This document shows, piece by piece, positions 1 through 64,000 of a DNA stretch of 64,000 nt (position 1 is its first letter; the number at the start of each line of letters is the position of its first letter). This stretch comes from Daphnia carinata (lineage: Eukaryota > Arthropoda > Branchiopoda > Diplostraca > Daphniidae). Location: the NCBI RefSeq assembly GCF_022539665.2, contig NC_081340.1, positions 2,914,001-2,978,000 on the forward strand, read 5' to 3'. The notes beneath the pieces were generated by a model, which was not told the DNA's origin, ran no database searches, and saw only the letters and a program-made list of their open reading frames with translations. The position numbers and the translations under genes were made by a program.

Positions 1-2
1 AC

Positions 3-3000
3 ATGCGCTCACCGACCACGGTTCCATCAACGTTGAATACGCCGTTCCCCGCTCTCTCTAGTTTCCAAAACTCGGCTGGTATGCATCATGGTATTTAACT
101 CTTTCTAACACATATGAAAGAATTGTTTCTAATAATTCTGCACGTCATCTTAATTAGGGGCTTCGTTTGCGTCACCTTCCCATCACCCAATGTCAATGTT
201 ACCACATACCAATCTTCCGCTGATGCTGCCTCTCTGGCAGGATCAGCCACCGCACAATTTCAGTGTCAAGGATCAACATTTGTTGAAACCTCCGCCAGCA
301 ATGGGAGCAGCGGGCGGGTTTGGTCGTCGTGCTTCGGATGGTGGTGCTAATCTTCAAACATTCTTTCAAACGAATATTGAACACAGTGATTGGAGTACTG
401 TGCAACAACAAAAACAGCAGTCCTTCAATATGGACTCTGTGCATCACCTTTCGAATCCATTGGCGATTAATACCTCATCCAACCCATCTCATGTTTCCCC
501 AGGAAGTCAAACTGCAGAGTCATTGGAAGACTCCTCTAACTCGGTTGAGCTAACAAGGTACCTTTTGCTGAAATGAAAAATTTGCATTTATTGTTATAAA
601 CATTTTCCCATGTTACGTTCCACAGGTATATACATAGGGGGAAGCGACATACATTACCTATGGCCAATCCGGAGGAAACTCAATGTCTTCAACAGCCGGC
701 CTCTACCAGAATGCGTAAACAGGGATTAGTGCCCATGCATCGACCGTCAGGTTTGTCTTCATCCAAAGCCGAGCACATTAGATTTTATACTTAAAAATTT
801 ACACGTTTAGTTAGAAATACGCTTATGATTGTTACTAAAGCTGGCTCAAGCCCTGTAAATGCCTGTTTCCGTCTCACAGTTTTTTAAATGTTGCATTTGC
901 ATTATTGGCTAACGTTTCTTTTATTTTTTTTTATTTATTTTTTTTTGTTTGGTTTACTTTTTTTTCTTATTGTTTAGTTTATTTAGTTTATTATTCTAAT
1001 TATTTTTTCAAAATTTTTCATCTACGTTTTTCCCACTTTTATTTCCGCACCGTTTTCCCTTACGGACTTTCTTGTACGCACTGCCGCTTGCTGCAATCGC
1101 CTCTTTCTTGAATTTTGGTTTGAAAAATCTGTAGTGATCAGTCCCGAGCTAATGATTGAAGTGGAAGCTCGAATGAACCGCGAGTACACGCCGCCTAGTC
1201 TCATTCCAGGCACATCCACCCCATCTACGAGCATGAGCATGAATAACTGTGTAGGTGTGCCTCAAAATACTCAAGCTCGTCCTATTCCAAAGCGACGTTC
1301 AGGGTTGGCGACCGTCAAGGAAGTGCCCGGGCCCATCTACATAGGTATATTATATGGATCGAGTAGCTTTCCTCGATATTAAACGGTAGTATTTTCTCAT
1401 TTGAAACGTAAACGTAACAGTGCATACTGCCTGCTTCGAATATTTAATTTGTTTCACCAATTACGTTCTTTTATTCTTTTTTATTGCCCGAGTAGTTTGA
1501 TTTCTTTTGTTACCATTTCCTTGTTTTTCTTGACTAAAAGGGGATTCATGTTTATAAGTTCTTATATCTAATGCCATTGTGACTGTGTCTAGGACGTGAC
1601 GGTTTGGTACGGGGCGATATGAACGTACTGACACTACCGTCAGAACGTTATCCACGGCGGGCCAGCGATGGATGCGCATCGATTGGCCAATACCGAATGT
1701 CAGAGAGGGATGGTGAAGATTCTAATAGCACAACCGGCAATGGTTCATCTGCTTCTCAGCTCAAAGCTATACAACAAGAATACCAAGCATTACAAGTACT
1801 TGTTTTTTTTAACATATGAATAGGCAAAGGGGTTAATTGATATTTAACTTGTTGTTTCACAGCGCCAAATGGTAACCACCAATAGCAACGACATGCAGAT
1901 GCGACATGCCATTCACGTGCAGCAGAGGCAACAACAACAGCAGCAACAACAACAAATGTCTCCTCGAATGACCCCGACGCCACCACCTACGTCGACGTCG
2001 CCAGTAGCGTCAGATTTTTGTGCCATCAATCCGCCTCATTACCTGAACCACATGTGTTGCGAAAGTGGGACTCTTTCTCAGCATCTCCAGCAGTTGCAAC
2101 TTCAACAACAGCAACAGCAAATACCTCCACCTGCACAGTCCACGCTGTTGCAGTCCTACAGCCAGTCTCCGCCCGTAACTGGTTGCTGTGGCTCCAATGG
2201 CGGTGGGTCAATAGTGCAAGGTACGGGCCGCCCAATGGGTTCCATTGTTCAAGGAACGCCAATTGTATCTCAAGGATCTCTCGTGTCAGCGACGCCTTCG
2301 CTTGGATTTTTCAACATAGAAAACGCTCAGAATTCGGTGGTAATGCAACGAGTCCAGGGGGGTTCTATCATGCAGGGAACCCCTTTTAATCTTCCGACAG
2401 TGCCAAATAATCTGGACGTCTTTGCAAATCCAGCCCCTTCGTTGGTGCCGATTTCGACGTTTGCAGGAGGATCTATAACACAAGGAACACCCGTTAACCG
2501 CATGGTAGAAGTTGACGACATGGTAGAAGTTGAGGATATGGAAGCAGATGCAATCGAAAGCGATAGCGAGCCAGCGGAAGAAGCTCTTGATTTGAGTGTT
2601 AGAAATTTTAAAAACCGGACCAATAACGAATGGATGTGCCATGAAGAGGTTGAGAGGAAGCCTACATTTAGCGGCCCACCTCACCCTCAGATCTCCATCA
2701 CGGACGAGCAAGGTGAAGTGACTGACATGTCCTGGAGCGTCTATGCTCTGAGCGGCAAAAATGGCACCTGTCGCCAGGTGGGTTTGCAGAATCTTCAGAA
2801 CGACGTGCTTTCTTCATCGTTATTGGCTGGTGATATTTCTTCGATGGCTGCTTATCCAGAATTGCATAAATCTTCCAGTGGATCAATTGAAGTGCAACTC
2901 TCGTCCGACTGCTCGCAGTTGACTGTGGCAGAGATTTTCGCCTTGATTGAGCGTTCAATTCATACCAAGGCTTCGGGTCTGGTGTCGCGTCAAATGGAGG

Positions 3001-3173
3001 ATGATGCCGCTCTCGTACTAGAACGACCCGGAGAAGATATTTATATTGCTGTTGAAGTTAGCCCACCTGCTGGACCAGAAGGTTTAAAGGGCTTGAAAAT
3101 CCGTCGTATATCGGGCGATTATGTCCGTTACGATCGTATATGTAATGAGCTGATTGCTTGTATCAGCATGTAA
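3..3173 (+). CDS. Sik3: Salt-inducible kinase 3 (SIK3), C-terminal part, gene runs in from the left
   Basis: This is the C-terminal regulatory half of an AMPK-related Ser/Thr kinase; the kinase domain lies outside the window. Exons, joined in frame: 3-90, 158-557, 626-750, 1135-1344, 1593-1795 and 1863-3173. Identification rests on SIK3 landmarks in the right order: GRRASDGGAN (about 325-350), a block RYIHRGKRHTLPMANP (exon 3), PRRASDGCAS (about 1650-1680) and LKAIQQEYQALQ at the end of exon 5. The two RRASDG motifs are PKA/14-3-3-type sites in the family. The last exon has polyglutamine tracts, four GSI(V/M/T)QGT(P/G) repeats (2205-2492), an acidic stretch, an ALDLSV motif (about 2583-2600) and a KA1-like C-terminus ending GLKIRRISGDYVRYDRI. 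In the family SIKs phosphorylate CRTCs and class IIa HDACs. SIK3 rather than SIK2 is an inference from the RYL..KRHT block. Confidence 0.88.
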
Positions 3174-4573
3174 CTAATCCCATCCTATACGTTCGTGTGT
3201 TTTGGTTTGTGTGCGTGTATGTGTGTGCGTGGTTGGATGAACAACCCTCCCCAACTATCCCTACTCCCCATTGAACGATAGCCTGGACGCGCTTGCCCTT
3301 GCAATCCATTCCGATCGTTAGCAGAAATTGTATGCGTACAACGCATTGTATATTTTGGGTCTATTGTGTTTGTATGCGTATGCGCGCGTCGTCAAACGTC
3401 GTCTCGGAAACCGTGCTAGTCGCAAGCAACCAGTTTGAGTGAGCAATGTGCGTTACCTACAATTTTTCTTATCATTATTATTATTATTTTTTTATTTTTT
3501 CCAGTGATATGACAGGACATTCCCCGTCTTACATTTCCCACCTTCCTGTTAAGTTTTTAGCAACGCCTTTTTCTCTTTTTATGGGTTTGCTTTGAGGCAG
3601 GTCCTGCAATTCTCGATTTTTTAAATTTTGTCTTTGTTAATCTTGCCCTGTTGCACGATATTCATGAATTTCTCTAATCAGAACTCATATTGAGACAGGT
3701 CTATAGACGTTTTACGCAAAGCATTTATCTATTATAAGCTAATAGATCTGCGTCTGTCAAACTTGAGATATATTTTTCCCCCTCATACGTATCGCTTGAC
3801 TAATGAAGCTAGACCTTGTTCTTCCTTTCTTCTCTACTATATTCTTTCAAAATCATTACCTTATGCACTTTGAACCTCGGGAAAAGCGTTCACCTAAGCA
3901 CACCGCATTCCGCCGTCGATGTGATTACTCAACAAATCGGATTCCGTTTCCATGCCCCGAAGAGTCTATTATTATTGCGTCGTTGTAAACACGTTTCAAG
4001 TTAAAATTACGTCTTTGGGGACGAAGGGTTGGAAAGAGGCATTTTTATCGTATATGACTGTTAAAATAAGAGATTTCATCCGAGAAGCGAAACGCGTTAT
4101 CTCGTTTGGTCCCCGTCTTAAAGTTTAAAAATGATTCCATGTAATTCTGATGGGAAATTTATGTAATATGAAATATCACTGTACATCCACCACGAGAAAA
4201 TTACAATTACATAGGATCGCCAGCTCTTTCATCTTTTTACCTTCTTAAAACAATTCTTCTTCGTAAGTCACCAAGTCTCGCTTATCTTTGTATGATCCTT
4301 TTTGTGAATTGCGAGCAGCTGTAATACGGAGAAACGATACGGTATTAAAAAATGTGATGCATAAACAAAAGAAAATTGTTTAAGAACAGATCAAGCTAAC
4401 ATATACGAATGAAATATAAATAAAGGAGCGCGTTCCAGAGGCTTCCTGAAAGTGAAAGAAAAACTCTGAGTAAAGATTATGAATGGTGGCAATGACCCTA
4501 CGCTTAAGACTGCCATCTGATATTTAGCACTATCGTTTCCTCTTCCGTAAAAGCCTGAAATGTTTTTGGCTTT
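3174..4573. other. 3' untranslated / tail-to-tail interval between Sik3 and NELF-E
   Basis: No convincing coding exon is seen; the short ORFs here lack family resemblance. The stretch is AT-rich and begins just after the Sik3 stop codon. A canonical AATAAA on the plus strand at 4419-4424 would give Sik3 a 3' UTR of about 1.25 kb. NELF-E ends from the other side at 4574. Confidence 0.6.
4419..4424 (+). terminator. Candidate poly(A) signal of Sik3
   Basis: AATAAA lies about 1.25 kb after the Sik3 stop codon and is the canonical hexamer nearest the convergent NELF-E gene. Use is inferred from position only. Confidence 0.45.
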
Positions 4574-5786
4574 TCAGCGGGATGAGTACACGGGCGTACG
4601 CGCTCCTTTAGTCTTAAACATTTATGACAGTTTACGTGCAATTGAATAATACCTATTGTAGACCAGGTGGCGGATGACGACGCGTCGTTAATTGGCTCGA
4701 TTACAGGTTGACGCCGTGCCAGGGATACTTTTAACTGTATACCCGAAACCATACTACCATTCATCTAAATGATCATCGTAAAAGCTGTAAAGATCTATGC
4801 ATATTTGCAAAATTATGTGGCAATATATGTATACTTCACTGATGGCTCTATCGGCTGATGATGTTTTATCAAACGTAACAAACCCACAGCTAGAAAAAAA
4901 TAACAAAAATATTAGTTCACATTAGCACTTTAAGATTTTCTTTGACAAGTTATAATACTACTTTTTTTCAATTTCCATCGAAATATTGACAACATTTCCA
5001 AAAGACTGAAAAGCTTTTTTGAGGATGTCTTCAGTGATGCTATAGCCAAACACCTAAAAACAGGCAGCATGTGTAAGTTTTAAAAATTCATCACTGAAGA
5101 GAAAAGCAAAAATATTACATAGACAGTGTGCCCAACTGTGGGTTTCTGATGCTTCAAGGGGGAAAGTGTGGGAGAACCAGATGTTTCTTTAAGTGTTGTT
5201 GGGCTGGTCACAGAAGCTTCTGGGTCTGTTTCTCTTGAAGAGATAAAATTTTCGTACAGATTCGGAACCTACTTGTTTCAAACAATGTGCTTTTGGAAAC
5301 ATTTCAAAATTTAGAGTTTCATTCTATATTTTACCTTGCTTTTGGTCCTGGATGCTTCTTGTATGACATGATCTTCATTGGTGACCATACTGCCTTGGCT
5401 TGCAGAAAATGGTTGAAACCCACTGGGTGCTCGATCAGAAGAAGAGAGCTTTCTTTCTAGGCCTCTAGACCTTTTGAATCCAGTCGTTTCAGTTTTTTCG
5501 CAAGGTTTAGGTATAGCAGAAATGGCGCCTGACTTCAATAGTTTTTTGGCAACTTCCCTTGCATCTCTTGCCTCTGCTGGTCTTTTGAGTGCAGGTGTTT
5601 TTTCAGGTTCGGGTTTGGGTGCTTTTAATGCTTGCAAAGCCTTTTTCTAATTATAAACAAGTCATCATTAGTTCGGTACAATGACCTATTAATATTGTGA
5701 AAAACCTTTTTTTTTAACTTCTGATATTTAGTTTGAAGCATTAATTCCTCTTCTGTCAAATTTGAAGGAAAATGAAGATAAACCAT
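4574..5786 (-). CDS. Nelf-E: Negative elongation factor E (NELF-E), RRM protein
   Basis: RNA-binding subunit of the NELF complex, which holds RNA polymerase II at promoter-proximal pauses. Exons from 5' to 3' on the minus strand: 5786-5706, 5646-5335, 5268-5119, 5053-4962, 4889-4835, 4764-4653 and a tentative last exon 4605-4574. The N-terminus has the family's LTEEEL..KYQKLKKKK helix, then LLKSGAISAI and TGFKRSRGLERKL, all hallmarks of NELF-E. The C-terminal RRM spans the last exons: RNP2 GHTVYVFGY, the FGNVVNISM strand, RNP1-like NCGFVTF and the end MNGSMVSGIQLKVSLARRQP. The long Arg-Asp dipeptide region of vertebrate NELF-E is absent, giving about 275 residues. The start ATG at 5786 is chosen because it begins MVYLHFPSNLTEEEL; an upstream in-frame ATG adds only Phe-rich sequence. 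The final exon boundary is uncertain. Confidence 0.9.
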
Positions 5787-7608
5787 GGTATTTTTTTCGA
5801 AGAAAAAAAAAAACTGAAAGTTTTTTAGAAAAACTATTAACACAAAGCTAGTTACGACTTGTGTTGTTGTTTACAGGACTTAAGAAGCGGTTCGAGCATT
5901 AACGATAGATGGCGAGAGGCACAATAAAACAACGCCTTCGTCCAAACAGAGGACCTGGTAACAGAATTTTGTTTCCCCTAAAGCACCAATCACAATCACA
6001 AGTGTTTGGGTCACGTGTCTGAGTGTGTCTCGTAAACGGAAATTCCAGCCATTCACGATCCTTGGCCCGCGTAGCCCCGATAGTCAGACGCGAGTGTGCT
6101 GAAGGGAGAAAAGACAGATCGAGTACGAGAAACTGGTGTAACGAGACAGTGTGTCGTGTGTGACTCGGTGTGTGTATCTTGAATGAAAAATCGATCCGTC
6201 TGCAGTGGCCGATCATCATTCGTCGATATGAGGGTATTGTAGGGTGAACAGAACAGTAAAGCGTCAAGGTTACACTTTTCGTAGCTTCGTCTCCAACGAG
6301 GAACTTTTTTTTTTTTACGGTGCAGGTGTGCCCAACTATCGTGTGATGCTAGTCGTTTACCGGCGCTGTGATACGACACACCTCCACGGGGGTTGGTAAG
6401 TAAAACTGTCAATAGTAGTTGCGCAATCTGTCTTTCAGTCGGCATGGAATTTTTTTTCCCCTCTACCCTCGAGTTATTCGAGAAACTCAAGGTTCTCTCG
6501 TTTCTAGAAGGAGGCGATTCTTTGTTCCAGTTTGACTCTATTTCTCCCCCCGCGTAAAAGAGAAAAAAAAAACACAGAAAATATACAGACACTTGCCAGA
6601 ACTATAGAGAGTGGGCGGTGTGTATAGTACGTTCTCCTCCTTGTTAGAGTACGACACAATGGGACCCCCAGCCTCTTGGAAAAGAAGCAAAAAAAAGGGG
6701 GAAATTTTCCCACTCTCCACAACCCTGGGTTCTATTATTTTCGGTCGTGGACAGCGTAGCTGTAGTGGCACTGTTGTTGCAAGAAAACAGTTCAAGTGAA
6801 AAGAAATGATAATAAAAGTCCATTATTCTATTTGTAATGCTGCGGTTGTGCGATGAGGTCATAGTTAGTCTTTGATCAGTTGGAGATGGAACACGACACA
6901 ACTTTTCCCGGTCATAAATAAAAAGAGCCCAAACTTCCGACGTTCGAAAAATCTGTGTACCGAGTGTACCTCGGTCATTCTGTGTGTGTGTGTGGGTTGT
7001 ACGCGCGCGCCGACTAGTAGAGACCCTCCCGATCCGCCATTCCGCCTGCAGCAGATACACATACCCTTTGGCTTTCGGGCCTGTGAACCGGTACCACTCG
7101 GTACGTACTACAGTGAAACTACTACAGTCTTCATCTGGCCTTGTCGTCGTGTAGTGCAAGTGTTAGTGGCTCCCTCTCTGAAATACAGACATCGACTTTT
7201 ATTTCATTGGCCACATTACAAATGCCATGGAATGGAGGGTAAGTTTTTTTTTCGAGGTTCTCATCGAACACCATTCTCCGAGATTTTGGGAAAACAAAAT
7301 TCTCGATTTGGTTTTCCACAGTTAGTTTTGTTGGCGAGAGGAATTGGGTGTGCTTTGTTGGCGTTTTGTGTGCATGGTGCTGGTGGCGCCATGGACGGCC
7401 TTGACTCGATTGAGCTGCTCTTTCTTCAGAGACTTGTCTAAACTTGGTGTGTTTTCTGGATGTCTTGTGTGTGTTCAAACACGACAATCTCTTTGCATGG
7501 TCATCGTTCGACACGGCCATAATCAAATGAGTTGTCCACCGAACATTTTTCTTTTTCAGACGGGATGATCTCTTGTATAATGGGGTTATCAGCTGGGAGA
7601 AAGCAGCA

Positions 7609-7631
7609 ACACACACACACACACACACACC
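7609..7631. repeat. (AC)n microsatellite
   Basis: About eleven uninterrupted AC dinucleotides in the capicua upstream region. Confidence 0.95.
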
Positions 7632-7941
7632 GGTTGTGACGCCTCTGTCGGTGTATACGTGTGTGTAGGTGTACATTTTGGCGCATCCGGTTCGGCCACG
7701 ACTTGATTATTTGCTTTTAGAAACACCATTCCTACATTAAAATCAAAAGAGATTAAAATTTGGCCCAAAAGTGGACCGCCCACCATTGTTATCCCTGTAA
7801 CTTGCGGGCGGAAAATGTCACAGTCGGCCGAGCTACGGAGGGAGAAATTGAGGTTTTTATTCCCTTTGTGATATGTTTGGAAGGCTAACGGTATGAATTG
7901 CCAACTCACGGCCTTTCATCACAACCGCAGCAGCCCAAACT

Positions 7942-7961
7942 TCTCTCTCTCTCTCTCTCTT
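7942..7961. repeat. (TC)n microsatellite
   Basis: Ten TC dinucleotides. CT/GA runs can bind GAGA-type factors in arthropod promoters, but nothing here proves use. Confidence 0.95.
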
Positions 7962-8060
7962 TGTCCAGTCCCGTCACCTTTTTTTCTGTATTTTCTTCAA
8001 CTGTTTGTATCTGGCAGCCATCCCATTGGCTCACGATGCTATTCCCCTCCTCCCAGTCAG

Positions 8061-8082
8061 TCTGTGTGTGTGTGTGTGTGTG
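8061..8082. repeat. (TG)n microsatellite
   Basis: About ten TG dinucleotides, followed by a second short GTGTGT stretch. Confidence 0.95.
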
Positions 8083-8937
8083 AAATGTGTGTGTAGCGTA
8101 AGCAAACGACCTTGACAACCGGTACACTCGGAGAGAGAGAAGCGAGTCCAAGGACCCGTGGAACCCTCCTCGAGGGCGCGGAAGAAACCCAAAAGAAATT
8201 TCCTTTTTCTTTTTTTTCCCTTCAAAATGGCCGCAACGTTATCCATTGATGGATTCCTACATCGTGATACATAAAAAAAAATCCATGCGCGTTTGTCTTT
8301 TTTTTTCCAGTTGACTTGGGGAATGTGTACGTAAAAACTCTAGCAACACTACCCCTCTGGAAAACATTTACTATTTTTAGGGGGGGGGGGGGGCTACCAT
8401 GGCTCTATTTAACCTCCTTTTTTCTCTTCCGTCTTTTTATTCCCTCCTCCCTTTTTTGCCCATCCTCGACATAGTGCATTCATGCTCATCAAGCCAGGGG
8501 AGCTGAAGAACCCCTTTCTATTTTTTTTTTATATTCTTTCCTCATTTACTACGAAAGCCCAAAAGGACTTACGGGGTCGAAAAGCCCTGTGGGAAGTTGA
8601 GCTTTGGCCTTGTGGCCGACCTTTAAAGACACACTGTCGACGACGACGATGTGTGTAACCCGACGAATACAGATGATGCGTGTGCGTGGAGATGATATTG
8701 TGCACCATTGGTCGCATGGCAACAACTTTTTTTTCTCGGTCTTTGATCGGCCACGTTACACCCCAGTCCTTATCGCCCCCTTTTTTTTTATCTCTTATCT
8801 CAAATGTTTTTCCATAGCGTTGAATTTCTCTTTTTTCCTTCGCACAGTCTGGACGCCTTTGAAAAAAAATTTGTTTGTACGTCTGTGTGCATTTTTGCAG
8901 GAGATGAGAGTGTGCTGGCTACGTGAATGGCTGAACT

Positions 8938-16239
<7,302 letters not shown>

Positions 16240-17445
16240 ATAACCCTCAATTAATAACTGCATAATGCGTAGTTTGGCAAAAAGACTTTGTGACAATCCC
16301 ACAAAACGTTATGGATATTAGTGACTGCATGGGCAGCACATAATATTCCATGATACTCTCGGATGAGGATTTAAAAGAAAGCTTGTTGATTTCATTTTTG
16401 ATTCTTTGATTTGTTAGGTTGGTCGTTTCACAATTTTTTAAACGTTTGTTGTTTCGAAGGAATCCTTTAGATAATTCTGGTGTATTTTTTATGATTGAAA
16501 ATTCGTTTTCATTTTTCTTGTTTTTGGTGGTCGTCATTGGAATAGGGTCACGTGGGAAACAGTCTCATCGTGCTCCCAGGCTAGGACAGTAAACAGGCAA
16601 TTTTTAAATCTTTTTTTTCTCCTTCTTTAATGGACATACAGTTTAATTGTCGTTGTGATTTTCGCTCACGAGACATGAATTGCTGCACATTTCAAATTTG
16701 ATTTCCAGTTCTCTCTATTAATACGTTTTGTCACAGTTCATGTTTGTCCGAACGGCACAAAAAGTTTCTACGTTTTGTTGTTTCCTTGTGAGAACATTAC
16801 GTAACATAATATGTGGATGACAAATGTGAACGATTAAATAGTTCATCTAATGATTTTCTCTCCGTCGGCGTGGTTACGTTGACTCATATATATGCTGGCG
16901 GCACGGTTAAAGAACGCTAAAAAATAGAGGTTGACACTTGGATATGTGTGTGTATATGTGTCGATGTGTGTCATTTTTCGTTTCCCATTCGGCCGTTACT
17001 TTTGCCTGTCGATGAATCCTTCCTCTGTTTGTTTTTAATATTATATATTTAAACTGTGATAGCCCTTGTATGACTTCAACTTCGTCTGTGCGCTGTTAAG
17101 TGTTATAGCGATGCCGAGTACGTGCCCACAGTATTTGGAATTGAAACGTTGAACCATAAAACGCTGATTAACTTTGAGGAAAATAATACAGATTTTTTGG
17201 AAAAAACTGTTTTATGGCCACTTCGTTCTTCAACGACTGCACGTTCGTTGATCAAACGTAAGAAATACTATTAATACCACGAAAGGCAAAAGTGCATTAC
17301 AGAGAAATGGCAATGACCGTTAAGGAACCTCCCCTTGTTGTATCAGACGGCATGTAGCAACTTGAATTTGATCAAATCACTTACTAATCCACGTTTGTCC
17401 AGATAACGTGCACTTTTTGTGTAAGGAAATAATCCAGAGTGTAAT
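16240..17445 (+). other. Capicua 3' UTR and serpin upstream region
   Basis: AT-rich sequence with no coding exon I can support. It starts directly after the capicua stop. No clean AATAAA is obvious; an ATTAAA variant occurs near 16834. The serpin promoter must lie at the right end. Confidence 0.5.
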
Positions 17446-19030
17446 ATGTCCTATTGCAATCCATTTCAATACTTCATATTATTTGTATTGATCATCCACG
17501 TCAGTACAGCCCTCACATCCAGTTGTACAAATCAAAGCAGTTTCTCTCTAACCTTGACGAAATTCTCGACATCTCTCTACCAGGTAATATCGAACATACA
17601 GTTTTGACGAGCTGTCTTAAGAATATTTTCATATGTTTGTTCTAGGCGACTTCGAAAGCTGCAGGTAAATATGATAATGTCATTGTTTCGCCGTCCAGCA
17701 TTGCATTGGCATTGGCGATTACGTTAGTCGGGGCGAGAGGTAACACAACTAAACAAATCAAACAAATGCTTCGCATGATGGACGAAACGGATGAAAACAT
17801 TTCTTGCACCATCGGCGCGTTCAACAGGAACATTAAAGTATAATTTATGATTACAGTAGTAGAAAAATCAATAATGTATGGTCATTGACTGAAAAAAGTC
17901 GAATGGCATTACTTTGAAATCCATCAATCGTGTTCTAGTCTCGGATGATTTTCGCTTGAGCGAAGCCTTCCGTTCAACAGTACAGAATCAGTTTGATGTA
18001 TTAGTGGAAAATGTCAACTTTTCTCTTCCTTCAACTTTGGAAGCTGTAAATAAGCAAATTGAAAGATCAACCAACGGCAAGATAAAGGATTTGATTCCAT
18101 CAGGTTTGGTTGCCCTTTCATTTGAAATCACTTGAGGCACCAGTGTGTAATTTTACATCTTATTTAACAACAGGATCTCTCGGAGCCTCTACCAAAATGA
18201 TTTTGACGAATGCCATCTATTTCAAGGGTAACTGGCTCAAAGCCTTTGACTCTTCGAGAAGTAGAATTAGGCCTTTTTACGTCGGTCACCAACTGAAAAC
18301 GATGCCAACAAAAATGATGGCTAGCCGAAGTTATTTTCGAACAGCATTCATTAAAGAAGCCGACGCGCAGGCTCTTGAATTACTTTACTCGGTAAATTGT
18401 ATTTCCTTATAAACTAACTTCACTGCTATTTAATCCAACACTTATAACAAATACTTTTTCAGGGTTCTCAATTCAGCATGATTATTGTTCTACCCAATCG
18501 GTATAATGGATTAGCTCGTATCGAATCTTTGTTGTCATCTAGACTTCTCAGCTTAATCGATAGCAAACTGAGCAAAACTCTAATTGATGTCGTTATTCCA
18601 AAGTTCAAATTCGAATCTTCACCTGATCTTAAGCGCGTTTTGAGGAATGTTGGTATAGTTGATTTGTTCAATACCGACGCCGATCTTTCTGGAATTTCAG
18701 GCTCAAAGGAACTTTATGTTTCTAATGCATATCATCGAGCGTTTATTGAAGTAAACGAAAAAGGAACTGAAGCGGCTGCCGCTACGGGTAATAACAAGCA
18801 TTCCGTGAACTGACTACACAATCGAGTAAGATTGTACATAATAACCACTAACCTCTTGTGTGTGTTATGCGTGTCCATAAACAGCTTTTAGGTTTGTGGC
18901 GCGGAGTTTTAGGACAACTCCATTTATTCCAAAATTCGTAGCTGATCATCCCTTCCTGTTCATCGTTCGTGACAGGAGGAGCCAGGAAATGCTTTTCGTG
19001 GGACGTTTCTACAAACCAGAAAGACATTAG
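17446..19030 (+). CDS. Secreted inhibitory serpin, predicted P1 arginine
   Basis: Serine protease inhibitor. Exons: 17446-17583, 17646-17837, 17899-18103, 18174-18391, 18463-18787 and 18885-19030, about 405 residues. The start gives a signal peptide (MSYCNPFQYFILFVLIIHVS), then helix A. Family motifs in order: VIVSPSSIALALAITLVGA, LTNAIYFKGNW, VVIPKFKFE, EVNEKGTEAAAAT (hinge), DHPFLFIVRD and FVGRFYKPE. The hinge has small residues at P12-P9, as in inhibitory serpins. With antithrombin-like spacing the reactive loop reads FRFVA-R|S, so P1 is Arg and P1' Ser. This predicts trypsin-like targets such as clip-domain proteases of the prophenoloxidase or Toll cascades; the target is an inference. 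The acceptor before 17899 has a weak polypyrimidine tract. It shares intron positions with the serpin at 36.5-39.1 kb. Confidence 0.92.
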
Positions 19031-19394
19031 GCGATTAGAAAATCAATTAGAAATCACAGGTAAATAGAGATCGACTGTCAATTGAAAGCCGCGGAGAACG
19101 GGGGAGGATGTGTATTTATTTCCCGATGGATAATGCTGTCTCGTCTAGAGAGAAGCGATACTAAATTATACTTGCACCCCATTTGAAAATAGAGGTTGTA
19201 TTCCAGTTGTTTTGTTTTTCAGTGTCGGCTATTACAAACTGTTAACCTTTCAAACTATTACAATTCGTCCGTTTGCATTGAGCAATCCAGTTATCGTCGC
19301 ATCGTTCCAACATAAAGTATATTGTGAGTGGTAACCCTTTGTACGGAAGAGCTTGATCGCCGTATGTTAAGCTCCATAGATAGCGTTAATCTAA

Positions 19395-20092
19395 GGCAAT
19401 CCGTTTTACACCCGAAAAAAAAAATTTCGGGCTTTTTTTCCGGATTTACTTCTATCGCCATCTATCGGTCAGATTTCTAGCTAGTTCTCTACATACCATT
19501 CACCGAATATTTCTGTGGCATCGCGCTAACGCTGTAGCGTACTGGCGCGCTGGCATTGCGTCAAATGTTCGGTGTATTTCAAAAAAGATTAACTTAGTGA
19601 AAAAAATTGCAATTACCCTGGAATCAGCATTCAATTTTAAGTACATCCTGTGATTTAAAACCAATTCCGATGAGTGTTAGTTTTTGAAGGACAAATTTTA
19701 AGCCCGACTAAATAAGCCCGACTTTTCTTATACCCTTAGCCGGGCTTATTTAGTCGGGCTTAAAAATTTTTTCTGCAAAAACTAACACTCATCGAAATTG
19801 GTTGAATATCAAAGGATATACTCAAAATTGAATGCTGATTCCGGTAAAATTGCTATTTTTGTCATTAAGCTAATCGTTTTCGAAATACGGCGAACATTTG
19901 ACGCAATGCTAGCGCGCCAGTACGCTACAGCGCTAACGCGATGCCCCTGAAATATTCCGTGAACGTATGTAGAGAATTAACTAGAAATCTCACCGGTAGA
20001 GGACGATAGCTATGGCAATCCGTTTTACCCCCCCAAAAAAAATATATATCGGCCTTTTTTTTTCTTGTTTCACTGCTATCGCCATCTACCAG
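19395..20092. mobile_element. Foldback (long inverted-repeat) element with flanking direct repeats
   Basis: Two arms of about 270 bases (about 19450-19710 and 19745-20010) are reverse complements with scattered mismatches. They share ctagttctctacata, the TAGCGTACTGGCGCGC block and the block around gaatgctgattcc. The loop centre is itself a small palindrome (AGCCCGACTAAATAAGCCCG and its complement). An 80-base module starting ggcaatccgtttta and ending in cgccatct occurs before the left arm (19395-19475) and again, in the same orientation, after the right arm (20012-20092). No transposase is present, so it is non-autonomous. A half copy lies at 61862-62160. Confidence 0.8.
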
Positions 20093-20689
20093 TCGGTAGA
20101 TGGTGACAGCAACCGAAACAAATGCCAGCAAAAAGCAAACAAATGCCAAAGGTGAGACATGCTGGAAAAGCTTGATACGAATGTGTAGGCGTAGTTTTGG
20201 AATTCAGAGGTGCTAGCTGGCTTTTTGGTAAAACTTCAATTAAATTTGGTTTCAATTCAATATGTTTTACTATTATTTGTGTGATTACGCAAAGGATTGT
20301 GCCATCCAGGCAATGTGGATATTCTGCCATGTACATGATACACCTAGGATTCTTCGTCAACATGCAAGATGTTATCCCCTGGTAATGCTTTTTCGCTGAA
20401 TTTGTTTAGTTTTATAATTTTAATCGTCAATGTCGTATTAGCAAACTACTGTTGTAGAAAAGCTGATACATTGGGACAATGGTTATGGCAAGTGTGTTGA
20501 ATAAATCACCATAGATCATTTGCCTTGCCTTCCCAATTGCAACAAAGACAAATCATGGAGTCAAAAACATTAAAAGGTGGTACTATTTTAATTGATATAT
20601 TGCTAAAAGCTGATACATGTGTAGAACGTACTGGAATTCATGTCATCATGGAGATGACTAAAAAAAAAGAGCTGTATCCATGAAGCAGC

Positions 20690-21110
20690 TCATTAGTCAT
20701 GTCCCAAATGAATGCCAGTGTCAGCCAGCAATCTTTCAATGGCTAACAGCATTTAATGGTTTTGAAAATTGTGGTTTGCACTCCCTAAGGGGACATTCCT
20801 AAATCCCACCTGTCAAAAGATTTGAATGGAACAATTTTTATTCTGAATTGATGCCTACCAAATTCTTTTTCCATAAAGTGAGGTGATATGAGGTTATAAT
20901 GGAAATTGTTGTCAAGACTGCCGAGACCAGGTACATTGTTTACCTTAATGTTTAGTGATCAAAACAACCAACTTTGTAACCTTTCTGTTTTTTATGGTGC
21001 ATGGAACGTCCAATCGGAAAGCCCATGGAAGATCTCTGTGGCCAACACGAAGAATTCTTCCAAACTTTCGTATTCAAGTTTTGGCCATGGTGATCATTTG
21101 CAACTGCATG
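20690..21110 (+). pseudogene. Degenerate POLR3A (RNA polymerase III largest subunit) fragment
   Basis: Translated pieces line up, in order, with the bridge-helix/trigger-loop part of Pol III RPC1: GFENCGLHS, NNFYSELMPTKFFFH, then EIVVKTAETRYI and KPMEDLCGQH. The pieces are split by frameshifts and stops, so it cannot make protein. It lies just left of the palindrome at 21.4-22.9 kb, the position RPC1 copies occupy relative to the larger palindrome at 44-51 kb. Identification comes from remembered family motifs. Confidence 0.65.
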
Positions 21111-21980
21111 GCCTTTTAGAAGCTCCTGCCAGGAATCTACAGGAATGTGGCAGATGATGAATTTATGTACCATGTAAGCTATATCGATAAGAATGTTTTA
21201 TGCTTATCTATATTTTATTTTCTTAATTTAGATTAATGGCAGTAGTGAACCTGCGAAGGTTTCTGGTTGCGATGTGATGACGAAAAAATTATAATAATGT
21301 GAACTACGGAATTGAATTTCCATCCAGGAGTCGCCTGTGTATTCCCGCGTATTACGGTATTAATTATTTAAAAATTGAAGTGCATATCTGGGCTCCCTTC
21401 TTTTCTGTAGCCCCGTTTCCCCTTGACTCATAATAAGCCCGTAGGGGGTCATGCCCCTACTGTACGGTATATATAAAAATAACATATACCGAGGTTTGGA
21501 GGGCTCTGGCCGGAAAGGGGACGTGGGGGTCCTCATGGTCCGATGATGTGTTCACGGAGGGCTGTGTCGCTACGCACAAATCCGAACTAAAGGCTAATCG
21601 CTCCTGTAAAAATGTTCCGTATCTTCGTCTCTTCTTCCGGCTTCTCTTAGCCAAGCACCGGGTAATCTCCCCGGTGGGTCAAACAAGGCAGTGTCTCCCC
21701 CTGCCTTGGTTGACGGCAACTTTTGTAAGGGGTTATATATCCCTTCAAAAGTTGCAAAAACAATTGACTTGTGCAGAGAATTGTCAATAAAAATCTATTT
21801 TAAACAAAAGTTTTGCAAATCTTGATTTATTGACTTTGATTGCTGTGTTAGTTGTATGGATAAGGCTTAGGAAAACTTTCACTTTTCATTTATCATACAG
21901 GTAAGGCACGATTGATGTGTAAACATTGATCATTGCTACATTCATGATAGCCTATTGATACTTATGATATTTTCGATTTT

Positions 21981-22050
21981 GACTCTCTGGGGAATCGAAC
22001 CCTACACGTTCGGCTTATCACGCCGATGCTCTACCATTGGGCTACGAGTC
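21981..22050 (-). pseudogene. tRNA-Ile-like sequence (anticodon GAU), degenerate
   Basis: A good A box (TAGCCCAATGG), a perfect anticodon stem (TCGGC/GCCGA) with loop GTGATAA and a consensus B box (GGTTCGATTCC) can be read. The acceptor stem is short and mismatched, the D stem has one mismatch and so does the T stem. GAU is not the usual eukaryotic nuclear isoleucine anticodon. It looks like a tRNA-derived module rather than a working gene. Confidence 0.6.
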
Positions 22051-22150
22051 GTGTTTTAATGTTTGTTGTAATTTAGGGACATCCCATTTTCACTTATAAT
22101 AATTTTGATGATTGTTTTAAAACAAAATAACAAAACATGTTATAACATGT

Positions 22151-22218
22151 TTCGTAGCTCAATGGTAAAGCATCGGCGTGATAAGCCGTATGTAAAAGGT
22201 TCGATTCTCCAGACAGTC
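22151..22218 (+). pseudogene. tRNA-Ile-like sequence (anticodon GAU), inverted partner
   Basis: This is the mirror copy of the tRNA-like sequence at 21981-22050. It keeps the A box (TAGCTCAATGG), the anticodon arm with GTGATAA and the B box GGTTCGATTC. The two copies differ at several positions and share the same anticodon. Confidence 0.6.
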
Positions 22219-23279
22219 AAAATCGAAAATAGCACAATTATTAATAGGCTATCATGTATGTATCAATAACCAAGGTTTATACATCAATTGTGCATTACCT
22301 GTGTGATAAATGAAATGTGAAAGTGTTCCGAAACTTTACATCCATATAACTAACACAGCAATCAAAGTCAATGAATAAATCAAGATTTGCAAAAATTTTG
22401 TTTAAAATAATTTTTTATTGATAATTCTCTGCACAAGTCAATTGTTTTTGCAACTTTTGAAGGGATATATAACCCCTTACAAAAGTTGCCGTCAACCAAG
22501 GCAGGGGGAGACACTGCCTTGTTTGACCCACCGGGGAGATTACCCGGTGCTTGGCTAAGAGAAGCCGGAAGAAGAGCCGAAGATACGGAACATTTTTACA
22601 GGAGCGATTAGCCTTTAGTTCGGATTTGTGCGTAGCGACACAGCCCTCCGTGAACACATCATCGGACCATGAGGACCCCCACGTCCCCTTTCCGGCCAGA
22701 GCCCTCCAAACCTCGGTATATGTTATTTTTATATATACCGTACAGTAGGGGCATGACCCCCTACGGGCTTATTATGAGTCAAGGGGAAACGGGGCTACAG
22801 AAAAGAAGGGAGCCCAGATATGCACTTCAATTTTTTAAATATCAAATACCGTCTGGGGAATCCGAATGAAGTACAGAAATGTCATGTCATCCATCCAATC
22901 ATTACAATTTATTCAGTGTCTTGCCCCAACCAAGAATCTTTTCAGATCCAATGTTAATATTAACCTATATTGAGAAAAGAAAAACAACACCAATAAGCAT
23001 ATCAATTGTTGCTCATGTAACTTACATGACTCATAGATTCAACTTCTGGTGGAAGCTTGGGAAAGGACATACAAATTGCAGATTAACATCATTGTTTAAG
23101 GCTCTTGAATGATAAACTAGCACCAGTAAAATGTTGCATTGTTGATAGTTGTGTTCCCAGTATATGAAAATCCTTTCCTATTGGATAAATTTTTTTTTTG
23201 TAGATTAGACACGGTTGGCAAAAAGAAGGAGAAATGCTTTGTCATAAATTCAAAATTATTTGAAGAAAATTCCTTTCAT

Positions 23280-23615
23280 ACCTAAAGAGTCCATGTATGT
23301 TCATCACTGCAATGGCGGCAAAGTGAAACATCTTTAGGGCCATTTAAGTACCCAGTTTCACCAACACTCTGAACGTAAAGGACAAGTTGTTCTTTAGCCA
23401 GAGAAGCAGAATTATTTGAGGCTTCTAGCTGTGACATAACTATAGAGGATTGCTGTTGTACCAGATTCATTAACACAAGATGATACTTCTCATTAGACAA
23501 TTTACATTACTCTATTACTTTACCTTATACCTTAATGGTAATGCATTCAGTGTTTTTTCAACTACAGGCAGACTCTTCCATCCTGTAACACTTCGAGACT
23601 TGACTTGATCCCCAG
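23280..23615 (-). pseudogene. Degenerate POLR3A fragment
   Basis: On the minus strand, VVEKTLNAL is followed by a stretch shared with the copy at about 45.13 kb, then VQSVGETG and, after a frameshift and stop, MALKMFHFAAIAVMNI. The last two match the Pol III signature QSIGEPGTQMTLKTFHFAG followed by ASMNI. Broken frames mark it as a pseudogene. It lies right of the small palindrome and points toward it, mirroring the fragment at 20.7-21.1 kb. Confidence 0.65.
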
Positions 23616-24209
23616 CTAAAATTCTATGAATGCAAAATAATAGCATTAAAAATACTTTTTCAATAGACAAAAAACCGAGAAGTACCCAATCCAAGTTTGA
23701 TGTTGAACTCATGCCATTTCTGGGTTTCCATACCACACCCATTTTCGGCAGTCTTTATGGTAATATTAACCAAAGCCACATGTACCACTATGAAATGGAT
23801 GTTGAAAAGCAAATAAAAACCTGTTGAGATGGATATCAGGAGAATCAGAATAGATCTGAATCAACTTCAGTTATTCTTTTCCCTAAAGTACTTAGTGACA
23901 TAACATAATAGATATACCTGCCTCAATTCAGAACCATAGACCAACGGAAAAGAACACAGAAATGTAGCTGTGAAAGCAGATCACTTTAGAACATAGGATC
24001 AGGTATAGATCATCTAAGAGTAGACCTAAAATGCAAAGACAAAAATATTGGGCATAATTGCAGTTTACCAAACACAGTAGCAAAATAAAATAATTGTCAA
24101 AGAAAGACATATGCACACTTGGGTTGGCGAACGGGTAGGTCTGATGCAATGCATGGCAATCCGTTTTTGTATGCAACGCCATCTGTGGAGCTTAACAGGC
24201 GGCGATCAA

Positions 24210-24440
24210 ACTATTCTGTACAAAGGGATACCACTCCCAATATGCTTCTTGTTGAAACGATAACCACATTAATCACTGCCAAATGAGCGGAGTGGAAAGT
24301 CTTCAGCATCGTTTGAGCATCCCGTTCATCCATGCTTTGCGCACAAAGCGTCTCCGATAACCGTGCCAATGACAATCTTAATTTATTTGAGGACACTGAC
24401 TGCCCGTAGAAGACTGCTGTTGTACCAGGTTCAGTTTTGG
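24210..24440 (-). pseudogene. Second degenerate POLR3A fragment
   Basis: The minus strand reads EPGTTAV, then ETLCAQSMDERDAQTMLKTF and HLAVINV, which again matches the LCAQSIGEPGTQMTLKTF signature of RNA polymerase largest subunits, Pol III type. It repeats the same gene region as the fragment at 23.3-23.6 kb, so at least two partial copies sit side by side. Confidence 0.6.
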
Positions 24441-24979
24441 TTGTGATAAACGTTCACTTCAGAAAATTCATAGAACAGTTGATCAAATGGAATACGCTCC
24501 TAGTATGTCATTGTAAATAATGGCCGACTACGTATCTTGAAAGGATCGCGAACCTCGGAAGTGTTCCATAAAAGAATATGGAACAAGTTAAAAATATAAT
24601 AATAATCATGATTAGAAAAAAGGAAGATACGGATAAACCAATACCACATGATCCATGAGACACCATACTTCATCGTGCTCTTTTAAAGACATTAGTATTG
24701 GTAAACCACTTCACAGAATTGCGGGGGATGATAGGGACTGTTATCCTACTGGACGTCGTCGGAAAAACCAGTGTCTTGGCTTTGAGAACCGGAAGCAACC
24801 TCTGGTAAGAGACAATGATAAAATCATTAAAATTTAATAAATGCATGACATGCGAATAATGAATCCCAGTTTCATTGTGGACCTTGATCTTTAATCCTAC
24901 CCTCAATGATCATGGTAAAGAGCTGAGGAAGACAGCATTTGCATTACAAGATTAATAACGTACTACTCATTTTATAAGA

Positions 24980-26730
24980 GACATGACCAACGCTGTTATA
25001 TACTCTCAGGACAGTGTGGTGATGGTTCGTACTTTTATGCCACCTATGAACGGGAAATCGAAACATTTAGGAAAGGAATCTAGCCCACCTATGAACGGAA
25101 AGCAGAAACATTTTACACATCACGCCACCTATGAAGGAAAACTAAACACTTTAGATAAGCTGTATCCTTGGGACATTGCCAGTTCGATGGCGACAAAGTC
25201 GGGTCTTCACACTGACATTTGCCCTAGTCTGAGTGTTAGAGAGTCTATAGTGATAAATTGTGGTGAAGTGTTAGTGAAAACCATTTCCAATAGACTACAG
25301 ATTTCTTTTAGAAAGGTGGAAGTGCCAACAAAAATGGTTTATGTTAAGTTAAATCCTCAGGGTTTCCCTATGCTTAAAAAAAATGGATTTACCCGTGAAA
25401 CAATATACCTTCAGTAAAAGAATTAGCCAAATCATCATTTTGAAAAATTAAAAATATGCATTTACCTTGTTGAAGAACATTTCTATTTTGCCTCACATCT
25501 GGTTCCTCCTCTTATCACATTCTCCAGACACAGTATGTCTCTTTACTGAACTAAAAAACCATAATTAACTGAATCATGTTTTAGAAAAACATGTTAAAGA
25601 AGCCTATTTACCTTGCTGACAGAGATAACAACAGAATAGGACATATCAGTTGGGAACCTCAACCTGAAAAATATAAATCAACATTGTTGGCCTTAATTAC
25701 CATTTAACAATTTCATTCCCTCCTAACCTTTCTATAAAAAAAAACTTTAGTTTGTTATTGCGAATGACATCTTGGCAATTGCCTTGCCTCTCCCTTCTTC
25801 TGGTCACCTAATGTCAGGAAATTGTACCTATTTGCAACAATGAAAAATCTGTTAGGGGTAAAAAATTTCATAAATCATAGCTAAATCATAATAATAAATG
25901 AAAATATTTTCACCACTAGTCTGGGAAAACACTGGTGATTTTGGAATTGCTTTGAAATTTAGAAAGAGCACTCTTGTCTTACACTCTCTTCAACACATTC
26001 TGGATTACTGCCTTGTCTTCATTCAGCCCTGGATATTTGTTACAAATACTACAATAATCTGGTAAAATGAAAATTTGGTTAACCAAGCCTACTTGAAAAT
26101 TTGGTTACCAGCTTTACTGATATATTATTGTTGTATTATTATTAATATAATGATGATCGTAACCATAAAATAATTACTCCCTGGGCTTTACTTGGTAAAT
26201 TTTACCACTTCCACATGTGTTATCTATTATCTTTTTCAAAAGAGAAGGTAGTATAATATTGGTGATACCTATCTAGGTGATCCTGTTGATTTCATAAGTA
26301 GCTTTGGTTATGGGAGATATTACATCTCAGTATGTGCTAAGACAAAAGCCTGAACAAAACCACACATTTCAGTCAAATCTGTCTTAATGCTTCAAATGTA
26401 TAGCCATGGTAGTAAAAATAACAGTATAGATTATGCAAGGTAAAATTGCATCAAATACCCTTCCAAGCAAACAATTCTTCAACACTTGCAACATAACATT
26501 TTTCCCCCTAAGAGTTATGACCCTTTCTTTGGTATATTACCTATAAATCAATTTGATGTTTCCTTGTTCAAGAGACGGGAATTAGATAGGAAATCCATGA
26601 TTGAATTCATCGACAAAATGGCGATTTTGAGCTGTACAGCCAGTCGGAAGTAGCATCGCACGTTAAAGCTCACGTCATAACCAGCGTTTCAATTCCAGAA
26701 CAATGAGATCTATAAGAACGTTGTCAATTG
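24980..26730. mobile_element. Outer segment of the palindromic element (copy 1)
   Basis: This stretch is the reverse complement, with divergence, of 41330-43560. Matching anchors include the block around 25320-25400 against 42840-42900, 25405-25475 against 42740-42800, 26460-26640 against 41390-41600 and the terminus near 26700 against 41340. The left part holds three units of the minisatellite seen at 43000-43560. An uninterrupted 144-residue ORF (24983-25417, plus) crosses this minisatellite and resembles nothing I know. No transposase or reverse transcriptase is seen. Confidence 0.75.
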
Positions 26731-26752
26731 GAAGCCTAAACGCCCTGTCAGC

Positions 26753-26947
26753 ATGGTGTACAAGGAAAATTGTTCTTTTTCGTTTTAAAAATAGAAAACT
26801 GTTGCAGATGAGCTAGTTACTCACTAGCTCCGATGGTGGCGTCTGCTATATCGAACCTAAATTAGGCCGTACCTTCTCGTCTGAAAACAGGCTTCACTCG
26901 AGGTGCGCCGTTAAAAGGAGAGCTACTTTATTTTCCTTGTACACCAT
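26753..26947. mobile_element. 195-bp MITE with perfect 18-bp terminal inverted repeats
   Basis: The ends are atggtgtacaaggaaaat (26753-26770) and its exact reverse complement (26930-26947). There is no coding capacity. Target-site duplication is not obvious. It sits immediately next to the end of the outer segment at 26730. Confidence 0.8.
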
Positions 26948-27270
26948 TGTATTTACACAATTAAATTTTTTAAATTAATTAAACGCATAAAATCTTTTTT
27001 TTTTTTGTTATTAATTTTTTTTCACTTTATTTATTTCTTATTTATTTCTATATTTATAAATTTCTTTTTTTTTTGGTGTTGTTGCTTAAGCCCGATATGG
27101 CATTGTCTTCAGGAGTACCAATTGTTTTTAAGTGTCGCACGCTAAATAGGCTAGATACGAATACAACCTTATACACTCGAGGAAACAGTGGCTTACTGCT
27201 GCATAAAATAAAATAAACCAAACACAGCTGCTTACTATTCCAAGTAAATGAACGAAGAAAAGATAACAGA
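26948..27270. other. AT-rich spacer upstream of the FDXACB1-like gene
   Basis: Long T-runs and no coding signal. It must include the promoter of the gene at 27271, but no TATA box stands out. Confidence 0.5.
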
Positions 27271-28833
27271 ATGTTAGAAGTTTCGCATGTAGAAGGTGGG
27301 AAACAGGTTTTGCTAGTTGGTGAAGGAAACTTTTCATTCACGATATCTTTACTTACGAAAATTGCTGATACAACAAAGTCGCCAAGTCGAGCCAAAATAA
27401 TCGCATCTTGCTTTCAGAATTACAGAAAGCTTTCCAATACAACTAAAGAGAATGCGCGGCTTGCGTGTAATTTAGGTAAATTAGGCAATTAAATCTGAGG
27501 TTAACCATTTTGAAATGTAATATATTTGACAGGTGCTGAAGTTTGGTTTGGGATTGATGCAACAAGTTTACATCAACATGAGAGATTTGAAAATGAGAAA
27601 TTTGATTTCATTGTGTTCAATTTCCCTCATGTGGGTGGAAAAATGAAGTTACATCTCAACCGCCTCCTGCTTAAAAATTTCTTTGTAAGTGCCAGTTTGT
27701 TGTTAAGTGTGAATGGAAAAATACTTGTTACATTATGTAGAGGGCAGAGTGGAACACCATATGATACAAATAAAAGAAAGAAAGGGGATACATGGCAAAT
27801 CATTGATATGGCTTCTCATGGAGATCTAATACTTGTTGAAGCCCACCCTTTCTGCTCTTCCAATTGGCCACTGTACAACTCAAATGGATATCGAAGTCTA
27901 GAGAAAGGCTTCCAATTGGATGAAGCTATTACTTTTACCTTTGTAAGGAGTCCACTAAGGATTGAATGCAAAGAAATCATGGATCAAGAGGATTTCACCT
28001 GTTTGCACTGCCCTTACATTCAAGAACATCTAGATAAACTACAAAATCATATTTTTGAAGAAGCACGGCTCTTTTCTCATTATATGGAAGAAACAAGTGC
28101 AGTAAGGGTCTGCAATACTCTGCAAACAATATGTCTTTGCCGACATCCAGAAAGCACCAAATGGTGGGAAATACTACATACTGAGAAGAAGGATTATGAT
28201 CTTTCATGTTTGTTGGTGTGCTATCCATGTTGGGCTGAGAATCCTAAAGCCCCTCACAGGGTTATTCTGATGAATTTTACAACAGATTCCGATGCATCCT
28301 TGCTGAGTTTTCTCCATCGCCTTTGTGTTAGACGAGAAGAAAAAGGAAACAGCTCTAGCGTAACAATTACACACTACCAAGAAACATTTAATGCGCAGGA
28401 AATAGCAACGGTCTTTTTCAGAAATGATAGCCATGACAAGCCTATCACCGTAGCGGTCTATATAGATCCCTTTTTTCAACTTGACACCAACGTCGTTAAG
28501 AGTTGGCCAAAACTTTCATTACTTCTAGAATCGTGTTCAGCTTCGAGATCCAGACATCCACCTGCGTATTGTCATGACATCTGTTTTTGGATTCCGGACA
28601 CTTTTTCAACGAAATGTTTTGCTTGTGCACTTTTAACAGTTGCAGGACAAATTATAAAAAATTTCCGGCTTATTGATGAATATTTTTGCCCAATCAAGAA
28701 ACAAAAAAGTCTATGTTATAGAATAATTTACCAGTCTCTGTCTGCAGCTTTAAGCTCGGAAAAAGCTTTTTATTTGCAAACGAAAGTCATAGGGCCGTTT
28801 TTGGAGGCATGCCTCGGTATAATAGTCCGGTAG
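27271..28833 (+). CDS. FDXACB1: FDXACB1-like protein: BMT5-like Rossmann domain plus FDX-ACB domain
   Basis: Two exons, 27271-27475 and 27533-28833, give about 502 residues. The N-terminus carries the BMT5-like (DUF2431) Rossmann motif LLVGEGNFSFTISLL, then VWFGIDATSL, FDFIVFNFPHVGGK, LCRGQSGTPYD and NGYRSLEKGFQL, as in animal FDXACB1. The last 95 residues form a ferredoxin-fold anticodon-binding domain like the C-terminus of phenylalanyl-tRNA synthetase: HDICFWIPDTFS, LIDEYFCP and LCYRIIYQSLS. BMT5 proteins methylate rRNA uridine and FDX-ACB domains grip tRNA(Phe) anticodons, so an RNA-modifying role is likely; the substrate is not known to me. The start ATG is the first in frame and lies directly before the glycine-rich loop strand. 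Confidence 0.88.
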
Positions 28834-29298
28834 CTATTGGAATTCGTTTTGACACTGCGATTCGTACGCTGCAGATCTTCTAGTAGTTTTGCTCCGCAAA
28901 GTTTCTTTTACACAGTTTTTGTTTATAAATTTGAGAGAAGGACAATTAATAAATAGATGACGCAGAATGTTGTTACGTTTTAATTTAACGTTCACCTTCA
29001 TATTTTGGACTGTCTTCAACCGTTGTCGTTTTTTGCATTTTTACTGCATTTATAAAAAAAGGAATTTATTTACATGTTTTCTTTACTTAGTCATTTGTTT
29101 ACCAATAATAGTCCTGTAACAATACCAGCAATTAATCTTGAAACATTTAAGAAAATTCAAATAAGCAAAAGCATGGCAAGTTCCCGAGGTTCGACGTTCA
29201 TTTGTTTTTCATGTGTTTTGTTTTGATGTGTGTTAACCATAAAAAGTTTAATAATAGTTACCTGTATTATAAAGTGCTCTATTAATCAACTAAAGAAT
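28834..29298. other. Spacer between the FDXACB1-like gene and MTG2
   Basis: AT-rich, no coding exon supported. It contains the 3' UTR of the first gene and the promoter of the second, which are in the same orientation. Confidence 0.5.
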
Positions 29299-30959
29299 AT
29301 GGTCTGTTTGAATTTGGAGTTATATAAACAGCTAGTACCTCAGAGGCTCAACTATTATTCTATATATTTCCCTCTGAAACAGAACTTTTTCAAGAGATGT
29401 CTGCCTTTCTCTTGTACTGTATTTAAATTCACAGAGAAACAATATCATGCTTTTAGAAGCATGAGTATGGTGGTAGCTGATGTACCCAAGCCAATTCCAA
29501 TCAGGAAAAACAAATCACAGTCCAACAAAGTAAATTATTCTACACTATTCGTGTTTCCGTTTTGAGTGTACAATGATTATTACCAATTCATCCTTAGTGA
29601 TCTTGATTATTTTCAATGATAAGCTAGACTGACAACTCAATTTCAAGTTAAATTTTGTATTTTACAGGTTAAACCCATTGTAGACTTCCGTAGTATCAAA
29701 GTTCTAGGTGGTAAAGGAGGTGATGGCTGTATTTCTCTTCGGAGACTTTGCAAAAATCCTCTTGGTGGCCCAGATGGAGGAGATGGGGGCAATGGTGGAC
29801 ATGTCACATTTAAAGTTAAGCAAAATTAAAGGATGTTTTAGTTAAAAGATAAAAGCAATATTGTGTATTCTGTTTTAGGCAACAAGTAACAAAACCTCAT
29901 TGGAACACATATCATCAGTACTAAAGGCAGAAGATGGTGAAAAGGGGATCAATAGGGACTGCCATGGAAAAAATGCAGAACATCTTGTGGTTGAAGTAAG
30001 AATGGTTAAATATCTAATTTAAAAATAATAGCAATAAATCATAAAAAAGAAATATTAAAAAATTAATTAATTTTGCAACCCAGGTACCAGTTGGTACCAT
30101 GTTCAAAAGCACGGGTGGTGAAATTTTAGCTGACTTGAATGAGGACGGAGCAATATTTATTGCAGCAAGAGGAGGTGCTGGAGGAAAAGGAAATCATTAC
30201 TTTGCAACTGATGTTAATCAGGCACCTGAAATTGCAGAATATGGTGCTCCTGGTGAAGAACTGAACTATACCATAGAAATACGAACGATTGCCCATGTTG
30301 GGCTGGTAAGACGATACGCTTATGGTGCCACCAACTATCCTTTTTTTTAATTCGTTGTTTAAGATTGGCCTTCCAAATGCTGGTAAATCTACTTTCCTAC
30401 GAGCCATCTCCCGTGCGCGACCTAAGGTTGCTCCATATCCTTTCACTACGTTGCAACCACACGTTGGAGTTGTTAAGTACGATGATCTCCAACACGTGAC
30501 TGGTAATTTTAAAACATTAGCTGTTTTCAGCATCGATACTGAAAAGTCAGTTTTATTTGAGTAGTTGCAGATATTCCAGGCTTGATTGCCGGAGCTCATC
30601 GAAATCGAGGCTTAGGAATTGCGTTTCTACGTCATATTGAACGTTGTCTTTGTTTGTTGTATGTTGTCGACACCTCATTGCCTCAGCCGTGGCAGCAACT
30701 TGAGGTCCTCCGATACGAACTAGGCCAATACGATAAAAATCTTCTAGAAAGACCCTCTGGTGTTTTGGCTAATAAAATGGATTTAGTCCAGTCGAAGGAG
30801 AACCTTAGCGAACTAGAGTTGTACGTCAACAAAATTAATCTACCTCTCTTTCCTGTTTCAGCACAAGACGGTGTTGGAATTCTTCCGATTCTACATTATG
30901 TTCGAAAATTGTATGACGTTTCTCGTATGAAAGACGGGTCAGACGAAAACGTAGAATAA
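29299..30959 (+). CDS. mtg2: Mitochondrial ribosome-associated GTPase 2 (Obg family)
   Basis: Obg-type GTPase expected in mitochondria, where MTG2/GTPBP5 acts in large-subunit ribosome maturation. Exons: 29299-29529, 29668-29814, 29879-29995, 30084-30305, 30364-30502 and 30571-30959, about 415 residues. The N-terminus is long, basic and aromatic, fitting a transit peptide. The Obg fold has its glycine-rich repeats: [27 protein letters not shown] and [11 protein letters not shown]. The G domain shows G1 GLPNAGKST, switch region [12 protein letters not shown]3 [17 protein letters not shown]4 NKMD and G5 [11 protein letters not shown] fits MTG2 better than its paralogue GTPBP10; that choice is from memory of the family. 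The ATG at 29299 is preferred because upstream in-frame codons are non-AUG. Confidence 0.9.
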
Positions 30960-30960
30960 A
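30955..30960 (+). terminator. MTG2 poly(A) signal overlapping its stop codon
   Basis: AATAAA contains the TAA stop codon of MTG2 (30957-30959). It is the only canonical hexamer before the convergent cyclin K coding sequence, 46 bases away. Confidence 0.65.
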
Positions 30961-30991
30961 ACTGAAGCTAGAAAATATCTTAACTGTAAGT

Positions 30992-30997
30992 TTTATT
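30992..30997 (-). terminator. Cyclin K poly(A) signal
   Basis: AATAAA on the minus strand lies 9 bases after the cyclin K stop codon. With the MTG2 signal at 30955 it implies overlapping 3' ends. Confidence 0.6.
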
Positions 30998-31005
30998 GCG
31001 ATTTT

Positions 31006-32585
31006 TTAGTACGGGCGAGGAGGGGGAGGTGGTTGTGACGCAGTTGGCGTAGGAGGATATACTTGTCCCGGAAATGTAGGATATGTAGGATAAAATGGAG
31101 CATTCTGAGTTGGGGGGAGCGGAGGCGGGTAAACCTGTGGAGGAGTGGGGGGAACAGGAGGATTAGTTGTAGGGGGGATCATTGGATAACCTGGAAAAGG
31201 AAATGTATGTCCAACTGGAGGCGGTGGAAGCGTATGTGATACATTAATAGGAGGTGCAACGTTCATGCTGGGTTGAACGCCGACGGGTAAAGAAGTAGCA
31301 TTGGCAACTCCCATTGCGTAATTGACATATCCAGCTGCTGCTGCTACTTCGACGTTGGGTTGCATAGCGTCCAACCGTTGATCAAATCCTCCTGCTGCTC
31401 GTCCACCGGCTGGCTTCGTAGGAGTTGTAATTGGTAACGCAGTCTGCACTTTGGTTGCACCCAGTGCTGGGTTCCCTTGAGGAGAATCAGTTCTTGCAGG
31501 TTGCTGAGAGTACAAGTCCAACACCTGGTGACAGATATCTAGAAAGTTTGGAAGTTGGGACGATGAAAAACATTATAAAATTGAATTACTTTAGTAATTT
31601 AGCTAACCTTCAAGTATTTCTAAACTGATATCTTCCACAAACATGTCCCACCAGCGTATGTGTCGAGGTTGTCTACCGCTCCAATCCGTGATTTCAAATT
31701 TACTTAGTTTCCCCGCCAAGTACATCAAGGCAATAGCAATTACTTCAGGTTCCCATTGCAAACACAATGTAGTGCACAAGCTGATTTCATAATGTGGGGA
31801 AACATTAACAGAACAGTGAATGAATTCACATTTTAAAACATGCTGTTTACCAACCTATCATTGACAAATGTCCATGCCATTTGTACCATTTTTTGGAGCT
31901 TAGATTTATCTCCTTCAAAATAATTTAGCATTAGACTCTTCCTCCGAATATGTTAAAATATAACAGATACCTTTCAGAGATTTGGCATACTTAATGAGGT
32001 AGCCATACGGGTGTTCAACTTGTAAGTCAAATCTTATTGTCTGTAGTAAAATTCTTTCAAGTGTCATAACCTCCTCCTTTAAAAAAGAAAAAGAGAAAAA
32101 AGAGCTTGTTATATGATCAACTGTTACATCTACCAAATTTGAGAAGAAAAATAACCTTAGCATCTTCTCCAAACTGTTGGAATTGCGCTTCTGACAATGA
32201 TGCCTTGGCCACCTTAATAATGTCCTTACATTTCTTTGGAGTTTCTTCTACTTTTCCCGCAAGAAAGAGGCTATAGATACAGAAATTACAGAAATTTTTT
32301 TGTGAAATTACAATTATCTACATTTACAATTATGAAAAATTACCAGCAGCATGCAGTGACATAACGGGGGAACTCTTTGAAAGAGTGGAACATGTAGAAT
32401 CGGTGGAAATAAACAACTCCTGTGGCCATTGTATCATACCGAAGGCCCATTTTTGTTCCAGTATCGATGATGAACCTAGCTCCTTCTTTTCGGTAACGAG
32501 ATTCCGTTTCAAAATCAATACCATCTTGAATTGAAGGAGTCTCTCTTTTCAAATCTTTTTTTTCGTAGTACCAACACGGCATCAT
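31006..32585 (-). CDS. CycK: Cyclin K
   Basis: Regulatory partner of CDK12/CDK13, which phosphorylate the RNA polymerase II C-terminal domain during elongation. Exons from the 5' end: 32585-32344, 32270-32156, 32076-31971, 31912-31855, 31780-31608 and 31538-31006, about 405 residues. The double cyclin fold is clear: [10 protein letters not shown], then [77 protein letters not shown] and [14 protein letters not shown]. The cyclin part ends [12 protein letters not shown] and is followed by a proline-rich tail of about 165 residues, as in other cyclin K proteins but shorter than the vertebrate tail. ATG ATG at 32585 is chosen because it directly precedes the conserved PCWY motif. Confidence 0.95.
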
Positions 32586-33716
32586 CGTCAAATATGTAAG
32601 ATGCGACGCTATATTTTCTTCAATCGACTGGCCACTACAACTTATGAAAGTAATGTATTGGATAAACTGCGAATCAAAATATTTCACAAGACTTCTTTTT
32701 TGCTATGCTTCTGGGCGCCAACTTGACATCTGCAATGTTCGTCTGCTTGCTTAATGGGCAAGCATCAGCATGATGAAAGGATGTGGATATGGAAGTAAAA
32801 CTCGGCCCCGGTGCACCCACGGGTTAACCTTGATCAGCTTACCGGAAGGTACTGGCATGATGGTGAAAAATACGCTGAAAAAAAAAATACATTTTACGTG
32901 TGATACGCCAATCTCTTCTGGTATTAAGCTCGTCAGGGTTAACCCATGAGTGCACCGGGAGTGAGCCCTATATAAAATCAATCATGGCTAATGAGTAGGC
33001 TGAAGAAACCAATATAATTAATACTGACAACGCAGCTGTTGGAGAAACCTTTCTGCTCAATGGTTCCTAGTCCATACGGCTAAATTTCATTTTTAAGGTT
33101 TTCCCTAATTTACCTGGAATTCCCACTCCATTTTTTAGAAAATGATAGGAAAAATTTGCCGATGGGAGAAACTGGTTTTCTTGTTATCAAAACAATTTCT
33201 AGTGGTAGACGTGCACTGACTTTCTTCTGGAATATAGCCAAAAATGCCAAGTGTCACTGCTCAATGGTTTTAGTTTTAGTCAACGACGAGGATCGACGAT
33301 CGAGCCATCGAGCGGTAGCATTAGGCTTGACGCTTCGTCTACTGACGTCATCAAATGTGTGATCTCGACGCGGTGTACTAAAACCAGTTCTGTCCTGTCT
33401 GAGAAACTGGGGCAAGTTATATTGTTGTTTTTGTAAGCTACTTGGACCACAATTCTAGGAGTTCCCTTCCTTTCTCTGGTAACCTCCCTTTTCTCTAGAA
33501 TCGCCCTCCCGCCCTCTGCCTTTAAGTGTCTTCGTACTCTTTCAAGACGCGTCAATCCAACAGTGATCGCCGTACGATGTGGCCGTTTTCGTAGCCCAGT
33601 CTTCTTTATCTCCCTTTGCCGTCCTTCCGATTCCTTCGTTTGTGATCACCACCCCTCATTTTCCTTTTAGATTTGTTTTGCCCTTGTCTGTCTGCTAAAG
33701 TCGAAGGCCATTGAAA
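32586..33716. other. Spacer between cyclin K and ChaC (head to head)
   Basis: No protein gene is recognised. The divergent promoters of cyclin K and ChaC must lie here. The only structure seen is an imperfect inverted repeat at 32797-32970. Confidence 0.5.
32797..32970. repeat. Imperfect inverted repeat around a GGTTAACC core
   Basis: About 38 bases at 32799-32842 (ccccggtgcacccacgggtt...) pair with 32926-32968 on the opposite strand, separated by about 85 bases. Each arm includes GTGCACC and GGTTAACC. It lies upstream of both flanking genes. Confidence 0.6.
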
Positions 33717-35862
33717 ATGAATCCGAATGAATGCAGCACCAACTTGTGGGTGTTTGGCTACGGCTCTCTTTGCTGGTTACAAGGTTTTGACTACGGAAAT
33801 CATCAGCTAGGATTCATCCGTGGATTTTCGCGAAAATTTTGGCAAGGCAACAATTCTCATCGTGGCACAAATGATAAGGTAAGAATATTGACACTCATAA
33901 GTTTTGGAGAAAACTTTGAAAATGTATGCATGTCAATTTGTTCGTCAAATTGCATCATCTTTTTAACTGCGCGCTCAATGCTTGAATAATAAACCACCAG
34001 ATAGCGTGGCGGGGTTTATTTTTGTTGCATCACTCAATGTGGTGTTTACCCATACAATCGCATAAGGATGCTACTGCGCAAAAGTAATGGAAATGTGTAA
34101 CATTCATTAGTAGCTATTGTGTGCGGTAAGAATATGTAAATGTTCGAAATTGCATTTGAAAGGAGTCATTTGGAAGAAAAATGGAAGGTCCTTTTATTAT
34201 TATTATTTTTTTTATTTTTAGATATATCTTTACCTTTTTACATATATATAATGATATACGTACATAATTACTAATGTTATATATTGGTTGTTTTCTTTTG
34301 CAGCCGGGGCGCGTAGCAACTTTGATCAAAGAAGATGAAGTAAGTTATTGACCCGACCGTATCTATATTTATCTTTTTGTCAACGGTAACACGTCTAATG
34401 CTCGAGTAACTAAAAATACGCGAAACGGGGTTTGAACTAGATCGGACTGAATTGCAAAAACATATGGCATTACCGAAACCGCAATGTCACTTCTTCCTAA
34501 TTAAATTCAACCACTCGTTTTGCTCGAAAAATTAATGTTACTACGAGAGCCCTTGCTGTGTTCCAACACCTTTTGTTTATAAATATTTTTGAAATCGTTT
34601 TTCGCAGGCCGTCACATGGGGCCTGGCTTTTGAACTGTTGGGTGAGACGGCACTACGGTATCTCAATGATAGAGAATGTACAAAAGGTGGTTATGAAACT
34701 CTGATCACCACGTTCTTCCCCCGGAACGGCGTCATGACACCATTTCCGGTTTTGGTATTTCGAGCTACGGAGCACAACCCACAAGTAATATCATTACATT
34801 TTTTAAAATGATGGTTTCAACGTAATACATCTAAACTCTCTTTGAACAATTTTGATTCAGTGGTTGGGCCCTGCTCCGCTGGCTGATGTGGCTGCACAGG
34901 TATGGATGACGTAACATAACATCAGGATATCTGTGTAACAGTAGACGTCTTTTTCGTCACGCTATCAAAACTTTCCCGGTTTCGACCATCTCTGGGAACA
35001 TTTTGATACATGGACAGTGAGTTTGAGACGTCTCATGTTCCCTTCTAAATTACAATTGCCTTGGCCGGGTAGAACGTGCAAGGTTGACGTAACCCACGCA
35101 CTGGGAACGGACTTGATATTTTCCAGTGAATGCGACAGGTGGAAGAGGGATTTTAAAAAATAATAATAAATTTAACACCACAAACGTATCTAATTTAAAA
35201 TTTCACGTCTCGACCGTGTGTTTAGGCAACGGAACAGAATTACTTTTATCATCCTATTTTCTTGCTATTGAAGGCAACAAAGAATAATATTTCCCTAATA
35301 TTTTCCTTTTTATACATAAAAAGTTTCAAATAGGGTGGGTGACGTTTACGATATTTACGGCTTTCTTGCTTAGAAGTTAAATTTCTGACCACATTTTTGT
35401 GGTAACCTGCAAATAAGCGTACTGTGTTAAACCGAAAAATTTACACCCCATTAATAATTTATTTATGAATTTCAGGTCACCGAATGCAGGGGAGAAGCTG
35501 GACATAACAGCGAATATGTTTTACGCTTAGCCGAATTCTTTCGGTAACTTTTGACATTAAACATATTGGAATTATGCCTTTTTTGAATAATGAATTGATT
35601 TAAACGAATTCGCAGTGATAATCTACCAGAAGTCCATGACGAACACCTATTCACACTAGAGCGTCTAGTTCTAAAGCGGATGAAGGAGAAAAACATCAGT
35701 TCCACTGAAGACGCACCAGCCACTCAAGCTAAACAAGAAGTCATTTCGATAGCCCTAGCTGCCCAACCGGATAACAATCCGGAACAGGAAGTTCGACGCG
35801 ATTCCTTCCAATATTCATCTCGAGTCCCTCCTTCCAAGAAACTCCTCTGTCTCAAAGTCTAA
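33717..35862 (+). CDS. Chac: ChaC-family gamma-glutamylcyclotransferase
   Basis: Glutathione-specific gamma-glutamylcyclotransferase, releasing 5-oxoproline and Cys-Gly in the cytosol. Exons: 33717-33878, 34304-34339 (a 12-codon microexon), 34608-34784, 34861-34899, 35476-35543 and 35616-35862. Diagnostic motifs: LWVFGYGSLCW (substrate loop), FIRGFSRKFWQGNNSHRG, PGRVATLI, WGLAFELLG and LNDRECTKGGYE with the catalytic Glu in the RE pair. Then WLGPAPLADVAAQ, CRGEAGHNSEYVLRLAEFFR and DEHLFTLERLV follow, collinear with CHAC1/CHAC2. After the domain comes a polar tail of about 60 residues rich in Gln, Glu and Ser that I do not know from vertebrate members. Total about 242 residues. The intron before the microexon (425 bases) and the one at 34900-35475 are long for this gene-dense region. 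Confidence 0.93.
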
Positions 35863-36490
35863 CTTTGATCTCTCTCAACCCTTCTCCAATGACAATTACA
35901 AAACATTTTGGTTTACAGAAAATGAAAAGAAAAGACAAAGATTTGACTGATTCGACAATATGCACACTCTCTTACACTCACAATTTTTCTGAAATGTGTC
36001 ATTTTGTTATCTCAAAAGAGGATGTTCCTAAACTCCTGCCCAAGTCTTCTAAATGTCACCAAATCATAAAGCCATGCATGATGTATCCGTCCAGTGCATG
36101 CAGTTATTTTAATCTTTACTTTTGTGAAGATCATGTGAAATTTAGGATGCTAATTGCTTCCCTTCACTTGTTCAAAGCATTTGTTCAATGATACTGTTTT
36201 CGAGCCATTAAAAAAAAAACAAAAAAAAACATTATGTTTTGGAGGATTTCCCGAATGATTTATTTTGGTTTCCACCAAAATTCAGATTAATTACAAATAA
36301 CCATGGTAACGTTTAAAATTCAAAATCCCCAAGTCCATAAGCTCCGATGGTCATACTGTCCATTCAAAAACAACAAAGTCCTTGCACCGGATCGAAACCG
36401 ATGATGAATGACTAGTCTTGTTCTTCTCAAGCCCGCATTCATTTAAATAAACGTGCAAGTCAAATGTTTCATGAAAATAAAATTCTTGTC
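35863..36490. other. Convergent 3' interval between ChaC and serpin 2
   Basis: No coding signal beyond chance ORFs. A-rich runs occur near 36210-36230. Both flanking genes end here. Confidence 0.5.
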
Positions 36491-39110
36491 TTAATTTCCT
36501 GATGAGAAACGATATTCGGGGAAAAAGATAGCTTGCAATTCAGGTGCCGAACTCGTAGGATATGGAAAGTAAGGGTTTGTTTGAACGGGATACCATGTAG
36601 CTGAGAGGATAACGGGCCGATTATTCAATAATGTCATATCACCGTTTGATGGAGCGAAACCCGGCGCACCACCAACATTTTGTTCGTTTTGATTCCAAGC
36701 GTTATTTACGTTGCCTGCCGCGAAAGCGAAAGATGGCTTGGGAGCAACAGTTGGTACAAAAAACATATTAGGTGTTAATGCAGAGCTTGACATTTGCCCA
36801 GTTAAAGGCGTTAATTCTTCCGGCTTCATTGTCACTGTGGGGAGAACTGGCCCACCGAAAGATTCTGGAGAAGGTGCAACGTTATTGGCCGGCCTATAAA
36901 AACTAGTCGGTGGTTTGCTATCAGGTTCCGGGCTGTTGATTGGAATTATCACTTCTGGTAAAGTCGGCTTGTTAAACCACAGAGGATCTCTCAAGCGTGT
37001 ACTAATGGCTTCATTTTCGGATGTGGACGGCGCCGCGGTTGGTACAACATCTGGAAGGGCAGTTAAATTACGAAGTTCTCTCTTCCACCGACGCTCGTCA
37101 AAATCCTGGTCGGGAAATACGATGGCAGTATGCATGTCCGGGACGCGTGGGAAATGTGAAAAGTACCGATTCGCGAAATGTTTAGCAGATTTAAAATAAT
37201 TAATGTAAGATGGTTTTTGCGGATAAACGATTTGGTCGTCATTTTCAATAGACTGCGCCGATGGGAAGGGTTTTAAAGTAGGTCTAAACTCCGGTCTAGA
37301 CCATTCGGCAATATGTTTTGTGCGGCCGGTATCTGTTTTGGTGAAAGTATTTTGTTCACTTTGCTCGGCTTTTGCCATCGATGGGTCGTTAGAATCGTAG
37401 TGCCGATTTAAATTGGGGGTTTGGTTTTGAAGCGGGTTGGAAACGCGGCCCATTATCAGTGGAATATTGTCATTTTCTCGATCAATCAGATAGATTAAAA
37501 ACGGTCTGTCAGCTCGAAATTCCATAGGACCGACGTAGATACCGGCGCCACCCATAAGTGGAATTACTTCTAAGCCTAAAATTAGTCAAACCAACTTTAG
37601 AGATCAAAAATTTCTAATTTTATTTTGTCTGAGAAACAGATTACCTGTGGTTGCGCTTGCTTCACTTCCGCCCTCATTCACTTCAAGGGTTGATTGATGG
37701 TATATACTAGATACTCTTAGCTTTGATGAATCGGAGCTCATGCCAGAAAGGTCCGCCTCATGTGTGAATAAATTACGGATGCCCATCTATAGTATAAGAA
37801 TAAACGATTGTACACTAAACTCCACGTCTGGGATTGATTGACTTTTCATCATCTCTAATCAAAAATACCTTTCTAAAGACATGAGACATTTCAGCGCCAA
37901 ATTTCATTTTGAATTTCGGTAAGGTAATGTTAATGTCTCGGTGGATCATTCTTCTCAACATAGTGGTGGGTGTATAACCGGAACTAAGCATGTAGCTCTC
38001 GATGTCACTTAGTTTTCTGTTTCGGTCAGGTAAAACGCACAGCAACCCATAGCGTTTGCCCTAAATACTCATCAAATCAAGAATGTTTCTCGTCAAACAT
38101 GATACAGAACCCTAGATAATGATATTAAATAAAATAAATAATGTGTACCTGATATGGCATAAATATGGCTTTGGTTCCAACATTGTCAAGAATCCCCGCT
38201 TGAAACGTACCAGAACCATGCATCATTGGTGCCACGACAGATTGTCCATCTGCCATAAAAAATCGTTCTCTGTAAGTATCTGATTTGTTGAAAGTGTGAA
38301 GCCAAACTCCTTTAAAGTAAAACGCATTAGCCAGAAGCAGCTGTGTCTGCTTTGTTATCGATCCTACAAACAACAACAAGGATATTAAAACACATCGGCT
38401 TGTGTCACAACTGCGGAATAGACTTACCTCTGGGAAAGAGATCTATAATATGACCCCGAGTAATATTTTCGATTCGCTGATTGATCACCTGTCGTACTTC
38501 TTCCGGGCGGCTAAAATCAGCGTCTCGAACTCGCGTTTGAAAGACGTCTTGAACTGATCTTGCGTATTCTGCTTTTATAACTAATCCACGTGGAATCCAC
38601 AAGAGATTCGCCATATCCAGCACGGCATCTTGATTCCTCTCTGCCTGTTGGATGCGAGGATTTCAAATTCATTTAATAAAGTTGCAATGTTCTTTACCGT
38701 ATCAGGTAATATACCGTCATCGATGCGATGATACGAGTCATGCCGCCCTTCCTCGTTAAGGCGTCCGTCGACAACCGCAATACTTGCTGAATTTGGCTCA
38801 ATGTTGCACCTTTAGCTCCAAGCGAGGCCAGCGACATAGCCGCAAAAAGACTCACAGGGGAAAAAACGAAATTTGCGGTTCTGTCACCGCGTTCGATATT
38901 CTGAAATGTGAAAACCAAATTTATGTGTTTTACTTAACATTGAGTTGAAAAATTAAATATATACTTGAGAAAATTCGTTTGTAAACAGATGCAAAGATTC
39001 CGCAACATTATTCATCGCCAGTAACTGGGATTTTCCCGTCCTCGAACAATAAAGCGTCAGAATGACGCAACACAAAAATTGCGTGGCTCCAACTAGTTTG
39101 GCAAGATAAT
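36491..39110 (-). CDS. Serpin with a long proline/serine-rich C-terminal extension
   Basis: Exons from the 5' end: about 39110-38966 (start unresolved), 38900-38715, 38644-38428, 38363-38149, 38060-37869, 37786-37645 and 37575-36491. Serpin motifs: NFVFSPVSLFAAMSLASLGA, LLANAFYFKGVW, NITLPKFKMK, EVNEGGSEASATTG (hinge), ADRPFLIYLID and LIMGRVSNP. The reactive loop reads GLEVIPLMGG, so P1 is probably Leu or Met, unlike the Arg of the other serpin. After the normal serpin end at NP, the reading frame continues for about 310 residues of low-complexity Pro/Ser/Asn sequence with RRWKREL and several PT-rich blocks. Exon 1 reads LVGATQFLCCVILTLYCSR, a signal-like segment, but no in-frame ATG precedes it, so the true first exon is probably further upstream. 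Confidence 0.85.
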
Positions 39111-41329
39111 GGGGAAAAAAGGCCGAATGGTTATTTAGGAATTTGCATCACTGTTATGATATCATCTTCCTGTCACAGGAAGTTTGTTGTAATTATTGTT
39201 CCCAAGTTATAGATTTAAAAATATGTATGGCAGCATACTTGTACCTTAAAGCACTTTAAACGAAAATGACAAAAGTGATGTTTTTTTTAATACATAAAAC
39301 ACGTTTTCGTTTTTAGGGGAACGGGAGAAACGCTAATATTTGTAAGCTGTGTTTGCAAAGAATAGTGTAATTTCTCCTTATATAGTTGTGATTGTAACAA
39401 TACTTCTGAATTTTTTTGCCAGGGAGTGTTGCTTAAATTCTAGGAAATACCAAAATCAAAGAAAGTGATAGATATAAGGTTACCGATTTTCATGGCTGAA
39501 TGTAACTTCAAGAAGATCACTGCTCGTTTCGCTTGTTGGGGGTCTCAATCTGGTGAATTAAACAAAAATTTTTGACAGGTAAACATGTATGACCACGATT
39601 CACAACGATCGAGCACTGGTTCGTTCTCAACAAACGATTGACTACTGAGTTGGCTTTGATCTATCCTTAACGTGTACATGGCCTTCAAAAGTTAGCCTCG
39701 CCCATCGACTCCAACGTTGAATTTCCTCTAAAAGCCCAAAACAAAAAAAGACAATTCGACGAGGATTTTAGTGGTTGGCCAAGAGCCAAAACAATCAAGC
39801 CCCGAAGGGCATACAAATTGTTCGTGTTATAGACGAAGCCTTTTTCAATTCGCTTATGCCAAATCAGGATTTGTGTTTTACTTACACTGTTACAAGAAAT
39901 TTTTTCAAAGCTTGGAATAAATTAATGATGCAGAAAAAAGCCTTTTTACTTTAAGATAAGGGGAGCTATCAACAAAAATTCTGCCACTGTAGAAAACTCT
40001 TAAACAGTTCTACAGAAACGATAGTGATCTAGTTTTAGTAAAATAATTATATCGGCTAAGGTGAAAGCAAAAAAAAAGAGTTCCCTGAGAAACTAGGAAA
40101 CTATCATGAAAAATAAAGATGTTCCCACTCGAACGATTTGCGAGAATGCTACGATCCATCTTGTGCAAGGGATGCATTGCCATAATGAATATATCACGTC
40201 CCTAATGGAACAGGGTCTAAGTCAATTTTAAAGCTAAAACTTGCAAAGAACACTTTAAACTATGCCTTATATTCGTATTAAAAACGAAGCCAGGAAATGA
40301 AATCGAATAGTAATTTCAGTGGCGCAGATTTTAATTCGCGTTGTCTATGAACCGAAAATAATGCAGATTTTTATTACATATGTACATCGCAAATCCTTTT
40401 TTGTTTCTTTCCCATTTGCAGTCGGGGATGTAAAGTTCTTTGGCAAACTGCACGAGATTCCAGAATAAGGACTGATAAAAAAAAAAATGTACGAGATTTT
40501 TTCGAGCTTTAGCCTACAACTCCGTCTGCAGGTACGAATAACTCTGGGGAGGGGGGGGGATCTAAATTTATTTTTATTGATACTATACTGATTGATTCAT
40601 TTTTTATTGACACGATTATACATTTAAAATAAAGCGCACAAGGAAAGATATATTTGTTACCTTTTAGGTGAGAATTCCCGGCACAAGAATTTCGATTGCT
40701 GAGTTCCAGATCCCATCTACAACTTATATTCAGCTGGATTGAATCAAATTCACGCAAAAATGGATTTTGCTGAATTCAATTTAGGTGAAATACAATCCAT
40801 CTCAAATTGCGCTGAACTAAATATTCACAAAGTAAATAAAAAATACACAATTTTCACAAATTTTCTTGGCTCCTTTCCCTTCCCCTCTGTTCGCAGCAGA
40901 CTATTTTACCACACGTAATTTTTTATTTACAGTTGCAGCAGTCATATTTCTGTGTTGTCTGCAATTATAGTAATTGTTCTTAAATATAAAAGAAAAGAAA
41001 AGAAAAATTTTTAACGCGGTTGAAAACTCGCGATTTTTTAATTACTGTTTATAGTAATTGTATTTATTATTTATTTATAGATTGCCGTGCTTCTTTCGTC
41101 TTCTTTTCGCATACAACATTGCAATATATGAAAGAGGAGGAGCTAAAATCCAGAGATGGGTAGTGAATTGGAGAAAAAACGACTAGGGCGAGATTAATTT
41201 CAGCTAAAATAAATTTCAAATCCAACTTCACGCAAATCTGTACATTAAAAAAATCGATTCGTAATAGAAAGTTTCAGAGAGCTATAGTTAGACCCTAAGC
41301 AAGTCCGTTTCTTTTTGTTTAACCATGGC
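39111..41329. other. Intergenic, no gene seen
   Basis: About 2.2 kb of AT-rich sequence with only short chance ORFs and no recognised repeat. It must contain the serpin 2 promoter and possibly its true first exon. It ends at the border of the large element. Confidence 0.5.
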
Positions 41330-43560
41330 AACGTTCTTAAGGATCTCATTCCTCTGAATTTGAAACGCTGTTTTGAGGTGAGCTTAAACGTGGGGTGCTA
41401 CTTCCAACTGGCTGTATCGCTCAAAATCGCCATTTTTATGATAAATTCAATCGTCGATTTCCTGTCAAATTCCCGTCTCTTGACAAGGTAACATCAAATT
41501 AATGTAGTAGGTATTATACCAAAGAAAGGATATACTACTTAGGGGGAAAATGTTATGTTACAAATGTCGAAGAATTGTTTGCTGGGAAAGGGTATATGAT
41601 AAAATTTTACTTTGCATAATCTATATTGTTAATTTTACTTCCATGGCTATGCATATGAAGCATTAAGACACATTTGAGTGAAAGGTTTAGTTCTCTTCAG
41701 GTTTTTGTCTTAGTATATACTGAGATGCAATATCAGCCATATCCAAAGCTACATACAAAATCAACAGGATCAACTAGATAGGTATCACCAATTTTAAACT
41801 ACCTTCTCGTTTGACAAAGGTAGTACATAACACATGTGGAAGTGGTAAAATTCACCAAGTAAAGCTTATTGAGTCATTGTTTTATGATTCCAATCATCAT
41901 TATATTAATAGTAATACAACAACATTATATCAGTAAAGCAATACTTGGTTAACCAAATTTTAAATTTTACCAGAAAAATTGTTGTTTGTAACACATATCC
42001 CAGCTTTAATTATTAGTCGACACATTGGTAAAAGAGTTTTGTACTGGAGCTATACATAATATTTTGTATTTGTTTTTTTTAAATTAATGTTAAATGTATA
42101 ATTAATTTTCTTTCTGTTTTCTTGTTCCATAGATTGCCTGCTGTTCATTTCTTACCAATTTGATTTTATTATTTGAAAGCAAAAGGGCAGAATGCAGACG
42201 AGGGAGTAATCCAGAATGTGTTGAGAGTGTAAGACAAGGTGCTCTTTCTAAACTTCAAAGTAATTGCAAAATCACCATTGTTTTGCCAGACTGGTGGTAA
42301 CAATATTTTCATTTATTGTTTATATTATATATATATTATTATTTATTCATGATATCTGAAATTTTTTACTCCTAATGGATTTTTCTTTTTTGCAATAGTA
42401 AATAATAATTTCTTGTCATTAAGTGACAAGGAGGAGAGAGAGCCAAGGCAACTGCCAAGATTTCATTCTCAATAACAAGCTGATATTTTTTTTTATAAAA
42501 ACGTTAGGAAGGAATGAAATTGTTAAATGATAGTTATGGCCAACAAATATTGAGTTATACTTTTTAGGTTGAGGTTCCCAACTGTCAATGTTAAGTCCTC
42601 TTCTGTTAAGCCCCTTTTTGTGAAAACATGGTTCTGTAATTTTTTTATTTTTTTTTTTATACAGCTAGGTGAATATGTCTGTCTGAAGAATGTAAATGTG
42701 ACTACAGGGGGGGGGGGGGAATCAGGAGTTAGGCAAGATAGAAACGTTCTTCAACAAGGTAAATGCTCATTTTTTTTATTTTTCAAAATGATGATTTGGT
42801 TAATACTTTTACTGAAGCATGGTGTTTAGTGGGAAATCCATTTTGAACAGCTTACGGAAACCCTGAGGACTTAACATAAGCCATTATTGTTGGCACTTTC
42901 GCCATAGTAAAACAAATCTAAAGTCTATTGGAGTTCGTTTTTACTTATACTCGCCTCACACATTTCTAAAAATGTGTCTGTTTCCCTTTAATAGGTGGGG
43001 TGCTGTTTTCTGAAAGCCAATTTTTTTGCTCATAGGTGGCGCAAATGATTTTTCTATATGTTAAGCTTCGCTTCATGGGTGGCGTGAAATTTCGGAAATG
43101 TTCGCCAGTTCATAGGTGAAACCGATGGTTGAACAAGGGTTTCTTATTCATAGGTATCGTAAACCGATAACTTTTTGGAATGGTTAGGGTTTTGTTAATA
43201 GGTGGCGTAAGCTGTTTTCTAAAATGTTTTGGTTTCCCGTTCATAGGTGGCTCTCGTATAATGTTTCGGTCTCTGGATAATAGGTGGCTCTGCAACAATG
43301 TTTCGATTTTCGGATAATAGGTGGCTCTGCAGTAATGTTTCGATTGCCGGATAATAGGTGGCTCTCTAATGTTTCGATTTCTGGGTGACAGGTGGCTCTG
43401 CAATAATGTTTTGGTTTTCGGTTAATAGGTGGCTCTCCTGAAATGTTATGGTTTTCGGTTAATAGGTGGCTCTCCTCTAATGTTTCAGTTTTCGGATAAT
43501 AGGTGGCGCTACTGAAATGTTTCGATTTCCTGATAGTAGGTGGCCCAAGTTTACATTATC
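41330..43560. mobile_element. Outer segment of the large palindromic element (copy 2)
   Basis: It is homologous in inverted orientation to 24980-26730. The outer 100-200 bases (around 41400-41500) contain the terminal block with caaggtaacatcaaatt, which recurs inverted at 51760-51865. The right part is a minisatellite. No intact ORF of note. Confidence 0.75.
43000..43560. repeat. Minisatellite of about 39 bp, about a dozen units
   Basis: Units follow the pattern ataggtggctctg, then aataatgtttcgattttcgg, with length variation. Three reverse-complement units are at 25035-25135. The array marks the junction between the outer segment and the POLR3A arm. Confidence 0.85.
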
Positions 43561-44282
43561 CTAGTGTCATGACATCCTACATTGTTTTCATGAAGATGTG
43601 CAGTACCTATTGGCAGCCTTGAAGCATTTTAGTTGCGTCGAAGAATTTCGTTCCTTGTCTGGTGAGTAGTTAATAATGTTCCCTATTTCTATTATCACCT
43701 TTTTTCTGAAGGATAATGCTTAAAACATTAATTTTATAACTTGGAGTATGAACTGTCCTTATAAAAATGGAAATTTTTCTTGTTAGTACTTCAAAGCAGT
43801 AACACCTGTGCTGAAAAACAGTTCACGAAGTATGATCATCTGTTCTTCTTAGTGATGAGGTGAGAAAGATTTTTAGAGTAAATTAAAGAGTCAATAAATT
43901 TCTTTTCTGCCTAAAAAGGCATTGAGGGAGCAAATTCGAGAAATGGGCAAAAAAGTTACTTTCATTGCAACCATCCCACATGAAAATGCTGCAGAGTTCA
44001 ATAATAAATAAAGCAAATGATTTCCTGTGGTCTGATCAATGTGCTAAATTCACTAGACATCTGTCATTTGTGTTAAACAATTCCTAATGAAGATTTTTAT
44101 TTTCTTCGGAATAATCTAGAACATGTTGATCTAAGGACATGATCCTCACCCACAGCAATTATCTCCACCAAATAGTTTCACCAAATGCGGTTGATTTGCA
44201 ATGAAGAAGTCTTTACAGTGAAAAAGGTTGAAAGGTAGTACAATATTACTTGTGCTATTAAATTAATACATGTTTTAGATTG

Positions 44283-46300
44283 CTGATGGATTGAACGGGC
44301 AGAAGAGGTTTGCAAAACCGAGCAGGATCCAAGTAACATCCGATTAGACGTTTCCAAATGCGGGACCGAAGGATCAAATTAATATATCCAAGTGTAAGCA
44401 GGCCTTGAATGGCAAACGAGTGCCTAATGGTTATGGAGATTGCAGTTTGTTTCACTTTAAGCGCCGTTCAAAAATCCTCGCTGACAAGAGAGTTGTTTCT
44501 AACATTATTATTCTGGACTGACGCCCACAGAACTAAGGTTCCATGCAAAGAGTGGTCGTGAGGATTTGGCGGATACTGCAGGTAAACTTTTACGTTTAGT
44601 GACCAAAACGATTATCATTATAATATGTTTTCAAAGGTACGTACAACGACTACTTGTTAAATCCTTGGAGTATCATCGTTGCAAATACGATTTGACTGGG
44701 GAAAATTCTGCCGGTAAGATGGTAAGTTAATTTATGGAGACCATTGTTTGGATCAACCAACATGAAAGCCAAAGATAACTGTAGATTTTCGAAGAGCTTT
44801 TAATCGTATTATAGCAATGCATGCAGATGAAGATCTGTTGGATCACACTACCACAATTTTTACAACAATTATGGAAACGATCCCTTTAAATCGCTTGGGG
44901 TCTACTTCAAACATAAACTGAGGTAATCCACTGCTTTTTGTCAGTTGATAAAGCATTTTAACGGTACTATTTGGCATCGGTTGAATTTTTCTGGAGGTTA
45001 AAGTCAAACAAGTATAGAAAGTACGGGAGCATTACAAAACTGAATGTCGGCCACCATTGACAGTGGAAACAATTTGGAGTGCATTACCGTAGGTAAACTA
45101 GTGGAGCTTTGCAAATTTTTTAAAGAGATGTATCACCGTATGAACCGGGTACAACAGCGTTAGATTTTGTCACAGCTAGTTACTTCAAATAATTCCCCTG
45201 GTATATTGCACATGTGACTATGTATTGTGCTTGGAAACGGCTGCCGGTGACCTTTGCGCCCAGAGCATTGGTGAACACGGCACTCACACGACGTAAAATA
45301 CGTTTTTCGCTGGTGCGTCATCAATGGGCATCATATAGTGAGTTCCTAGGTATGGAAGGAATTTTCGGCAATGATGAGATTTTTGACTTTGTATCCCGGC
45401 AATTTTCAGGATTAAGGAAATCTTTAACATCTCAAAGGCCACCAATACAGCTGTTAGCTGTAGCTCCTAATCTATGTCTTTGCGGAATATGCTCTACGAG
45501 TAAGCAAAGAAAAACCAATGCCCTGAGAACTAAACCTTGGTAACCATTTTCTTTCTGTTTTTTACTTCTGTCTTTTGTAGGTGACAAGATAGTTTGAAGT
45601 AGTATATCTGGCTGATGACCGTTTCAGTGTTGATTAAAATGGACGTGAACCGAATCCGCTTGCTGAAATCAGAAATGGCTGCAAATTCTGTACAGTCAAG
45701 GTAAATGTATCGTTTCTGGCATATGAAATTTAAACTATTTTTGTGTTTTAAGATTTTTTTTTGGGGGGAGGGGGGGGGTCATGCCTTTGCATGTAAACTA
45801 GAAAACAAAAGTTTGAACCAAGTCATTAATGAAAAAATAGTCACCGTCAAAACTGCTCCATCTGCAAAATCATCAATGTATCGATAGATGCAGTACCTCA
45901 AGGAACAGGGTTGTCATAAAGGTATTTAAACTTTTGTAACCAATAACGCATTTCAATTTGTTACTTCCCTTATGTTTGGGAAACTTTGGATGAGCTGCCT
46001 TAACGGGTTAACTAAAATGAAGGAGTACATTTTTATGTTTTCGCCCGTAACAGCATGCAATAGGTTCTTACAAAGTTCATGTACGTTTTCAGGTAATAGT
46101 AGTTTGAGAGAACGTCCTGCATTTATGCGATGCATTTTTTTGTGTCCAAGAGGACGAGGTCACTGATTTAAGTGATTGCGCCATTATGGGAGTACCAATC
46201 GCAATCCTAACCAGAGCTTTCAAGTTACTGCATAAAGCAGGGAACACCATTCTACCAAAACCAAGGCAATTTACTTTCGATGCCATCTGCCATCTGTCAG
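44283..46300 (+). pseudogene. POLR3A (RPC1) C-terminal half, unprocessed pseudogene, left arm
   Basis: Pieces collinear with Pol III RPC1 occur in this order: CKQALNGKRVPNGYGDCSLF, FHAKSGREDLADTA, YVQRLLVKSLEYHRCKYDLT, LETAAGDLCAQSIGEHGTHT then a stop and NTFFAGASSMGI (45210-45330), FRIKEIFNISKATNT (45407-45455), VYLADDRFSVD, VNRIRLLKSEM, SAKSSMY, LTKMKEYIFM and IMGVPIAILTRAFKLLHKAG (46185-46250). Intron-like gaps with GT/AG ends remain between pieces, so it came from genomic DNA, not from mRNA. In-frame stops and frameshifts rule out a functional protein. ASSM after the FAG motif and FKLLHK point to Pol III rather than Pol II. Confidence 0.8.
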
Positions 46301-47169
46301 GTACAAGTATAATGTTTTCATTTGCAATTAATATGCTTTTTCAGGAGCTCCTGACAGAATGTTTACGGAAATATCCAATTTGATTAATTTATGAATCATG
46401 TACGCTATATATATATATATAAAAAATATCTGCTAACTATGTTTTATGTTAATATAGATTAGTACTCGTACCGGAACTCAAAATGTGCCTGTTTGGAGTG
46501 AGACACGGAATAATTGTAAGGATTGGATGGAAGACGTGGAATTGCAATGCTGTATTCAGATTCCCCATACGGTATTTTATTTAAAAAAGTTGAAGTGCAT
46601 ATCTGGGCTCCCTTCCTTTCCGTAGCCCCGTTTCCCCTTGACTCGTAATAAGCCCGTAGGGGGTCATGCCCCTACTGTACGGTATATATAAAAATAACAT
46701 ATACCGAGGTTTGGATGGCTCTGGCCGGAAAGGGGACGTGGGGGTCCGCTTAGTCCGATGATGTGTTCACGGAGGGCGACGTGGCTACACACAAATCCGA
46801 ACTAAAGGTTAATCGCTCCAGTAAAAATGTTCCATATCTTCGGCTCTTCTTCCGGCTTCTCTTAGCCAATCACCGGGTAATCTCCCCGGTGGGTCAACAA
46901 GGCAGTGTCTCCCCCTGCCTGGGTTGACGGCAACTTTTGAAAGGGCTATTGTGCCTTTTTAAAGTTGCAAAATCATTTATATGTGCAGAGTAATGTTAAT
47001 ACAATTTATTTTTTTTTAACAAAAAAAGAAAAACTTCTGTTTAACTTTATTCTTACTGTGCGATTTTTTTTCATTGCTTTTTTTTTCACACAAGTAGCCA
47101 CAATACATGTATTATCCATGGTTATTGATACATAGCTGAGAGCCTAATTTGTTTTCAATTTTCACACGT

Positions 47170-47232
47170 TAAGGAATCGAACCCTAGATGTTTGGCATAC
47201 CGCGCCGATGCTCTACCAATGAGCCATGAATC
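47170..47232 (-). pseudogene. tRNA-like sequence in the palindrome core
   Basis: The A box TGGCTCATTGG and B box GGTTCGATTCC are intact. The anticodon loop lacks the invariant U33, so the anticodon assignment (GGU by position) is doubtful. It is in the same relative position as the tRNA-like sequence at 21981. Confidence 0.5.
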
Positions 47233-47357
47233 ATATAATGTTAAGTTGGCTTTTTTCTTGTCACTTACGGACTTACATTTACACTAATAAAACTGAAATA
47301 TAATGTTTCAATATTTTTTTCTACAGTTATTCTGCTTTATTTTTTGTATATCAATTG

Positions 47358-47417
47358 AGGTTTGAACACAGGATAACAGATATCGCAGCTAAACGCTCTA
47401 CCACAGAGCTATGGAAC
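47358..47417 (-). pseudogene. Second tRNA-like sequence in the core, weak
   Basis: The minus strand reads TAGCTCTGTGGTAGAGC, a good D arm, and a B-box-like GTGTTCAAACC. The anticodon arm does not fold well. Confidence 0.35.
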
Positions 47418-47517
47418 TTATGAAACAAGTAGACAGATAAACATATAGTTGTGCAAGACTGCACAAACAGCCTAGACGATAACATATGATATGCGATAAT
47501 AAAAATTTTATATATAT

Positions 47518-47583
47518 ATCTCGTGGCTCAATGTTAGAGCATCGGCGTTGCACGCTGAAAGTCTGGGGATCGGTTCCCAAACG
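47518..47583 (+). pseudogene. tRNA-Ala-like sequence (anticodon UGC), degenerate
   Basis: CTCGT at the 5' end pairs with ACGAG at the 3' end, the D arm is GCTC..GAGC with one G missing from its loop, and the anticodon arm is TCGGC-GTTGCAC-GCTGA with anticodon TGC and one G-T pair. The T arm is shifted from consensus. It is probably a relic. Confidence 0.5.
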
Positions 47584-48619
47584 AGTAAAATAAAAATCAA
47601 ATTCAAAATTACTTCAGAAAATATCCTGGTATTATTACACGTTGTTCCTTGAGTCTAAGTCAAAGAGTAATAAATAATAATTGAATACTTAAAGATAAAC
47701 CAATGGAAACAATGCTTACCATAAAAGGAGGCAAACACAATAAAAGGTGAATTGAGCAACCTAAATAGAAAAAAATTGATAAATGTAATGTGTGAACACA
47801 GCGGAAACAGGCAATGAAAGAAACAAATTATGCTAAAAATATGTTAAAAAAGCAATGAAAAAAAGCGTACAGTAAGAATAAAGTTAAACAGAAGTTTTTC
47901 TTTTTTTGTTAAAAAAAAATAAATTGTATTAACATTACTCTGCACATATAAATGATTTTGCAACTTTAAAAAGGCACAATAGCCCTTTCAAAAGTTGCCG
48001 TCAACCCAGGCAGGGGGAGACACTGCCTTGTTGACCCACCGGGGAGATTACCCGGTGATTGGCTAAGAGAAGCCGGAAGAAGAGCCGAAGATATGGAACA
48101 TTTTTACTGGAGCGATTAACCTTTAGTTCGGATTTGTGTGTAGCCACGTCGCCCTCCGTGAACACATCATCGGACTAAGCGGACCCCCACGTCCCCTTTC
48201 CGGCCAGAGCCCTCCAAACCTCGGTATATGTTATTTTTATATATACCGTACAGTAGGGGCATGACCCCCTACGGGCTTATTACGAGTCAAGGGGAAACGG
48301 GGCTACGGAAAGGAAGGGAGCCCAGATATGCACTTCAACTTTTTTAAATAAAATACCGTATGGGGAATCTGAATACAGCATTGCAATTCCACGTCTTCCA
48401 TCCAATCCTTACAATTATTCCGTGTCTCACTCCAAACAGGCACATTTTGAGTTCCGGTACGAGTACTAATCTATATTAACATAAAACATAGTTAGCAGAT
48501 AATTTTTTATATATATATATATAGCGTACATGATTCATAAATTAATCAAATTGGATATTTCCGTAAACATTCTGTCAGGAGCTCCTGAAAAAGCATATTA
48601 ATTGCAAATGAAAACATTA

Positions 48620-50640
48620 TACTTGTACCTGACAGATGGCAGATGGCATCGAAAGTAAATTGCCTTGGTTTTGGTAGAATGGTGTTCCCTGCTTTATGCA
48701 GTAACTTGAAAGCTCTGGTTAGGATTGCGATTGGTACTCCCATAATGGCGCAATCACTTAAATCAGTGACCTCGTCCTCTTGGACACAAAAAAATGCATC
48801 GCATAAATGCAGGACGTTCTCTCAAACTACTATTACCTGAAAACGTACATGAACTTTGTAAGAACCTATTGCATGCTGTTACGGGCGAAAACATAAAAAT
48901 GTACTCCTTCATTTTAGTTAACCCGTTAAGGCAGCTCATCCAAAGTTTCCCAAACATAAGGGAAGTAACAAATTGAAATGCGTTATTGGTTACAAAAGTT
49001 TAAATACCTTTATGACAACCCTGTTCCTTGAGGTACTGCATCTATCGATACATTGATGATTTTGCAGATGGAGCAGTTTTGACGGTGACTATTTTTTCAT
49101 TAATGACTTGGTTCAAACTTTTGTTTTCTAGTTTACATGCAAAGGCATGACCCCCCCCCTCCCCCAAAAAAAAATCTTAAAACACAAAAATAGTTTAAAT
49201 TTCATATGCCAGAAACGATACATTTACCTTGACTGTACAGAATTTGCAGCCATTTCTGATTTCAGCAAGCGGATTCGGTTCACGTCCATTTTAATCAACA
49301 CTGAAACGGTCATCAGCCAGATATACTACTTCAAACTATCTTGTCACCTACAAAAGACAGAAGTAAAAAACAGAAAGAAAATGGTTACCAAGGTTTAGTT
49401 CTCAGGGCATTGGTTTTTCTTTGCTTACTCGTAGAGCATATTCCGCAAAGACATAGATTAGGAGCTACAGCTAACAGCTGTATTGGTGGCCTTTGAGATG
49501 TTAAAGATTTCCTTAATCCTGAAAATTGCCGGGATACAAAGTCAAAAATCTCATCATTGCCGAAAATTCCTTCCATACCTAGGAACTCACTATATGATGC
49601 CCATTGATGACGCACCAGCGAAAAACGTATTTTACGTCGTGTGAGTGCCGTGTTCACCAATGCTCTGGGCGCAAAGGTCACCGGCAGCCGTTTCCAAGCA
49701 CAATACATAGTCACAGTGCAATATACCAGGGGAATTATTTGAAGTAACTAGCTGTGACAAAATCTAACGCTGTTGTACCCGGTTCATACGGTGATACATC
49801 TCTTTAAAAAATTTGCAAAGCTCCACTAGTTTACCTACGGTAATGCACTCCAAATTGTTTCCACTGTCAATGGTGGCCGACATTCAGTTTTGTAATGCTC
49901 CCGTACTTTCTATACTTGTTTGACTTTAACCTCCAGAAAAATTCAACCGATGCCAAATAGTACCGTTAAAATGCTTTATCAACTGACAAAAAGCAGTGGA
50001 TTACCTCAGTTTATGTTTGAAGTAGACCCCAAGCGATTTAAAGGGATCGTTTCCATAATTGTTGTAAAAATTGTGGTAGTGTGATCCAACAGATCTTCAT
50101 CTGCATGCATTGCTATAATACGATTAAAAGCTCTTCGAAAATCTACAGTTATCTTTGGCTTTCATGTTGGTTGATCCAAACAATGGTCTCCATAAATTAA
50201 CTTACCATCTTACCGGCAGAATTTTCCCCAGTCAAATCGTATTTGCAACGATGATACTCCAAGGATTTAACAAGTAGTCGTTGTACGTACCTTTGAAAAC
50301 ATATTATAATGATAATCGTTTTGGTCACTTAACGTAAAAGTTTTCCCACTCTTTGCAGTTTTTACTCTAGTGATCAGTGAAATCCTCATGACCACCCTTT
50401 GCATGTAAATTTAGTTCTGTGGGCGCCAGTCCAGAATAATAATGTAAGAAACAACTCTTTTGGCAGCGAGGATTTTAAAATGGCGCTGAAAGTGGAGCAA
50501 ACTGCGAACTTCATAACCATTAGGCGCTTGTTTGCCATTCAAGACCTGCTTACACTTGGATATATTAATTTAAGATCCTTTGGTCCCGCACTTAGAAATT
50601 TTTAATATTAAGTTACTTGGATCCTGTTCAGTTTTGCAAA
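48620..50640 (-). pseudogene. POLR3A (RPC1) C-terminal half, unprocessed pseudogene, right arm
   Basis: This is the inverted partner of the pseudogene at 44.3-46.3 kb and carries the same broken motifs. In the diverged outer part it keeps some ancestral residues the left arm has lost: RSLLHFQRHFKILAAK here against CSLFHFKRRSKILADK on the left, the former closer to the family's RSLPHF...AAKGFV. It likewise cannot encode a functional protein. Confidence 0.8.
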
Positions 50641-51699
50641 TCTCTCCTGCTTGGTCAACCCATCAGCAATTTAAAACATATTAATTTAATAGGAACACAC
50701 GTAATATTGTACCACCTTTTAAAATTTTCTACTGTAACAACTTCTTCATTGCAACGGGGAATGCAATGCAGATAAATCGCATTTGGCGCAGCCATTGTGT
50801 GAAGATAATTGTTGCGGGTGAGGATCATGTCCTTGAGATGAATGTTTTCGATTCTTCAGAAGAAACTGAAAATCTTCATTAGGAATTCTTTGAAAGAAAT
50901 GACATATGTCTGGTGGATTTAGCATGTTGATCAGACCACGGGAAATCATTTGCTCTATTATTTGTTGAACTCTGCAGCATTTTCATATGGGATAGGTGAA
51001 ACGAATAACTTTTTTGCCCATTTTTCGGATTTGCTTCCTCAATGCCTTTTTTATCAGAAAAGAAATTTATTGATTCTTTAATTTACTCCATAAATTGTTC
51101 TCACCTCGTCATTGAGAGGAAAAGATGACCATGTTTTATGAATTGTTTACAGCATAGTTATTACTGCCTTGAAATAACCAACAAGTGAAATTTAAGTTCC
51201 ACTCTACGTAATCAAAATGGCCTTTGGCATCTTCCACACCTCACCCCTAGAAGAACAAAAAACACATATAAGGCAGATGATCAATATTTATGAGATATAG
51301 TTGCACATTTGCCTGTCCAGCATTACATACTGCATGCATGTTCGGGATGAATCACAGTCGAACAAGTTGTGTGCTAAAACTTGCATGGGAACTTGATATT
51401 GCATTTGCTGAGGAACTTCGGTCAGGATGCAGATCCTTGCCCTAGATAGTTATCTATTAGAAGGATTTAAGCCATACCACTAAGATAAGTACACTGACGG
51501 CAACACATCCCTTTTTTTGGACACTTGCATTCTAGTCAGATAAGGACATAAGCATTCCATACTGCATCGGTCGTGAAAACAATCATAGTTGTACAGGTTT
51601 TGTTCTGCAATTACAATGCAGCACCTAGCATAACAAAATTAACAATTCAGGAATTGAAAGAAAAAAACTTTTGTGCTACAACATGCCTGCAAGAAAGTT

Positions 51700-51870
51700 T
51701 TAACACTTGTAACACAACACATTTTTACTCCATTTTTCCACCCATTGTTTAGTACAATGCATGCAACATCAATTTGATGTTACCTTGTTCAATGGATGGG
51801 AACCGAGCAAACTGCCCATAATTGAATTAATCCTGAAATGGAATTTGCCAGGGACAGAGATAGCAGGAAG
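51700..51870. mobile_element. Right terminal block of the large palindromic element
   Basis: A block centred on aacatcaatttgatgttacc (51767-51786), followed by about 80 conserved bases, is inverted relative to 41400-41500. It marks the right end of the large element. The sequence becomes unrelated after about 51865. Confidence 0.65.
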
Positions 51871-53204
51871 CGGCGGACCACGTTTACGCCAGGAAGACGA
51901 TCACGTCGTAATACTACTTATACGTGTATATGAATGCCAAAAATAAATAATGACAAACCTACATTAGCTTTAACTTATTTTCCGCCCACAACTGGAATAA
52001 CACCCAGCCAATGCATGAACGCATTAGTGCCAATATTGGCCGCAAGGTGATATGGAGGATTCTTGCATGTCATTAACGATGCGTGATGCCACGCCCTAAT
52101 TCGTGAGTGCTACATAATAATTGAAAATTTTAAACAGTTGCTTAAATTTTTTGTTTTATTATTACCTTGGATATTGTTTATCACGATTTTCTTGATACAG
52201 TTCATTTATTACATTGTACAATAGTTTCGACGAATTTAAATGGGAGTTGTTTTATACCGGAAAATGGCCGCTTGTGTTATCAACATGGTTTGGAGTCGTC
52301 ATTCACGGTATATAATAGTTGCGTGAACATCTTAACGTAGCGGCACTTGAACAATGACTGGTTATGGCACCCTTCCAATGTTGGGAACTAGTACCAAGAG
52401 TCTGTAAGCAATTACAACTCGAAACGTCAAGCGTTGGTATGGGATTGGCCCCCCATTCCAATGCAAAACTGAATAGGGATGTAAGAGCTCTCAGCTGATG
52501 TCACGATGGATTGAATCAATAGCTGTACTATACGATTCAGTCCATCCGGGCAGTTCTGGAGGTTACTAGTATGTCAATCAAGTGCTTAGCGCAAACATTT
52601 TTGCTATTTTTTCAATAATTAAAATCAAAACTGACAAACCAAAACTCCTATCTCTGCCGAATATTTAAGCATTTCCTTAACATAGAAATAATCTAAGGGC
52701 GAAATTAGGAAATAGCCATTAGCTGTGTAAATGCAAACTGGAAAAAAATTTACATTTCATTTTGCGATTCAATTTAATAGCGAAAGATAAATACATTTTA
52801 AACACAACAACTTAATAATGCTTGTGGACTAACGCAATGAATAAATGGGACTTTGTGCTAAGCGACTGTATAAATAATTCATTGCATTTATACGAAGAAC
52901 CATGATATATTTCCCACAAATGTCACAGTGCATAATTCTGTTCAGAAATTACGATGTTGTACGAACACTAATTGAAATCGCCTTCATCCTCTTTATGTAA
53001 TAAAAACTAAAGACAAGTAGATTGAGTAACAACATAATAGCTGTATTCAATATTTCAGTTAATAAACCACATGCGTATGGGGCGACTAGTTATTGCATAA
53101 ATACAATGCAGGGAAATACTCATTTTGGAACGAGGACAGCAAATAATAAAACAAGATCTAATTATTTTTAACTATTGAGCTTGACGGACAACGTATTTTT
53201 ACGA
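51871..53204. other. Downstream flank of the Tyr-rich gene, copy A of a duplicated block
   Basis: No gene is seen. From about 52000 to 53200 it is colinear with 55450-56620 (for instance gcgtgatgccacgccctaat in both), showing that the duplication included the gene's 3' flank. Confidence 0.7.
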
Positions 53205-54722
53205 TTAATAATACTTAGGACGCTCAGTGTAATAGCTTGGTGCAGCATACGGTGTGGTGTAGTACTCGGGGGCCTTTGTAGTATGGTATTGGGGAGCCTC
53301 AGTGTAGTAAGATGGAGCTGCGTAAGTTGTGGTGTAGTATTCTGCTTTCTTGGTGTAGTACTCCGAGGCTTTCGTCGTGTAGTATTGCGGAGCCTCGGTG
53401 TAATAAGCCGGGGCAGCGTAGGTAGTGGTGTAGTACTTGGGGGTCTCGGAATAGTAGCTCGGAGCAGCGTACGTTTTGGTGTAGTATTCAGGAGCCTTTG
53501 TGGTGTAGTATTGCGGAGCCTCAGTCTGGTAATACTTGGGAGCTGCAGTGTAGTAAGCCGGGGCAGTGTACGTTGTGGTGTAGTATTCAGCCTTCTGTAT
53601 GTAATCCTCCGGGGCTTTAGTCGTGTAGTATTCAGGAGCCTTTGTGGTGTAGTATTCAGGAGCTTCCGTGTAGTAAACTGGAGCAGCATACGTTATGGTG
53701 TATTGTGGCGCCTCAGTCTGGTAGTAGCTTGGGGCTGAATAATACTTGATAGCTTCGGTGTAGTAAACCGGGGCGGCGTATGTTGTGGTGTAGTACATGG
53801 GAGGCTCGGTATAGTAGCTTGGCGAAGCATATGTTGTGTACTCTGGAGTCTTTGTAGTGTAGTATTGCGGAGCCTCACTATAATAGGCCGGAGCAGCGTA
53901 AGTGGTGGTATAGTATTCAGCAGCCTTCGTGGTGTAGTATTGAGGAGCCTCTGTGTAGTAAGACGGGCCAGCATAAGTTGTGGTGTAGTACGTAGGTTCC
54001 ACGTAGTACGAAGGAGCAGCCGTTGTGTAGTAACTTGGTGCAGCGTAGGATTTGGGGGCTTCAGCGTAGTATGTCGGCTCAGCGTAGTAAGACGGGGTAG
54101 CTGTTGTGTGGTATGTTGGAGCCACGTAGTACTTGGGCGCCTCTGTCGTGGTGTAGTACGACACAGTCGTTGTGTAGCTCGGCGCAGGGTAATATTTCGT
54201 GGCCTCAGTGTAATAAGACGGAGAAACGTACGTTGTGGTGTAATACTCAGGGGCCTTTGTGGTATAGTAGGCCGGAGCTGCATAGGTCGTGGTGTAGTAC
54301 TCGGGCTCCTTTGTTGTGTAGTATGTTGGAGCTGCATAGGTCATGGTGTAGTACTCGGGAGCCTTAGTGGTGTAGTAGTTAAGAGCAGCATGTGTTGTGG
54401 TATAGTACTCGGGCGCCTTTGTGGTGTAGTAAGAGGCGGCTGCATACGTCGTGGTGTAGTAAGACGCCGGAGTGGTGTAGTATGCAGAAGAAGACGAGCC
54501 CATTGGTCCACCCATGACCTGTCCAGCCATCAGGGAGACAACGGCCAACAGCAGCATCGCGCCGTAGTTACCTGACACAAAGATAATGCATTCACATAAA
54601 TCTCACGATCCAATTGAATACAGCGCAAATACACACGTTACAATATTACAATTGATCGATACCAAAACTAATCAAAGGTGTAATTCTTTCGACTATAGTA
54701 AATGCAACGTTAAATTACCCAT
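53205..54722 (-). CDS. Secreted tyrosine/threonine-rich repeat protein
   Basis: Exon 1 is 54722-54719 (ATGG only) and exon 2 is 54571-53205, giving about 456 residues. The protein starts MGNYGAMLLLAVVSLMAGQV, a clean signal peptide. The rest is about 18 imperfect repeats of 20-25 residues built from PEYYTTTYAAPSYYTEAPQ and TTKA, with almost nothing but Tyr, Thr, Ala, Pro, Lys and Glu and no Cys. Such YY-rich extracellular proteins can be cross-linked by dityrosine or catechol oxidation, so a cuticle, egg-case or adhesive role is plausible, but I recognise no named family. A TATA box and initiator lie at the right distance upstream. A decayed paralogue is next door at 56.6-57.4 kb. Confidence 0.85.
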
Positions 54723-54806
54723 AATTACAAAGCTGAATAACACGATGAGAAGTAAACACGATCGAAATTATAGTAGTGCTGTTGCTGTGTCAAAGTAGTG
54801 GACTAC

Positions 54807-54841
54807 ACTGAATCAAACTATTTTTGCCCTCTCATTTTATA
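54807..54841 (-). promoter_or_regulatory. Core promoter of the Tyr-rich gene: TATA box and initiator
   Basis: TATAAAA (54841-54835) is followed 30 bases later by the arthropod initiator TCAGT (54811-54807). The predicted mRNA start is at about 54809, giving a leader of about 87 bases before the ATGG exon. Confidence 0.75.
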
Positions 54842-55449
54842 TGCGTCCAAACTCACCCTGTTTCGCTTCATTAGCCCTGCGGTTATGACACGCGCATCTG
54901 ACAGGTAGTGACGCAACAGCAATATTCTTACCCCACCTTACGGTTTGGCGTTTTTGTTGCTAAGACACACGCGTTGAAGGGGCGTATTGTTCGTGAATTA
55001 ACAATGTATGCTTATTCTATACGTAATACAATAAAAACGTCAACATTCATTTCTCGTTAATGCATTATGCACAAAAGAAGTGTAAATATTTTGTTCCAAC
55101 AGAATTATCTTTAAAACAAGTTGAACGCTTATTTCATTAAATCCGTGTTTCTAAATGTGTTGTATCACTGATTCATTCCTATGATTTTCCTGACCACGAG
55201 GAAACCACAAATGGATGTGATTTGTGTAACGACTAATGAATGATGTAATCTTTTCTTTTTCGTAGTCAGTCATAAAAAGAAAAGCGTCTTACGTACTTCC
55301 TCAGACATACTGTAAATCATTTGAAAGATTCACGTTTCATCGTTCCAGATGCAGATTGAGGAACTCTTGTAGTGCAGGAGAAAAACGAAAGAAAAGCGGA
55401 AGAATGTCACATATAGAACCCAATCTTATACGCATAAGCAAAAAGGTAA
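54842..55449. other. Spacer between the duplicated Tyr-rich units
   Basis: Upstream region of the intact gene; no coding signal or recognised repeat. Confidence 0.5.
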
Positions 55450-56593
55450 ACCAACGTTCAAAAATTAGTGTCAGCGTTGGCCGCCAGGTGATATGGAGGA
55501 TTCTTGTATCCATTAACGGTGCGTGATGCCACGCCCTAATTCGTGAGTGAGACATAATAATGGAAAATTTAAAACATTTACTTAAGTTTTTTGTTTTATA
55601 ATTACCTTGGATGTTATTTATCACCATTTTCTGGATACAGTTCATTATTTACATTGTACAATAGTTTCGCTGAATTTAAATGAGAGTTAGTTTGAGACGG
55701 AAAATGCGCGCTTGCGTTATCAACATGGTTTGGGGTCGTCATTCACGGTATATAATAGTTGCGTGAACATCGTAATGTAGCGGCACTTGAAACGACTGGG
55801 TATGGCACCCTCCCAATGTTGGGACTAGTACCAAGAGTCTGTAAGCAATTACCAACTCGAAACGTCGAGCGTTGGTATGGGATTGGCCCACCATTCCAAT
55901 GCAAAACTGAATAGAGATGTAAGAGCTCTCAGCTGATGTCACGATGGGGATCATATAGTACAGCAATATGATCCGGGCCACCATCGTGACAGTTCTGGAG
56001 GATACTAGCATGTCAGTCAAGTGCTTAGCGCAACCTTTTTGGCTTTTTTCCCTAAAACTAAAATCAAACTTGGCAAACCGAAACTGATATCTCTGCCGAA
56101 TATTAAGTATATTTATTTAAGCGATGAAAAAAAATTTCGCCATATCCTGCTATTCAATCATGAAACGTGAAAGATAAATGGATTTTAACCACGAAACTGA
56201 ACAATGCCAAAGCCCTAACGCCATAAATCAATGCGACGTCGTGCTACGCAATTGAATATATAAATTCACGGTAAATTTACAAATACGCATGATATAGTTC
56301 TTACTAATACGTCTTAATGCATAATTGTGTTTAGAAATTACCATGTTGTACGAACACAAATTTAAATCGCTTTATCCGCTTCATGTGATAAAAGAATAAA
56401 GAAAAGTGGATTCGATAACGACATTATGGCTCTATTCAACATCTCATTTAGAAACAGCATACGTATGCAATGGCTAGTTATATAGGTAAATACATGGCAG
56501 GGTAATAACTCATTTTGGAACGAGAACAGCAAATAATAAAACAAGATCTAACCATCCCGTCATCAAGCTTGATGGACAGCACAATTTTTACAA
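55450..56593. repeat. Duplicated 3' flank, copy B
   Basis: Colinear with about 52000-53200, including the block caagagtctgtaagcaatta and the palindromic agagctctcagctgatgtca. Small indels separate the copies. It lies downstream of the Tyr-rich pseudogene just as copy A lies downstream of the intact gene. Confidence 0.8.
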
Positions 56594-57357
56594 TTAATAA
56601 TACTTTGGTCGCTCAGTGTAATAGCTGAGAGTGGCGTACGTTGTTATGTAATAAGCTGAAGCCTCGGTGTAGTACCTGGGAGCGGCCGTAAGTGGTAGTG
56701 TAGTACTCTGGCGCTTTTGTGGTGTAGTAAGGCGGGGCAGCATAAGTTGTGGTGTAGTAGCTAGGTTCCAGTACGTAGTACGAAGGGACAACCGCTATGT
56801 GTAGTAACTTGGGGCAGCGTAGGATTTTGGAGCTTCAGTGTAGTAAGACGGCGCAGCTGCGGTGTAGTATGTTCGAGTGGCGTACGTTGTTGTGTAATAC
56901 ACTAGCGCCTCTATGTAATAGCATGGTGCGGTGTAGTATTTCGGGGCCTCCGAGTAGTAAGTAGGAGCCGCATATGTTGTGGTGTAGTACTCGTGCGCCT
57001 TTGTACTGTAGTAAGTGGGGGCTGCATCCGTCGTGGAGTAGTATGGCGCAGCACTTCAACTCTGATATAAATAACTACCATAGTTAGAGGCCGATGAACC
57101 CATTGGCACACCTATGCTCGACCCAGCGATAAGTGTAACAGTAAGTTGAAGCGTAATGCCATAGATGCCTATAGCAGTGGAAGAAAGACATAATTTACTG
57201 CTGACATGCCATAGAACGTTAAAACATTGCAAACAAATGTACAGAATTAAGTTTGAAAATTTTCATTCCAACATTTCATTTAGAGAAATTAATCACTGAA
57301 CCCTTGCATCACATCAACATCAATTTCTATTCTAATTAAACGTTATACTTTACCCAT
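56594..57357 (-). pseudogene. Decayed paralogue of the Tyr-rich protein gene
   Basis: The same design is visible: exon 1 ATGG at 57357-57354, an acceptor before 57168, a signal-peptide start MGIYGITLQLTVTLIAGSSI and then YYTT-type repeats ending SYYTERPKYY and a stop at 56594. The repeat region is broken by several frameshifts and is about half as long as in the intact gene. The shared final SYYTERPKYY confirms a tandem duplication. Confidence 0.8.
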
Positions 57358-57414
57358 TGTTGCACGACGAACGGAAGCTGCTGATGGTAATGCTACGTCG
57401 AAGATGAACACTCG

Positions 57415-57449
57415 ACTGATTGTAGTTGGCTCTGCTGTACCATTTTATA
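57415..57449 (-). promoter_or_regulatory. Conserved TATA box and initiator of the paralogue
   Basis: TATAAAA (57449-57443) and TCAGT (57419-57415) are 30 bases apart, exactly as upstream of the intact copy. The pseudogene may therefore still be transcribed. Confidence 0.65.
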
Positions 57450-58359
57450 CGATTTGATGTCACTCTGATGTTGTTCGCCATTCCCAGCGGGTGTACCATT
57501 ACATCATGACGTAGCCATTAATATTGTTACCCTTTCCTTTTTTTTGCGCCCCACACAGCGTGAAGTTGAATGTCAGACAAGGGTATTTCTACGCTCGTGA
57601 ATTCTGAATGCAAATGAATGAAAACACTTCTTGGAAATAAAATTTAAAAGGAGAGGTAACATAAATCTGAAGGTCGATGGCTTTTGGAAAATTTCAGCAG
57701 AATCGGAGGAAATGCCAATTTCACCCTAATTGATCTACCCATAAGCAGTGGCCTAGAATACATCAATGTCCTCGAGCAATTTAATTTGTAAAATTCAAAA
57801 AAAAAAAATTCCGCTTTTCCGATCAGTAGTTCACTCACTTGCACGGTGCACACTAGTGTAGATAGATCTCTCCGGGTGTTCTGTGTAGTGTTTCACGCCT
57901 TCTCCATCACGCTCACACCACGAAAACCTCACATAAGCACTGGGTTTTGCCTTCGCACGGGTGTATAGTCTAGTTAGCATAAGATAGATTAAATAGATAT
58001 ATTAGAAAAACGATGATTAAGGCACAATCATTGTCACACGGGATACTTTTGCACTACACTACCTCCATGCAATGCACTTCGTATATTTCCAACCTTTGCA
58101 CTTTTTGCAATTTGCACACCAACTTGCAATCAAACTTCTCAGCACAATATGCAAACACTCTACTAACAATAACAACCCCACGACTTTCCTAACCTGTTCA
58201 TCATTAACGATAAATTTTATTTCAGGACCTATCTGTCAAAAATTGTTTGTCATTCGTGTATACTTAATATGTGCTAGTATTCAGCAGACAGTAGTTGTTA
58301 TTTGATTAATCAAAAGCAATTCTTTGTTCTTTTTTTTTCTTTCGTTCTCGATGAATTAG
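57450..58359. other. Spacer before the mini-exon array
   Basis: No gene seen. It ends in a strong pyrimidine tract and AG (58321-58359) that forms an excellent splice acceptor for the first array exon. Confidence 0.5.
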
Positions 58360-60060
58360 GAGGGCAATCTCTGGGCGTCACCGTGGACCGCGGGGCATGG
58401 AGGATCGGCGACACCAAAAACAGGTATCAGTGATAAGTTAAAGTGTACTAATTGTGTTTTTTTGTCTTTTATGTATTTAGATTGGACGGCCAAAGGACCG
58501 AAAAGGCCCAACGTGGATCGTCGTGGGAGCTACAAGATCGCCGTGGGATCGTCGAGATCTTCGCCAGTAAGGTATCAGTGATAAGTTAAAGTGTACTAAT
58601 TGTGTTTTTTTGTCTTTTATGTATTTAGATTGGCCGGCCAAAGGAACGAAAAGGCCCAACGAGGATCGTCGTGGGAGCTACAAGATCGCCGTGGGATCGT
58701 CGAGATCGTCGCCAGTAAGGTATCAGTGATAAGTTAAAGTGTACTAATTATGTTTTTTTGTCTTTTATGTATTTAGATTGGCCGGCCAAAGGACCGAAAA
58801 GGCCCAACGTGGATCGTCGTGGGAGCTACAAGATCGCCGTGGGATCGTCGAGATCTTCGCCAGTAAGGTATCAGTGATAAGTTAAAGTGTACTAATTGTG
58901 TTTTTTTGTCTTTTATGTATTTAGATTGGCCGGCCAAAGGACCGAAAAGGCCCAACGAGGATCGTCGTGGGAGCTACAAGATCGCCGTGGGATCGTCGAG
59001 ATCGTCGCCAGTAAGGTATCAGTGATAAGTTAAAGTGTACTAATTGTGTTTTTTTGTCTTTTATGTGTTTAGATTGGCCGGCCAAAGGACCGAAAAGGCC
59101 CAACGAGGATCGTCGTGGGAGCTACAAGATCGCCGTGGGATCGTCGAGATCGTCGTCAGTAAGGTATCAGTGATAAGTTAAAGTGTACTAATTGTGTTTT
59201 TTTGTCTTTTATGTATTTAGATTGGCCGGCCAAAGGACCGAAAAGGCCCAACGAAGATCGTCGTGGGAGCTACAAGATCGCCGTGGGATCGTCGAGATCG
59301 TCGCCAGTAAGGTATCAGTGATAAGTTAAAGTGTACTAATTGTGTTTTTTTGTCTTTTATGTATTTAGATTGGCCGGCCAAAGGACCGAAAAGGCCCAAC
59401 GAGGATCGTCGTGGGAGCTACAAGATCGCCGTGGGATCGTCGAGATCGTCGCCAGTAAGGTATCAGTGATAAGTTAAAGTGTACTAATTGTGTTTTTTTG
59501 TCTTTTATGTATTTAGATTGGCCGGCCAAAGGACCGAAAAGGCCCAACGAGGATCGTCGTGGGAGCTACAAGATCGCCGTGGGATCGTCGAGATCGTCGC
59601 CAGTAAGGTATCAGTGATAAGTTAAAGTGTACTAATTGTGTTTTTTTGTCTTTTATGTATTTAGATTGGCCGGCCAAAGGACCGAAAAGGCCCAACGAGG
59701 ATCGTCGTGGGAGCTACAAGATCGCCGTGGGATCGTCGAGATCGTCGCCAGTAAGGTATCATTGATAAGTTAAAGTGTACTAATTGTGTTTTTTTTTATT
59801 TTATGTATTTAGATTGGCCGGCCAAAGGACCGAAAAAGGCCCAACGTGGATTGTCGTGGGAGCTACAAGATCGCCGTGGGATCGTCGCCATAAAAGGTAT
59901 CAGTGATAAATTAAAGTGTACTAACTGTGTTTTTTTTTAATTTTATGTATCTAGATTGGCCGGCCAAAGGACCGAAAAGGCCCAACGGGGATCGTCGGGG
60001 GAGCTACAAGGTCGCCGCCTCGAGAACCAGAGATTCACGCCCATTTGGATTAAGAAGAAA
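58360..60060 (+). repeat. Tandem array of eleven mini-exon/mini-intron units of 148 bp
   Basis: After a leader exon-like block (58360-58423), units begin with attggccggccaaaggaccg at 58481, 58629, 58777, 58925, 59073, 59221, 59369, 59517, 59665, 59813 and 59955. Spacing is 148 bases until the last step of 142. Each unit has a GC-rich block of 86 bases followed by an AT-rich block that looks like a complete intron: donor GTAAGG, branch-like tactaat, T-tract, atttag. An alternative donor GTATCAG lies five bases later. The 86-base block has no stop in any of the three forward frames; since 86 is not a multiple of three, splicing would rotate the frame and make an 86-residue super-repeat every three units. 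Units differ by only one or two bases. An ATG in the leader (about 58395) is open into unit 1. No known family is recognised. Confidence 0.75.
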
Positions 60061-61457
60061 AGAAGATGGTACGGTTTAGTATGGCCGAATTGGCACTTTT
60101 TTTTTACTTTTTCCATTTGTTGTGATCTGTGTCATACCAACGTGTTCCTCATTCCTTTTTCCCTACATTAGTTTCCCTTCAATCATATTGGCTTTACGGG
60201 TATTTCACTATGCACTGAAATTGCACTTTGCACTTCGCTTTCGATCCATGGTCGTTAGTTGTAGCTGTAACGGTTCGGGTTTGCTTTAGTCCCTTCCTTA
60301 ATCAATCCCACCCTTTTTTTCTTACTTGGTATAGGTATGCTAATGATTTCACTAACTTTTCAAATAGTTTACAAAAAGAAAGAGGAAAAAGGCAAATTTA
60401 AATTTGTGTTCTCTCGGTGGAAAGCCAAGAAAATGCAAATCATTTGCAATAAAAGAAAGAAACTGTAAACAAAGAAAACGTAGATCTGGGGTAGGGAGAA
60501 ATCTAGCCAAAAAATAGCTGGTGGGCAACAACGGTCCACAACGTTTTGAGAGGAAATGATATGGCGGGCAAAAAACGGGGCGCCATATGAAAAGAAAAAA
60601 AAGCGATGATGCAAAAAAAAATGGCATCGCCAACAAGTCACCATACGAAAAAAAATTTAGTCATGCCATTCGAAGAAAGTAAAAGGTGATGCCGTAATGA
60701 TAACATGCGTAAGTACCAATTAAGTATACACTTACACATAGTTACAGGCGGAGTATCCAATAAATTTCAAATCCACAATTCTGGGACACAAAAGATACGT
60801 TTGATTTCACCTAAATTTCACAAGTAAACATCAGGATACTTTTAATGACGCACACACGTCAAACCACGCGACGACATTAAATGGGGGGCTAGCAGACGAA
60901 TTCTAGTCGCTTGTTTTGAATTAGAAATACGCTTGCGGGAAGCCATAATAGAAGGCCAAAGCTCGAGCAGTCAGATTTAGCATGGTCAGATTGCGCACAC
61001 CTAGCGCATGGTCAGATTGCAGCGCACCTAGCGTATGGTCAGATTGCAGCGCACCTAACGCCAGAGGATGGGACTAGGAGTTGGCCCCGGGCCGATCGGG
61101 GCTTTTTTTGGCAATCGGAGCAGGCGGTTCTAGAAGTAAAATTTGTCGCCTTGAACCCAATGGGGTTTCAGTCGGGGTTCATAAGCGGGATTCAGAGCGA
61201 GTTGATATGTTTTTTTTCCATTAGTTAAGTTGGCTAATATTTCCGTGTGGTTTCTCGTGTCGCAGGTAATCGGGTAAAGCCCAATCCCCGTTTGTCCAAG
61301 ATTTATTTTTTTTTTCGGGGCGGGAGGATTACCTTGATTACAGATTATAGCTGTAAATTTTTCTGAACCGTCATTATTATTTATGTAATATTTTGAGTTA
61401 ATCTTAATTAATTTAGTTATTATTTAAATTATAATTGTAAACCGTAATCGCAAACTT
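60061..61457. other. Downstream of the array, no gene seen
   Basis: Mostly AT-rich, with A-rich runs at 60590-60660 and a T-run near 61305. The array's possible terminal exon extends to about 60066. A short tandem repeat lies at 60980-61060. Confidence 0.5.
60980..61060. repeat. Three tandem copies of a 26-27 bp unit
   Basis: The unit catggtcagattgcagcgca plus cctagcg is repeated three times with small changes. Confidence 0.85.
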
Positions 61458-61566
61458 GATGCATGCAACATCAATTTCAAGTTACCTTGTTCACTGGATG
61501 GGAACCGAGCAAACTGCCCATTATTGAATTAATCCTAAAATGGAATTTGCCAGGGATAGAGATCGT
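61458..61566. mobile_element. Solo terminal block of the palindromic element family
   Basis: About 105 bases from tgcatgcaacatcaatttca onward match 51758-51865 with few differences. The rest of the element is missing. Confidence 0.7.
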
Positions 61567-61861
61567 GACTGTTTCACATGACTCTTTCGATTTATGTCCT
61601 GACAATTATGACTAGTCTAATCAATTCTACTAAACAAAAATATGATATATTTCAAACATAATGTCGTGTGATTTGAAGTTTATTGTGCAGCAGGTTGTAC
61701 TGGAAAGGTACGCAAAACTCATCATAAGTAAATAATTTGACAGACGAAACAAGGTTTTGTTTTTTAACTGCGTGTGATCAAACAACAAAGCCGATTGCAA
61801 TAAAATGTTTCCTTATTTTTTACCAACAGAGACGCCGTTTGCTTCGTCGAGAGCACATTTT

Positions 61862-62160
61862 TTGCACAAAAATTTTTAAGCCCGACTAAATAAGGCCGGC
61901 TAAGGATATAAGAAAAGTCGGGCTTATTTATTCGGGCTTAAAATTTTTTTGTGCAAAAGCTAACATTCATCGGAATTGGTTGAATATCATAGGATATACT
62001 CAAAACTGAATGCTGATTCCGGAATAATTACTATTTTTTTCATTAATTTAATCGTTTTTGAAATACACCGAATATTTGACGCAATGCTAGCGTGCCAGTA
62101 CGCTACAGCGCTAGCGCAATGCAGCACAGATTTTCGGTGTATTTCAAAAATGGTTCCTCG
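61862..62160. mobile_element. Half copy of the foldback element of 19.4-20.1 kb
   Basis: It contains the central small palindrome (AGCCCGACTAAATAA and inverse) and one full arm, matching 19700-19940 (tgaatgctgattccgg, then tgacgcaatgctagcg). The other arm is absent. Confidence 0.8.
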
Positions 62161-64000
62161 TGCCAGCAGATGGCGTGTAAATATACTTCCGTGCTGAAGA
62201 AATGTTTTTGCTACCCAAGAAGAAGCCCGGGAGAAATCTCTGAATAATCTCAAACATCCTAAAACGGTCTAAATGAGAGAGGTTCTAAATCGATGGTGAG
62301 GCCCAGTATCTGAAAGCCACCGCTCGGAAAAAGCGCGGAGAGATCAAATGAATTCGATCGAAAAGAACAATAGCAATAGTATACATGTTGTAAACGTATT
62401 TCAAGAAATAATAAAAGCTCCATCGAGTATTATTAAACTACTTGAGGCGATTGTTTTCCAATTCTAAGATTGCGTTAGGCTGGAAGGATACAGCTGTACA
62501 ACTATTTGCTCATAGACCCTCTAGCTAGTTGTGGTTCTAGTTTAGCTGTGGGACAAGGGTGGCGATGGGAAAATAAACTAATAGCCAAATAAATATCTAC
62601 TTTTATCAGCGGCCGCAACTGATAAGACAACAATCGACAACGTCAAAAAACCATAGTTGCTTATTTCCTACTCACTCATCCAAACTTCTCTGGTTCCCCA
62701 ACTCGCAGTCCACCGTTAGTACGTTTATCGCATTTGCAGTGATTTGAAGAAGTTTGTGTTTTATTGTCGAAGCTAGTCGACCACGAACTATGAAAACGTT
62801 TTCCACTTGAAAGTATCTAAAGATTGTCCCATCTACAGCATTCGATCTATGGCGGTTTCATTACTAGTTTCGTAGAGCCAGAGCCCAGCGGCTAGCATTG
62901 GCCGGCAAACCTTATGCCTGAATTAAGCACATTCCCGATTCGTCGTGTGCCAGATTGTCCGAAGGGATTAGGCGTCCAGTGACCTGAAAAAAATCCCTTT
63001 TTTTACTAGGTCGCGCGCCACCACCTGGGCAAAGTACAAGCGAACGCTCTCACGTGTTACTGTGCTATTTATGATTAGACATGTGGATGCGTGTGTGGTT
63101 TATTAAAGTATCAGCACGTATTAAAACATCACCGACTTTTCACATGCAATACGGATAAATGGAGGAGAAATTCGGAGGAAGTTGCAATCGTTCGTCAGTC
63201 GAAACAGATCGTACCGAGAGAAAGGCTTAGACAAGAATCTATATTCTATCGTGGTCAACAGAAACCTACATGTATTGGTCCACCACACGGTCACTACTTA
63301 AAAGCTTGCTTTAGGCGTGTTGCAAAACTTGGTCACGTCGGCTGGTCAAACCAGCCGGTGATGCGCGCAATCGGCAAAAACGAACACGATAGGAAAAGAC
63401 AGCGAGGCAACAAGACAAAACATATAGTTGGTCTTTCATCTGTGTTATGAGCTTAGACTCAAGTGGGTTGGTGCTAGTTCCACTTTGCTAGCACGAGGAA
63501 TGCGACGTGTATCGGTTGCTGCAACTGCCTGCCGTGCTACTAGGCTCGTGACATTCAGTGGGTTTCTGTAAAAAAAAAAAAAAAAAAAATACGTACCAGA
63601 AAATCTGTGACGTCATATAACCTTTGCTTCTGGGACCCATTTCTTCTTTCTGTTTCCATGATCTAACATTTCATCCCTCTTAACCCTTAAATTTGTTCCT
63701 CTCGACTTTTTCCCGTCTGTGGCACGCAAAGCCTTACTCAACACACATATTCATGTATGCATGTACACAGACTCACACAGACGATTGGGTAACCTTGAGT
63801 AAGAATATGATACGTGTTTGGTATGCAGCAGAGAATGGGAAGGCTGCAGCAGGGTTGTTGCGGACTTGTAATTGATGCGTTGGCGTTTGCACGAGCTCCC
63901 ACCAGCCATCCGAACATTTTTTGGGGTTAAAATATTTCTGTGCCGAGCCAAACATTAAATCAAACGTTCAAATTTGGGAAAATTTTTAATTTGTAGGTTT
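62161..64000. other. Right-end region, no recognised gene
   Basis: No family motif is seen on either strand. The longest reading frame, 63091-63450 plus (119 codons), is basic and has no domain I know; I do not call it a gene. A 19-base A-run lies near 63570. Confidence 0.4.

Follow-up and report, generated by a model that had tools for sequence, protein, structure and literature searches.

A dispersed family of palindromic repeats with POLR3A-derived arms in the genome of Daphnia carinata

Foldback transposons, such as FB and Galileo of Drosophila, have long inverted repeats and are dispersed in many copies with little or no sequence coding for movement. Pack-MULEs and Helitrons are gene-capturing non-autonomous DNA transposons that carry intron-containing pieces of host genes in many copies, and tRNA-derived SINEs join a tRNA-derived head to a retroposed, intron-free body. 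The inverted gene pairs of Caenorhabditis, maintained by an active mechanism, are convergent paralogues that form near-perfect inverted repeats, their structure being kept better than their sequence (PMC1803023); mammalian sex-chromosome palindromes are maintained by conversion, with arms >99% identical that change in concert (PMC3723533, PMC8981503); and Dada transposons insert into tRNA and snRNA genes, in Daphnia pulex as well, with a 6-8 bp duplication (PMC3706591).

The element described here lies in a window of 64,000 nucleotides of the Daphnia carinata genome, the whole stretch of DNA that was analysed, and in design it is related to foldback transposons, to palindromes maintained by conversion and to the maintained inverted gene pairs of nematodes. 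As in foldback transposons, the copies are dispersed and long inverted repeats make up most of an element, but the Daphnia arms derive from an intron-containing host gene and the arm pairs evolve in concert. The initial annotation had proposed a foldback-type element with a captured piece of POLR3A; a dispersed palindromic element with unprocessed POLR3A sequence was confirmed, while its membership of the foldback group is no more than possible, neither target-site duplications nor a transposase having been seen in the sequences examined. The Caenorhabditis pairs are single old loci (PMC1803023), whereas the Daphnia family appears to comprise ~490 dispersed copies, and compared with mammalian sex-chromosome palindromes its elements are far shorter, far more numerous and spread across the chromosomes, with tRNA-like cores. 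With Dada (PMC3706591) it shares an association with tRNA genes in a Daphnia, but the tRNA-like sequences of Daphnia carinata lie in the element core, no transposase was seen, and no tRNA or snRNA gene was found split around the element as Dada insertion with its 6-8 bp duplication would leave it. The family differs from Pack-MULEs and Helitrons in being palindromic with arm homogenisation, and none of the known termini were found in it; a tRNA-derived SINE was ruled out by the retained introns and the internal tRNA-like sequences. A survey of 26 parthenogenetic animals gave at most 19 palindromes per genome, which were defined by gene collinearity, so that the counts are not directly comparable with ours (PMC7953838). 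No published description of this Daphnia repeat was found among titles and the beginnings of abstracts, a scope that does not extend to subscription journals or repeat databases.

The main palindrome was delimited by a BLAST search of the window against itself (table 1). Its arms are 94.8% identical over 3358 columns, which agrees with the palindrome expected from the initial annotation, though each arm measures 3.3 kb in place of 3.5 kb. Between 44598 and 47059 the left and right arms differ at a handful of positions, the identity in the outer arm (43771 to ~44575) is 74-88% in 200-column bins, and the change at ~44580 is sharp. The inverted terminal blocks, with 66.8% identity over 187 columns, are real but old, and base 41326 is the start of 6 of the 12 non-self matches to the left outer part; these blocks and the minisatellite on the left had both been recognized before. 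The longest stop-to-stop open reading frame (ORF) within the main element has 120 amino acids, and no transposase was seen in the three of its ORFs searched against Pfam, as had been noted earlier. When these three, two readings of the coiled-coil gene at locus L035 and one further ORF of the window were considered together, the six sequences gave no Pfam match other than Rpb1_5 below the cut-off and one chance match (E 0.15). Both this element and the one at C1:6.49 have two outer types, one on each side.

Table 1. Features of the palindromic family; positions are those of the window unless a contig (C1, C10 and so on) is given.
Feature	Position	Strand	Evidence or remark
Left outer part of main element	41326..43218	.	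common to other members
Left inverted terminal block	41382..41560	+	aligned with reversed 51710-51889
37-bp minisatellite, left outer part	43219..43544	.	8.9 copies; present in other members too
Left arm, main palindrome	43771..47083	+	window self-BLAST; pairs with 51193-47846
Decayed POLR3A C-terminal exons with introns, left main arm	44444..46281	+	tblastn with L045 exons, RPC1 match
Conserved, strongly folding arm domain, left copy	46591..46990	+	RNA fold z, conservation, mirrored variants
Core between main arms	47084..47845	.	window self-BLAST
tRNA-like sequence, main core	47170..47226	-	Rfam 23.6 bits, below 29-bit cut-off
A-box-like word, third central tRNA-like sequence	47400..47411	-	two mismatches to pattern; no Rfam match
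tRNA-like sequence, main core	47519..47587	+	Rfam 25.5 bits, below 29-bit cut-off
Right arm, main palindrome	47846..51193	-	window self-BLAST
Conserved arm domain, right copy	47938..48337	-	position inferred by symmetry
Decayed POLR3A C-terminal exons with introns, right main arm	48648..50506	-	tblastn with L045 exons
Right inverted terminal block	51710..51889	-	part of block 94% like 61459-61563
Second family member, commoner type	20089..24167	.	right border shared; left border tentative, by eye
POLR3A exon 1 remnant, left arm of second member	20794..20928	+	E 8.5e-11
Inner arm, left, second member	21354..21801	+	window self-BLAST, arm alignment
tRNA match, core of second member	21980..22050	-	Rfam 34.4 bits, above cut-off
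tRNA match, core of second member	22148..22216	+	Rfam 31.6 bits, above cut-off
Inner arm, right, second member	22404..22852	-	window self-BLAST, arm alignment
POLR3A exon 3-4 derived flank, second member	22860..23710	-	767 candidate places in genome
Older outer part, resembles 41326-42945	25273..26726	-	outside second member; window self-BLAST
Palindromic member	C10:2064689-2076320		arms 5.56 kb, 99.66%
Palindromic member	C10:1974795-1988214		arms 6.45 kb, 99.78%
Palindromic member	C10:2810490-2818672		arms 3.65 kb, two pieces, 99.8%
Palindromic member	C10:3600524-3608521		arms 3.6 kb, 95.1%
Palindromic member	C10:3737720-3746771		95% across whole self-alignment

Elsewhere in the window, a minisatellite of 148 bp occupies 58422-60017 (10.8 copies, 96% matches). 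On the minus strand, a 465-amino-acid ORF of YYTT/AAPSYYTE-like repeats at 53205-54602 presumably resembles Daphnia cuticle proteins; the DNA beside it, up to 57 kb, repeats its sequence, and parts are common to other places on C10. ORFs resembling serpin exons were recognized by eye at 37815-38933 (minus strand).

Considering the arms themselves, we used the intact POLR3A copy L045, of which 2.4 kb were read, as the reference. Nine of its ten exons are present on each main arm (tblastn), in order and pointing inward, with their frames broken, while exon 8 was not found by tblastn on either arm. The inward C-terminal POLR3A pseudogenes with introns that had been proposed for both arms were thus confirmed. 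The ORF at 46108-46383 matches the RPC1 chain in experimentally solved structures of Pol III (E 2.4e-7), and the 572-amino-acid splice of L045 has named RPC1 proteins among its matches. Against Pfam Rpb1_5, the stretch 44503-44730 reached 24.8 bits, under the 28.5-bit cut-off, and longer stretches of the two main arms barely exceeded it (29.8 and 29.4 bits). Domain searches located POLR3A-like sequence with both Rpb1_2 and Rpb1_5 at nine places, four on C10 (5242601-5246324, 5639844-5643563, 5769232-5772953 and 5930411-5934151), two on C1, two on C101 and one on C88; nine fuller copies in one genome are unusual for such a gene. Because these searches of the genome gave no Rpb1_2 match at the palindromes, the latter are taken to hold the C-terminal part of POLR3A only. 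Besides the POLR3A-like places, C9 has two Rpb1-type genes and C5 has another, and C6 has an Rpb1_2 match. The two on C9 (8018196-8021463 and 8035133-8038400) are near-identical, with Rpb1-type domains and an 888-amino-acid open frame, and are perhaps a duplicated Pol II gene. In the commoner element type, four flanks from three loci (both sides of the 20.1-24.2 kb member, the left of a C1 element and the right of a C10 element) are 63-69% identical to the intact POLR3A copy, with DNA E values of 3e-45, 3e-39, 2e-44 and 1e-20 in a one-sequence search. Since the protein-level matches were weak for three of the four (E 6.5, 0.18 and 2.5, scaled to 100 Mb), the POLR3A origin of these flanks was judged by the DNA match.

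The three tRNA-like sequences that had been seen in the main core proved a fair but weak observation: two score below the Rfam cut-off, and the third is visible solely as promoter-box-like words with mismatches. At the gathering cut-off, tRNA was the sole Rfam family found in the window and ten loci, and one tRNA match above it was obtained across the ten loci. ARAGORN reported no tRNA in the element cores of the loci examined. With a lowered threshold it reported something in 9 of 10 cores, but these matches carry little weight, because a still lower threshold yielded 216 'genes' in the window. When the Rfam cut-off was relaxed, the second member's core also matched microRNA families and an sRNA family of bacteria; these were taken as chance hairpin matches. 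The orientation of the core varies between elements; nothing was concluded from it, since with symmetric arms a flipped core amounts to element orientation only.

A second palindrome of the same family, at ~20.1-24.2 kb, was absent from the initial annotation. Its 851-bp right flank has 767 candidate places in the genome; the 40 scored of these 767 are all at least 92% identical and sit on C1-C8 and C10, several as plus/minus pairs around arms. The border at window base 24167 is the exact start in 32 of the 39 scored non-self places and lies no more than 5 bases off in 36 of 39. A small T- and G-rich repeat adjoins this border, which may therefore be the small repeat's own edge. At 19391-20088, a small palindromic repeat (561-bp self-match) lies between 79-bp direct repeats with GGCAATCCGTTTTAC, and similar ends border the 24167-type arms.

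A search of the genome with part of the main left arm returned further family members, and the innermost 2 kb of the main element is far commoner in the genome than the rest. Allowing two mismatches, a 27-base word taken from the inner arm is present at 976 places (497 + 479), in place of the unique locus of a conversion-maintained palindrome, while its reversed control occurs at none and the exact 27-mer was absent from the viral contigs searched. The first 100 places, which all lie on C1, include 46 convergent pairs (92 words), of which 44 are spaced 1100 +/- 27 bp and two 16-17 kb; four of the eight unpaired words run in the same direction within 10 kb, at C1:11159014-11169118, contrary to the convergent rule. 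Assuming that C1 is typical, halving the arm words suggests ~490 elements in the genome. On sequence comparison, the main element is a long-armed member of a large dispersed family. The copies are neither single nor without shared boundaries, findings that would have spoken against the mobile-element reading: there are 976 arm words, and the border of the commoner element falls on the same base in 32 of 39 scored non-self places. Along C1, element spacing showed no departure from random in the direction of regularity (P 0.49). Notably, the arm word is missing from 3.4 Mb at C1:6716140-10076490, while on the left arm of C1 there is on average an element every 193 kb. Neither the ~490 copies nor the concerted change of the arms had been foreseen, and the same holds for the conserved domain and the coiled-coil gene described below.

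The arms were compared in ten elements that have both arms in the fetched loci (eight on C10, one on C1 and one on C7), over the domain at 46595-46960 (~370 bp), with the partial arm at C10:1653408 left out beforehand. Within an element, the two copies of the domain are 99.2-100% identical in all ten cases; between elements, identity ranges from 90.7 to 99.2%, with a mean of 96.1%. Three elements have arms that diverge by 26-37% in the adjacent outer part and yet are >99% identical in the domain. Departures from the majority are mirrored on both arms in 83 of 96 element-columns, the joint change of arms known from conversion-maintained palindromes, and when arms of different elements were paired, mirroring averaged 6% and reached 19% at most in 200 permutations. 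These comparisons of sequence demonstrate that the two arms of one element evolve in concert. As the elements share a homologous core, the palindromic plan would be older than their divergence and arm identity would have been restored later, we infer by conversion or at each copying.

The domain is also conserved in diverged surroundings, at 96% between elements versus ~75-78% for neighbouring parts of the arm. Such a pattern could result from selection, from conversion with a bias, or from the inner part being replaced repeatedly. The stretch 46590-47000 folds better than shuffles (z -4.0), and variable columns are fewer among paired (24 of 218) than unpaired positions (48 of 189, P 2e-4). 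On the other hand, no compensatory changes were found among 18 distinct sequences, 11 of the 109 pairs are broken in some copy, the antisense strand folds nearly as well, and no Rfam family matched the domain. A structured RNA is possible. A Pol III type-3 promoter before the domain was sought by eye and set aside, no clear shared element being seen upstream of two U6 genes.

Predicted ends were fetched for nine elements. Fourteen of the 18 ends continue as a gene with introns that encodes a coiled-coil protein, two have the 24167-type border and two have neither. The fetched pieces stop short of the true ends, and the last end pieces from one element are still inside sequence common to another copy. 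A 161-bp stretch of the coiled-coil gene is identical at 22 places (query counted) on 8 contigs among the 40 scored of 578 candidates, which shows that this newer outer type has spread recently. The annotated product is ~143 amino acids long, varying a little either way, and has its coiled coil at the N terminus; its structure was predicted with a mean pLDDT of 52.9, the N-terminal helix alone being moderately confident. A protein search gave 15 clusters with 96 member sequences, all from Daphnia carinata, by shared short words, a method that distant relatives could escape. In our reading of L035, the coding sequence would end within the former POLR3A exon 3, and the remaining arm with the conserved domain would be the 3' UTR. 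By eye, AATAAA follows the domain in 14 of 20 aligned arms and is absent in the window's main element. Apparently, a lineage-specific gene has taken a piece of a former POLR3A exon into its last coding exon.

Taken together, we consider it fairly probable that the main element is a long-armed member of a palindromic repeat family of ~490 copies that spread at the DNA level, keeping its introns, with arms held alike by conversion from arm to arm or by hairpin copying. The unit would consist of two gene-like arms with introns, in inverted orientation, that converge on a core of tRNA-like sequences; the 3' part of the arms comes from POLR3A and extends through the ~400-bp folding domain. The unit may have arisen when an inverted duplication formed where a POLR3A gene ends (3'), and C10 is the likely place, because the long-armed palindromes read lie on that contig. 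It would then have spread by a DNA-level mechanism that retains introns; many copies would have gained the new 5' gene for the coiled-coil protein and spread recently, and the halves would have been kept alike by gene conversion between arms or copying via a hairpin. The window's main element is probably of an older subfamily retaining more of POLR3A. Such a dispersed repeat is probably mobile. Several observations count against the reading as a whole: no termini, target duplications or enzyme were found in the pieces read, two of the 18 fetched ends are unlike an element end, eight of the first 100 arm words are unpaired and two pairs widely spaced, eight of the ten elements compared lie on C10, the commoner flanks match POLR3A weakly at the protein level, and the tRNA-like cores mostly escape tRNA finders. 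A stricter version, in which each copy is born as a near-perfect palindrome with mirrored variants by self-templated hairpin copying, seems unlikely to us; here, with arms descended from a Pol III subunit gene and a centre from genes that Pol III transcribes, transcription of the core by Pol III could help to open or prime the hairpin, the 5' part would have been exchanged for the coiled-coil gene, and the unit would have reached its ~490 places in this way.

Segmental inverted duplications could also have been multiplied by ectopic recombination without transposition, as in sex-chromosome palindromes. The long-armed members lie mainly on C10, differing outer parts are joined to common inner parts, and the outer flanks of the main element, including DNA to 53 kb, recur at other places on C10 and C7. 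However, short members number in the hundreds, occur on every large contig seen and share a border as well as identical stretches, so that such ampliconic growth is improbable. A host function of the coiled-coil gene or of the arm domain, whether as DNA or as RNA, with selection retaining hundreds of copies, we rate slightly lower: the conservation of the domain, its fold with less variable paired columns and the 96 annotated proteins agree with it, but the fold lacks compensatory changes and an Rfam family, tolerates broken pairs and is almost equalled by the antisense strand, and the recent identical copies fit a repeat burst. It had further been proposed that inverted-repeat transcripts yield small RNAs controlling POLR3A. 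Convergent identical arms could indeed give hairpin or double-stranded RNA, but with the 2.4 kb of the one intact copy the main arms have just one 21-mer in common, and the three commoner-element flanks compared have none, so this proposal was not upheld and is very improbable. An assembly artefact, in which chimeric reads or scaffolding created the palindromes, is hardly credible, as the outer DNA differs on the two sides, the arms differ at fixed sites and the same design recurs at many unrelated places.

Members of the genus Daphnia reproduce both clonally and sexually, and hundreds of palindromes of the same family in one genome amount to a naturally replicated experiment on gene conversion between arms. 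For annotators there is a warning, in that the 96 database sequences named 'uncharacterized protein' in Daphnia carinata belong to a repeat. In this family, part of a gene for an essential polymerase has become repeat DNA and, if the hairpin-copy reading were true, it would represent an undescribed way of DNA multiplication.
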